A stretch of DNA of 64,000 nt from Selaginella tamariscina (lineage: Eukaryota > Streptophyta > Lycopodiopsida > Selaginellales > Selaginellaceae), in NCBI GenBank assembly GCA_003024785.1, contig PUQB01000169.1:120165-184164 (forward strand). Reading direction: 5' to 3'. The translations under genes were made by a program, and so were the position numbers. Shown piece by piece: positions 1-64,000 of the stretch (positions are counted from its first letter, which is position 1; each line of letters begins with the position of its first letter). The notes beneath the pieces are model-generated. The model was not told the DNA's origin. It saw nothing but the letters and a program-made list of their open reading frames with translations, and did no database searches.

Positions 1-20
1 GACCGAGTGAAGGCCCTGGG

Positions 21-405
21 CGGCGGGATTAATCCCGCCGAGTCTTCAATGCCTGTTGGAGGAATGAATCCGCCACCCTTCGCTTTTTTCTCCATTGGTG
101 AGTCGGACCAATCCTAAACGTTTCTGTCTGAGACGTAGAAGGTTTTCAACATACCAATGGAGAGAATTGGGAAGGGTGGGGAAATTCATTTAACCATCCC
201 TTACATGGTGGGCGAGATTAATCCCGCCCCCTTTCTGGAGTCACTGAAGGGGTGTGAGAAATAAATCTGCCCAGTTCTCTCTGAGACCGAGAAGGGTGGC
301 AAGATTAATTCCGCACTCCCGTTCAAGGCCTCCAGAAAGGTGGCGAGATTAATCCCGCCCACTCTTTCAGGAGGCATTGAAGGGGTGGCGAGATTAATCC
401 CGCCG
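21..405. repeat. Palindrome array 1 (partial; window edge)
   Basis: One perfect copy of the 18-bp palindrome GGCGGGATTAATCCCGCC lies near 22-39. Diverged units with GGCGAGATTAATCCCGCC-like cores lie near 209, 342 and 384, and a weaker one near 302. They are separated by conserved non-palindromic segments that include CCATTGGT/ACCAATGG inverted pairs. The array continues off the left edge. It is the counterpart of the last part of the 11099-12450 array. Confidence 0.85.
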
Positions 406-539
406 CACCTTCCATGTGAATATATATGTGTATTAGTATATATAAGTTGCATATCTCATTTTATTTACTTTTATCATCTTATTATAATATTTCGAGTAAA
501 AGCTAGGAATCTATGTAAAAGCTAGGAATCTATGTAAAA

Positions 540-621
540 CTGTCAGAGCTCACATTTGTGGTGGTTCTAAAACGAAATGTTATCTTTCTTTTGCACTAGC
601 ACAAATGTGAGCTTCGGACAG
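540..621. other. Hairpin upstream of ParB-like gene, copy 1
   Basis: A stem of about 21 bp (540-560 against 600-621) pairs the AGCTCACATTTGTG side with CACAAATGTGAGCT, leaving a loop of about 40 nt. It lies about 140 bases upstream of the proposed start codon and is conserved in the second copy (12566-12648). It could be a promoter or 5'UTR structure, or a tiny foldback insertion shared by both copies. Confidence 0.6.
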
Positions 622-761
622 TTAATTACGTCTACTTCTCTCTGTGTATTATTTTTGTATATTCGGGTTTATACAAGTGTGTGTGTTTTTATATGATTTG
701 TATTCATAGTGTATTATTTTGCAGAAACGATTTGATCAAACAAGGAGATCGAGTCATTAGT

Positions 762-2899
762 ATGGAGTCGTCGTCAAATTCTGGGTAAGAATTAAAATAA
801 AATCTGTTATACTCGGATACTTGAACTAATCATTTTTGTATTCAGATGTGGAATTGAGGTGACATTAAAGACAAGAGCAGGAGAAGAGATGGGCAGGGGG
901 ATTCTGGAATCAACTTGGCCATATTTTAAGATAAATGGGAAGCGCATTGGAGCAACCATGGCTGCTGTCAAATTAACCTCTGTCACATCTCATGGACAAG
1001 CAAAACAATGGAAAGTAGATTCGCTAGTCAAGCACCCGAAAGCAGGCTGCGAACCCAGATTGGACGATTCTCGACACATATGCCTTGTTCCATCCAATGT
1101 CACGTTCTCGGATCCAGAGGTCGTCAGTTACAACATTAATTTCGGGTGGTTTTGTCGACTTGTGGATAATGACGTTCACGTGTTCACTAATGATGTTGAC
1201 CTTGGAGTTCTTCTTCAACTCAACGAAAGCCCATCTATGGAGGGGATCCATCTGGATGTCTACTTCGAAAATCTTCAGACTCATCGAGTAGGTGTATTGT
1301 CAGGAGATATTGCTTCACAATACAGAAAATCAGCAAGTGAAGCAATCTTCCCTCTTCACATTGAAGAAGAACACAGCGACATCATAATGGGATTAGAGGG
1401 TGGCTCGGTCTCAGGTTCTCTACAGATCACGTTCAATTTGCTTAGGGAGCTTTGGGAGCTGGAAAGTGTACCGAGAACACTAGAACAGCTGCAGTCGGGG
1501 ATCACACATGTTGATTCGGATCGCAAAAGAAAATCATCAATCGTTTTGTCAGCTGCACCTGTGGCATCTCATGCTGCAATAAGTCACAAGGAAATGATGT
1601 TGGATGATAAGATTTATCCTTGTAGGGTTAAATATTGCAGCGTCAACCCAAACTTCAATTACAGGCCACTCAACCAGGAACGTGTAGCTGAGCTCATGGA
1701 GAAGATGAAGGACGACAATTCTTATACCGTTCCATAATGCTGTTTTGTGTCCATACTATGAAAGAAGGAAGGGCGCTGACAAAGTCTGGATCACAACACC
1801 AGAACAACTCATGAAGATTCAGGACGGAGAATAAAAAATCGATCAAGTACTACATCATTAGTGGCCAGCACACAATAACGGCAGCCCAACGACTTCTCGA
1901 TGAACACAACAAAGGAACGATGGCAACAAAACTTTCTGAGCATACCCGTGAGAAGCTGACAAAAAGATCGGCGTTTTTAGCTAAGCCGAATCTCACAATC
2001 GAGCAGTACCATAAGTTATCGGCGGAATGGGACGCTGCCGACACCAACCACTACAACAGCAAAATATGGGAGAAGTTTAAACACACGCGAGCCGTGTGGG
2101 AATCTCTTGAGCGACCACAAAGAGCTACCGCAGGGAATACACAATCTGCGGAATACCGGGTAAGCAAATTGTTTGGGCGGGATTTATCTCGCCGGTATAT
2201 TAATCTGTCTTTTTCCTCAGAGAGTTGAAGAAATTGCAGCAGTTGATTTTGCCCAGGTGGGCGAGAAGGAAACATCCTTTCTGATGATGTTGATTTCTTG
2301 CCCCGAAGATAGGATCTTTGCCAAATGGTTGGGGATTATGGAATCCTTTTCAAAAGGAACACTGAAGAAGAAGCAGACAAGTGAAGGGGAGCCCTCAGAA
2401 AAGTCTGCAAAGAAACCCAGTAAGACGCCGAAGGCTAAGTCTGTTCAATCTACAAAGGATGTAGACAACGATTTCAAGCTCACATGGTTGAAGCCTTTAA
2501 ATGGAACAACGATGGAGGAGATGGAAGTCTTGGCTGATTTGGTGATCGATGGCAAACTACAAATTAATAACAGCAGCCCAACCTCTGCTTTTCATCTCAA
2601 GGCAATGGAGTTGAAGACGGTCAGGCATTTCAAGGAGTGGTTGGGAATACACTGCCACAAACTGGGTTGGACCTCGACTTCAACATATGAAGAGGTCAGC
2701 AAATATTTGCATGTGACGAACGATGATATTCTTGTCGAATGGGTGAACCAATCGGAAGATCTAGGCAAGAATCTATTGCACGCCAACGCCAAAAAGGAGA
2801 ACATTGGGATGACGCCTTCTCTTATGGCAGTCCTTCAGCAGCGGAGAACCGAATTGAACCTTATAAAGGAGGATGCTACGAATCATGACAAGCCCTACA
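762..2899 (+). pseudogene. ParB-like gene, truncated upstream copy
   Basis: This is a 3'-truncated copy of the gene at 12793. Exon 1 is 762-784 (MESSSNSG), followed by a 61-base GT-AG intron at 785-845. Exon 2 starts at 846, and a second 61-base intron lies at 2160-2220. The ParB-like region is recognisable near 1615-1900: NYRPLNQERVAELMEKM followed by YYIISGQHTITAAQRL. Against the other copy it lacks two bases near 1735, which shifts frame within the ParB domain, and has an extra base near 1825. It keeps frame near 1130 and near 2110, where the other copy is shifted. The 3' part with the methyltransferase-like motifs is missing. Neither copy reads through, so this one is called a pseudogene. 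Confidence 0.8.
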
Positions 2900-2926
2900 A
2901 TGCAAGTTGTAACTAAAATGGGCATG
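2900..2926 (+). repeat. Left terminal inverted repeat
   Basis: It begins ATGCAAGTTGTAACTAAA and ends TGGGCATG. It pairs with 17585-17611 with mismatches only at positions 6 and 19. Its first base follows directly on the end of homology with the other ParB-like gene copy. Confidence 0.8.
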
Positions 2927-3406
2927 GCTATAGTCCCATTTCCTAATAATTAGCAATTTTAGCTATTTAATTAGCATTTTCTAATATTAAAGGAATATTC
3001 TTTAGAATATATGTTTGAAAAGAGAATATTCTTTAGAATATTCTATTTTGTATTCTACCCTTTAATAAATTATAGCATTCATTGAACAAAAATTAATAAC
3101 ATTATAAAAGTAGAATGTATTAAATTATATAATATATTGCCTAATATAACAATTAAGGAAGAGCATAAGAGGTACATTATATAAATATTGATGTTGTTAT
3201 TAAAATATTAATATTTAAATATAACATTATTAATTAAAAATTTGTAGTAGTAATAATATATATATAAAATCCTATAATAATATAGTCAATCTTCCATATC
3301 ATTTTTTAAATTTATATAGTTAAGTATACAATTTGGTACTATTATTAAAGAGTTTATAATAATTATGAATATTAAATATATGATATTTTATAATTTTGTA
3401 ATTGCT
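2927..3406. other. AT-rich subterminal region, no gene
   Basis: AT-rich DNA with three GAATATTC palindromes close together (near 2992, 3022 and 3036). The same motif recurs near the right end (17432) and in the interior. No coding sequence was seen. It contains the 3' flank of the minus-strand transposase gene. Confidence 0.5.
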
Positions 3407-6400
3407 TTAAGCTTCAGAAAACATACATTCCCTTGCAGTTTTGTTAATCGTGACTTTATCAACGCTTCTTGACATCCACCCATATCGAATGGATTTAACA
3501 TTTATAAAACATGCTGGGTCTTTTTGATTGGGAGACCATGTTTTCTCTAGGCATCCATTATATCTTTCGCTCTCCTTCTCGTGTCGCCTTTTTTGTGGTT
3601 TGAACCATGCAACCTTAACAATACTATTTTTTGTGATTACTTCAGGTGTGTCGATAATTTGACCCATCCAAATAGGCTGATTATATGACGCATCTGGAGT
3701 AATGAGAACCATCATTAGTTTTTGAAGATCCTTGCAGCAATCAAAGTATGCTTTAGGTTTTTGGTTCCTTTGTCCAACAAAGTGTGGGGTTTGCACTTCC
3801 ACATCACTACTGGCTTCTATGTCGTCTGTGCTCAGTGATGTCATTTCAATCTCCTCTCGCCACCTTGTTTTAGGCCAGAAAGGGTGTTGCAATTCTGTAC
3901 TTGTGACAGTAGGCCCTTCCAACTCTCGAACAACAGTCTCCCAATAGTTGACCACATGCTTATATAGTTCTGAGTAACCAGTTGCCTTATCAGAATTCTT
4001 TGGCATCGATTTTTGAACCCATGCCACATATTTTTTGATGCCATCAATAATAACCTCTTGTTCCTTGAGCTGGGCACTCAATGGAATAGGGTCTGGTTGT
4101 CCTTCTGGGAGAAGTGGCTTTCCATCCTCTCCACTTTTGAAGAGCATTAAGCCCTCTTTCGGTAACCACTCCTGCTCTGATGGCCGTAACTTGTACTGCA
4201 TAATAGGTATACCATCTCGTATGGAGAAAAAGAATTGTAGCGGCACAAGGTGACCAACTAAAGAATCACTCCCTTCTTTTATATACTCCTTGAGAAATTT
4301 TTTGAAGTCTGGCACCTCAGTCACAAGCAAAGCACAACTTTTTTTGGAGATGCAATTTTCAAAAAGATTCATCATATGCGGTAAGGTAAGTGCACTTGTC
4401 CTTTTTGTAGAGTTGGAGACCTTGCTGAAGAACGCATCAATATCTTCATGAGTGTGACCAACCATAAGGAAACTGAGCGTGATTGTTTCAAACACACCTT
4501 TGGCAACAAGCATTGACAAGTATGCTAGCACATATCTAGAAAATAAAAGTAAGTATGAGCTTGAGAAACCCTTAAGTAAAATGATTTACCTATTTTTGTT
4601 CTCGCCTGCACAATTATCCATCTGTAAAAGCAAATGACGAGGAAGCTTATTTGATGTTGAGGACACATGTACACTATTTGAGCTAGATCCCTCCACTGAA
4701 CCTGAACTCTCAACAGGGCCATCTGTTTTTTGTGCAGGTTGCTGACAATGCCTCTCATATTCCCAAGTAGCCTCAAGTGCAGACGTGTTCATGAGAGCAT
4801 TATGTAAAGGTTGAAGGTGTTGTTTCTTCACTTTGAGATCACTGATAGGACTTGTCTGTGAGTGGGCTTCAAGGTTTCTGAAACACATGGCTAACGACCC
4901 AATAGTGAAATTGGAGTCGCTAGACCAATGTGGAAGTGAAAAGTGTCCATATGACTCACAACCGTGTCCATGTGTTAGCACACCTGTTAAAGAAATCGGA
5001 AGTTTCATGACATTTCCAAGGCACTTTGGTGTTGCAAAGAGCTTTGGAATGCTGGTCTTTGAATGATCCATCTTGTCATGGATCAAGCACAGGTACTCTG
5101 ATGGGCGTGACACAGAAAGCATGCGGTGTGCATAGTACTGAGACCGACAAGTTTGTTGTGCAATCATGTGGGCCTCCATCTTCCTTTGAATGGTAGTGAT
5201 CTCCACCAAGGTTTTTGCACAAGCCTCTGCAGCCTTCAATGATGTACAAGTGTCACACTTAGAAAAGCTAGAGTGTTTTGCAATCTCCACATCCTTAAAA
5301 TGAGTATTCCATATGTTGTTGAAGGTACCAGTGCAGATTGCTTGGAGCCCCATCAAACTGAGGCACTTGTTCACATGTTCACACAGTTTCAATTGAGTGT
5401 AGATTGAAGGTAAAACCTTGAGATTTTCCCTGACCCCTGCATTTGTGGTTCGGCATTTGTGAGGCATCCTGTCTGCATTTGCTTCCACAAAAGCCTTGAG
5501 TATCTCTATGGCTGCCATGATGTGAGAGCGGGTTTTGACCAAGCCAGTGTTCCCATGAACTGAGGTTCGCGCTCCATCTAGCCACTCATCCCTCCGACGG
5601 TAGAACGTGGTCTTTGGGATCCCGTATATACTGTACCAAGCTTTGAAGCAGATGGCCACCTTATTAAATACCATGGATGTACTCTGATAACCTGTGTCCG
5701 AGGCCATTCCATCAATACACCCAGTTAGTGCAGCATATACAAACTCATGCCTTTGCTTTTGGGTGAGCATACGAAAGACATGTCTACATTGGGTAATTTC
5801 ATTCCGGTCTGCCATCTGACAACACTTCTTCTTGCAACAGTCAATCGTGGAAATGCTCGTAACACTTTCGGAAGATGTAGGATCCATCTTTACCCTCTTG
5901 CTGAAACTTGCAGGGGAAGATCTACAACCCATGAATCGCCTTTTTCTTACAATAGGACCAATGCAAGGAACCTCTTCAAATATGAGTTGTTCTTCCGGGT
6001 TGTTATTATTGAAATCCAACCCAGAATATGTTGAACCATCTTGCCGTCTTAATTCAGATGTTCGCCACCTCACGAGGGATCCAGGATACAATGTGCCATT
6101 AGGTGAAACCTCTGTCACAACTACACCCACGAAGTCGGACCCTAGTTTCTCTTCTGACACTGCTTCCATTGGATTTATAGCTGTGATGATGCCTCTTCCG
6201 ACTTCAATCTCACGAAGAAAGAGAATCACCTCATCCATTACAGCAGGCAAGCCATCATCTGGTAAACTCGTGCTACTATTTGTTTGTGACTCTGCATATT
6301 TTGTGTCAGCCTTGACTTCATCCAAATTCCACAATACAGGAGAACCCTCCTCAAATTCCATTCCCAGAACCTCAACATGCTTGTAAATGGTGTTCACCCA

Positions 6401-6526
6401 TACGTACACACAAGATCCTTGGGAAATATTGTGACATGATGCATTATTATCTCGAACTTCCACAGTTCCAGTGCCAACTATCTCGTTGTTCCGAAGAAGA
6501 CATACTTTATCTCCAGTATTAAACAT
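3407..6526 (-). CDS. Transposase-like protein with DUF7869-type RNase H-like core
   Basis: Two exons, 6526-4590 and 4535-3407, flank a 54-base GT-AG intron (4536-4589). The joined reading is 1,021 residues with no internal stop. The first ~75 residues (KVCLLRNNEIVGTGTVEV...) resemble the small N-terminal domain of plant En/Spm Tnp1-type proteins. A Cys-rich stretch, CCKKKCCQ, lies near residue 232 and a KCDTC motif near 423. The core has HDKMDH (~483), QMDNCAGEN (~635) and GHTHEDID (~672). The acidic residues of these three motifs fit the D...D...E pattern of an RNase H-like DDE nuclease, and the last two motifs are hallmarks of the family now called DUF7869. The intron falls between the second and third motifs. 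The start is uncertain: ATG at 6526 is used, but a GTGCAG splice-acceptor-like site just upstream leaves room for an earlier exon. It is the only long gene in the window that is fully open, which suggests recent constraint or activity. The predicted role is to cut and move the enclosing element. Confidence 0.8.
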
Positions 6527-6679
6527 ATTGTCCTGCACATAAATAATTGTATTATTTATGATATCTGTTTATGCAATATTTTTAAAAATCTGAATTACGG
6601 TTACTTAATAATATGCATATGCAATAATACATAATTATGTTTAGAGATAATATCTCATGTTTGATTAATACAACTGATG

Positions 6680-7416
6680 GGCGGGATTAATCCCGCCCAC
6701 GAATCCCTCCGACGAGGAACGGTCGGCGGGATTAATCCCGCCGCCGACTCAACCCCTTCGGAGAGAGTCGGCGGGATTAATCCCGCCTTGGACTCCCTCC
6801 GACAAGGAAGAGCCGGCGGGATTAATCCCGCCGCCTCTTCCTCCTCGGGGGGAGTCCGGCGGGATTAATCCCGCCGACTCTCTCCGACGAGGAAGGGAGT
6901 CCGGCGGGATTAATCCCGCCGACTCATCCTCGCCGGAGAGAGTCGGCGGGATTAATCCCGCCGGACTCCCTTCCTCGTCGGAGGAAGAGGCGGCGGGATT
7001 AATCCCGCCGGCTCTTCCTTGTCGGAGGGAGTCCAAGGCGGGATTAATCCCGCCCACAATTCTTACGACGGGGAATGGGTGGCGGGATTAAACCCGCACA
7101 TAACTCTCTCCAAAACTATGATTTCAAAGAGATCTCGGGATAAATCCTGTCCCCAAATCTTTAAAACAGGGAAGTGGTGGCGAGATTAATCCCGCCACCC
7201 CTTCCCTGCCTCCTAAAATGGTTGGCGGGATTAATCCCGCCGACAACTCTTTCTAATAAATTCTGGTAACTCTTCATCAGTTGAGAAGGTTATCGACGGG
7301 ATTAATCCCGCCACTCTTTTTCAGTGGCGGAGAAGCATTGCCCGGGAGATGGTGGCGGGATTAATCCCGCCACTTCTTCAAAGAGGCGAAAAAGAAATGG
7401 CCGGATTAATCCCGCC
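6680..7416. repeat. Palindrome array 2 (about 15 units)
   Basis: About 15 copies of GGCGGGATTAATCCCGCC, most of them perfect, at intervals of about 43-48 bp: 6680, 6724, 6770, 6815, 6858, 6903, 6945, 6992, 7037, then looser copies near 7080, 7178, 7222, 7290, 7345 and 7399. The array is GC- and CpG-rich in an AT-rich neighbourhood. It lies 150 bases upstream of the transposase start, so it could serve as its promoter or operator region. Both strands translate to GGINPA or AGLIPP repeats, a by-product of the palindrome and not evidence of coding. Confidence 0.95.
6770..7054. repeat. 285-bp palindrome built of palindromes
   Basis: Seven 18-bp units are symmetric about the unit at 6903-6920. 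The spacer between units 6770 and 6815 is the exact reverse complement of the spacer between 6992 and 7037 (27 bases each). The next pair inward (6833-6857 against 6963-6991) and the innermost pair (6876-6902 against 6921-6944) are inverted with small differences. The whole block can fold into one long cruciform or hairpin as well as seven small ones. Confidence 0.85.
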
Positions 7417-8985
7417 GCCCCGGTTAACCTAGAATATTAAGTTAAAAGGATATTTAAACGTGATAAATCCCTAACGGAATATATTATAATCCTAATGCAT
7501 TTCTAAACCCCTAAATTGTAATTTTAAGAGAGAATGTAAGAGAGTGAATCTTAATAAGTATTTTTAAATTTGTTTATAATACTTACTTGTAAACAGCACT
7601 GAAGGCGCCGTGCTTTCCTATAAAGAATAGCACCCAATTTAATCTCGCTCCTGAGATGATCACTATGAAGAAAAAAGAAGATCTAAAGAGTGAAAATACA
7701 GAAGAAATGAAGAAACCCTTGCCGGAGAAAGAACCAGATCTGAATTTGAGTGGGAAATTAAATGCATTTTCAAATTTACATGTCAGACCGACAATACATA
7801 TGTCAGAAATTCAAATTTTTTAAAAAGAACAGAAAATAAAATTTAAGATGAGTTGACACAAATATCCGACACTCTGACATATATACTCTCCAGTTCCAAT
7901 GAGTATTTTAAAATTGCATTTAATGTTATTCAAGTGATTCAAGCTGTTTAATATTACGAAATTTTAGACTATATTCTACATTCTTAGTATTCAAGTATAT
8001 TTATATTATATATATATATATAATATATACTTATACAATAAATAAATTGATATATTATTATGTATCATTTAAAATATATTCATAGTCTGTTTATTATTAT
8101 TATTTTCTTAATTACTCGAGTATTTAGTTTTCATTTCCTAGTATCAATGGGATATTCTTTAATATTTTATTAATATTTGAAGAATATTCTAATATTAAAC
8201 CTGATTATCATAATTAAATTAGTCTTGTTCTTAATTATTGCAGTAATTATTCTACATTTGTATATATTAATGGGATTTTCTCAATTAATTTGTTATTATT
8301 TCAAGAATATTCATGTGTTAAACCTTATTATCAATATTAAATTAATACACACTATGAACATATTTTAAATTATACATAATAATACATCATTTTATCTAAT
8401 ATATAGTCATATATAGTTTTAATAATATATATATTAATATCATTTCCTTAATTACTTGAGTAATTAATCTTCTTTATATTAATGGGATATTCTTTATTAT
8501 TTTCTTATTATTCCAAGAATATTCCAATATTAAACATGATTATGATAATTAATTTAGTTAATTATTTGAGTACTTAATTTACATTTGTATATATTAATGG
8601 GATTTTCTCAATTAATTTCTTATTATTTCAAGAATATTTCAATGTTAAACCTTTTTATCAATATTAAATTAATATATATTATTAAAACTATATATGGCTA
8701 TATATTAGATAAAATCATATATTATTATGTATAATTTAAAATATGTTCCTAGTGTGTTTATTAATTTTATTTTCTTAATTATTCGATGTTTGTTTTGCAC
8801 ACATATATAAACACAATCATAAATTTACACACGCATTACAAGAACTTACAAAAACACATATGCACACACATGCACAACCCTAAACCAAACTGAAGAAATA
8901 GGTTGCTTCTTTATTGAAAACATCATGTTCAACGCATGTATGATATATGTACTCAATCTGTGTGACTGTATGTAACACATTGAAT
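7417..8985. other. AT-rich spacer with fold-back repeats
   Basis: No gene seen. Degenerate direct copies of a segment of about 300 bases occur (8140-8440, 8450-8700), each with ATTAATGGGATTTTCTCAATTAATTT-like blocks and AAGAATATTC motifs. A segment near 8350-8430 is inverted at 8685-8760, and 8031-8130 is repeated directly at 8715-8790. Confidence 0.5.
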
Positions 8986-9022
8986 TTACATGTGTAATAT
9001 TTATATTAAGCTTGTTGGGAGC

Positions 9023-9052
9023 AAACCCTAAACCCTAAACCCTAAACCCTAA
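9023..9052 (-). repeat. Interstitial telomere repeat
   Basis: Four tandem CCCTAAA units of the plant telomere type lie in the microsatellite tract. A second similar run lies at 9510-9537. These may mark repair of a double-strand break by telomerase or simple capture. The runs are too short and too internal to be a chromosome end. Confidence 0.85.
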
Positions 9053-9509
9053 TATGTAACACAATGAATTTACTCATGTAATATGTATGTATGTCTGTGT
9101 GTATACACGTGTGCATGTATATATGTGTACTCTGTATGTATATATGTGTACTCTGTATGTATATATGTGTACTTTCTGTCTTCTCTCATACATACACACC
9201 ATGCATGATCCATGTTAATATGTACTGTCTCTCTTCTCTCAAACATACACACCATGCATGATCTATAATATGTACTCGGTCTCTCTAATATTATGTACTA
9301 ATATGTATGTATGTCTGTGTGTATAATACACACCATGCATGATCCATAATATGTACTGTCTCTCTTCTCTCATATACTATGTATGTATATCTGTGTATAA
9401 TATGTGTAAGTATATATGTGTACTAATATATGCAATGTGTACAAAAATAATTTTTCAACACTCTCTCTTCTCTCATACATACACACCATGCATGATCCAT
9501 CCTAAATCC

Positions 9510-9537
9510 AAAACCCTAAACCCTAAACCCTAAACCC
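9510..9537 (-). repeat. Interstitial telomere repeat
   Basis: Nearly four tandem CCCTAAA units, 460 bases from the first run and in the same orientation. Confidence 0.85.
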
Positions 9538-10198
9538 ATGTAATATGTGTGTATGTCTGTGTGTATACACGTGTGTATGTATATATTATGTGTATTAATA
9601 TATGCAATGTGTATGTATGTATTGATACACATGAAACTTTAACACTCTCATGGACACACACATGTTAAATCCCTGCATGATTTATATTTTTGAGGTGTAT
9701 GTGATACACCCACGCACACGCACGCGCTAATAATATAATGAAAGAATATTCGTTTAGGGCGAATCTATATTTTATTCTTTTTAGGGTTTAAGTATATTCT
9801 CAGAAGGAATATTCTATTAGGGTTGATATATATATTTAATTCCTTTAGGGTTTAGGTATATTCTTAGGGTTTCAAGAGGCGGCGGCTGTGAAATCGGCGG
9901 CGGCGGCTGTGCACACAGGTGAGATCTGTGTGTGTGTGTGTGTGTATGTATGTATATATGTATAGGAGTGTGCGTATAATTTTATTTATTAGTTTTATCT
10001 CTCGCACACACACGCACACTCCTGTGTATGTATATGTGTGTGTGGTGTGTGTTTGTTTATCTGTATGATTTTATTTGTTTGCTCACACACGCATACACAC
10101 GATATACATATACACATATATATATATATACCTATATACATATATACATACATATATTATGTGTACCAGTATCTGTAAATTTTTTTTATTGATCTTGC

Positions 10199-10265
<67 letters not shown>

Positions 10266-10330
10266 TATGTGTACCAGTATCTGTAAATTTTTTTTTATTG
10301 ATCTATCTCTCCCACACACACGCGCACTGC

Positions 10331-10383
<53 letters not shown>

Positions 10384-11098
10384 TATATATATAATCAATG
10401 CATATTAACAAATAGTATACAACACTAGTTTATATATATGCTTATATATTCATATGGGTTATATATCTATATACACACATATATATATGTGTGTGTTTTT
10501 CTGTATAATTTTATTTATTTTAGTTTTATCTCTCGCACACACACGCACACTCCTGTGTATGTATATGTGTGTGTGTGTGTGTTTGTTTATCTGTATGATT
10601 TTATTTGTTTCGCTCACACACGCATACACACAATATACATATACACATATATATATACCTATATACATATATACATACATACAACACTAGTTTATATATA
10701 TGCTTATATATTCACAGACTCTCTCTCTTTCTCTATAGATTATATATCTATATACACACATATATATGTGTGTTTATCTGTATAATTTTATTTATTTATT
10801 AGTTTTATCTTTCGCACACACACGCACACTCCTGTGTATATATATATGTGTGTGTGTGTTTTGTTTATCTGTATGATTTTATTTGTTTCGCTCACACGCA
10901 TACACACGATATACATATACACACATATATATACCTATGTACACACATATATTAGGTGTACCAGTACTGTATAAATTTATTTATTTATCTATCTCTTGCA
11001 CACACACGTACACTCCTATACATACATACATACATATATATATATATACACACACACATATATATGTGTGTGTTTTTATCTCGCTAAGCCCCTCGAGC

Positions 11099-12450
11099 GG
11101 CGGGATTAATCCCGCCGCTATAGGTTTATAGCCTCGGCGGCGGGATTAATCCCGCCGCTATATGGTTGGGGCCATGGCGGCGGATTAATCCCGCCGCCGA
11201 GGCCCTTCAGGCATGGGTGAGCGGCGGGATTATTCCCGCCGCCGAGGCCCTCACGCAGGCCATGGGCGGCAGGATTAATCCCGCCGCTCTTCGGTTTGTC
11301 GTAGAGCGGCGGGATTAATCCCGCCGCCCAGGAATTCACGCAGGACATGAACGCCGGGATTAATCCGGCCCCACGCTCATGCCCTTCGCGGAGGGCGGCG
11401 GGATTAATCCCGCCGTTCATGTCCTGCGTGAATTCCCTGGGCGGCGGGATTAATCCCGCCCCCACCCATCCCTGTTCAAAAATGCCGCAGCCAATATATA
11501 TGTGTGAGCGCATGATTTACGAGAGGGCGGCGGGATTAGCCTCCGAACCTTCATTACCCGGTGGCGAGATTAATCTCCGAACCTTCATTACCCCATTGGT
11601 ATGTTGAATCAATCCCGACTAACTCTGTCTGAGACGGAGAAGGTTTACAAAATACCAATGGAGGAACCGAGAAGGGTGGTGGGATTAATTTCACCATCCC
11701 TTACATGGTGGGCGGGATTAATCCCGCCGCGTACGCATGCCCTGCGCGGAATCGGGCGGGATTTATCCCGCCGCCATTGGCCTGCCTGAAGGGCCTAGGC
11801 GGCGGGATTAATCCCGCAAGATTTCGCACAGGGCATTGGCGTTCGGCGGGATTAATCCCGCCGACTAAGGCCCGAGTGAAGGGCCTGGGAGGCGGGATTA
11901 ATCCCGCCGGACGCCAATTCCCTGCTCGGAATCGGGCGGGATTAATCCCGCCGCCATTGGCCTTCTGAAGTGCCTAGGCGGCGGATTAATCCCGCCCGAT
12001 TCCGCGCAGGGAATTGGCGTCCGGCGGGATTAATCCCGCCGCATAGGGACCGAGTGAAGGCCCTGGGCGGCGGGATTAATCCCGCCGAGTCTTCAATGCC
12101 TGTTGGAGAAATGAATCTCCCCACCCTTCCTTTTTCTCCATTGGTGAGTTGGACCAATCCCAAACGTTTCTGTCTGAGACGTAGAAGGTTTACAACATAC
12201 CAATGGAGGACTGGGAAGGGTGGCGAGATTCATTTAACCATCACTTACATGGTGGGCGAGATTAATCCCGCCTCCTTTCTGGAGTCACTGAAGGGGTGTG
12301 AGAAATAAATCCTGCCCAGTTCTCTCTGAGACCGAGAAGGGTGGCAAGATTAATTCCGCACTCCCGTTCAAGGCCTCCAGAAAGGTGGCGAGATTAATCC
12401 CGCCCACTCTTTCAGGAGGCATTGAAGGGGTGGCGAGATTAATCCCGCCG
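11099..12450. repeat. Palindrome array 3 (more than 20 units)
   Basis: More than 20 copies of the GGCGGGATTAATCCCGCC unit, perfect to diverged, at spacings of about 40-48 bp (11099, 11139, 11176, 11223, 11266, 11307, 11353, 11397, 11443, then about 11708 to 12100 and weaker to 12450). Spacers occur in both orientations: 11326-11352 is the near-exact inverse of 11415-11442, and 11908-11935 the near inverse of 11995-12022. This array again shows nested inverted symmetry. It ends about 340 bases upstream of the ParB-like gene. Within 11590-11665 and 12125-12210 the units are replaced by a segment bounded by ATTGGT/ACCAAT pairs. Confidence 0.93.
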
Positions 12451-12565
12451 CACCTTCCATGTGAATATATATGTGTATTAGTATATATAAGTTGCATATC
12501 TCATTTTATTTACTTTTATCATCTTATCATAATATTTCGAGTAAAAGCTAGGAATCTATGTAAAA

Positions 12566-12648
12566 CTGTCCAGAGCTCACATTTGTGGTGGTTCTAAAAC
12601 GAAATGTTATCTTTCTTTTGCACTAACACAAATGTGAGCTTCGGACAG
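12566..12648. other. Hairpin upstream of ParB-like gene, copy 2
   Basis: A 22-bp stem with two mismatches (12566-12588 against 12627-12648), CTGTCC...CACATTTGTG against CACAAATGTG...GGACAG. It lies 145 bases before the start codon and matches 540-621. Confidence 0.6.
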
Positions 12649-12792
12649 TTAATTACGTCTACTTCTCTCTGTGTATTATTTTTGTATATTCGGGTTTATA
12701 CAAGTGTGTGTGCGTTTTTATATAATTTATATTTATAGTGTATTATTTTGCAGAAGGACGATTTGATCAAACAAGGAGATCGAGTCATTAGT

Positions 12793-15700
12793 ATGGAGTC
12801 GTCGTCAAATTCTGGGTAAGAATTAAAATAAAATCTGTTATACTCGGATACTTGAACTAATCATTTTTGTATTCAGATGTGGAATTGAAGTGACATTAAA
12901 GACAAGAGCAGGAGAAGAGATGGGCAGGGGGATTTTGGAATCAACTTGGCCATATTTTAAGATAAATGGGAAGCGCATTGGAGCAACCATGGTTGCTGTC
13001 AAATTAACCTCTGTCACATCTCATGGACAAGCAAAACAATGGAAAGTAGATTCGCTAGTCAAGCACCCGAAAGCAGGCTGCGAACCCAGATTGGACGATG
13101 CTCGACAGATATGCCTTGTTCCATCCAATGTCACGTTCTCGGATCCAGAGGTCGCAGTTACAACATTAATCTCGGGTGGTTTTGTCGACTTGTGGATAAT
13201 GACGTTCACGTGTTCACTAATGATGTTGACCTTGGAGTTCTTCTTCAACTCAACGAAAGCCCATCTATGGAGGGGATCCATCTGGATGTCTACTTCGAAG
13301 ATCTTCAGACTCATCGAGTAGGTGTATTGTCAGGAGATATTGCTTCACAATACAGAAAATCAGCAAGTGGAGCAATCTTCCCTCTTGACATTGAAGAAGA
13401 ACACAGCGACATCATAAGGGAGATTGAGAAGGTGGCTCGGTCTCAGGTTCTCTACAGATCACGTTCAATTTGCTTAGGAAGCTTCGGGAGCTGGAAGAGT
13501 GTGCCGAGAACACTAGAACAGCTGCAGTCGGGGATCACACATGTTGATTCGGATCGCAAAAGAAAATCATCAATCGTTTTGTCAGCTGCACCTGTGGCAT
13601 CTCATGCTGCAATAAGTCACAAGGAAATGATGTTGGATGATAAGATTTATCCTTGTAGGGTTAAATATTGCAGCGTCAACCCAAACTTCAATTACAGGCC
13701 ACTCAACCAGGAACGTGTAGCTGAGCTCATGGAGAAGATGAAGGACGACAATTCTTATACCGTTCCACATAATGCTGTTTTGTGTCCATACTATGAAAGA
13801 AGGAAGGGCGCTGACAAAGTCTGGATCACAACACCAGAACAACTCATGAAGATTCAGACGGAGAATAAAAGATCTATCAAGTACTACATCATTAGTGGCC
13901 AGCACACAATAACGGCAGCCCAACGACTTCTCGATGAACACAACAAAGGAACGATGGCAACAAAACTTTCCGAGCATACCCGTGAGAAGCTGACAAAAAG
14001 ATCGGCGTTTTTAGCGAAGCCGAATCTCACAATCGAGCAGTACCATAAGTTATCGGCGGAATGGGACGCTGCCGACACCAACCACTACAACAGCAAAATA
14101 TGGGAGAAGTTTAAACACACGCGAGCCGTGTGGGAATCTCTTGCGACCACAAAGAGCTACCGCAGGGAATACACAATCTGCGGAATACCGGGTAAGCAAA
14201 TTGTTTGGGCGGGATTTATCTCGCCGGTATATTAATCTGTCTTTTTCCTCAGAGAGTTGAAGAAATTGCAGCAGTTGATTTTGCCCAGGTGGGCGGGAAG
14301 GAAACATCATTTCTGATGATGTTGATTTCTTGCCCCGAAGATAGGATCTTTGCCAAATGGTTGGGGATTATGGAATCCTTTTCAAAAGGAACACTGAAGA
14401 AGAAGCAGACAAGTGAAGGGGAGCCCTCAGAAAAGTCTGCAAAGAAACCCAGTAAGACGCCGAAGGCTAAGTCTGTTCAATCTACAAAGGATGTAGACAA
14501 CGATTTCAAGCTCACATGGTTGAAGCCTTTAAATGGAACAACGATGGAGGAGATGGAAGTCTTGGCTGATTTGGTGATCGATGGCAAACTACAAATTAAT
14601 AACAGCAGCCCAACCTCTCTTTTCATCTCAAGGCAATGGAGTTGAAGACGGTCAGGCATTTCAAGGAGTGGTTGGGAATACACTGCCACAAACTGGGTTG
14701 GACCTCGACTTCAACATATGAAGAGGTCAGCAAATATTTGCATGTGACGAACGATGATATGCTTGTCGAATGGGTGAACCAATCGGAAGATCTAGGCAAG
14801 AATCTATTGCACGCCAACGCCAAAAAGGAGAACATTGGGATGACGCCTTCTCTTATGGCAGTCCTTCAGCAGCGGAGAACCGAATTGAACCTTATAAAGG
14901 AGGATGCTACGAATCACGACAAGCCCTACAGATGTTTGTTGTTTAGATTCGGAGACTTTATGGGGTAACATCACTGCTTGTAGGAAACCGTTTCAATTGT
15001 TCGTGATGGATCGGCGGGTGTCAAAAAATCTTTCGACAGATAGGGCACTAGAGGAGAGAAACTTAGCCGTGCAAGCATATACATAGAAGGTATTTATTAT
15101 TGAATTCATGCTTGCGCTCTTCACTGATACCTACTTTTTCAGGTATTTATTTCTTGATTCTTGCTCATGTCACCGATACTTTTGCCTTCGCCTTCGCCAA
15201 GAAGAATAGACATCGTTGGACAGGATTTTATATGAACGATGCTAATCCCAAGTGCATTGATACCGTTGTTCACTTGGTTGTTAGGAATGCGCCAAACAAT
15301 TTCAAGCTTCCAAATGACTGGCCAGGCATCTGTTTGCACTCCAACGGCCCTGAACCTCCATCCGATACACCGATAGGTATGAGTGACGTATTCGGCAATG
15401 TACGTTATCCAAACATTACAAGTCAAGCGGCACGGAGCATCGTCAACTTGATCAGGGGTCCTGACAGTGATGCGTAGGTTTTTGACTACTGCACTAGGGG
15501 GTCCGTCTTGAAGGAGTGTTACCTTCGGCATACATGTGTGTTTGCCGTTGAAAAGGATAAGACCATGGTTGAGGACCTGAACAAGTGGATAGATTGGGTC
15601 TCAACTGAGTACCCCAACGAATCCATAAAGGAGTATTTGAGAAAGTTCCCTCCAGATAAGTGCGATAGCTCTGAAGGTGAATCTGGTTCAATCTCGGAGT

Positions 15701-15876
15701 CTGAGAACGAACTTCAATCAGATATTAGACCGGAAGTTATCTCGAGGAGTACAGAACATTCGCACACTCCAGGACCCATGGAAACATCAATAGAAGATGC
15801 AGAAGATCTTGAACCATCTCACAAGCGGCTTAGACCTTCTTCGCCTCATCAGAAGGTAATAGCGAAGAAGAATTGA
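12793..15876 (+). pseudogene. ParB-fold / DNA methyltransferase-like protein gene, longer copy
   Basis: Exon 1 is 12793-12815 (MESSSNSG). Introns lie at 12816-12876, 14192-14252 and, probably, 15090-15142. The N-terminal ~250 residues are unrecognised. From about residue 264 comes a ParB/sulfiredoxin-like block: NPNFNYRPLNQERVAELMEKM, then a VPHNAV strand, then YYIISGQHTITAAQRL, the position where ParB proteins carry their GERRxRA-type signature. A Lys-rich linker (14390-14500) follows. The 3' part resembles an N4/N6 DNA methyltransferase: PFQLFVMDRRV sits where motif IV (DPPY) would be, and VFDYCTRGSVLKECYLRH...FAVEKD resembles motif I plus the acidic SAM-binding loop. The C-tail is acidic and then basic (HKRLRPSSPHQK). 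Differences from an open frame are a one-base loss near 13155 and a two-base loss near 14143 relative to the other copy, a frame change near 14930, another near 15080, and an in-frame TAG at 15475-15477 just before motif I. ParB-methyltransferase fusions are common in bacteria and phages. Here the domain calls rest on motifs only; the ParB call is firmer than the methyltransferase call. Confidence 0.55.
14208..14225. repeat. Array-type palindrome inside an intron
   Basis: GGCGGGATTTATCTCGCC, a slightly diverged copy of the array unit, lies inside the second intron of the ParB-like gene. The same site is present in the other copy at 2176-2193. It is isolated from the arrays and retained in both copies. 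Confidence 0.7.
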
Positions 15877-15998
15877 TAATGAATTGATAGAGTGATGAAT
15901 AGTTGTAAATGAGTGTAACATAAGGCATTTTTGTATATTTCTTTTATATTTGTACAGAAAATAAATTCTCAAGGATTAATGAAGCTTTTAGTTCAAAC

Positions 15999-16963
15999 AT
16001 GGGTCACACATTAACAAGGTAAATAATATACCTTGATAATTTTAAGGTCACTAATTATCATTTTGCAGATGTAATGAAATAATTGAGAACATGGATTTTC
16101 AGCATTGGCATGAGGTAAGAGAGGGGTTTGGCGACAATTTCTTGTGCCACATGTCAGAATGACAGAGTTCATGCAGGAAATGGATAATAATGCAGCTCAA
16201 AACATCGTTACCATGGGGGCCACTTCATCATCATTTTTATTGGCTTCAGTTCCGAAATCAATTTCTTCAGCGCATGCAATATCTGAATCTTGTAAGGATG
16301 ATGTACAATTAAATGATGAAGGGATAGGCAACGAGATAGTGGCAACGGATAAATGTGAAAGGGAGCAAACAAGTGATTTGCAAAGTATTCAAGAGGCAAC
16401 GCCATCTCATGTTACTCATGGCCATATTGTTGTTGGATGTCAATGGTGTTCTGCTTCATCGACAAAGGCCCCAGGATAGAAAAACAGAAATCAAACAAGG
16501 AGATTTCATTCCTTGTCATGGTAAATTTCGATATGATATTATTTTTCGTCCAGGGTTGGATCGTCTCTTTCAAAAGCTTAAGGAGATGGGTGCGCTTGTG
16601 GGGATTTGGTCATGCATGCAGATTCATAACTTAACACCGCTGTTGAGTTTACTTAAGAAACATTGTAGTGTTGCAGAAGAGGTGATTCGTAAAGATTGGA
16701 TTTTTGACCAGCGAATGTGTCATAAACCTCTCGAATTTCAGAATATAAGAAAGGAAAGCAAGCCATACTTCTTCAAGAATGAAAGAATAATTGGGACTCA
16801 TGGGGAGATCAGTCGCTTAAGGATAACGAAGAATGCACATATCTTAGTAGTAGATGACTCTCCTCAGAAGGCTATGCTCAACCAAAACATTGCTTGTATT
16901 CATCCAATCACTTTCGATCCATATTCTGATACCGATATCATGGATGAGCTCATATTATTCTAA
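15999..16963 (+). CDS. HAD superfamily FCP1-like phosphatase (frame change in N-terminal part)
   Basis: Exon 1 is 15999-16018 (MGHTLT), a 50-base GT-AG intron spans 16019-16068, then exon 2. The catalytic part from about 16409 is open to the stop. It has LLLDVNGVLLHR as HAD motif I, with the second Asp replaced by Asn as in the plant LDxNG subgroup. Next come FRPGLDRLFQKL and VGIWSCM (motif II region, Ser/Trp), a Lys in SKPYFFKN, and VVDDSPQKAMLN (motif IV DDSP). This matches plant nuclear HAD/FCP1-homology proteins such as those reading LLVLDLNGLL in Arabidopsis. Upstream, a low-complexity region (16150-16430) is open in two frames that overlap, so at least one frame change lies near 16160 and another between 16355 and 16430; an unrecognised intron could explain one of them. 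The gene lies 120 bases after the ParB-like gene on the same strand and converges on a small ORF. A protein phosphatase role is likely; its link to the element is unknown. Confidence 0.65.
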
Positions 16964-17041
16964 AAATAATTTACAATAATGAAGAAATACTATCAAACAT
17001 AATTACAAATGAAATAATTTTCTTATCAACATGTTAATTTT

Positions 17042-17413
17042 TTATAAATACTTTCTTTCTATCATACAAAGAAATCTTTTCATTTTGTCTAAATCATCAC
17101 TCTCCGGATTAATCAAATCATTTTGGTTAATATCTTGATGTTGTTGCCACCACTTAACACTCTCACGAATGCAATTGGGAGTTGCCATCCTTGTTAATAC
17201 ATAAGATGTGATAAGAGAAGGTCTGCATAAAGGCTCATCTAAAAACTGACGTTCCTTAAGAATAATATTATAAAGCGCCCGGTTGCTATCCTTCATTTTA
17301 TAAAATTCAATATCACGAGAAAGAAAAGCTTCAGGAAATGTATGATACGGTGGATACTGCTCACAAAAATTTTCGAGATTCTTCTTTCTGAGGCACGTAT
17401 CCAAGTAGTTCAC
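17042..17413 (-). CDS. Small orphan protein, 123 aa
   Basis: An open frame starting MNYLDTCLRKKN, with normal amino-acid composition, several Cys and a C-terminal basic end (MIERKYL). It is convergent with the HAD gene and lies 170 bases inside the right terminal inverted repeat. I do not recognise a family. SSpecific-looking segments such as PNCIRESVKWWQQHQ suggest a real, possibly truncated, protein and not chance. It could be the last exon of a longer minus-strand gene whose upstream exons have been lost outside the element. Confidence 0.45.
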   Translation of the reverse strand: MNYLDTCLRKKNLENFCEQYPPYHTFPEAFLSRDIEFYKMKDSNRALYNIILKERQFLDEPLCRPSLITSYVLTRMATPNCIRESVKWWQQHQDINQNDLINPESDDLDKMKRFLCMIERKYL

Positions 17414-17584
17414 TAATATTCTAAGATATTTTAGGAATATTCCTTACTAAGTAAGGTTATTGAAGGATTAATTAATTAATTAATTAATATTTAAGGCTTA
17501 ATTACATATTAATTAAATGATTAATTAATAATTAAAACTTAAGTATTAATTAGTAATTTATTTTATATTCCCATTTTCACGTAT

Positions 17585-17611
17585 CATGCCCACTTTAGTT
17601 ACAACGTGCAT
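17585..17611 (-). repeat. Right terminal inverted repeat
   Basis: Read on the minus strand it begins ATGCACGTTGTAACTAAA and ends TGGGCATG, matching 2900-2926 at 25 of 27 positions. A GGAATATTCC palindrome lies 150 bases inside. Confidence 0.8.
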
Positions 17612-18394
17612 TTGGGGTCTACTATAATATTTGTAGATATATTTATATATTTATATAAATACATAGTTTTTAGATTAATACTCAACACATATATATAATA
17701 TTATGTTAAATTTCTGAGGAATGATATATGCTCATTAAATGGTCTATATATATTGTAAAATTTCTAAAGAATGATCTTGGTTTGTATATACTAATTAAAC
17801 TCTTAAACCATATTTTCTCTATATTGGTGAATAATTCCAAGGGAAACAAACAAATATATGTCAATTTAAAATTATGTATATTATGTCTAATATGTACATA
17901 TGTATTCAAGAAACTAAGTTATATACTTTAGTGTTGTATTATGAATGTCTATTATCTATATATTTTATATACATATGAAATGTGTTTTTAATTTAAAAAA
18001 AAAAAAAACTTTATTAAAGTGTTTACATTGAAAAATTTTAATTTTAAATTGCAACTTAAATTTATTATAATATAACAATATATTTTAGATGTATAAAATC
18101 ACAGCAATGTTTTGTCTCCCATACACAACAAGAAATCAGCTGACAATATTAAGAATATTTTATGCCACGATTTTGATATATAAATTCATTTTTAAAAACC
18201 TAAATATTTGTATGGCCATGGGTGTAGTAAATGTTCAAGTTAATTATGCATATGAGGAATACAACAATTGAGTAGAGGACAAGGAGGCCACAGTGAACCT
18301 TCTCAAGTAAGTATCATTAAGTTTTACATCCTTCCCAGTATTAGATGGTTACTATGATATAAAATCATTTTTGAATAAGTAAATACATATATTT
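17612..18394. other. AT-rich flank, no gene
   Basis: AT-rich DNA with a poly-A run near 17995-18008. The short ORFs are chance open frames. I see nothing else. Confidence 0.6.
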
Positions 18395-18975
18395 ATTTTT
18401 CCCTTAATTTTCATTTTTAGATTTCCCTTCATCTATAATCCCATAAAAACCACTATTGAATAAGTACTTTGAAATTGTTCCTTCATCTATAATCCCATAA
18501 AAACCACTCTTGAATAAGTAAATACTTATATTTATTTTTCTTTCTCTTCATTTGCAATCCCATAAAAACCTCTTTTGGATAAGTAAGTACTTATATTTAT
18601 TACTCTTAATTTTCTTTTAAGATTTCTTCGTCTAGAATCCCATAAAACCACGTTTGAATAAGTAAGTACTTGATACTTATTTCCCTTAATTTTTTTTTTA
18701 AATTTTCCTTCATCTATAATTTTGTAAAATCCACTTTTGAATAAGTACTTGTATTTATTTTGTTTAAATTCCCTTCATGTGTAATCCCATAAAAACACTT
18801 TTGAATATAAGTAAGTACTTTATTTATTCCCTTTATTTTCTTTTTTACATTCCCCTTCATCTAAAATCCCATAAAAATCACATCTAAATAAGTACGTAAT
18901 TATATATTTACTACCCTTGATTTTCTTCTTTCTTTTTTAAATTTCTCTTAGTTTATAATCCCATATGGGAATTCC
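18395..18975. repeat. Degenerate tandem repeat, about 60-70 bp unit
   Basis: About eight imperfect units share TTCATCTATAATCCCATAAA, then a CCACTTTTGAATAAGTA-like block and TACTTATATTTATT. They are diverged from each other. No coding function is apparent. Confidence 0.8.
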
Positions 18976-21900
18976 ATTATTTACCACATGGGAATCTCTT
19001 ATTTAATGTATGTTTTACTAAATTGTGGAAAACAATCATGAGGCCAAGAGGATATGAAATTGTAAGAATTGTATATATGTGTTTCTACATACACATGCAC
19101 ACACGTGTGTCTCTGTGTGTGTATACATATATACCTCTAATCTGTGCCTCTTCAGGTTACTTCATGCAATTTGGAATGAAATCACCATGTCTTTGGATTT
19201 GTCAAGGTATTATTTTATACTTCAAACTTGTTTCAATAGTTTTGATTGTTCTATTTTATAGGGTGTCACCAACCAAGCTTGGCAACGTGTATGAAAAGGT
19301 TCGTTTCCATGTGTTTCTATTATATATTAAATATTATAATGCTTAATTTTACTAGGTGCTTTTAGAATATCAAATCTTCACTCTAGGGAGCAACACATTA
19401 AACATGCCCCAAAGTTATATAATAAAGCTTTTAATATTCTGCACTATACATAAATCTGTTAGTTAGAAGAGAGGTCCTTAACTTCGGAAAGCATAATTTA
19501 AAATAAATATTTGTATTAAACATTTTTATATGTACTATATTTATTAAACAGAGAAAAGGTATACTAAAAGGTTAAAAAGATTAGAAATGGTGTAAATTAC
19601 TATGTACATGATGAAGGCCCTAAAGTTGATTGGGTGGTAATAAATGTACTTTAGAAGGTATATTAAAATAGACCAGTAAATTTAAGTTAATTAATTTAAT
19701 CCTACAATTGGATTACTTTGAGATATTTGCTTTAATATCAGGAACTAAACTTCAAGAGGTAACCTATATTTATATTATACATTTATTAAATTACTTTCTA
19801 TATTATTTTAAATTTGTAACCAACTCCTCTCAATGCAAGTAAGCATACAATTTGACGAAGGTAAGCCATTAAAATTTATGCATTCATCACATGTGTGTAT
19901 ATGTACATTTATATATATCTGCACATGTTTTACTTATTGCTTATTTGTTTATTTGCATGATTATTAATTTAAAAAATAAGGTGTTTTAAAGTGCATATAT
20001 ACTTTATGCATATGTGTGAAGAGCTCATATACCTAAGTTAGAGCAGTACACTTTTCTAAATGAATGTAAATGAATATTAACTTTGTGGTAAATTTTTCTC
20101 TAGTAAAAACAAGTTAAAATTACATGAGAGTGAATCCAATGAGATCGATACTTTTCAATAGCTCACCATAATAATTAGCCATACCAATGTTAAAAACCAT
20201 CCATTACAAAAAACTAATAGTTAAACTTTATAGACTCATTATAATAGTTAACCATATCATGCTAAATATCATATGTTTTAAAGTACAAACCATTATAAAA
20301 ACCAGTGACTCAACTTCGGACTCATCATAATAGTTAACCATATTAAAAACCATGTTAGCAAGGTACACAAACTAATTCACAATTCATGTCCCACACTTTG
20401 TTTAAAATCACATGTAAAATAACACGTTAGACCATTCATATAACCTTTTCAAAAACAACATAACATGGCCATTTTAAAAATCATTTATTATTTTTTGTTT
20501 TCTAAAACCAATATGGTTTTCAAAAATGATTAGTTCAAAGTTCATTCACTAGTTTTTAAAATGGTTTTTGAGGTAATAACCACGTGATGTGATGTGTATT
20601 GTTTTGGGATGGACGAACAATGGAGGGTTGATTATCTCGTGTGCAAATTCAAAAACAAGCTTTGTGAAGCAAGGCTGCTACCCTACAAACTAAAAATGGT
20701 GAGCTATCGAAAAGCATTGAGGATCCTCGAGCTTACTTTGTGATAAGAGGTAGGAGAAAGATTATGAAGAGCTTTGATCAAAGCAGATGTGAGTACTTTT
20801 GAAATACAGAGAGCGAAGATGAGTAAAAACAAAGAGTTTTTTTTCCACATGGTTGTGGCTTGTCCTAGTGCTAGTAAGTCAACGATTTAGGACTTTCCTA
20901 GTATTCTTAAGAAAATATGGAAGTTAGACATGCCTTGGGTGGATGGATAATGCTTTTTTGTGAGGCTCAAGAAGGGTTATAAGCTCAGTATAAGGCCATG
21001 GTGCAAGACTCGCTAGATTTGGGGTATGAATTATCTATATATCACAGTATGTTGACAACCAACCTTAGTGCGTTGCTCCCAAAAGAAGAACATTTAAGAA
21101 CAACACAGGTTTTGGCATTGAGAGCTTTGCATGGGGCTCTTTCCTCTCCTAGGGCTGACTAGCAATATATGGAGTTGTTGGGGGAGTTTCCAGAAGGGAT
21201 CAAGGAGGCTCTAAGGTGCGATTGCACTTTGTTCCATTGTAGTGGCATTGTAGGGGACGAGGTCGTGGATATGCAGGCATATTCAACTTTTTGGTGAATG
21301 TGTTGTGCAAGTAAGATTCCCATTTATTTTGTTCTTATATATGACATCTAACTTGTTGTAAGCATTCTCAAGTAGTTGAAAAAGTCAACTACTTGAAAAG
21401 TCAAGGAAGTAATGATTTAGTTGATTCATTTTAATATTTGGTTCCATTGGCTAATTCAAGTAAAAAATCATTGTTTCCAATATCTTCTAGAGAAGCATGA
21501 TTAAAGTCTATGAGACACACACCAACTCGGAGATATTATGCCTTTGAAGTGGAGCATTCCGCCTATTCTTACTATGAGAAAGTTTAAGCTTGTTGGCATC
21601 GTAGAAGGATTGGCAAATTGAAGTCTTTTTCAATGCTAAAGAAATGCATGCTCAAGAATTCAAGTTGCTTGCTTTATTTAGGAAATTATAGCTTATGTTT
21701 ATTAGAAGAGGTGGATACAAAGCTCAAAACATACATGTTTATTAAAAGTAAGTCAATGGAAGTAGATTTTGTAAAGATTTAGGTCAAATGTTGTAAAAGG
21801 ATGTCAATTTTAAAAAGGACGAGGTGAATAAAGTTGAAACAATGTTTTGAAGAGTTAAAAGTTTTTGATAAAAAGAAGCAAAAACTTAAATTGCAATATG

Positions 21901-24693
21901 AAGATTTCTGATTAAGGAATTACTCAACTTGAGCAATGAGGATGACGATTATAATTTTAAGAATAAATGTGTTCAAGAAGTTGATAATGAATGGCTATCA
22001 CTTCTTAGATTATTTGGGTTTGCATGATGAATTAAAATGTCCTTGAGGAGGTTAAGAATGTCCATCATAAAGTGTGATGGCCAAAAATAATGAACGAACC
22101 TATTTAAATCCATGATCATTGGAGCTGCTTACCCACGAGGAAGTTCATGGAACTGCACAATTAGACTCCATCATCATGTTTCTGTTTTGAGAGTCAACTT
22201 ATGAACAAAGAAATTAAATTATACTAGATAAAGTACGTACGCATTACTAATTATTTATCATTAAAGATGACCTTAATATGTGTAACTATGTTTTCGAGAA
22301 TACATATATATGTAACTCATGCATATGTGTACATGTGTGCATGGGTACACATTGCTATAACAGTCCTAATTTGTATCAAAATAAAATATTATATATATAT
22401 AATGCATCCACGTGTAACTTGGAAGGTCTTATATATATAATTGTATATATTTTATAGATATGTTACAAACATGGAAATATAATGTTTAGGATGGAGCTTA
22501 GTTGAGTTCTCATGGGGCGAAAAGTGTTCCAATGTTCAAGTGTTCGAGTGTTCAAGTACTTGCATCAAATGTGTGTGTGTGCGTGCACTCATTGTATAGC
22601 TATATATTATCAAAGTTATATGATTGTAAATATTAGCATTGTAGTTAGAATACATATTAATAATATATTATAGTTTTTTTTACAGATTCTAATGTAAGAA
22701 AGGGCATCTTTGAGGTATAAGACATCAAATACTCTAATTAGTAAAATAATTAGTAATTATTTATGTCTTTTTAATTTTGTAATTTCTTCTCCTTTTTATT
22801 AAACAGTGTAATGCAACAATAATATAATAACTTATGTTTTTCATTGGATATGTAAAGGTTGACATCTTTTAGTAGTTAATCCTAGGTTTTTTATTATTCT
22901 TTTCTCTAATTTAATTTTATAAACTCGTCACATATACCTTGCACATGAAGTACAATTTTAAAATACAAGTGTATTTAGAATATTAAATTTTTTAAAAGTA
23001 TTTTAATTTTGAAAACCTAATATAGAAAATAATCAAGAAATCAATTCCATATCATTGTGTAGGGAAAATATATTCGTTTAGTATACTATATTAATTAATA
23101 TCTTACCTACTTTCATTCAATACAATACAACACATGATATGAATTTTATTAATATTGTATGTTAGGGTTTGACATTGCTTTATTAAAAAGACTAAAAAAC
23201 AATAATTAAGTCTTGGTGCATTCTACAAATCTTTAAATATTAAAGAAAAAAGGAAAGAAGATCAAATATAAGGAAAGAACCGAGATTATTGAAAATGTTT
23301 TTAATAATGAGAGTAAATATTTTTAAATGATAATGAGAGTAAAATATTTTTAAATGATGGTGTGGATAACAACAATAAACTTAATAGAATATATGAGAAG
23401 GAAATATAAAAATTTACTTGGGAGGTAAAACATGAGTGGGAATATTTATAGAGTTAAATGTAAGGCTTAATGTCAATCTTAATGAAATTACAAAATCCTT
23501 TTGCAAGTACTAGATGCGCCACATTTTAAATTCTAAAACAACATTACAAGTTTACGTTTGTGGAATATGATAAGACCATGTTTAAAATAAGGCTCTTTGT
23601 ACTCATTTTGTATGTTTATGTTTATGCCTATTAAAAGACATAACAAAGCTCTTTAAAATCATTAATAATGAATAATGATTATAATGTGACAACTTTAGTT
23701 TGTTGTAGAATAGGATTTACTATTAAAATAAAGCAAGGTTTACTAAATATGCCTCCACGTATTGGTTAGGGTATATTCTTAAATACGACCTTATGAATAA
23801 AATTTATTAATGTTATTAGAGATGTTTTTAGGTAATCAAATTAAAAAATGTTCTTGATATGTAATATTGGTTGATGATAGTATTGATAATAGAAAAAAGA
23901 ATTATATAATGGTTTATATTAATTATTTAAAAGATGGAGGCATTAGAAATCGTCATATTATGGCTCATTGTGCATCTTTTGAACACGTGTGTATGTGTGT
24001 GCTCTTGGTACTTGCTGCTCTATTAACATTAAATTCTACATACATAGATAAAATATCATTAAACAATATATTTTTATTAAATATAAATAAATAAATAATA
24101 TAGTAAAAATGAAATAATATTAATACACCATTATAGAAGTTTTATATAATATTAATCACTTAAATTAATATAATGGCCTTTGCCATGGGGCTTTTGCAAA
24201 CAAACTAAGTTTATGATTAAATTATATTTGCATCACTGTGTGTGTTTATGTTGCTTAATTTAATTAATATTTTAATACTATGTGTTTGCTCACAAACGTA
24301 TAGAATTATCTAATATATATATTTTCATAGACATAAGTTTACATAAAAGTCAAAAAATCCTTTTAAGTTGTTTATTTAACATTGTCAATAAAACTCACAT
24401 CATGTTTAATATTACATTTTATTTCTAGTTGACAAAAACTTGAAACCTTCACATTTATACAATAGTTAATAATAAACAAAGTTTATTTTTAAGTATACTA
24501 TGTTAATATACAAAATTATACACACACAAAGGACACATGCTAGTGTTTGCTAATTAAATATGTAAAGTTTAAGTTTGTATGTCCACAAGAGATATTAGCA
24601 ATTTAATAATAATTAAAGATTATTAATTAAATATGTTATATTAAAAAAATATAATCCTATGTGCTTTGATCCAAACAAAAAACCATGCAAGCT
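18976..24693. other. Gene-poor AT-rich stretch
   Basis: No ORF worth calling. From 20100 to 20600 there are short direct and inverted repeats around ATAATAGTTAACCATA and AAAACCAT, possibly a decayed foldback element. From 20600 to 22100 the base composition is less AT-rich and looks like long-decayed coding DNA of unknown origin. The rest is AT-rich intergenic DNA. Confidence 0.55.
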
Positions 24694-25916
24694 TCAAACA
24701 TTATAAGTAAGAAGAGAGGGTTGAAAAGGAAAGAATATATCACCTCCTTTACCCTGGCCAAAAACTGAATACCAATTGCTGCTTAACACATCATATACAC
24801 ACCCCCAATCTATCAAGTGGAAATACATTGTCACTTGGTTCTTCCCACCTACAACCTCGTACTGTTCAAAATTTAAGCTCAATCCTTTTTACCCCTTGTA
24901 GGAAGCATCTTAAGCGGCAAACGTGAAATCTCTTCCCACTTTTTACTCTCTTCCTCTAAAGTATAAATGCAAACCGTGCTCCACATGCTCTCGTCCTCCA
25001 AAGGAACAAGCATTACAAGCATAAACTTATTCTCACATAGCACAAAGTAGGGTTCGACATAACGTGGCCTGCGATTTCTAGTCATGTGCAAGTCATATCC
25101 TGGCTGCCAATAAATCAGGGTCCATGTTGCCAAACACTTCACATCTTGACAAGGATCAAACACGTTCATAGATTTAAGTGAACATGTATCATCCGGAGTC
25201 ATACTTATAAATACAAGTGGTTGTTGCGTAGCGCCCATGGAAACACATGAACTTAAAATGATTTCTTTACCCTCTTCACCAAATGGTATCACATTAGAAG
25301 CCACCCAATTTGCATTGCTGGAGGTGTAGACATGCAGCACAGGCTTTAACCATGTTGATGATTTCCTTTCCACAAGGCATGCTATGATGAACCTTGTACT
25401 ATCAGTAAGGCACTCTTGAATAGCAACAAAGATTACAGGATCAATATAGGAATTCCTTGATATCGTGAAAGACAACTGGTGAGGAACATGGGGTAGAGGG
25501 GGCAATTGAGTGAACCATCTGTTGAAGGGATTGCAAACGACAGCACAACCATTGTATCCTGCACCATGGATGCAAACCAACCCATTTGAAGAAGCAGATA
25601 TACTGTAGAAAACATATATTACATCATCACGATGGGGTATTTCAATATGTAGTGGTAGCTTTCTCCACGACTTAGAGCCCTCCTCCATGAGAGAAAATCC
25701 AAATGTGCATATATCATGATTCTTCTCTAGTACAGGCCGAATAAACCAAGTACCCTTAACTTTGTTCTTGATTTGAGCGTTCCAGTCCTTGCAAACGCAT
25801 CTAAACCGACATAATGTAGGAAGTGGCATGTGGCGAAATAAGATAGAGTAAATATCTTGTGGAAGTTGTGTCTAAATAGTTGAAAGTGATTGTTTTCTTT
25901 TAGATTTGTTGATCAT
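24694..25916 (-). pseudogene. F-box protein gene with two lesions
   Basis: Read on the minus strand. An F-box motif reads LPQDIYSILFRHMPLPTLCRFRCVCKDWN, followed by about 300 residues of kelch-like or F-box-associated sequence (SNGLVCIHGAGYNGCAVVCNPF, WTLIYWQPGYDLH, VCIYTLEEESKKWEEISRLP), the usual layout of plant SCF substrate receptors. The largest open part is 25829-24879. Upstream, an in-frame TAG at 25872-25874 separates the F-box from the nearest ATG at 25914-25916. At 24879-24890 a one-base change in an A-run shifts frame; the last 60 residues (LSLNFEQYEVVGGKNQ...) continue in another frame to 24694. With only two small lesions this is either a recent pseudogene or a gene spoiled by base-calling errors. 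Confidence 0.75.
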
Positions 25917-26062
25917 GCCATCCCATCTCTTCTTACCATGGCCATGTTTCTTCTCATTTACATGTTTTATAATTACCCTTTTAACCATCTTCGTTTACAA
26001 TAGAATGGAATCAGACCAACACAAACCTAATCTAGGTTCCTAACTTCTCTTTTTTTATATCG
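25917..26062. promoter_or_regulatory. Presumed upstream region of F-box gene
   Basis: About 150 bases between the F-box coding start and a minisatellite. No clear TATA box was identified. Confidence 0.2.
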
Positions 26063-26330
26063 TAGGACACCACGCGCACATACATGTAATCCTGATGGTC
26101 ACACGAGGACCCAACACGTGGACATTATCAGATGGTGACACAAGGACACCACGGGACGTAATCGGATGGTCACATGAGGACACACGCACACGGATGTAAT
26201 CGGATGGTCACACGAGGACACCGCACACACGCATGTAATCCATGGTCACATAAAGAAACCATGCACACGTGTAGAATCTAATGGTCACACGAGGACACCA
26301 TGCATGTGATCCAATGGTCACACATATAAG
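26063..26330. repeat. Minisatellite with GGTCACACGAGGACAC core
   Basis: About seven degenerate units of 35-45 bp share ATGGTCACACGAGGACACCA, CACACG and TGTAATC. The array is short and imperfect. Confidence 0.8.
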
Positions 26331-27395
26331 AATCAATAATATAAACTTATCTAATAGTTAAGATTTTATAATAAAAAATATCCATCTCATTGTTAGCATT
26401 GAGCAAATTATATTAATTATAAATGTAAAGTACATTTATTAATAAATAATAAAAATGTAAAAGAATTTAAATTGTTAACCATCAACTACCAAACAAAGGT
26501 TAGATGTTTTATTTATTTATTTATATCTTAATCTAAATTTATAAATCATCTAAATTCTTATGGGAATATATTATATATCTAAACTATATAATATTTTTTA
26601 GATATATTACATATATCTAATATATAAATTGAAATGATGAGCTAAATTATTCAAAACTAAGAAAATAAAGAATATTCAATGATACACAACTAATGATGCT
26701 TTTGTACAGTTTCGTCATGTGTGTTGAATTGACATTTTAAAAAACTTTTTGTTTTGAAAGCCATAAAATTATATTTGATATATACATAAATACAATTAGA
26801 ATGTGATAATATGCAAAAAAATTTCTTTTAATTGGATTAAGAAAATAATAATTGGCCTTTGATATGTTCAAGATGCCATGAATTTGCATGTTCCATGTTT
26901 TCTTCAATTTTCTTCTTTGTCCTATGGCATCCATCACTTTCTACATGTAAAAGTTAATAAATAAACACACACATGCATACACATTCATGTGCTACCTTCT
27001 TCATCACAACATATATTTTGATTTATGTCCTTAAATATCACTTCATACAAAACAAAAGATAAGGTTCTTTGTGTGTCCTTTAGTTGATGAACTCTTTGCT
27101 CACGCACACTGTTTATACTTGTGCATTCATGTACTAAACTAGCAACATGCTCCTTGCTTCTAAACATTGTTAACTATTCTTTAAATTTGAACTTAACTTA
27201 GCCTAAATATGGCTTGTCTTCTCACTTGTTGGCCCAATTGTCACGATAGCAATAGCATACAGAGTGGTAGAAACAAAGAGTGGAAAGAAATACATAAATA
27301 ATTGATAAAGAGGGATAATTAAGATAATATGAAATGCAAATACATGTATACACACACGTTAACACACATGCATATGTATATATAATATTTTTCAT
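26331..27395. other. AT-rich stretch, no gene
   Basis: No convincing coding sequence. The small minus-strand ORFs at 26737 and 26985 show no family features. Confidence 0.5.
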
Positions 27396-28372
27396 TGTCA
27401 GAGTTTTAACCCAAAGGGCCAACACGTGGCAACACGTGGCTGCCAGGTGGCCATTCGGCGTCATCACCCTGTGTGAGCAATGCTAAGTTTCCCAGAACAA
27501 CCCCAACGACCCCTAAGGTTAGACTCTAATGCCCAAGTGGACAGGAGACTTAAGGTTTAGCCTAAGTCTCCCTAGAGTGTCTACCCCCAAAACCCTTGAG
27601 GGATAACCCTAGTTGACTTAGGGTTTAGCCTAAGTCTCCCTAGAGTGTCTGCCCCCAAAACCCTTGAGGGATAACCCTAGTTGACTTAGGGTCTTGCCCT
27701 AGAAGACCTAGACAGGCTCATGCCCTAACCCCCATCAAGGAGACGTGTGTTCCACACATACCCCTAGACAGAGCTAAGGCATCGTCACTTACCCCTTGAG
27801 GAATCACCCTCATCCGGGAGTACATCCCCTTTAGGGCGACAAGGGGTACCCTGAACCACGACTAACCCCTAAGGGTTTGAGTGGCCAAGTTATACCTTAG
27901 ACCTAGGGCTAGTACTTAGTGAGGACACGAGTGTGCGCCGTAGGCGGACATGAGTTTTCTACTAAGCAAACTCCCTAAGGCTAGATTTGGGATAACCCTA
28001 AGCACATGACCTTGCGAGTGCCTTACGAAAGGGCTTTTGATAATGAGCTTAGGTTGTTCAACCCCTGGATTCCAAGGAGAACACTCCCCTAGCCAAGTGT
28101 GCCAAAACACACTTAATTACGAGACCTAACCTCCCTTGAGCGGATGCCCAAGGCTTAGCACCCTAGTGCAAGCACAAGCATGCCTGTTTGCTAAAGTATC
28201 CAACCCCTTAGTGACAAGCCCATGACATAACCCCAAAGGGCGTGCCTCGGGCGTTGTACTATGTGACGTTTAGCCCAGTGTCACATCTCCATGTGACACT
28301 GCCTTCCATGATGTGGGCTATCATGCCATAGCCCTTAGATTCAAGAGTTGCACCAAGTACCACAAACGTGGT

Positions 28373-28950
28373 TGTTAGGAGCATAGTTAGACATTAGTAG
28401 AATTTCTTGTTATTTTATGGGAAAAATATCAAAAACAATATATATTATGGAAAATCGAGAGTGGAAGGGATATATCGGAGTACGAGTTACTGATGCACAC
28501 CGCAATACAGGGCGTCATCGCAATACGGTAAAAGCGGAGTACGGCATTTATGGATAAGGATAAGAAGGAGTTACAGTAACCGAATGGATAAGGCTAGGAG
28601 GCAGTTGTGGTAACTGCTAGTACGGGTATAAATAGACCAGATTAGGACTAGAAGGGCATCCCGAGTATACTGTTATTTTGTACTATGTGCCGTGAGCGGA
28701 CATAATATAAGTTTCCTTTCTCTCTCAATACGTCTATCTCTTACTCATATTTCTGTGATGTAGTATACTATTCTTATTTTCCAGTACTATGACGGGATCC
28801 GTAGTACTGCTACCTGCTATACACCTTGCCATCCTTACCCTCTTTCCTGATTTCCTAATTTTCTATGTCTGATTACATCCGTAATTCAATCGGTAGACCC
28901 GTAGTACGGGTTTATCGAAGTACGGAGAGTAGGAAATTACGGGTTTAACA
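28373..28950 (+). repeat. 5' LTR of Ty3 element 28373-37500
   Basis: 578 bp, TGTTAGGAGC...GGGTTTAACA. It contains a plausible TATA-like TATAAATAG near 28628. Confidence 0.9.
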
Positions 28951-31900
28951 TATGGCGACCACGGAGGGATGGTCATGTTAGTAGGTGATTGATAATGTGT
29001 TTGTAATATGTAGCAGGAGAGGCAGATTGATACTCAAAGGAGTTGTGACGAAAGGAAAAGATTGAGACTAGGCGAAGTCTTGGATGCGATTGGTGTAGCT
29101 ATGGCGAAAAGGGAGCAAAGTGAGCCGAAGACCTCGTGAGAATGGATCTGTGGCTTATAGAAGGTGAATGGATGATTATCGACGTATTCTTGCAGAACGC
29201 CAAAGATATGAAGAAATTAAGCAGAGACAACAAAGAGAACGTGAGGAGCGGTATGTACGGCGACAAGCAGTAATAGAGACACGGCAGAGGATTGAAGAAC
29301 GTGAGGAACAGAAAAGAAAGGAACAAGCCGAAGCTCGAGGACAGGAGCAACAAACGACAAAGTGGTGAAGCCACATGAGAGAAGGACGTGAATCAGGGAA
29401 GTGACGAGCACGAGTCCCGAATATCAACGAGGAAACTGGGAACAATTGTTAGAAGAATTACCGGACGAGATGGGAACATTAACAATTACGAAGGTAATAC
29501 CAGCTACTTTTTCAGGTCTTGAAAATGAAGATACGAATGGCATATTCAGCAGTTTGAGAAGGCGTGCATAGCCAATGAAATCAAGGATGAAGATGAGAAA
29601 TTACGAATATTTCCATTTACGTTGAAGGGAGATGCTAGCGATTGGTATTACGAAAATGCTAACACAATTGATAAGTACATGTACTACTTACAGTATTCAG
29701 GAATTATTATGTACGAAAGTATCGAAAACGAGATCCGACAGTGCAGTTGCAAGAAATACGACAAGGACCTACTGAGGCAGTGGAGGATTACACTCGACGA
29801 TTTGGAGATTATATAATCGCTGCGAGGTCGGAGATATGATAAACTTGCAAAGAAATGGTATATCAATGGATTACGAGACAATTTACAGCTTCAAGTACGA
29901 CTGATCAAACCGCCTGATTTATTGAAGCAATTAAAGAGGCAGAACAACTTGAAGTGGTGATACCCAAAATATGTAGATGAAGATGAACGGGAAACAGAAG
30001 GCAATACCGGAAGGATAGCGAAATACGATCAAGAACCAAAGCAGTATTTTGTACAACATGCAAAATGGGGCATAATTCTTCTGAATGTAAGATACCCAAA
30101 TGTCAGATGTGTGGAGGAATAGGTCATGAAGCGAGGCAATGTCGGAACATGGGACGTACTGACAATTTTCCATCACAACCTAGATGGAACAACAATCGGA
30201 ATGCTAATTCATACGATTATCCACAAAGATCGTATAATGGGGAACGCAGAAATGGAAATGGAAGGAGATTTCCCCGTGAATCTGGAGCATTATACCGCAA
30301 ATAATAATATGGATATACCACGCAGAGGACAACCTTTGTTACCAGCTCCGGCACATTAGGACCACCGTTATTACCACCAATACCACCTCCACCAGCATTA
30401 CGAGGACAGAATCCAAATGTGACATGTTTTAGATGTGGAGAAAAAGGACACTATTCTACTGAATGTAATCGACTTAACAATATTCGCTGTTACACATGTG
30501 GAGAGTTGGGACATTATTCATCAGAATGTCCGCAACGTGAATTTAACACCGGAACATCATCCACTGAACCAGCGACACGGAGAATTGAAGTTCAACAAGA
30601 GGATAACTTACCAGATGAGTATCAAGAACAAAATTTCGAGTGTAAATGGGAGCAAGATGCAGAATTACCCTCAACTGAGACGTATGCGGTAACACGAGCC
30701 AAGCGAGTACGAATGGAGCCAAACAAAGAGGAACCAATACGGAAGAATTGGGAGAAAGAAAAGGCTACAGTACAACGAGTAACTGATCAAATTCAGAAAA
30801 TACAACAAGGGGAAAGTCAAGATTCGACAATTAATGAAGTAAGCACACAGTCACAGCAATCTACATCAACAGTACCACTTGGAGATCGTATTGTGGCGGT
30901 GATTCTGCAACAACCTGTACAGTTAACTATAAAGGAGTTATTGACATTAGCACCATTTTTACGAACACAGATAACAAGTGCTTTGGATGTTCAAGGCGAT
31001 ACAAGTCAGGTAGGAGTGAATACCACGGAAGTTTTTACAGATGAGAAGGACTGGGATGAGGAGGTGCCAATGATTACGGCTCGAATTGGTAAAAACAATA
31101 TTCAGAATATACCCATTGATGGAGGTTCAGGAGTCAACATAATTGAAGAACAGATTTGTAAACAATTGGGACTGGGCCTATTGAAAATGCGCCTTTCTTG
31201 GTACGGATGGCTGATCAGAGGAAAGTAAGACCCATTGGTATAATCAGATCTGTGTGTATGGAAATTGCAGGAATCAAGTTTAAAGTGTCTTTAGTCGTAT
31301 TACGTATCGAGCAGACTAGTAAACCATACCAGATATTATTGGGAAGACCATGGTTAAGGGATGCGAAAGTACGACACAATTGGGAGCATGACGAAATGGT
31401 ACTCTATAAGAGTGGACGAGAAGCGGTTGTTCGAACGCAGCAGAAGAAACCAATAGGACGACCGACCCGACCATTGCAAATGGAGGATTTCGACTGGCAT
31501 TACGGTTTGAATAGAGAAGAAGAAAAACTCCTATTCGAAAGTAATCCAGACCTCATAGAGATAGCACAAGCGGATTTATACCAGATGACGCCGGAAGAAG
31601 AAAACATGGACAAGACAGTAACTAGTGATCAACAACACCAACACATGAATACTCTTGGACTAACGGATAAGTTTAAACAACCTGTGCAGCAGCAGCTACA
31701 ATTCGAGACGGAGCATGAACAAAGCATACGTACTCAACAAAAACTGGAAATTACTACGAATGAGAAGACTGAAGAAGTTGAAATTAAAACAAGTGAATAT
31801 GGACCACGAAAAGTACGAATAGCAGTTGATCTCGAGCCGGAATACCGAAGACAATTGATATCCGTACTACGTCAAAATGCAGATGTTTTTGCATGGAGCT

Positions 31901-34900
31901 ATGAAGATCTTAAGGGAGTTCCACCTACGATTTGCACTCATAAGATAGAATTATTACCACATGCAGTTCCGAGGAAACAGCAAGCATATCGAATGAATCC
32001 AACATTTTTAGCGAAAGTGAGAGAAGAAGTGGACAAATTATTACAGGCCGGATTCATATATCCAATTGAAAACCGCAATGGTTATCACCAATAGTCGTAG
32101 TCCCAAAGAAGAATGGCAAATTACGTATCTGTGTTAATTATAAGAAGTTGAATGATGTAACGAGGCGAGATACGTACCCAATACCATTCACCGAAGAATT
32201 GTTGGATACAGTAGCAGGACATGAAATGTATTCTTTTCTGGATGGATTTTCAGGATACAACCAAGTTCAAGTAGATCCTGAGGATCAACCGAAAACGGCA
32301 TTCATCAGTCCTTGGGGTACATATGCGTATCGTGTGATGCCTTTTGGGCTATGTAATGCGCCATTTACCTTTCAACGTTTGGTTAGCGAAACATTCGGGA
32401 TTATTTGACCACGTTTATGAAAGTTTTCTTGGATGATTTCAGTATTTATGGAGCGCAAGATATACACTTGGACTGTTTAGCTAAATGTTTTGGGAAATGC
32501 CGATTGAACAATATAGCTCTTAATCCGGAGAAGTGCGTGTTTTCCGTGAGATCAGGGATTTTGCTTGGACACATTATCTGCAAGGACGGAATAATGGTGG
32601 ATCAAGATAAAATCAAAGTTATACAAACAATGCAACCACCTAAAGACGTAAGTGGAGTACGACGGCTTTTAGGAAAGATGGGATATCATCGAAGGTTTAT
32701 TAAAAATTATGCAGCAATAGCGAAGCCATTAACAATGCTGTTGAGGAAAACACAACCATTCAAATGGGATGCGGAATGCGAACAGAGTTTCAATACACTG
32801 AAGCATGCATTAATGAAGGCTCCTATCTTAGCGAGTCCAAATTGGCAACAGGAGTTTCATGTACAAGTGGACGCATCGTCATACGCTATTGGATGCATAT
32901 TAACGCAAACCCAAGAGGATGGGAAAGATCGACCATTATATTACGCAAGTCGACGATTAGCACCTGCGGAAGAAAATTACACGACTACGGAAAAAGAGCT
33001 CTCGGAATGGTTTATGCAGCAAAGAAATTTCGACATTATTTACTTGCAAACAAAGTCAAGTTCATTGTTGATCATCAAGCTTTGACACATTTGCTAAGCA
33101 AGACTAAGCTAGAAGGAAGATTAGTACGCTGGTTTTTATTATTACAGGAGTTCGATTTTCAAATCATTCACAAACCAGGCAAATTACACCAACAAGCAGA
33201 TTTCCTAAGTCGAATTACGAATGACGAAGAAGGTGTTGGCGTGAATGATGAATTACCAGATGCTAACTTATTCCAGGTACAACAGGAACAACCACCAAAG
33301 CAGGAAATTACGAAGGATATCTGCAAGATATTAAATATTTCTTAACTACTGGAACAGCACCGATTAAGTACGCGACAACGCAGCAGCGAAAGCAACTCGT
33401 ATTACGATGTAAGCCATACTGCAGTGTCAGGTATACTATATAAGAAAGGCAAAGATGAAGTGTTAAGGAGGTGTGTGCCAATGGAGGAAGTGCAGACCGT
33501 ATTACGGGAAGCTCATTCTGGAGAACATGGCGGACATTTTGCAGGAACATTAACAGCACGAAAAATATTACAGTCTGGATTATGGTGGCCCACGTTATTC
33601 AAGGACGCTATCGACTATTGTCAAAAGTGTTTGAAATGCAACGAACACCAACCAGCTCCACATCATCAAGTACAACCATTGCATCCAACGGAACCATTAG
33701 CTCCATTTATGAAATGGGGAATGGATTTCATGGGACCAATCAATCCTAAAAGTAGTAAGCGGAATCAATATATATTGGTACTCACGGATTATGTTACTAA
33801 ATGGGCAGAGGCTATCGCATTACGGGATTGTCGCAATACGGGTAGCTAAGTTTATCTACGAGAATATCGTAGTACGATTTGGGCCCCAATGGAACTTATC
33901 AGTGATCAAGGAAGTCATTTCGTTAACAACGTCATCAAAGTACTTTGCAACGAGTATTTAGTAAAACATTACACCTCTACTGCGTATTATCCACAAGGAA
34001 ACGGACAGGCAGAGGCTACCAACAAAATATTGAAGACAGTACTAACCAAGATAGTAAACACTAATCGTAAAATTGGGATGAAAAACTTCCATCAGCATTA
34101 TGGGCATATCGTACTACGTATAAAGTGGCACAAAGTTTACTCCATTTCAACTTACATATGGATTGGAAGCAATTACTCCTATAGAGTATATTATACCATC
34201 ATTACGGATGTCACTTGAATACGGCATTGGGGAAGCAGAGCAAGTTAAGCAACGGCTACTACAACTAGAAAAACTTGATGAAAAAGGCAACAAGCAGTTT
34301 TTAATATACAAGCTATACAAACCGTATTAAGGCATGGCACGATCGTTTACGACGAGTACAACGACGACCTTTATTCCGAGTCGGAGACATGGTATGGCAT
34401 TATCAAGGGAATCTTCGACCGATTGGTCATAAATTCAAGTCCAAATGGCAGGACCGTATATAATTACCGACATACGAGAAAACAATACGGTCATATTGAT
34501 GGATGTTACAACAAGAGTCATACTTACTACGAATATGAATCGAGTACGGAAATATACAACGAACAAGCCAGCAGAAGATCTCGACAACGATCCGGAATAC
34601 GGACGGCACGATCCGACGGACACAGACTATCAGTATTAAACTAACACGGAATACGATCAAAATCGTAACTCGGAAGACGATAAGGAAAAATGTGTAGCTA
34701 GTTGGAGAGTCGACGTCAGCAGAATCTTCTCGAAACATCAACAGAATAAGTCACACGAGCGAAGGACAGAATCCAAGATAGCGCAAGTCCGAGGAATGCA
34801 AAATCCAATGATGAGATATTTCTATGCAAATCTATCGAAAACCAAGGAAATTACACACACAACCAATCTAATTTGACACGTGGGCAGCTGCGCAGAAATT

Positions 34901-36923
34901 GACAGACCATAAATTCTCGGAGTATAAATTAAGGGTACTCGGCCGCCGCCAGCACTCATAGGGTTTCAAAATTCTTCCTTAGTTTCTTCGTCATTTCCAA
35001 CTTCCAATTTTCTTTCTTCTTCTTTTCCTTCTTCTATTTCAAGGGCGCGTATGGAATCTATGGATGAGTATACTGATACGACAAGCAATTCGGCAACAGG
35101 GGTCAATGTTGATTCCCAATCGGAGCCACGGTGTCAATTCCACTTGCGCCAGTGCTGTATCGGATTGTTCGTCCAGCACCAACACTGATTTCGGACATTC
35201 GCGAATGGATTGAGAGGATGCAGCTAGAGCGATATTTCGAAATATTCGTGCACAAGCGATTGGACCAACAAGGGGAACATTTGGTCGATCAGGCGATTAA
35301 GGCGTATCTACCACAATACAAGGCTTTGCAACTACAGGGTGGAGCATTTGCGTTTTCAAGTAAGCTCATTCGCAATCTGTTTCGATTTCCAGAACCAGAT
35401 ATTGCTTATGATCCAATTCCTCAAGTCCATACATATGTTCAACATTACACCGATAACATGGACAAGTTTCGGCAAAAACAGAAGACGGCGAATGCGGCAC
35501 CAACATCAATCCTGCGAGAACCGCATAAGGGACGTATTAAGGCTATTACAACTGCCTTCGCTTTCCGCAAAACGCAGGATTCAACAAGGAGATCGGGTAT
35601 ATTTATCACCAATCTGAGCAGGGAGAAACCAGATTGGGGGGAACTAGTCGTAGTAGGGCTACTACGGGAGTTGAAACACTGCACAACCCGAAAGGCAAGG
35701 ACAAGGAAACGACAGTATTTCCAGTGCTACATCATATTCTCACCAGTCTGAACATTACGTATGCGGACTTAGCACCGAAGGTACACCGGTAATTACGTCG
35801 CGAATAGGTTTTTGGTTAGGTCTAACGAATCAGTATCCTGATAATGTGTTTGATGTCCGTAATTTGGATGCGCCACTACCAACCAAAACAAAGAAGCGAC
35901 CAGGACGCAATCCACGAAGCTAGAGGAGCCACAGACAAAGGAGCCCGAAATCGTAATCCGGCTTTTGGATGAGGATGAAGGGGATGATCAAGTGTTGCAG
36001 CGGAGACCATTACCACGAGGAGATCAACGAAGAATGCGAAATAAGCCGACAGCATCAACTTCTGTACCACATACGACAGGTGATGGTACAGTACTATCAG
36101 ATCATAATACGGCTACAGGACCGAGTTCCACACAACCCATGGAGTATGACGATTCTGTGCCATTCACCAGTACGAATCCTCCCGTAGTTCCGTCACCACC
36201 ATCAGTACACCACCAAACTACGGCAGGTACATCTCATATCATACCCCTCAGGTAGAACCTCCAGCGCAGCATGTACGGGAGTCCACAGTACGACATTCAG
36301 GCAAGAACCGAATTTGGCAGAACCGACACCTGGACTATCTACCAAGAACGACAACGAATACGATAAAGAGGAGCACCCGCAACAGCCCTATTCACCGATA
36401 CAACAGATGGGTCATCACGCTTCGGATCGACAGGAGCGCGATGTCTCGAGAAGTTCGAAGCGCACTCGTGACCAGACAGCTTCACCCGGACTGCCACCAC
36501 AAGACCCACCACAGGATACGACTGTTGAAGGTCAGCTCACTCATCTTCGAAATGTCTTTGATGGTATTACGCAGCAGATAGCACTTCAACGCGCGGAAGC
36601 TACTTTCAGTCAGCAAGCTTCATGACCGTTGCAACACGCTTGACAAGCAGTATTCGGAGCAGTCGAATATCATACGCCGGTTGTACGATCAAAACAAGGT
36701 ACTTATGGACACAGTGCATACACTAGTTGAGCAAGTCCGTAGTATCCATGAGAAGGTCAGTGACTTCAACCCGGCAGCAACACCAACATCGGATGATGCG
36801 GACGAAGTATGGAAGTTACGTGAAGAAAATCTCAAGTTGAAGAGCTTCATCAGTTCTATGTGCGCACATGCGGGCACATCGTAAGATTGCATCGGGCGAT
36901 GCAACACTTCCAGTTTGGGGGGA

Positions 36924-37500
36924 TGTTAGGAGCATAGTTAGACATTAGTAGAATTTCTTGTTATTTTATGGGAAAATATCAAAAACAATATATATTATGG
37001 AAAACCGAGAGTGGAAAGGATATATCGGAGTACGAGTTACTGATGCACCACCGCAATACAGGGCGTCACCGCAATACGGTAAAGCGGAGTACGGCATTTA
37101 TGGATAAGGATAAGAGGAGTTAGTAACCGAATGGATAAGGCTAGGAGGCAGTTGTGGTAACTGCTAGTACGGGTATAAATAGACCAGATTAGGACTAGAA
37201 GGGCATCCCGAGTATACTGTTATTTTGTACTATGTGCCGTGAGCGGACATAATATAAGTTTCCTTTCTCTCTCAATACGTCTATCTCTTACTCATATTTC
37301 TGTGATGTAGTATACTATTCTTATTTTCCAGTACTATGACGGGATCCGTAGTACTGCTACCTGCTATACACCTTGCCATCCTTACCCTCTTTCCTGATTT
37401 CCTGATTTTCTGATGTCTGATTACATCCGTAATTCAATCTGGTAGACCCGTAGTACGGGTTTATCGAAGTACGAAGAGTAGGATAATTACGGGTTTAACA
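36924..37500 (+). repeat. 3' LTR of Ty3 element 28373-37500
   Basis: 577 bp, nearly identical to 28373-28950 and preceded by a G-rich polypurine tract (AGTTTGGGGGGA). Confidence 0.9.
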
Positions 37501-38312
37501 TGGTTCCTTAATGCCAACTCTAGAACCCCTCAATGAACCCTCAGGAACCAGGTAATGTAAACCTGTCAAACAAGATCCCATGCCCACAGTTGGACAAGGA
37601 CACGGATGTGCCTTGCTTGGCTGTGAGTGCTACACCTAGCTTGATGTGGAGGAGGAGGCTGGAGACAAGCCTCAACCTTTGCCTCTTGGAATGTGCATTC
37701 CAACAAGACCTCCCAGGCATGGATTCGCCAACGTTAAGGGTAAGCTACCCCGAAGGTGGGACGTACCCCTGGCATCTGGAAGTTAGGGCGGCACAACAGA
37801 GGGTTGTACCTTAACGACACAAGCTGAAGCTTGCACCGGCAGAAGAGTAACGAACTCATTCATGAACCTAGGAGCTCTCCTACGTATACTCTACCTTATT
37901 TATGTGACGGAGCCCCCCCTCTTTTCCTATATGTGTTAGTGGGCTGGCACTAAATGCCAACCCCTTAGTTAATGAGATGAGTTTGCACACTAACCCCTAC
38001 CCCTAAACCCTAACCAAGGGGGGTGGGGGTTTTAGGGCGTGGGTTAGGGCAACCCTAGGGGTGTTCTTAACCCTATTAACATGCCAAACTCATCTTAACT
38101 AGGACGTCAAAATCGGGGGTGGGTTTTCTAGAAGGTAAGTGCTACCTTCGCTTAGAGTTTCTCGCGACATCTAAAGATAGCCGGCCGGACTACCCTTAAA
38201 CACCTAAGTGCACTAAGCGGGGCTGTTTCTCACTACATCTAGGGTCCGTCAACATAGTACAATAGGTAACTACAGTCAACGTCCAAAGCGAGTCATAGTA
38301 AAAACTATGACA

Positions 38313-39000
38313 TTCATGAAGTTTTTATTTGTTTAAACATATCCAAAATATAAGTTATTATAGAATGTACCCATATACAATATTATATATAAGTATATAA
38401 TTTCATCTCACCATATTTTATATTTTTTATAATAACTAAAATCACTTTAAAATGTTAATAAAAATTAAGGATGCACATATTATTTAAATCATGAATACTA
38501 TAATATTTTTTAAAGTGGTTAAAAATATTTATTACAAATTGAAAATAAATTTTTATTACAAACTGAAAATTATTTAAAAATATTTATTATAACTTAACAT
38601 AATAATGTTAAATTAAATGTAAATATGTTAAGTTCATTCAAAATAATTAAGTTAATAATCTCAACTTAAATGTAGATGTAAAAGTATATTTATTAAGGGT
38701 AATAATCGAATTCATTGCCCTTAATATTATGGTAAATATTTATGCGAATCCATTGCCCTTAACACAATTTTTTAATTTAAATTAAGGGTTATATGAATTC
38801 AATACCCTTAACTTTTCTTTCTTAAGAGAGAGTTGATGCGAATCAAATGCACCATTAACCCTTACTTAACTTATGTGTGCTAAGTTAAGTTAAGTGGGTA
38901 CAAAACGACCATTAAACACTTAACTGGCCCATTCTATTAAATCACCCTAATATAATCAAAATCACGTCTTATCTCACAGAAAAAAAGCAGATATGGTAAT
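38313..39000. other. AT-rich spacer upstream of the NB-LRR gene
   Basis: No ORF. Several GGGTAATAA...AATTCATTGCCCTTAA-like short repeats lie at 38690-38830. Confidence 0.5.
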
Positions 39001-42000
39001 GGAGCCCATCAGTTGGATCCACTCAAGATCACTGTTACACGGACTCGAGAACACTACTATATAGAGATCTGGTGCAATGGATTTCATCAGTCCCGTTGTC
39101 TCGCGTGTTGCACAACCATTCAAGAACTTAATCACACGGACTTGCTGGCACGACGAAAAATTGAGCAGCTCAAAGACAGGATCTCGAGCATTCAGACTAA
39201 GCTCCTAGAGTTTGAGGAACTCAAAAAAAATGATCCAGGTTCCAAGTTATCAGATCCAGCAGAACACTGTCTCTCAGCAATGGCGCACCAAAGCTGATAG
39301 AGTGGTCACTGAGTGTGAGACAGCAAAATTCTGGAATCTCATTACCAGGTACATCAGTTTTTACAGTACACATATATTGTTGTTAGATCTTAATGGTTTC
39401 TATGGAAAGATTAAAGATCAAATTGACAGCTTCGACATCATTAGTCGCGACATGGATTCTCACGTGACACGAGCAGCAGCCACCAGTCCGACAATCAACC
39501 TTTGAGAGCCGACGCACGCCAAGAGATCTTCCAGTTATCAAGTACCTCAGACAAGATGTCCCAGACTACATCTTAGGTGTGAAGCAATTTGAACTTCTTT
39601 GAGCTATAGCCTTGACATGTATTCTTTTGCTCAGGAATGGACGAAACTCTCAAAGAAGCTAGTAGCATTTAACTTAATCAAATATATAAGAGGATAAAGT
39701 CACCAAGATTAATAAAGTTGCGTTTATGTTGTGCACACACACAAGAGAGAGAGGCTTACTCGTTTTTTAGCGAGTGCTAAGTTTGTAGCAAGTGGTGGAT
39801 GCTATACTTGATGGTGACAAGGCTTGGGTTGGGGTCTGGGGCATGGGAGGCTCGGGAAAGACAACGTTAGCAAAGACAGTCAACAATGATTAAATTATTG
39901 GTGAACATTTCAGAGACAACATCATGTGGATCACTGTTGGCAAAGATGCGACAACAGTTACTTTGCAAAAGCAGCTGAATGGTGTGCTTCCGCTGGATGG
40001 TGACCGGGATGGCAATATGAAAGACACCAAGCTTTGGGCAAGGAATGTGCTGCACAACGTGCAGTTCCTTTTGATATTGGACGACGTTTGGGAGTTTTCC
40101 AGGTTGGAAGACTTTGACTTGTTGGAAGAATCAACGTCAAGTAAGATCGTGATCGCAACGAGAAAGATGGACATTCTGAGGAAACGAGGGGCACATTATA
40201 TTGAATGTAAGTTGTTGTCGGAGGAGGAGAGCTCATCGCTGTTCATTTCAAGGGAGTGAGTTGGAAGCGGATGATCCTTTAGTGACAGTGGCGGAGCAAA
40301 TCACGAGAGAATGTGGCCGGCTTCCTCTTGCTTTAGAGGTCATAGGGAGGGCAATGTCTGTGTATGAAAGAGACGTGGCATCTTGGGAGTGGTGCTTGAG
40401 AAAGTTACAAGGAACTCCATGATAGAGTTGGATGGTGACCTTGAAGAGAGAGTGTTCAGGCAGTTGAAGTTCATTTATGATGAACTGGATGGTAAAAAGG
40501 TTCAGGAGTGCTTTCTGTATGTTGCAGCTTTCCTGAAGATGCTTGGATTAAACTTGAAGACTTGGTCAAGTGTTGGAGTGGCGAAGACTTGGTGGGTATA
40601 GATGATGCCAAAGAGATATCCAATCTCTTGAAAGACAGGTCACTTGTACAGCACGAAGTGAATGGTCTAACGGTGTTGAAGGTGTAGAGATTAAAGTTCA
40701 CGACATGCTACGTGAACTCTGCATTGAGATTCTGAAAGGAAAGCAGTGGACCCAAGAAAGTCACGAGTCTGGTTGTCTCTTTGGCTATAGAATCGAGCAA
40801 TCAAGTCAGCATCGGGTGCTTCGCAAAGTTTCACTCCCAAGTGGTCAATTCCCAGCAAATATACACGTGAGTGATGTGTTGCTTTTGGATGGCAACGAGG
40901 ATTTCTTGACTTTGGATGAGGATTTGATAAGGATGATCTCAAGGTATTGAGCATGTGCAAGACTCGAGTTACAACCCTCCCCACACAACCCTCCCTGAAA
41001 GTATTTCACATTTTTCACGGCTTCGCACACTCGACCTCCGATGCGAAGGACGCCTTGATACAGTCTCCAACAACAGTATATCGGAAATGACTAATCTGAG
41101 GCACTTGTATTTGAGGTGCGAGAACTTTAAACTTGACCTCGTGAGCAGACTTGTTTCTTTGGAGGAGTTTTACCTTAAAAACAAGGGTTATTTGAAGGTG
41201 GACTGCAGCAGTCTTGCATGTCTCACCAACCTCAGAAGTTTGCATATTTCTTTCGGTCGTCAACATCAAGCTTGGATGAGAATTCCAGCTGCTTTCACAA
41301 GACTGACGCATCTCCGTATATTGACGTTAGAGATACGGAACGGTGGGATAGACCTCACGGATGCCGGCTCAGGTCTTAAGGAGCTTGAGGTTTGCCGTCT
41401 TAAATGCAAGTCAATAAGAGGTTATGTGAGAAACATTTTAGGGGCTCGGACGAAGTTGACATCTTTGAAGGTTTTGGGAGAAAATGAAAACGGCATTGAA
41501 GACGTTGGATGGATTAAGAGTTGCTTAAATCTGCGGGACCTCAGTTGGGAAGGCGATTTTGATGCCCAGGGACCTCTCTCACTTCCATGTCTGGAAAGCA
41601 TTTTCTTGCGGGGATTGACAAAGCAGCCGGGAGATGACATGTTCAACTCTCAGGCAATGGTGAAGCTACCTCAAGTTGAGCTAAGATTGACCTGCCTGTA
41701 TCAATCACATCACTTCCAAAGCTGAAGGAGTTGACAGTGAACGGTGGTCACCTGGAGAGTCTTGTTTCGGAAAATGCAAAGGAGTTTCCAAGTCTCGACC
41801 ATACTTCATGGGAGCAGTTGGCAGGGGAATTTTTCAAGTCACATGCAGCCGAGGTAAAAATAAAAAGCATTGGGTTCTATACAGGTGGGAAATCATGGCA
41901 CTGCATTCCTTGTTCAACAGGGGCAGTCACTGGTCTCAGAGACCTTACGATTTATGGTGATGTGGAGAGAGTCTTACACGAGCATTTGGACGCTCCAAAC

Positions 42001-42282
42001 TCTTATTTCCTCGAGCTGCACACTCTCGTATTGGGTGATAACAACGCTTGCACGGTGCTCCCTTGCAGCATTGCAAGGTTACCTGAGCTGGTAACTATGG
42101 ATATCCTTAGCTGCAAAAATCTTAAGAGTGTTGTTGAGGATGAATGTAAGGACAGAGAAAAGCTTTTCCCAAAGCTCACTGTCCTGTCATTAGCGTTCCA
42201 TCTTGGCTACGTGAGCGACCTCACTTGCAAGTTGTTATCCGCGAGCGTTTTATATAAATCATTGTTGTTTCTACTTTGGTAA
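39001..42282 (+). pseudogene. Coiled-coil NB-ARC leucine-rich-repeat (NLR) pseudogene
   Basis: The N-terminal coiled-coil-like region is near 39010-39500 (RKIEQLKDRISSIQTKLLEF). The NB-ARC domain has a P-loop GMGGSGKTT (39841-39870), kinase-2 LLILDDVWE (40069-40095), RNBS-B SKIVIATRKMD, GLPL as CGRLPLALEVIG (40315-40350), a CFLYVAAF RNBS-D and KVHDMLREL as the MHD motif (40695-40720). LRRs follow from about 40990 to 42250 (LPESISHFSRLRTLDLRCEG, MTNLRHLYLRCE, LTNLRSLHIS). Such proteins sense pathogens in the cytosol. Open frames are broken by a TAA at 39891 and frame changes near 39240, 40250, 40410, 40540, 40680, 40945 and 41700. Order and spacing of motifs are otherwise complete, so decay is fairly recent. 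No second NLR is in the window. Confidence 0.85.
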
Positions 42283-42677
42283 TATTTTCGGTTTTAGTAT
42301 CTTTTAATCTAAAGCTTATAAATCTATTTATTTATTAATAAAAAATGTGGTGTGAAAATATACCTTAGCTAAACTTAAGTTTAACTCAAACTAATAATAT
42401 AGCTTAGACACTTAAATAATAAACCTTTAAAACGCACACACACACATTGAAAGTGCCTTGACCTCTTCCTACTGTGAGTAGAAGCCTCAATTGAACTCAC
42501 CAAACTTCTCCGTTCATCCGGTATTTCCTCAGACAAAGAAGAAGACGAAGACTGAGCATCAACCCCCCGAAACTTACTAAGACTGATCATCAACCCCATG
42601 TGTGTGTGTGTGTGTGTGCACATCCTATGTATATACAATTGCACTAAACTTATATATTCATGATTATATATTATATA

Positions 42678-42717
<40 letters not shown>

Positions 42718-43384
42718 ATTTATATATATATATATACCACATACTTTTTCTAATGGTTTCTGAATTTAAATTCTGGTTTTGAAAATGACTCCAAGTTGAC
42801 TTATGTAAAGGCTGTTTGCTTTGAATAATATGTGTGTATAGACGAATTATGCAGGGTGAATTCAGGTGAACCTACATACGAATAAGCGTCAGGGTATGTA
42901 CATAGAATTCCTTTAATTAATTCCATGTCTGTTAAAAAATTAAATTATTTTGACAAATAATAAATATTTACATATGTATAACTTTTAAATTATATTAAAA
43001 AGTTGAATGTGTTAATTGTACACGAATTGCTTGTCACATGAACAATAACATGAGAAAAGTATATAATTGTTATCTTTTATTTTTTCAGCATTACATATAT
43101 TAATAAAATAAGTTTAAATACTAATAAAAAAAATCATTATATTAATAAGACATTTTATTAAGTCTTTACAATATTTATAATAAATATGATAGTTACTATA
43201 AAATATTTAATTTTATAGATGCATAGATATAGTTTTTTAAAAATTATTTTTCTACGAATTTGTAATCATTGTAATTAACAAATAGGAGACAATGAAAAAA
43301 AAATTTAATATTTTAAAAATAAAACCATATAAATTAAATAAATTTTTAATTTTATTATCTTCTTTAAATTTGTATCTGAAGAGT
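42283..43384. other. AT-rich spacer with (TA)n microsatellite
   Basis: (TA)n runs at 42664-42736 and a short (TG)n/(CA)n at 42436-42447 and 42601-42618. A minus-strand ORF at 42381-42644 has Ser-rich low-complexity composition and no recognisable domain. Confidence 0.6.
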
Positions 43385-46300
43385 TTATTATAGCAAGTGA
43401 TAAATTCTTTATATATAATTTAATTATTTAATAAATTTAAAAGTAAAATTTTATAATTTTGAATTAAAATAACAAAAATATACTATACAAAATTGTAACT
43501 ATGTCATTGATTATATTAAAATCATGTTTACTGGATAATATAACTTTACAATTTTTTCATTAAATAAAAATTAGACAACGTTTACATTATGTAAGTCACC
43601 ACTTAATGTATATATACTTTTTTAATTAAAATATGTATTCTATCTTTAAATGAAACCATTTCATTTTTAATTAAAATTTTATAATAAACTTTATTTATGT
43701 AATTTGTGTTAAAATTCTACTTTCTTACACGAGAACACTAATGAATGGTTATTAAAGTTTTAAAAGTGTGTTTAGAAATCTTTATCACTTATTATTTTTT
43801 ATTTAATTAGGAATTTCTTTACTTAAAAGCAAATATATTTATAAAACTTTGTAACTCTTATAAAGAAATCTTGAAGACTTTGAAATGTATTGTTGTCATT
43901 TAATAACATAATTTTTCAAATATATTTTAAAATAGTAAATATTTTATATAATTATAGTTTTCACTAAATTCACATAACTTAATAATATGAGAATAGATTG
44001 TCAATGTTCTTATTTAACTTACATGATTAATATGTTATTTTTGTCTTTATGTATGCATTTCCTCATTGAAAAATAATTTGTTATTACATTTATTTGTTAT
44101 ATTCAAAGCTAAGCATATTGAAAAGAAACTCTGTTGTTCAATTTGTTTCAATTATAAAGTGTCTAAGTTAATAATTGAAAATAAAAAAACTCTAGAATTC
44201 AACATAATATCCTCAAAGTTTAAACACTCCACTTTAAATATATACATATCCATGATAAAGCCTAAGTTTTTTTTTATCTTAATTTGGCATAATAAACATT
44301 TTCCATCTAGTTAAATTAAAGTCAAACCCACAACCTTGGTCAAAATAAAAGGTTAAGGTTATTCTTTAACTCTTAACTATAAGTGACTTAAAAAATCTTA
44401 TATTTAAAAAAATTTAAAGAGCAAAATATTGTGTTAAGGATTACTCTAACCCTAGCTATAACGTTCCATGGGGTTATGAAAATCTTTTATTTAGGAGAAT
44501 CTTTTCATAAGTATAATTGATATGTCAATGGTGTTTTGTAAGGACATTTTATTAAATAATAATATAAATTAAATAATGGACGCAATTATTATTGCAATTA
44601 TAATAGTAGATGATTAGTAATACAATCGAAGTTTAAAATAAGCATATAAAACTTAAAACTTTTCATTATACATTTGATAACTAAAATAAAGATTAAAAGT
44701 AAAATAAAATTATTTAATTAAAATATATTCTAAAATATATTTATCATATGGGATAGTCATCGATGTCTTTGGCAGTTGTACAATTTTTTCTTTATATATA
44801 AAAATTTTAAGTTATGTTTTTGTAAATTTAGAATATAAGATTTAAAAATAAATATTTATATATTTAAAAATCTTTATATTTTATAACATAAATAAAATAC
44901 TATATAGACATAATATAATATGTTGTAAACCCATAAGACATTAAGATAAAATTAAATTATAACATTAGTGATTCATGGAGTTTAAGAGCAATTTTCTGAC
45001 CTCTGTTATGTACCTTGCAATATTTATGAAGCCACAAATGATAAAAAGTTTACAAGCTTGAAAACATATATGATTGCTTTGAATAGTACACAGCCCTACT
45101 TAATATACTAAGCCAGGTATTATAGTCTACAGAATATGGTGTGCCGATCAAACTATTATATAATCTGCATGAGGCCTTCAAAACCATGGAACCTCCCCAG
45201 CAATCTTGAAAGATTCTTTGTGCCATGCCCTCTCCCTCCACTCAACTACACCCTCATGTTCTCATACTCAGGCATACTTCCCCCACCAAGAAGTACATCA
45301 GATAAACCAACTCTCTACATCTGCTGCGGATACAACTTCCTTTTGTAAAGCATATGTTGATGAGTACATCTGATTAGTTTCTGGAGCATCCTTGTCTTCC
45401 AACACTGCATGTCCCCAACCCACTAACATGTATAGAAATCTCCATCTCCATCTGGAAGAGAGTGTTCTCATTTATGTATAAATTATATATACTTTATAAA
45501 TTATATATGTTAGCAGCTAATGTAATGGATTACCTTGGACACGTATCACTTGATTTGGAGCAATATTTCCATGTTGAATCCCTGCAGAGTTTGCACTCCA
45601 TAAAGCAGATAACAAATTGTGACAACACCTTATAGCATCCAGAGTAGATAACCAGCCTGTTTTTGCAACAACTACATCCAAAGACTCTCCAGCTGGGCTT
45701 GTGACAAGAACTGGGTTGCCACACAGGGCATGCTCACAGCTCCTACCAAGGCTCTCAATTGGGCAGTGTCGTGAGTGTAGAATACTCCTTGAGCTTAGTA
45801 CTTGTGGTAAATACCTACAGGATACACATTTACACATTTAATACTTGCATAATAAAGTATACACATTTATATATGCATAGTTGCAGATACAAACCTATAT
45901 ACATGCAAATAATATTAAATATATAAAAATAAGGCTTTAGAAATAAGAAAGCTATCTAAACTTGAAATAGATATGTGCCTCATGTTCAAACATATTCCTT
46001 AAGTGTTGGGATACATATGGAAGACTTCTCACACGGTGCAATATAGGAAATTCCCATATGGGAAATTTAAATTCCTCATACATATATTAATTAACACTCA
46101 TAGTATAATAAAGCACAAGAACACTAATATATGTACCTGCTTGACACGCCCCTCTCTTTCATGTTGTTCAAAACAGTTGCTTGTCTTGTAACATGGTACC
46201 ACATTGTCATATCATCCCATAATGTGTCTAGTTGAGATGAATGGGGTCCAACATATTACATAGCCAATGAATTGTCACCATCAACCAACGAAACTGCAGT

Positions 46301-47130
46301 GTACATGGGATATTTCTCATCTCCCAACATGCCAGTTATCCGAAACTCACGTTTCATGTTTGCATTCTCCACCCATACACTTGCTCCAGGTTCAAGCTTA
46401 ACAGCTTCAAACTCCCGCACCACGGCATTATCCATATGCTGTATATCATGAACACTCTCTTGGCGATCTATTCCATTCTCTTCAATCTCTAAAATCCAAC
46501 GCTCTATATTTCTTATTTGCAGCTTAGAGGGTGATTAGCAGTAATTTTGCTAATGACCTCTTTGGAGATCCCCTACTATGTTCCATTGAGTAACATGGCA
46601 AGTATCAATTGCAATGACCCAAAATCTTTCCAGTTGACATTTCCAAATCTGTTCCATACTTCCTCCACAGAAGAAACAGCAATATCTACATGCATCTGAA
46701 TCCAGTCTACTGCTGCTTTGCAAGGCCATCTAGATTTTGTGTCTAACCTTGTTATATCTCCTCTTAGTCTCACCACTCCACCATACTTAGAATCTACAAA
46801 TAGTAAATATACAGTATCAAGGTGTGGCCGCCTTGAAGGCTTCTTCTTTGAGTACAACCTTGCCATGAGCATGTGCAATCCATGGAATAAGCTTCTACGA
46901 CTATCCTGTTTACATGTTATAGTTATCAAACCATTGTAAACATATATGTATGTATGCATATATGTAAGTCTATATGTATACCTGCTAGTTTCTCCTCCAA
47001 TTTGTGGTTGGACTTCAACAAATACCACAATATGTTCCCAAAGATTGTTTGTTGTATGCCCCTTCATGCCTACTAGTGCAACTCCATTTAAATGGTCTTC
47101 TTTCTCTTGAGGTCCTACCATGAACAATTT
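43385..47130. repeat. Left arm of large inverted duplication
   Basis: Its reverse complement matches the right-hand side of the window. 44990-45000 pairs with 61478-61490 (AAACTCCATGA). The block around 44760-44830 pairs with 61640-61740 (TGCCAAAGACATC). 44470-44560 pairs with 63000-63150 (CCTAAATAAAAGATTTTCA). 43385-43420 pairs with the last bases of the window (ATAAAGAATTTATCA). Identity by eye is about 75-85%, so the duplication is old. The outer right limit lies beyond the window. Confidence 0.8.
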
Positions 47131-47830
47131 TTATTTCTACTNNNNNNNNNNNNNNNNNNNNNNNNNNNNNNNNNNNNNNNNNNNNNNNNNNNNNNNNNNN
47201 NNNNNNNNNNNNNNNNNNNNNNNNNNNNNNNNNNNNNNNNNNNNNNNNNNNNNNNNNNNNNNNNNNNNNNNNNNNNNNNNNNNNNNNNNNNNNNNNNNNN
47301 NNNNNNNNNNNNNNNNNNNNNNNNNNNNNNNNNNNNNNCTATTTATCTTAATATCATAGATTAATCAGGCATGTGCACTGAAAAACATGTAATTTATATA
47401 TGACATACATACACATAATGAATGCAAACATGTACATTCATATACATAAGTGTGTAGTTGTTTACCTATTACAATGAAGGGCATTTGGTCATCAGAGCTC
47501 CATAAAATCCTCCATAACGTTTGGGCAACTGTATAGACAAAATCTTCAACACGTGCAATTTTGAGTTCTCAGATCTTGACTGCATTCTCAATCGCTGCTG
47601 GAAGTTAATACTTTCGAGAGCATACTCAAGCTGTTGAAGTTGATCAAAATGAAATGGCTCTTTAAATTGCTTTTCTCTATTTGCAAGTTTTTCAACCATT
47701 CTTGTGTGTGGGATATGAATTCCTCATAATCCACAAACCTTTCTGCAATCTCGTAGTCTAATAACTGTAAAATCAAGAAACAAGTTAACACTATACTTAA
47801 GGGAAATCATTTAAGGAAAATTATTTAGAA
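45050..47830 (-). pseudogene. Atypical kinase-like gene, left-arm copy
   Basis: Minus strand, several exons, split by an assembly gap. The N-terminal part at 47830-47465 reads YEIAERFVDYEEFISHTQEW and then, in a second frame, FHFDQLQQLEYALESI...LPKRYGGFYGALMTKCPSL. 47126-46576 carries LFVDSKYGGVVRLRGDITRL. 45837-45517 carries the best domain: LGRSCEHALCGNPVLVTSPAGESLDVVVAK, then SANSAGIQHGNIAPNQVIRV, which resembles a protein-kinase catalytic loop with HGNIAPNQ in place of HRDxxxxN, so catalysis is doubtful. 45480-45050 holds the C-terminal lobe. Part of the region between 46150 and 46560 is open only in pieces. The family is a plant kinase-like group that I cannot name. Confidence 0.55.
47142..47338. 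other. Assembly gap (197 N)
   Basis: A run of N inside the left-arm kinase-like gene. It falls at the place where homology between the two inverted arms ends. Confidence 1.
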
Positions 47831-48950
47831 CAAGATACTTACTTGGAGCAATATAATTTCCATACTGACTATGTTTCCTAGTAGGGGATGAATCTATAGT
47901 TATGGAAATCAGACAGTGAATAAGAACATGCAAAACAATTCCAGTTCAAAATGTACCAGATTTCATAGTGGTAGTGATTTCTTGTAAAGATCTTCTTCTT
48001 CGTATGATCATAGTTACAACATCCAGTGGGGAAAAACTCTTTGCTATCTATGATGTTAAGTGATTAGGTTTATGGATACTGTATAAAGTATTTGGTTTTA
48101 TATTGATTTGCACATGTTTATATTGATGTTGCATGTATAGTTTACATGATATACGTGCGTGGCTGCACGTGTGACTCTATGTACAAGTTCACGTGATTAA
48201 GAAAAAGAAATCGGAAAAAAATATGTTGGGTCTGCAACTGGTCTCCATGTTTAACAATCTAACATATTATATGGGTGTACATCAAAATATTCACACAAGC
48301 TTCAATGTATAATATATTAACAAAAACTTAAATTTTTTCAAATCTATATGAATTTAAAGCTCATAGGGCGCAAGAAAACACTCTTACTTACTCCATGAAT
48401 GTTGGAAGTAGAGAAATAAGGTTATTGAAATGCCTTTGTGCCTAGATGATAAAATATATTTTAATAATATATCCTAATTGAATAACTGTGATTTTAATTT
48501 AGTTTTAATTTTAATTAAGAAAATTTAATTAATAAAAAATATTAAATTGTATTATATTATAACATAGAGCGTTATTGAATCCAAAGAATATGCATTTTCT
48601 ATATTTTTATGTATTGAATAAATAAATTGTATAAGTCTATCTAATGTTTTTAAATTAAAATTAAATTGTTATACAATGAAATTATGAAAAACACACTTAT
48701 GAGATACCATTAAGATAGGACACTGTTAAGTTATTGTTAGAAATAATTTAATGCCTATTTAGATATTTTTTTATGGGCCTTTTATAGTTTCTTAAATACA
48801 AAATTCTGCACAATGTTGTACGGTAGACTAACTTTTAACCTTCAAGGTGTGGACTTCATTTTAATTCATATTAATTGCATGTAATTAAATAAACATAGGC
48901 ATATACCAACTCATGAATATGTATATTATTAAAAGTGGAAATGGTAGGAT
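47831..48950. other. Spacer between the inverted arms
   Basis: AT-rich DNA with no coding sequence that I can support. It has no counterpart in either arm. Confidence 0.5.
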
Positions 48951-49335
48951 AACAATGTTTCTTTTGAATGTTTAATATTAGTTATAATAAAATTAAAATC
49001 ATGTTTCATGTTAGGACCTTGAGAGAAACAAGACCATTTAGATGGAGTTGCACTAGTAGGCAAACATGCAACAAATAACATTTGGGAACATATTGTGGAA
49101 TTTGTTGAAGTCCAACCACAAATTGGAGGAGAAACATATGTATACATAAGTACATATATGTGTGTGTATTTACAATGATTTTATAACTATAACATGTAAA
49201 CAGCACAATCAGTAGAAGGTTATTCCGTGGATTGCACATGCTCATGATTGTACTCAAAGAAGAAGCCTTCAGTGCGGGAAACCATGATACTGCATATTTA
49301 GTATTTGTAGATTCCAAGTGTGATGGAGTGGTGAG

Positions 49336-49839
49336 TGTCATGACCCGATACAAGATGCAAGATACAGGATACGGGTTACAGGATATGCCTATAGGATATA
49401 CCTACAGGATATACCTATAGGATATGCCTGTAGGATATACTTACAAGATATTCCTATAGGATATACCTATTAATAGGATATACCTACAGGATATGCCTGT
49501 AAATATTCATACAGAATATGCCTATAGGATATATTATAGGATATGCCTAGAGGAAAGGGTCACTATTTTTAGCTCATGACTAGATTAGACTCATGACTAG
49601 ATTAGCTTGGAGTTGTGAGTATAAAAGCTCCGACCTAATTGTTGTACAATTAGTTACTATCAAACCAGTTTTTTTACGATCAATCTTGTCTTGTCTTGCT
49701 CCTTGCCTCCTACTCTTGTCTTGTTCCTGGTTCTAGTTCCTGTCATGTTCCATGTCCTGCTCTTTGTCCTGCTTCTGAGTCAAGCTTCCTTGTTCTAGGA
49801 ATCCTGCTCATTTCCTTGTTCCTGGATTGTGGCTTAACA
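49336..49839 (+). repeat. 5' LTR of chromovirus 49336-55956
   Basis: 504 bp, TGTCATGACC...GGCTTAACA. The first 220 bases are built of short GGATATACC/GGATATGCC repeats with TATAGGATAT and CTACAGGATAT variants. TATAAAAGC near 49621 is a plausible TATA box. Confidence 0.85.
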
Positions 49840-52800
49840 GTTTGATAGTGACTGCTTTCATAACTTTCCGATTTCTAGCTACTTTTTTTCCTTGATTCTT
49901 CTCCTTCGTTTTCCTCCTTTTTTCTTTTATAGATCATGGCCGATTTTGAGCAATTTCAACATGAGCACCAAATATTGCTTCATGAGCTGACCACTTTGCA
50001 CCAAGTGGTCACAGATTTACAAGGTTCCACCAACACGGCGCATGCAGCTGCTGATGCATCCTCCAAGGCTGCTGCATAAGCTCTCTCTCAAGCATCCGTG
50101 GTTTCCTCTCCATTGAACACTTCTTCAAAGCCGAAGATTAGCATGCCGGAAAAGTTCAATGACAATTGTGCCAATTTCCAAGGATTTTCTGAATCAGATC
50201 AGGCTTTTGATCCGCATGCAACCACGCCACTACTTAACTGATGCACAAAAGGTTGGCCTTTTGGCATCCCTACTAGTTGGATCTCCACAGGCTTGGGTTG
50301 TCCCTTTGCTGGAGCGTGACGACCCATTAATGGAAGACTTTAAAGGTTTTGTGGCTGCCTTTGAAGCTTGCTTTGGAGATCCCGATAAATACCGTTCTGC
50401 ATGCACGAAGTTATGAAAGTTCACACAAAGATCTCAACCAGCTTCCGTCTATGCATCCAAATTTTAACAACTTTGCATGAACATTCCATGGGACGAGATT
50501 GCATTGATTGAACACTTCCGTTTTGGGTTAAGGGTGACGTGAAGGACCTTTTTCTTACGTTACCGGATGCCCAAACATTAGCGGAGATCATGCAACAGGC
50601 TATTTGCTGCGACAACCACTTGTTCGAGCGTCGTTATGAAAAATCCCATCAACAGTTCCTACAAACCAATCTTGCAGCTCTGGTACATACTCCTGCAACA
50701 CCTTTGGAGTAGTTTCTATGGAGGTTGAAAATACAAGCATGGCTCACTTTCTGCTGTTGAGAAGCAACGTCGCTGCAGTGGGAATCTATGTTTGTATTGT
50801 GGTGAAGCAGGACACAAGGCGATGGAATGTCCTATTAAAGCCAGGAAGTTCAAGACGTGTGAAGTTGAAGCTGAAGTTCAGTCAGAAAACTTCAATGTTC
50901 ACTTTGTCTAGGAGCCACGAAGTTGGACATAGGTGCAGGCTCCATTGGTGCTGCTCATATCATTCCATCACTCAAGTTTTCTGTACACATTCATTTCAAT
51001 AATTGAGAGCTCAAGAAGTTTGCCCTGTTAGACACTGGTGCAAATGCATGCTTCATGAATGACACTTTTGCAACTCAACATGGCATTCCGATGGTGAAGT
51101 TGAAGCGTGCAGTTCCTGTAGAGGTGGTCGATGGTCGTCTGATTGCTTCTGGCGCAGTTACCCATGCTAAAAACCTCTCTCTTGCAATCATGGTGCATTC
51201 AATTGTTCGATTTCCTTCAACTTGATCAAGACTCAGTCGACTCCCATCATTTTGGGCATGCCATGGTTCATTGTTCCAAATCCTTAGATCGACTGGAGGT
51301 CTAGGACGCTCACGTTTTCCTCTTTGCAACCAAGATCAATCTTGTACCTTCCTGTGTGCAGGATACATCTTTAGTGTCTAAGGCAGTACAAGCTACAGGA
51401 TTGACCGTGCCTGTTCCTGTATTAGTGTGAAGACTCCTCCTCGACAAGATTCACCTCATGTCAGTTCCTCAGCACATTCGCAGCTCTCTCCACTCCTGTA
51501 AGTTCGCAGATTCCTTACAGGGTTCTTCCAATCCTGTATTAGTGTCGAAGATTCCTCCTCAACAGGATCTACCTCCTATTAGTTCGTCAGCACACTCACA
51601 AGCTCTCCTCACTCCTGTGCATCCACGGACTTCTGTACATGATTCTTCCAATTCTGTACACTTGCAACATCCACACATGTTTCTCCCAATCCTGCCTCTT
51701 TTTCATTACTCTTCTTCTATTCCACCCCTTAAATCCTTCCTCTTTTTCACTCACAGCTCCCTCCTTCTCCTCTCCGAGTTCCTACCATTACCATGCAGGA
51801 ACTTGCCACTAATCCTGCTCCTTTTCATCTTTTTGCCTTCCAAGTAACTCCTACGTCTCCCTTTTACCTTCCTATATCTGACTCCCATGTTTTTCAATCT
51901 CCTTTTCCTATTCCTTCTTCTTGCCTGCCATCCAAGTATCACTCATTTCAGAACGTTTTTGACAAGCACAAGGTTACAGTTCTTCCTATTCACAGGTCCT
52001 ACAACTGTTCTATCGATCTTGTGGAAAAAGACTCCACCGTTCGAACCGATTTATGCACTGTCACCTACAGAATTGGAGGTTTTTCATCAATACATCGAGG
52101 AAAACTTGGCATCCGGTTTTATTCGTCACTCAAAGTCCCCTGCAGGAGCACCTATCTTCTTTGTCAAGAAGAAAGATGGGAGTTTATGTTTGGTTATGGA
52201 CTACAGAGGTTTGAATAAAGTCACCATTCGGAACCGGTACCCGTTGCCATTGATCTCGGAACTTCTCGATCATCTGCAAGGAGCAAAGGCGTTCATGAAG
52301 ATCGACTTATGAGGAGCTTACAATCTTGTACGGATTCGTTTAGGCAATGAGTGGAAGATTGCCTTTCGTACAAGGTATGGACACTTCAAGTATATGGTGA
52401 TGCCTTTCGGACTTACTAATGCTCCAGCCGTGTTCCAACACATAGTGACGACATCTTTTATGACTTCTTGGACCAGTTTGTGGTAATTTACCTCGATGAC
52501 ATTTTGATTTTCTCCAAGGACCAGGCGGCTCATGACAAGCATGTACGATTAGTCCTACAGAGGCTTCGTGAGCATGGCTGTATGCGAAGTTGGAGAAGTG
52601 TTTCTTCGACAGGGATACTGTGAGTTCTTGGGCTACATCGTCTCTCCTGCTGGCGTTTCCATGGACATGCACAAGGTGAAGACTATCATGGAGTGGGAGA
52701 GGCCCAAGTCTGTATAGACGTACAATGTTTCCTTGGCTTTGCAAACTTCTACAGGCGTTTCATACAGGACTTCTCCAAGCGTGTACTTCCACTCACGGAA

Positions 52801-54846
52801 CTCACCAAGCGCACAGGAGTGTTCTCTTGGTCTGACAAGGTGGAACATGCATTCACAACACTCAAGGACGCCTTCACGAGCTCCGATTTTAGCACATCCT
52901 GATCCTTCTCGTCCTTCTTCGTTGAAGCAGATGCCTCGGATTTTGCAGTAGGATATGTTCTATCACAAGTTGGAGAAGACAAGTTGCTTCATCCTGTAGC
53001 TTTTCACTCTCGTAAGTTCCTTTCGGCAGAGATCAATTACGAGATTCATGACAAGGAACTCAAGGCCATTTGGATTCGTTGAGGAGTGGCGGCATTTCCT
53101 GGAAGGTGCTGCGCATCCTGTACAAGTTCTTACGGATCACAAGAACCTGGAGTATTTTCAAACAGCTCGAGTTTTTAGTCGGCGATAGGCTAGGTGGGCG
53201 GAGTTCCTATCATGTTTTGATTTCGTCATCATCTATAGGCCTGGTTTGCACCGACCCCGGGCGATCCTACATATGACTGTCAAAAGCAAGTGTTGTTGGG
53301 TCCTGATCGATTTTGGCTTGCAACACTACAAGTTCATCAGGCTCCAACAGATTCCACACTCCTACAGGACATCCGTTAGCAGTTGGCTACAGACGATTTG
53401 GCAAAGAATGTGTTTTCACACATTAGTCCTGACATCGCAAGTTCCTCTTCTCCAGTTCCCATACAGACTACAAGTTGTTTGCCATATAGGACGGACTCCT
53501 ATATCTGGAAAGTCTTGTACATTCCTGTTGGTGTTTGCAGGACTCGTGTGGTACAGGATTGTCATGATACCTCGGCTACATGACATTTTGGTGTGGCCAA
53601 GATAGTTGAGTTGGTGACTCGCAACTATTGATGGCATGGGTTGCGAGGTTTTGTGGACAAGTTTGTACGGAGTTGTGACACCTGCAATAGGTCGAAGATG
53701 CCTCGTCATGCGCCCTCTGGTCTTCTTTGTCCTCTTCCTGTTCCTTCTGCTCCTTGGAGATCCATTTTTATGGATTTCCTCACAGATCTTCCTCCTTCTC
53801 GTGGATTTGATGCAGTTCTTGTGATGGTTAACCTTTCACCAAATAGGCTCATTTCCTACAATGTCATAAGACTGTTACATGCCAGACAACCGCTGAGTTA
53901 GTGATCCACAAAGTATTCCAACACCATGGTCTTCCTGAGAGCATTGTTTCTGATCGAGGCCCACAATTCATGTCCAAGTTTTGGCAAGAACTTCTCCGGA
54001 TCTACAGGTTAAAGTGAACCTTTCTTCAAGATACCATCCACAAACTGATGGGCAATTAGAATGCACGATTCAGACCTTGGAGCAATATCTTCGTTACTTT
54101 ATCAGTTACCAACAGAACAACTGGTTGGACCTTCTTCCAATGGCAGAGTTTGCCTATAACAACTCCGTTCACGCATCTATAGGCCAGACACCTTTCTTTC
54201 TTTTACAGGCTACCATCCACGTTTTGACTTTGCTCCTCCTGCTTCTTCTTCTTCCGCTCCTGCAGTACAGATCATTTCCAGCATCTTCGTCAGGTACATG
54301 AGGATCTCCGAGTTCATCTTCAGCAGGCACAGGAACAGTACAAGCGTCATGTTGATGCTCATCGTCAACTGGCACCTGCATACAAGATTGGTGATCTCAT
54401 GTGGCTTCTTCATCGGCATATTCGCACCAACATGCCTTCTTCTAAGTTGGATTTTCAACAATTGGGCCCTTATAGGATTGTGGCTAAGGTCAATCCTGTA
54501 GCTTTCCGACTCAAGTTACCATCTACGGTGAAACTTCATTCTGTGTTTCACACCTCTTTGTTGGAGCCGTATCATTCTTCTTCTCTTCCTGATCGTGCTT
54601 CTTCTCCTCCCCTCCTGTGGTCATTGACAGTGAACATGAGTAAAGTTATAGCCATCCTTGATTCTCGTCTTCATCGCCGCCAACTTCAATACTTGGTGGA
54701 TTGGAAAGGTTATTTGCTTACCGATTGCATTTGGGAACCTGCATCCAACTTACTCCATGCTTCTTCCAAAGTTGCTGCTTTCCATCGGCGTTATCCTGCT
54801 AAACCAGGTCCCAAGACTCGTGGAACTCGTCCTTAGGAAGAGGTGC

Positions 54847-55311
54847 TGTCACAACCTGATACATGATGCAAGGATATAGGATACGGATTACATGATATGC
54901 CTATAGGATATACCTATAGGATATTCTTACAGGATATACCTACAGGATATGCCTGTAGGATATTCCTACAAGATATACCTACAGGATATGCCTATAGGAT
55001 TACTATAGGATATGCCTAAAGGATAAGGGTCATTATTTTAGCTCATAACCAGATTAGACTCATGACCAGATTAGCTTGGAGTTGTGAGTATAAAAGCTCC
55101 GACCTAATTGTTGTATAATCAGTATTATATAACACCAGTCTTTCTACGATCAATCTTGTCTTGTCTTGTTCTTGTCTTATCTTACTCCTTGCCTCCTGCT
55201 CTTGTCTTGTTCCTGGTTCCTAGTTCCTGTCCTATTTCTTGTCTTGCTTCTGAGTCAAGCTTCTTTATTCTCGAAATCCTGTTCACTTCCTTGTTCCTGG
55301 ATTGTGGCTTG
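54847..55311 (+). repeat. 3' LTR of chromovirus (main part)
   Basis: Begins TGTCACAACC after a purine-rich tract and carries the same GGATATRCC repeats and TATAAAAGC box. The last three bases (ACA) lie at 55954-55956, beyond the nested solo LTR. Confidence 0.8.
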
Positions 55312-55948
55312 TGTCAAGCCACGATCCAGGAAACATGAAGAGAACACGATTTCAAGAATAGGAAGGCTTGACTCAGGAGCAAGACCGAGAGCAGGACAGG
55401 AACAAGAACAGGACGGATCCTGGAGCAAAACAGGATCAAGATAGGATCTGGGAGCAAGACAGGAAGGCGCAGGACAGAATCCAGGAACAAGACAGAATCA
55501 GGACAGGATCCGGGAACAAGACAGGATCCAGGAGTAGGACAGGAAATAGGAGCGAGACAGGAGCAGGACAGGAAACAAGACAAGACGAGATTGATCATAA
55601 TAAGACTGGTGTTGATAGTAACTGATTGTACAACAATTAGGTCGGAGCTTTTATGCTCACAACTCCAAGAGCTAATCTAGGCATGAGTGCTAAAAGTGGT
55701 TGCATGCATGCAAAGTGACTGCATGCATGCAGAGGCTAAGATGAGTCCACATGTCCCTTATCCTCTAGGCATATTCTATGGCATATCCTATAGGAATATC
55801 CTACAACCATATCCTGTGTCCGGAATCCTGGTAGGAATATCCTGTAGGAAAGTCTTGCAACCCATATCCTGTATCCGGAATCCTATAGGAAAGTCCTGCA
55901 ACCCATATCCTGTATCCGAAATCCTGTATCCTGTATCGGGTCATGACA
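55312..55948 (-). mobile_element. Inverted solo LTR of the same chromovirus family
   Basis: Reads TGTCAAGCC...GGGTCATGACA, the reverse complement of the family LTR, with a few extra segments including two GCATGCATGCA-bearing units near 55700-55730. It is flanked by the 5-bp duplication GCTTG (55307-55311 and 55949-55953), so it is a separate, later insertion into the end of the 3' LTR. Confidence 0.8.
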
Positions 55949-57531
55949 GCTTGACAGTGAGACTAAGAGGAGATATACAATGTTATACACAAAATCTACA
56001 AAGTAGCAATAGACTTGATTCCAACACATGTAGATATTGATGTTTCTTCTATCAAGGAAGTATGGAGGATCTCCAAAGAGGTCCTTGGCAAAATTAGCTA
56101 CTAATCACTGCTCTAAGTTGCATATAAGAAATATAGAACGTTGGATTTTGGAGATTGAAGATAATGAAATTGATCATGGCTTTCACCAAGATGAATGGAT
56201 AATGCCATTGTGCAAAAGTTTGAAGATGTTAAGCTTAAATCTGGAGGTGGAGGATGCAAATATGAAACATGAGTTCAGATAACTGGGATTTTGGGAGATG
56301 AGAATTATCCCATGTACACTGCAGTTTCATTGGTTGATGGTGGCAATTCATTAGCTATGTATGTTGGACTCCATTCATCAAAACTAGACACAGTATGGAA
56401 TGATATGACAATGTGGTACCATGTACAAAGGCAAGAAACAGTGTTGAAATATGAAAGAGAGGGGAGTGCCAAGTAGGTACATATATAAACTAAGCGTTCT
56501 TGTGCTTTACTGTATTGTGTGAGAGAATAGTCATAGTTGTCTAGAACACTATTATTTATGTTCATTATATATATAAAAACTAGATATAACTTAATATCCA
56601 GCATGGAGTTTAAAGTTCCCACATGGGAAATTTCTAATATTGCAACTAGGTACATGAGGCACATATAATTTGCTTTGACAGATGAGACAACTTTCCTATT
56701 TATAATTTGCAACTATAAATGTATATCATTAGTAAATTTTTATCTTGCAGGTATTTACCAGATGGAAGTATTAGGCACATCACAATGGAGAGCCTTGGGA
56801 GGAGCTGTGAGCATGCTCTTTGTGGCAACCCAATTGTGGTTACAAGCCCAGCTGGAGAGTCTTTGGATGTAGTTGTTGCAAAAACATGTTGATTATCTAC
56901 TGGGGAGACTATAAAGTGCTGTCACAATTTGTTATCTGCTTTATGGAGTGCAAACTTTACAGATATTCAACATGGAAATATTGCTCCAAATCAAGTGATA
57001 CATGTTAAGGTAATCTATTACAGTAGCTGCTATAAATTACAGAACATGCATCAGATATATAATTTATAAAAATGGTGATGTAGATGTTTTCAAAGATATA
57101 TATATATAAACATCGATGTCTTCTAGATGGAAATGGAGATTTCTACTATGTGTTAGTGGGTTGGGGACAGGCAGTGTTGGAAGACAAGGATACTCCAACA
57201 ATTAATTAGATGTATTTTTTAACATATTCTTTACAAGAAGGGAAGTTGTATCCAGCAACAGATGCAGAGAGTTTAGTTTATCTGATGTATTTCTTAATTG
57301 GGGAAAGCATGCCTGAATATAAGACCATGGAGGGTGTAGTTGAGTGGAGGGGCACAAAGAACCTTTCAAAATTTGCTTAGGGAGGTTTCAATGGTTTTGA
57401 AGGCATATGCAAATTATATAAACAATTTGATTGGCACACCATATTCTGCAATTATAATACCTAGCTCCGTATTAAGTAGGGTATTCATAAAGGATAATGC
57501 ATAAAAAAGTTTATTTATTGTGTCCCAGCCT

Positions 57532-57739
57532 TGTTATGACCTGTATAACAAATCAAAGAATATTCTCCATAAAGGTATAAGCTAGAATATTCCTAAAGAG
57601 ATATACCTAGATCTAAGAGAATTAAGGACACATTAATATTGGAACCTTTTGGAGAGTAGCATGTGGAGACTAGAGACAGCTCGGGGGAGGTCGGGTGGTT
57701 TTGTGAGGGTCTCTAATTTGTACGTAGTGGTTCCTAACA
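57532..57739 (+). repeat. 5' LTR of small Ty3 derivative
   Basis: 208 bp, TGTTATGACC...GGTTCCTAACA, close to 61039-61243. Confidence 0.88.
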
Positions 57740-58112
57740 ATTGGTATCGGAGGAAGAGATAATACCACATGTGTGGAGATGCTGGACACTAAAAGGCAAA
57801 TTGTCCAAGGAGAAGCAAGCCCAAGGGCAAAAGTTTCAATAGCAGCAAGGACAAGTAGATGCCTAAGAAGCTTTAGGAGATGGAGCGTGGAGAGGAGCAC
57901 AAAGGAGACTTCTCTAAACCACAAGGTAAATTTCTATTTGTTCTTGCTCAATAGGTAAACTACATGGCACGGGAGGAGCCACACACACGTGCTATTGTGG
58001 TGGAGGGACGACTTGGTGAGCGTCCAGTGCGAGTCCTTGTGGATAGCATGAGTAGCGATAACTTTGTGTCAACAAAGTTAGTGGAGGAGTGCAGCTTGCC
58101 CACGAAGACTGT

Positions 58113-58650
58113 GCCTCAATACGAATTTGAAGGCTAGCTATCACACAGAGCTACAGTGCTTGTGTGGAGGAGTTACAGCTGGAGGTTGGCAAAACCCAGC
58201 TGGTGGAGCTGCGAAGAGCCTCAATACGAGATTGAGGGCTCAGCTATCACACAGAGCTACAGTGCTTGTGTGGAGGAGTTACAGCTGGAGGTTGGCAAAA
58301 CCAGCTGGTGGAGCTGCGCGAAGAGCCTCAATACGAGATTGAGGGCTCAGCTATCACACAGAGCTACAGTGCTTGTGTGGAGGAGTTACAGCTGTAGGTT
58401 GGCAAAACCCAGCTGGTGGAGCTGCACGAAGACTGTGCCTCAATACGAGATTGAGGGCTCAGCTATCACACAGAGCTACATGCTTGTGTGGAGGAGTTAC
58501 AGCTGTAGGTTGGCAAAACCCAGCTGGTGGAGCTGAACGAAGACTGTGCCTCAATACAGATTGAGGGCTTAGTTGTCACACAGAGCTAAATTGCTTGTGT
58601 GGAGGAGTTACAGCTAGAGGTTGGCAAAACCCAGCTGGTGGAGACTTTCT
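58113..58650 (+). repeat. Tandem repeat inside the small Ty3 derivative
   Basis: Five units of about 105-111 bp beginning GCCTCAATACGA (near 58113, 58218, 58327, 58438 and 58548), each with GCTTGTGTGGAGGAGTTACA and CCCAGCTGGTGGAGCTG. Later units are closer to each other than to the first. Confidence 0.88.
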
Positions 58651-61038
58651 TTCTTGCGAAGCTAGTGCGTGTGGATCCTAAGATCTAGTGGAGCACCAAG
58701 CACATGAAGCTTGAGTATAGTGAAGTGAAAGACACTTGGTTTGGAACAAAGCTTGAGTCTCCAAACAAGTTCTTTTACTGTCACCTTGAGCAAAGCTGTT
58801 GTGAGGAGTTTGCTGACGTCTTCCCTCCTGAGCTACCTCATGGCTACCACATGCAAGGTGTGGAGCTGGAATAGGGTACGAAAGCCATTTACCGTAAGCC
58901 ATTCCGACTGAGCCATGCTAAGGAGCAAGAGGTTAAGAGACAAGTGATGGAGCTATTGGAATATGGCTTCATACAACTGAGCAAGTCTCCATTTGGTGCA
59001 CCAGTATTGCTTGTCAGGAAAAAAATGGCACCATGAGGATGTGCATAGACTACAGAGCTCTCAACAAGCAAACAGTGAAGGACAGATGTGTGGATACTAT
59101 CATGGATCATCTCGGTGGAGCCAGAGTGTTCACCAAGATAGTTGGGCATTTCGAGTTCATTGTTATGCCATTCGGCTTAACAAATGCCCCAGTCACATTC
59201 ACTCGTTGATGACTAAGGTGTTTGGTGACTACTTGCACGACTTTGTGGAGATCTTCCTCAACGATATTCTTATTTACAGTAAGAATATGAAGGAGCATGT
59301 GCACATTTGCGAAGAGTTCTTCAGTTGTTGAGGGAGAACAAGCTCTATGCAAAGAAGAGCAAATGTGCATTTGCTCAGTGCAAAGTGGAGTATTTGGGTC
59401 ACATTGTGATGCCAAGTGGAGTGAAGACTGATCCACAGAAGGTGGCAGTGGTGGAGCAATGGCCAGTTCCTAGCAATGCAGAAGAGTTACGGAGTTTCTT
59501 GGGCATGGCTGGTTATTACCGGCGGTATGTCAAGGATTATGCCAAGAAAGCTTCTCCGTTAACTAGGTTGCTGAGGAAGGACGTTCCCTTTGCATGAAGT
59601 GCTTAGAGAAGAGCATTTCCAAGCTTTGAAACAAGCTTTGGTACGTGCACAGTTTTATGTATTGCAGATCCCTCTAAGCCTTATGAGGTATCGTGTGATG
59701 CAAGTGGAGTGGCCATTGGAGTTGTACTTATGCAAGAGGGAAGGCCTATTGCTTATAAGAGTCTACTTGAATCCTGCAGAGCAAAATACTCAACGTATGA
59801 GCAAGAACTACTGGCTATTGTTAATGCATTATGAGTTTGGAGGCACTATCTTTATGGTGCAAGTTTCAAAGTGTTTACAATCACAAGACTTTGGTGTATC
59901 TGTTCAAACAGAAAGAGTTAAACTCTCAGCAAGCTCGCTGGATGGTTAAGCTCATGGAGTTTGGCAAATTTCCTATTGAGCATTGTGGGAAAGGCTAACG
60001 TGGTGGTAGATGCTTTGTCACGCGTTAGGAGAGCCATAGTGGTTAGAGAATTCCAAACACGCTTATGTAATGCATTAACAAGGACGGTCAGTGAGTTTAG
60101 CCAGGTAGTTCAACATGCTAAGCACAGAGTAGGAGCTCAGAGGACAGCTAGAGCCACCATTCTCATTTTAGGATGGAGTTTTGTACTACAATGGCCGTGT
60201 GTATCTTCCTCGTGTGGACCATTTGATCAACCAGGTACTATATTTCCATCATGATCACCCGGAGGCTGGTCATTTTGGGGGGAGGAAAACGTATGAGTTG
60301 ATCAAGAGAAGGTTCTATTGGAGGAATATGAAAGCTAATATCATAGAGTACTGCAGGACTTGTGACAAGTGTCAGCAAGTAAAGGTGCCCAGGAAAAACC
60401 AAGTGGGCTATTAGTACCATTGCCTATTCCAGACAGGCGATGGGGCAGTATCTCTATGGACTTTGTCACCCATTTGCCAAGGACACAGTGGCATTGGAAT
60501 GAGTCCATATTATGCTATGTTTGGACGGCATTCCAAGACAGCTTTTGAGCTGGGTTTAGCAAGTAAGAAAGCTCAAGGCAACATGGATGAGGAAGCTAAA
60601 GATCTGAGTGTTGAGCTTAAAACATTCAGAGTTTGTGCAAGAAGAACTTACAAGTAGCTCAGAGCCGAGCTATCAAGTTTGTTAATGAGCACAAGAAGCT
60701 TCCAAGAGTTCCAGGTGGGAGATTATGTATATCTCTGAGTGGTATTTGCCACACATGTAAGGCACTATTGTGGCCTTACGGAAGGGACACAATGATAAGT
60801 TGTCTCTAGGTACTCAGGTCCTTATGAGATTCTGGAGCGTATCGATAAGGGACATATCGACTACGGTTGCCAGAAGGAGTGAGGGTGCACCCAGTGTTTC
60901 ATGTTAGCCAGTTAAAAGAGTACTCACAAGGAACGAGTCCCGGGTAGATTCTTTGTGGATGTATAAGGCTAATGATACAGGACCAGTTGAGTAAGTTATA
61001 CTGCCCTTGAGGACAAGGACTTGCTAATGGGGGAGGAT

Positions 61039-61243
61039 TGTTACGACCCGTATAACGAATCAAAGAATATTCCCCAAAAGGTATAAGCTAGAATATTCCT
61101 AAAGAGCTATACCTAGATCTAAGAGAATTAAGGGCACCTAATATGGAAGCCTTTTGGAGAGCAGCGTGTGGAGACTAGAGACAGCTCGGGGAGGTTGGGT
61201 GGTTTTGTGAGGGTCTCTAGTTTGTACGTAGTGGTTCCTAACA
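61039..61243 (+). repeat. 3' LTR of small Ty3 derivative
   Basis: 205 bp, TGTTACGACC...GGTTCCTAACA, a few percent different from the 5' LTR. Confidence 0.88.
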
Positions 61244-61295
61244 AGCCTGCAAAGTATCTTTTGATTGGTTGAGGCTTCATAAAATCTCATTCTAA

Positions 61296-61439
61296 ACAGA
61301 TATATTAGGTGCAGTTACCAAACCCTACCAATGTATAAATATAGGTGTTGATAAATATCATTGACTAGACAGATATATTAGGTGCAGTTACCAAACCCTA
61401 CCAATGTATAAATATAGGTGTTGATAAATATCATTGACT
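61296..61439. repeat. 73-bp tandem duplication
   Basis: Two essentially identical copies of ACAGATATATTAGGTGCAGT... at 61296-61368 and 61369-61439, just after the LTR insertion. Confidence 0.92.
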
Positions 61440-61786
61440 CGTAGGGGTAAACAATTAACAAAGGCTAAAAAAACTCCATGACACTAGTGTTTTCAACGTA
61501 ATTTGATTTTGTCTTGAAATCTCATGGGTTTATACATAATATGATATAATATTGAATTTATAACTATTAAGACATGTTTACGTTGTAAATTATAAGATTT
61601 CAAAAATATATATTTATTTTTAAGTCTTATATTCTAAATTCACAAAACACAACTTAAAGTTTTCTTAGAAGTACTAATATGTAAAGAAAAATATTATTGA
61701 AAAATCTGTGTTCCCACCTTATGCCAAAGACATCAATGATTATATTATATGACAAGTTATATTTAGAATATATTTAAAGTGAATAA

Positions 61787-62098
61787 GGCCCACTTTTCAC
61801 TAACGGGTAGTTATATGGCCTTTGGTAAATTAAAACAATGCCATATAATTAATTATTACAATTGTGTTTTTCTACTACAATGGTTAATTGAATTAAATTT
61901 TTTTTTACTAATGCATAATTTTTATTTAACTTGTTACTAAACATGGTTTTTACGAATGTATATTACACTAATGTATATAATAATGTGACCTACTCAATAT
62001 GTTTAATTAAAAAGATATATAAATTTCTAATTCTTTAGTCACTCTATTGTTATTTTCTTATATGAAATGGTTAGTTATAATTTATTAGTGTCTCTTTA

Positions 62099-62133
<35 letters not shown>

Positions 62134-62887
62134 CACACAAATATGTGAATGTGTAGAGAGAGAGAAATCTTTTAATTATTACATATTCTACATGTGATTA
62201 TATATATAATAGATATATACATATATAATTATATAGTTGTGTACACACATATATATATGTTTATTTATACAAAAGAATTATTTTTTAAAATTATTTATTA
62301 ATTATACTTATAAGGAGATCTTTTCTCTCTAACTCTTTCTTTATCTCTTTATATATATATATATATATAAATTTCTATACACATACATATTAAAGTAATG
62401 TTATACATGTATATGTATATAAAATTATAAATATAACATTGTGCATGTTTTTATTAATCTCTTACAAAACTCATGTCATTTTTTAAAGTACATGTTATGC
62501 ATATCATTTTTTAAAGTACATGTTATGCATAAAGATAGACACACGTATTTATGTGTCTATGTTATATACGAGAAACACTCAAAAGACTATGCATATTATC
62601 CACATTAATGCGTTTGCTAATGTTTTTTTTTACTATGCTATGCGTTTCTTCACCTGTATCTGCTTTTTATTAGAAACTAAAATTATAAAACTTAATTAAT
62701 TAATCTTAATACACGTGTTATTGAATTATGCCCAATAGCCATGGCAAAATTGCCCAGTTATTTGGCTACCACCGAAAAAGTCATTTAAGTGCCACATAGA
62801 TTATAAATAATAAATAATCAGCAAGTGGAAAACAAACCCATGGTAGAATAAATAATTTTTTTTGTTGGTTGAGGTGGAAAGTGGGCT
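61787..62887. mobile_element. Probable non-autonomous TIR element
   Basis: GCCCACTTTTCAC at 61788-61800 faces its inverse GTGGAAAGTGGGC at 62874-62886. The 1.1 kb between them is absent from the corresponding place in the left arm (near 44700-44740). It contains (TA)n runs and no ORF. The target duplication is unclear. Confidence 0.4.
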
Positions 62888-64000
62888 AGTTTAAATTTTA
62901 TTTAAATAATTTTAATTATAAAATGTTATATCATAAAATATGTCTTCAGAATATATACTCTAATTTAATGGCTTATATTAAACTTTCACTATAATTACAA
63001 TAATAATTGCATTCATTATTATATTATAAAACACTATTGAACTATCAACTATACTTATGGCTCCTTATATTTTACCTAAATAAAAGATTTTTTATATTTT
63101 TCCTAAATAAAAGATTTTCACAACCTATAGCTATCTATTAGATTAATCCTTAACCTCAAATTTAATGTGCACCCTTTATACTTTTGTTAAGTCATTTATG
63201 GTATAGTTAGTGATCAAAGTTGTAGGTTTGATAATTAAATGTAAAATGTTTATTATGCCAAATTATTATGGCTACATATGCAAATGCAAAGAAATAAAGA
63301 TACATATTAATAATGTAAGTTAAACAAGGACATCAACTTATTAATATATAAAATCACCAAACATTAGTAAATTTTTATTTATAAGGGTTGTGTATTTAAT
63401 AATAATAAGTGTGGTTATATAATTTTATAATTTTAATGTGTGTTAATAAAACATCTTTACTAAGTGTGTTTTATTTTATAACACTTAATTTAATTTATAA
63501 TTTAATTTATATTAAGATTTACAACCCCAAACCTATAAAAGTAAATAAATTCCTAATTAAATCAAAAATAATAAGTTGTAAATATATTTAAACACATATA
63601 CGTTAATAAAAATTTAAGAACCATTCATTAATGTTCACGTACAAGAAAATATAATTTTAACACATGTTACATGAATAAAAATTATTATAATTTTTTAATT
63701 AAAAATGAAATGATTTCATTTAAAGCTAGAAGACTTTTTTAATTAAATAATTATGTATACATTAATAATATATTTGGTGATTAAGATAATGTCTAGTTTT
63801 TATTTATTGAAAAATTCATAAAGTTATATTATCTAATAAACACGATTTTATTATAAACATTACAGTACTTAGAATTTTATATGATATATTTTTTTGTAAT
63901 TTTATATTCAAAAGTTATGTAATGAATATAATTTTGTTTTGAAATTATTATAACAATTAAATTAAAGTTATATAAAGAATTTATCATTTGTTACCAAAAC
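62888..64000. other. AT-rich outer part of the right arm, no gene
   Basis: Inverted counterpart of 43385-44700. No coding sequence recognised. The ORF at 63409-63591 is low-complexity and AT-driven. Confidence 0.6.

Follow-up and report, generated by a model that had tools for sequence, protein, structure and literature searches.

The window, a 64,000-nucleotide stretch of Selaginella tamariscina DNA, holds at positions 2900 to 17611 a single 14.7-kb unit between 27-bp inverted ends. The unit is almost certainly a DNA transposon, and its family is young and abundant. We read it as a likely Sola-like cut-and-paste transposon that would carry a VANC-like, probably self-binding anti-silencing module. 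A first-pass annotation, made from the letters alone, had proposed a large cargo-carrying DNA transposon family; the transposon family stands, on ends, target duplications and empty sites, and the idea that its other genes are passenger cargo is not supported. Features of the window copy (window coordinates, strand) are as follows.

1 to 2899, plus: portion of a second copy, with the end of array 2 and accessory-gene sequence, from identity to 12048 to 14930
2900 to 2926, plus: left 27-bp terminal inverted repeat ATGCAAGTTGTAACTAAAATGGGCATG, from the flank change at the boundary and identity to the right end
3407 to 6526, minus: transposase gene (DUF7869), 1,021 aa, with exons 6526 to 4590 and 4535 to 3407 and intron 4589 to 4536
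6680 to 7416, no strand: palindrome array 1, unit GGCGGGATTAATCCCGCC, period of approximately 45 bp, 15 units (up to 3 mismatches), from a motif scan
11099 to 12449, no strand: palindrome array 2, 21 units (up to 3 mismatches), from a motif scan
12793 to 15876, plus: orphan accessory gene (second gene), hand-made 4-exon model, 976 aa in copy C147
16340 to 16963, plus: NIF-type phosphatase domain (PF03031), from a profile match
16950 to 17415, minus: 466-bp segment that encodes the C-terminal end of the NIF protein and lies inverted in this copy, from copy comparison
17585 to 17611, minus: right 27-bp terminal inverted repeat CATGCCCACTTTAGTTACAACGTGCAT, from comparison with other copies and genome-wide end matches

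Ends, target sites and abundance

The inverted ends had been described as 27 bp with 25 matches, and this holds to the base at both ends (identity, 25/27). The left boundary is a flank change at exactly that base in 8/8 loci compared (5 by script, 3 reverse-strand loci read by eye). Searching the genome for the end motif, as had been suggested, gave 2,259 exact occurrences of a pattern combining both end forms, against 0 for the reversed-pattern control; these ends are equivalent to approximately 1,130 copies or, with every copy taken as full length, to an estimated 16.6 Mb (5.5% of the 300.7-Mb assembly). With the left 201 bp as query, 41 matches were listed (best 40 of 737 candidates scored), 40 of them full length at 100% identity and one a 50-bp piece. 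A DNA search with the right end gave 9 candidates, probably because very common words were skipped, and was kept out of the counting; its divergent matches led to old copies C447 and C538. In 8 of the 10 copies fetched, the right end followed the left by 13.8 to 15.1 kb. Among the first 100 ends listed, the pairing script detected no exact left and right ends in opposed orientation less than 10 kb apart.

Comparing copies, also proposed in the first pass, defined a 4-bp target duplication, which 12 of the 23 full-length pairs have (11 by script and one more after nested copy C80 was re-paired by hand); this count leaves out two of the 10 fetched copies, C180, which runs off its contig, and C324, which is rearranged. 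Duplications of 5 to 8 bp were present in 0 of the 23 full-length pairs. Five odd-length pairs were counted apart, and 4 of the 5 had a matching duplication. Two empty sites were visible, one of them inside the window.

Other copies of the transposase gene do have these ends, with exceptions: an exact transposase 36-mer lies at the expected distance from 34 of 45 left-type ends (first 100 ends listed), but 1,721 such 36-mers occur genome-wide. Because this number is more than half of the end count, it is probable that the ends of some copies have decayed or been lost. The relation of the ends to the extra genes is consistent in the same qualified way. An exact second-gene 36-mer was at the expected place for 28 of 53 right-type ends (first 100 ends listed), and the transposase 36-mer stood upstream of the second gene at 37 of that gene's 50 listed places, whereas of 94 transposase places only 37 had the exact second-gene 36-mer downstream.

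The window copy is compound: without a target duplication (none was found), nested in another copy, and carrying a 466-bp inversion. Window positions 1 to 2899 are 97.3% identical to 12048 to 14930, and at CCCTACA the left end breaks into the second copy that they represent. The 466-bp segment is inverted relative to 7 complete unmasked copies.

Genes and palindrome arrays

The one intact transposase-like gene reported earlier was confirmed in the window copy (exons joined by hand across a 54-bp GT-AG intron; protein of 1,021 aa), and the protein matches DUF7869 (PF25273; E = 9.1e-47; 159.6 bits; cut-off, 26). DUF7869 had been described as RNase H-like with DDE features; an RNase-H transposase core is indeed predicted, from an alignment of 34 relatives and an AF2 model of relative P0001, with the catalytic triad predicted as DDD (D484/D487, D637, and D677/D679). 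The same conserved acids occur in the 34 of 93 DUF7869 relatives that were aligned. For the transposase, whole-model Foldseek gave a best E value of 0.005 (Tn5), with no match at 0.001. The closest relative is 53% identical, and named proteins of mosses, liverworts and animals, which share the PF25273 domain, are 27 to 42% identical over the aligned parts. A functional name is absent from all 93 relatives (blank, hypothetical, uncharacterized or DUF7869), and the word DUF7869 is in no paper of the literature searched. With this element, there is a strong case that DUF7869, a domain of unknown function that occurs in mosses, liverworts and animals, is a transposase. A plant host, as first supposed, agrees with the moss and liverwort relatives and with the NB-ARC/LRR and F-box genes that the window also holds.

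Palindrome arrays had been noted inside the element, and two were found in 11/11 copies, with unit numbers that differ between copies. The unit motif is perfectly palindromic over 18 bp, its TTAA centre being fixed, and GGCGGGATTAATCCCGCC has 27,128 exact copies genome-wide. Each of the two outward-facing genes (transposase and accessory) has an array upstream; in the window copy, array 1 begins 154 bp before the start codon of the transposase gene, and array 2 stops 344 bp before that of the second gene. One more palindrome (up to 3 mismatches) is at 14208, near the second intron of the accessory gene. Among old copies, C447 was the only one in which arrays were seen, apart from weak traces next to the copy in L002; the fetched stretch of C538 ends short of array 2.

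Besides the transposase there are two genes, not the three first counted, the minus-strand open reading frame at 17042 to 17443 being the NIF gene tail on the inverted segment. The HAD phosphatase gene was upheld by the PF03031 match (window, E = 4.8e-11, 43.0 bits; C147, 44.1 bits; cut-off, 21.8). The catalytic motif of the NIF family is DxDxT/V; in the window copy and in C147 it is altered (DVNGV).

The accessory gene of the window copy carries a frame shift. Both extra genes persist in older copies, and third-codon change in the accessory gene is in excess in 3/3 of them; because of this excess, the orphan looks like a working part of the element. Copy C380 was left out of the gene-content check, since Ns hide its accessory and NIF genes. 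It had been labelled ParB/methyltransferase-like, a label given by eye. By eye, the stretch YYIISGQHTITAAQRL is ParB-like and the C terminus resembles motif I of a methylase, but lacks the DPPY that would go with it. Profile and homolog searches did not support this identity, which is kept as a lead only. The whole protein matched no Pfam family up to E = 5, and searches of pieces against Pfam, and of NCBIfam, PHROGs and PDB sequences, yielded no ParB or methylase match and no other convincing one; weak matches to unrelated profiles had E values of 0.04 to 1.4. Against 5.8 billion proteins, no homolog was detected for residues 100 to 900 (E ≤ 1e-3; 7,996 best-word candidates scored) or for exon 2 alone (E ≤ 1; 3,987 candidates), in searches that reach solely relatives with shared exact 5-residue words. 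A 259-aa piece searched against phages (tblastn) had one match (E = 10), and single-sequence AF2 of exon 2 gave a pLDDT of 33.

Proposed mechanism and alternatives

An autonomous DNA transposon with a DUF7869 DDD transposase and a palindrome-binding, anti-silencing second protein is, as a whole, a probable account, held with good confidence; the palindrome-binding module of the second protein, graded by itself, is a tentative proposal that falls somewhat short of an even call. The predicted transposase would cut and paste the 14.7-kb element, and the second protein would bind the arrays in the transposase promoter and in its own. So bound, it may hold off silencing in a VANC-like, self-directed manner, and the element would stay expressed. 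The NIF-domain protein would assist the element and not be a passenger. Cut-and-paste elements gain copies by transposing during host DNA replication, and copies of this one may have been gained in that way. It is conceivable, if rather unlikely, that an orphan protein family unrelated to VANC binds the arrays of the 18-bp palindrome in both promoters, defeats host DNA methylation and drove a burst of more than 1,000 copies, which would make it an independent origin of anti-silencing.

The element might instead be an ordinary large Sola-like transposon, its second and third genes captured host passengers and its palindromes inert tandem repeats grown by slippage, a reading that we find doubtful and still take seriously. 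Size, 4-bp duplication and DDD core match Sola as printed (PMC10741241, in excerpt), the varying unit numbers are those expected of slippage, and the NIF catalytic motif is altered. Against passengers and inert repeats stand the presence of both arrays in 11/11 copies, 154 and 344 bp upstream of the start codons in the window, and the accessory gene in old copies with its third-codon excess; nor is an orphan without a detected relative like a recent host capture. A host E2F-type S-phase factor could also read the palindromes, tying expression to DNA replication and favouring copy gain. The halves GGCGGGA/TCCCGCC resemble, by eye, what we take to be an E2F site, and the arrays are upstream of both genes, but single E2F sites would not need perfect symmetry over 18 bp or an invariant TTAA centre, and we regard this reading as improbable.

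The palindromes and the by-eye motif YYIISGQHTITAAQRL would also suit a plasmid-like or virus-like element whose extrachromosomal form is partitioned through parS-like palindromes and a ParB-like protein. This is very improbable, with no ParA, replication or capsid gene among the listed open reading frames of the element (by eye; Pfam for 8 of them) and no ParB profile match. That the ends were paired by chance or by assembly, in a patchwork of unrelated repeats, is hardly credible. In its favour are the missing target duplication of the window copy, its place inside another copy and its internal inversion. The thousands of exact ends, their consistent spacing, the 4-bp duplications and the empty sites refute a patchwork for the family, though one might still explain details of the window copy.

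Comparison with known systems

Sola elements have a 4-bp target duplication, inverted ends of 11 to 1124 bp and a DDD transposase, and are present in Physcomitrella (PMC10741241 and PMC9033089, in excerpt); most are 2 to 9 kb long, some over 15 kb (PMC10741241, in excerpt). Likened by features only, the present element shares with Sola1, Sola2 and Sola3 the 4-bp duplication, 27-bp ends within that range and a predicted DDD triad, and presence in the moss Physcomitrella is a further point of likeness. The Sola descriptions in those excerpts (PMC10741241 and PMC9033089) name neither an orphan accessory gene nor promoter palindrome arrays. The efficacy of DNA transposition is described as dropping markedly above 6 kb of cargo (PMC6431247, in excerpt), to be set against a 14.7-kb element with approximately 1,130 copy equivalents.

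From VANC, the accessory protein differs in having no DUF1985 or other Pfam family (up to E = 5). VANDALs are Mutator-like, whereas the transposase here is a DUF7869 protein. The accessory protein would, by analogy, bind a motif that is perfectly palindromic over 18 bp; for VANC, motif binding and demethylation have been shown. In VANDAL21 and VANDAL6 of Arabidopsis, short motifs have accumulated in noncoding tandem repeats, also upstream of the transposase gene, and these repeats gain and lose units between copies (PMC5735166 and PMC10398659, in excerpt). As far as those excerpts describe them, the two systems are alike in an extra protein encoded by the transposon and in noncoding tandem motif arrays near the transposase and accessory genes. 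If the module proposed here is true, plants would have a second form of anti-silencing encoded by transposons, and simple DNA-binding assays could be used to test how such systems evolve.

Structure of the element and variation among its copies

Features of the element (2900-17611) and of the rest of the window
2900-2926 and 17585-17611: inverted repeats forming the element ends, 25/27 identical
Minus strand: transposase gene, two exons, 1,021 aa (Pfam DUF7869, E 9.1e-47)
Plus strand: accessory gene, hand-modelled with four exons; the C147 copy gives 976 aa
Last gene in the element: NIF-domain gene (Pfam NIF, E 4.8e-11)
Between the element ends: two palindrome arrays
24879-25871: F-box gene, weakly similar to the KIB1-4 beta-propeller
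28370-37501: Gypsy-type LTR retrotransposon, end repeats 97.4% identical, containing the empty site of copy C335
39894-42282: fragments of plant disease-resistance-type genes (NB-ARC, leucine-rich repeat)
51848-54836: second retrotransposon, with a reverse-transcriptase-like open reading frame (by eye) and a chromodomain end

The 27-bp ends with 25 matches, the DUF7869-type transposase gene (unbroken in the window), the HAD phosphatase gene (NIF domain) and the palindrome arrays (two per element in 11/11 copies) described in the first-pass annotation were all confirmed. Short CCCTAAA runs (the plant-type telomere unit) occur within the element at 8990-9060 and 9490-9540.

Eleven copies were compared, namely, 10 of 40 full-length places, fetched with long contigs preferred, and the window copy. 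The right end followed the left by 13.8 to 15.1 kb in 8/10 fetched copies, including C380 (4,450 N); of the other two, C180 runs past its contig end and C324 is rearranged. All 11 contained the complete transposase stretch and array 1, upstream of the transposase gene. The accessory gene was at least 92% present in 10/11 (masked in C380), and the NIF gene was at least 91% present in 9/11 (masked in C380, past the contig end in C180). The region surrounding the start of the accessory gene is missing from C224. Over the first 3.7 kb, the median numbers of mismatches and gaps across the 55 copy pairs were both 10 (mismatch range, 0 to 28). The transposase was unbroken in the window copy only (1/11).

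The window copy is a compound locus and not the family's best example. Its left end interrupts an accessory gene belonging to a different copy (at CCCTACA; intact copies continue GATG), and that interrupted gene is not continued in the right flank. A clean 466-bp inversion (16950-17415) truncates the NIF gene at its tail; seven complete, unmasked copies carry this segment in the opposite orientation. Insertion of the element into its own copies was also seen at L047 (C80), within the right end of another copy, and at L015/L016 (C324), where another element copy lies at the end of array 2, the array upstream of the accessory gene.

Abundance, target duplications, and empty sites

The assembly (300.7 Mb, 1,391 contigs) was searched for the end motif, as the first-pass annotation had proposed, and contained 2,259 exact matches (1,161 + 1,098; backwards-read control, 0). 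Halving this count and assuming full length, we estimate ~1,130 element equivalents, which would make up 5.5% of the assembly (~16.6 Mb). Exact 36-mers numbered 1,721 for the transposase and 799 for the accessory gene, a gap that may partly reflect gene loss; the accessory 36-mer probably decays faster, because it has two CpG dinucleotides and the transposase 36-mer has none.

The first 100 listed ends included 14 distinct pairs in which a left and a right end faced each other 13.9 to 15.1 kb apart. The expected association of transposase copies with these ends held for 34/45 left-type ends, which had the exact transposase 36-mer at the predicted distance. That of ends with the extra genes was likewise upheld with exceptions: the accessory 36-mer was in place for 28/53 right-type ends, and among places listed, 37/50 accessory places had the transposase 36-mer upstream, but only 37/94 transposase places had the exact accessory 36-mer downstream.

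Flanks were compared for 23 pairs (14 listed pairs, 8 two-ended fetched copies, and the window copy). By script, 11/23 matched over exactly 4 bp (off-pair rate, 0.006), none over 5 to 8 bp, and one over 3 bp; of five further pairs of odd length, counted separately, four match too. For C80, the script had taken the outer right end, 249 bp off; since the inner end gives a duplication (ATAA) and the joined site is uninterrupted in other copies (of 11, exact in 5 and with ≤2 edits in 4 more), the tally becomes 12/23. The joined flanks of C335 (TTGT) align gap-free across the junction to window 33059-32649, the empty site for this insertion, inside the Gypsy-type element. The comparison proposed earlier, made within the same genome, gave both a 4-bp target duplication and empty sites (C80, C335). 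For the 11 pairs without a duplication, the window copy among them, we suspect chimeric assembly or recombination, because 14.7-kb repeats at ~99% identity are easily misjoined.

Palindrome arrays and old copies

The palindrome GGCGGGATTAATCCCGCC (≤3 mismatches) repeats at ~45-bp spacing, with 9 to 20 units in array 1 and 17 to 26 in array 2 (11/11 copies); none arose when the element was mononucleotide-shuffled 20 times. In the window copy, the upstream distance is 154 bp from the transposase start codon to the beginning of array 1 and 344 bp from the accessory-gene start codon to the end of array 2. Exact palindromes numbered 27,128 genome-wide (control, 0). Of the first 100 listed, all from a single contig, 72 were at an array position relative to an exact end, 23 more formed three cluster pairs with element-like spacing (3.4 to 3.7 kb), and 5 matched neither. 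CpG observed/expected was 1.05 in the arrays (kept), 0.40 in the transposase gene (depleted), and 0.61 in the rest of the window.

C447 and two right halves in C538 (~83 to 88% identity across main blocks) are old copies, all keeping the accessory and NIF genes; C447 also keeps the palindromes. The C538 halves stand in tandem (L029) and differ in divergence. Third-position change exceeded first-plus-second in the accessory gene of 3/3 old copies (P = 0.0016, 0.0007, 0.0076) and, at 0.05, in the NIF gene of 1/3 (P = 0.003, 0.086, 0.051). C-to-T change affected 15.6, 30.4, and 34.6% of CpG cytosines versus 9.7, 12.0, and 15.7% of others, an excess absent from the reverse comparison (2.8, 5.6, and 6.9% versus 5.9, 5.3, and 7.6%) and consistent with methylation of the old copies.

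Accessory protein and comparison with known systems

The ParB/methyltransferase-like identity first given to the accessory gene was not confirmed: the apparent resemblance to ParB and a methylase was by eye, the Pfam profile search gave zero matches, no search found a convincing relative (a phage search gave one match, at E = 10), and structure prediction gave no usable fold. Both outward-read genes have an array a short way upstream, a placement that suggests sites where a regulator binds. Among systems worked out so far, the nearest parallel is VANC: in noncoding portions of VANDAL elements it binds short, tandemly arrayed motifs and clears silent marks there (PMC5735166, PMC10398659). Given this parallel and the arrays upstream of both genes, we infer that the accessory protein may bind the palindromes of both arrays and, so bound, would hold both promoters open. 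Sola, as PMC10741241 and PMC9033089 describe it, has a 4-bp duplication and a DDD transposase and occurs in Physcomitrella. These printed features fit the element, which we term Sola-like on their basis and do not file in Sola.
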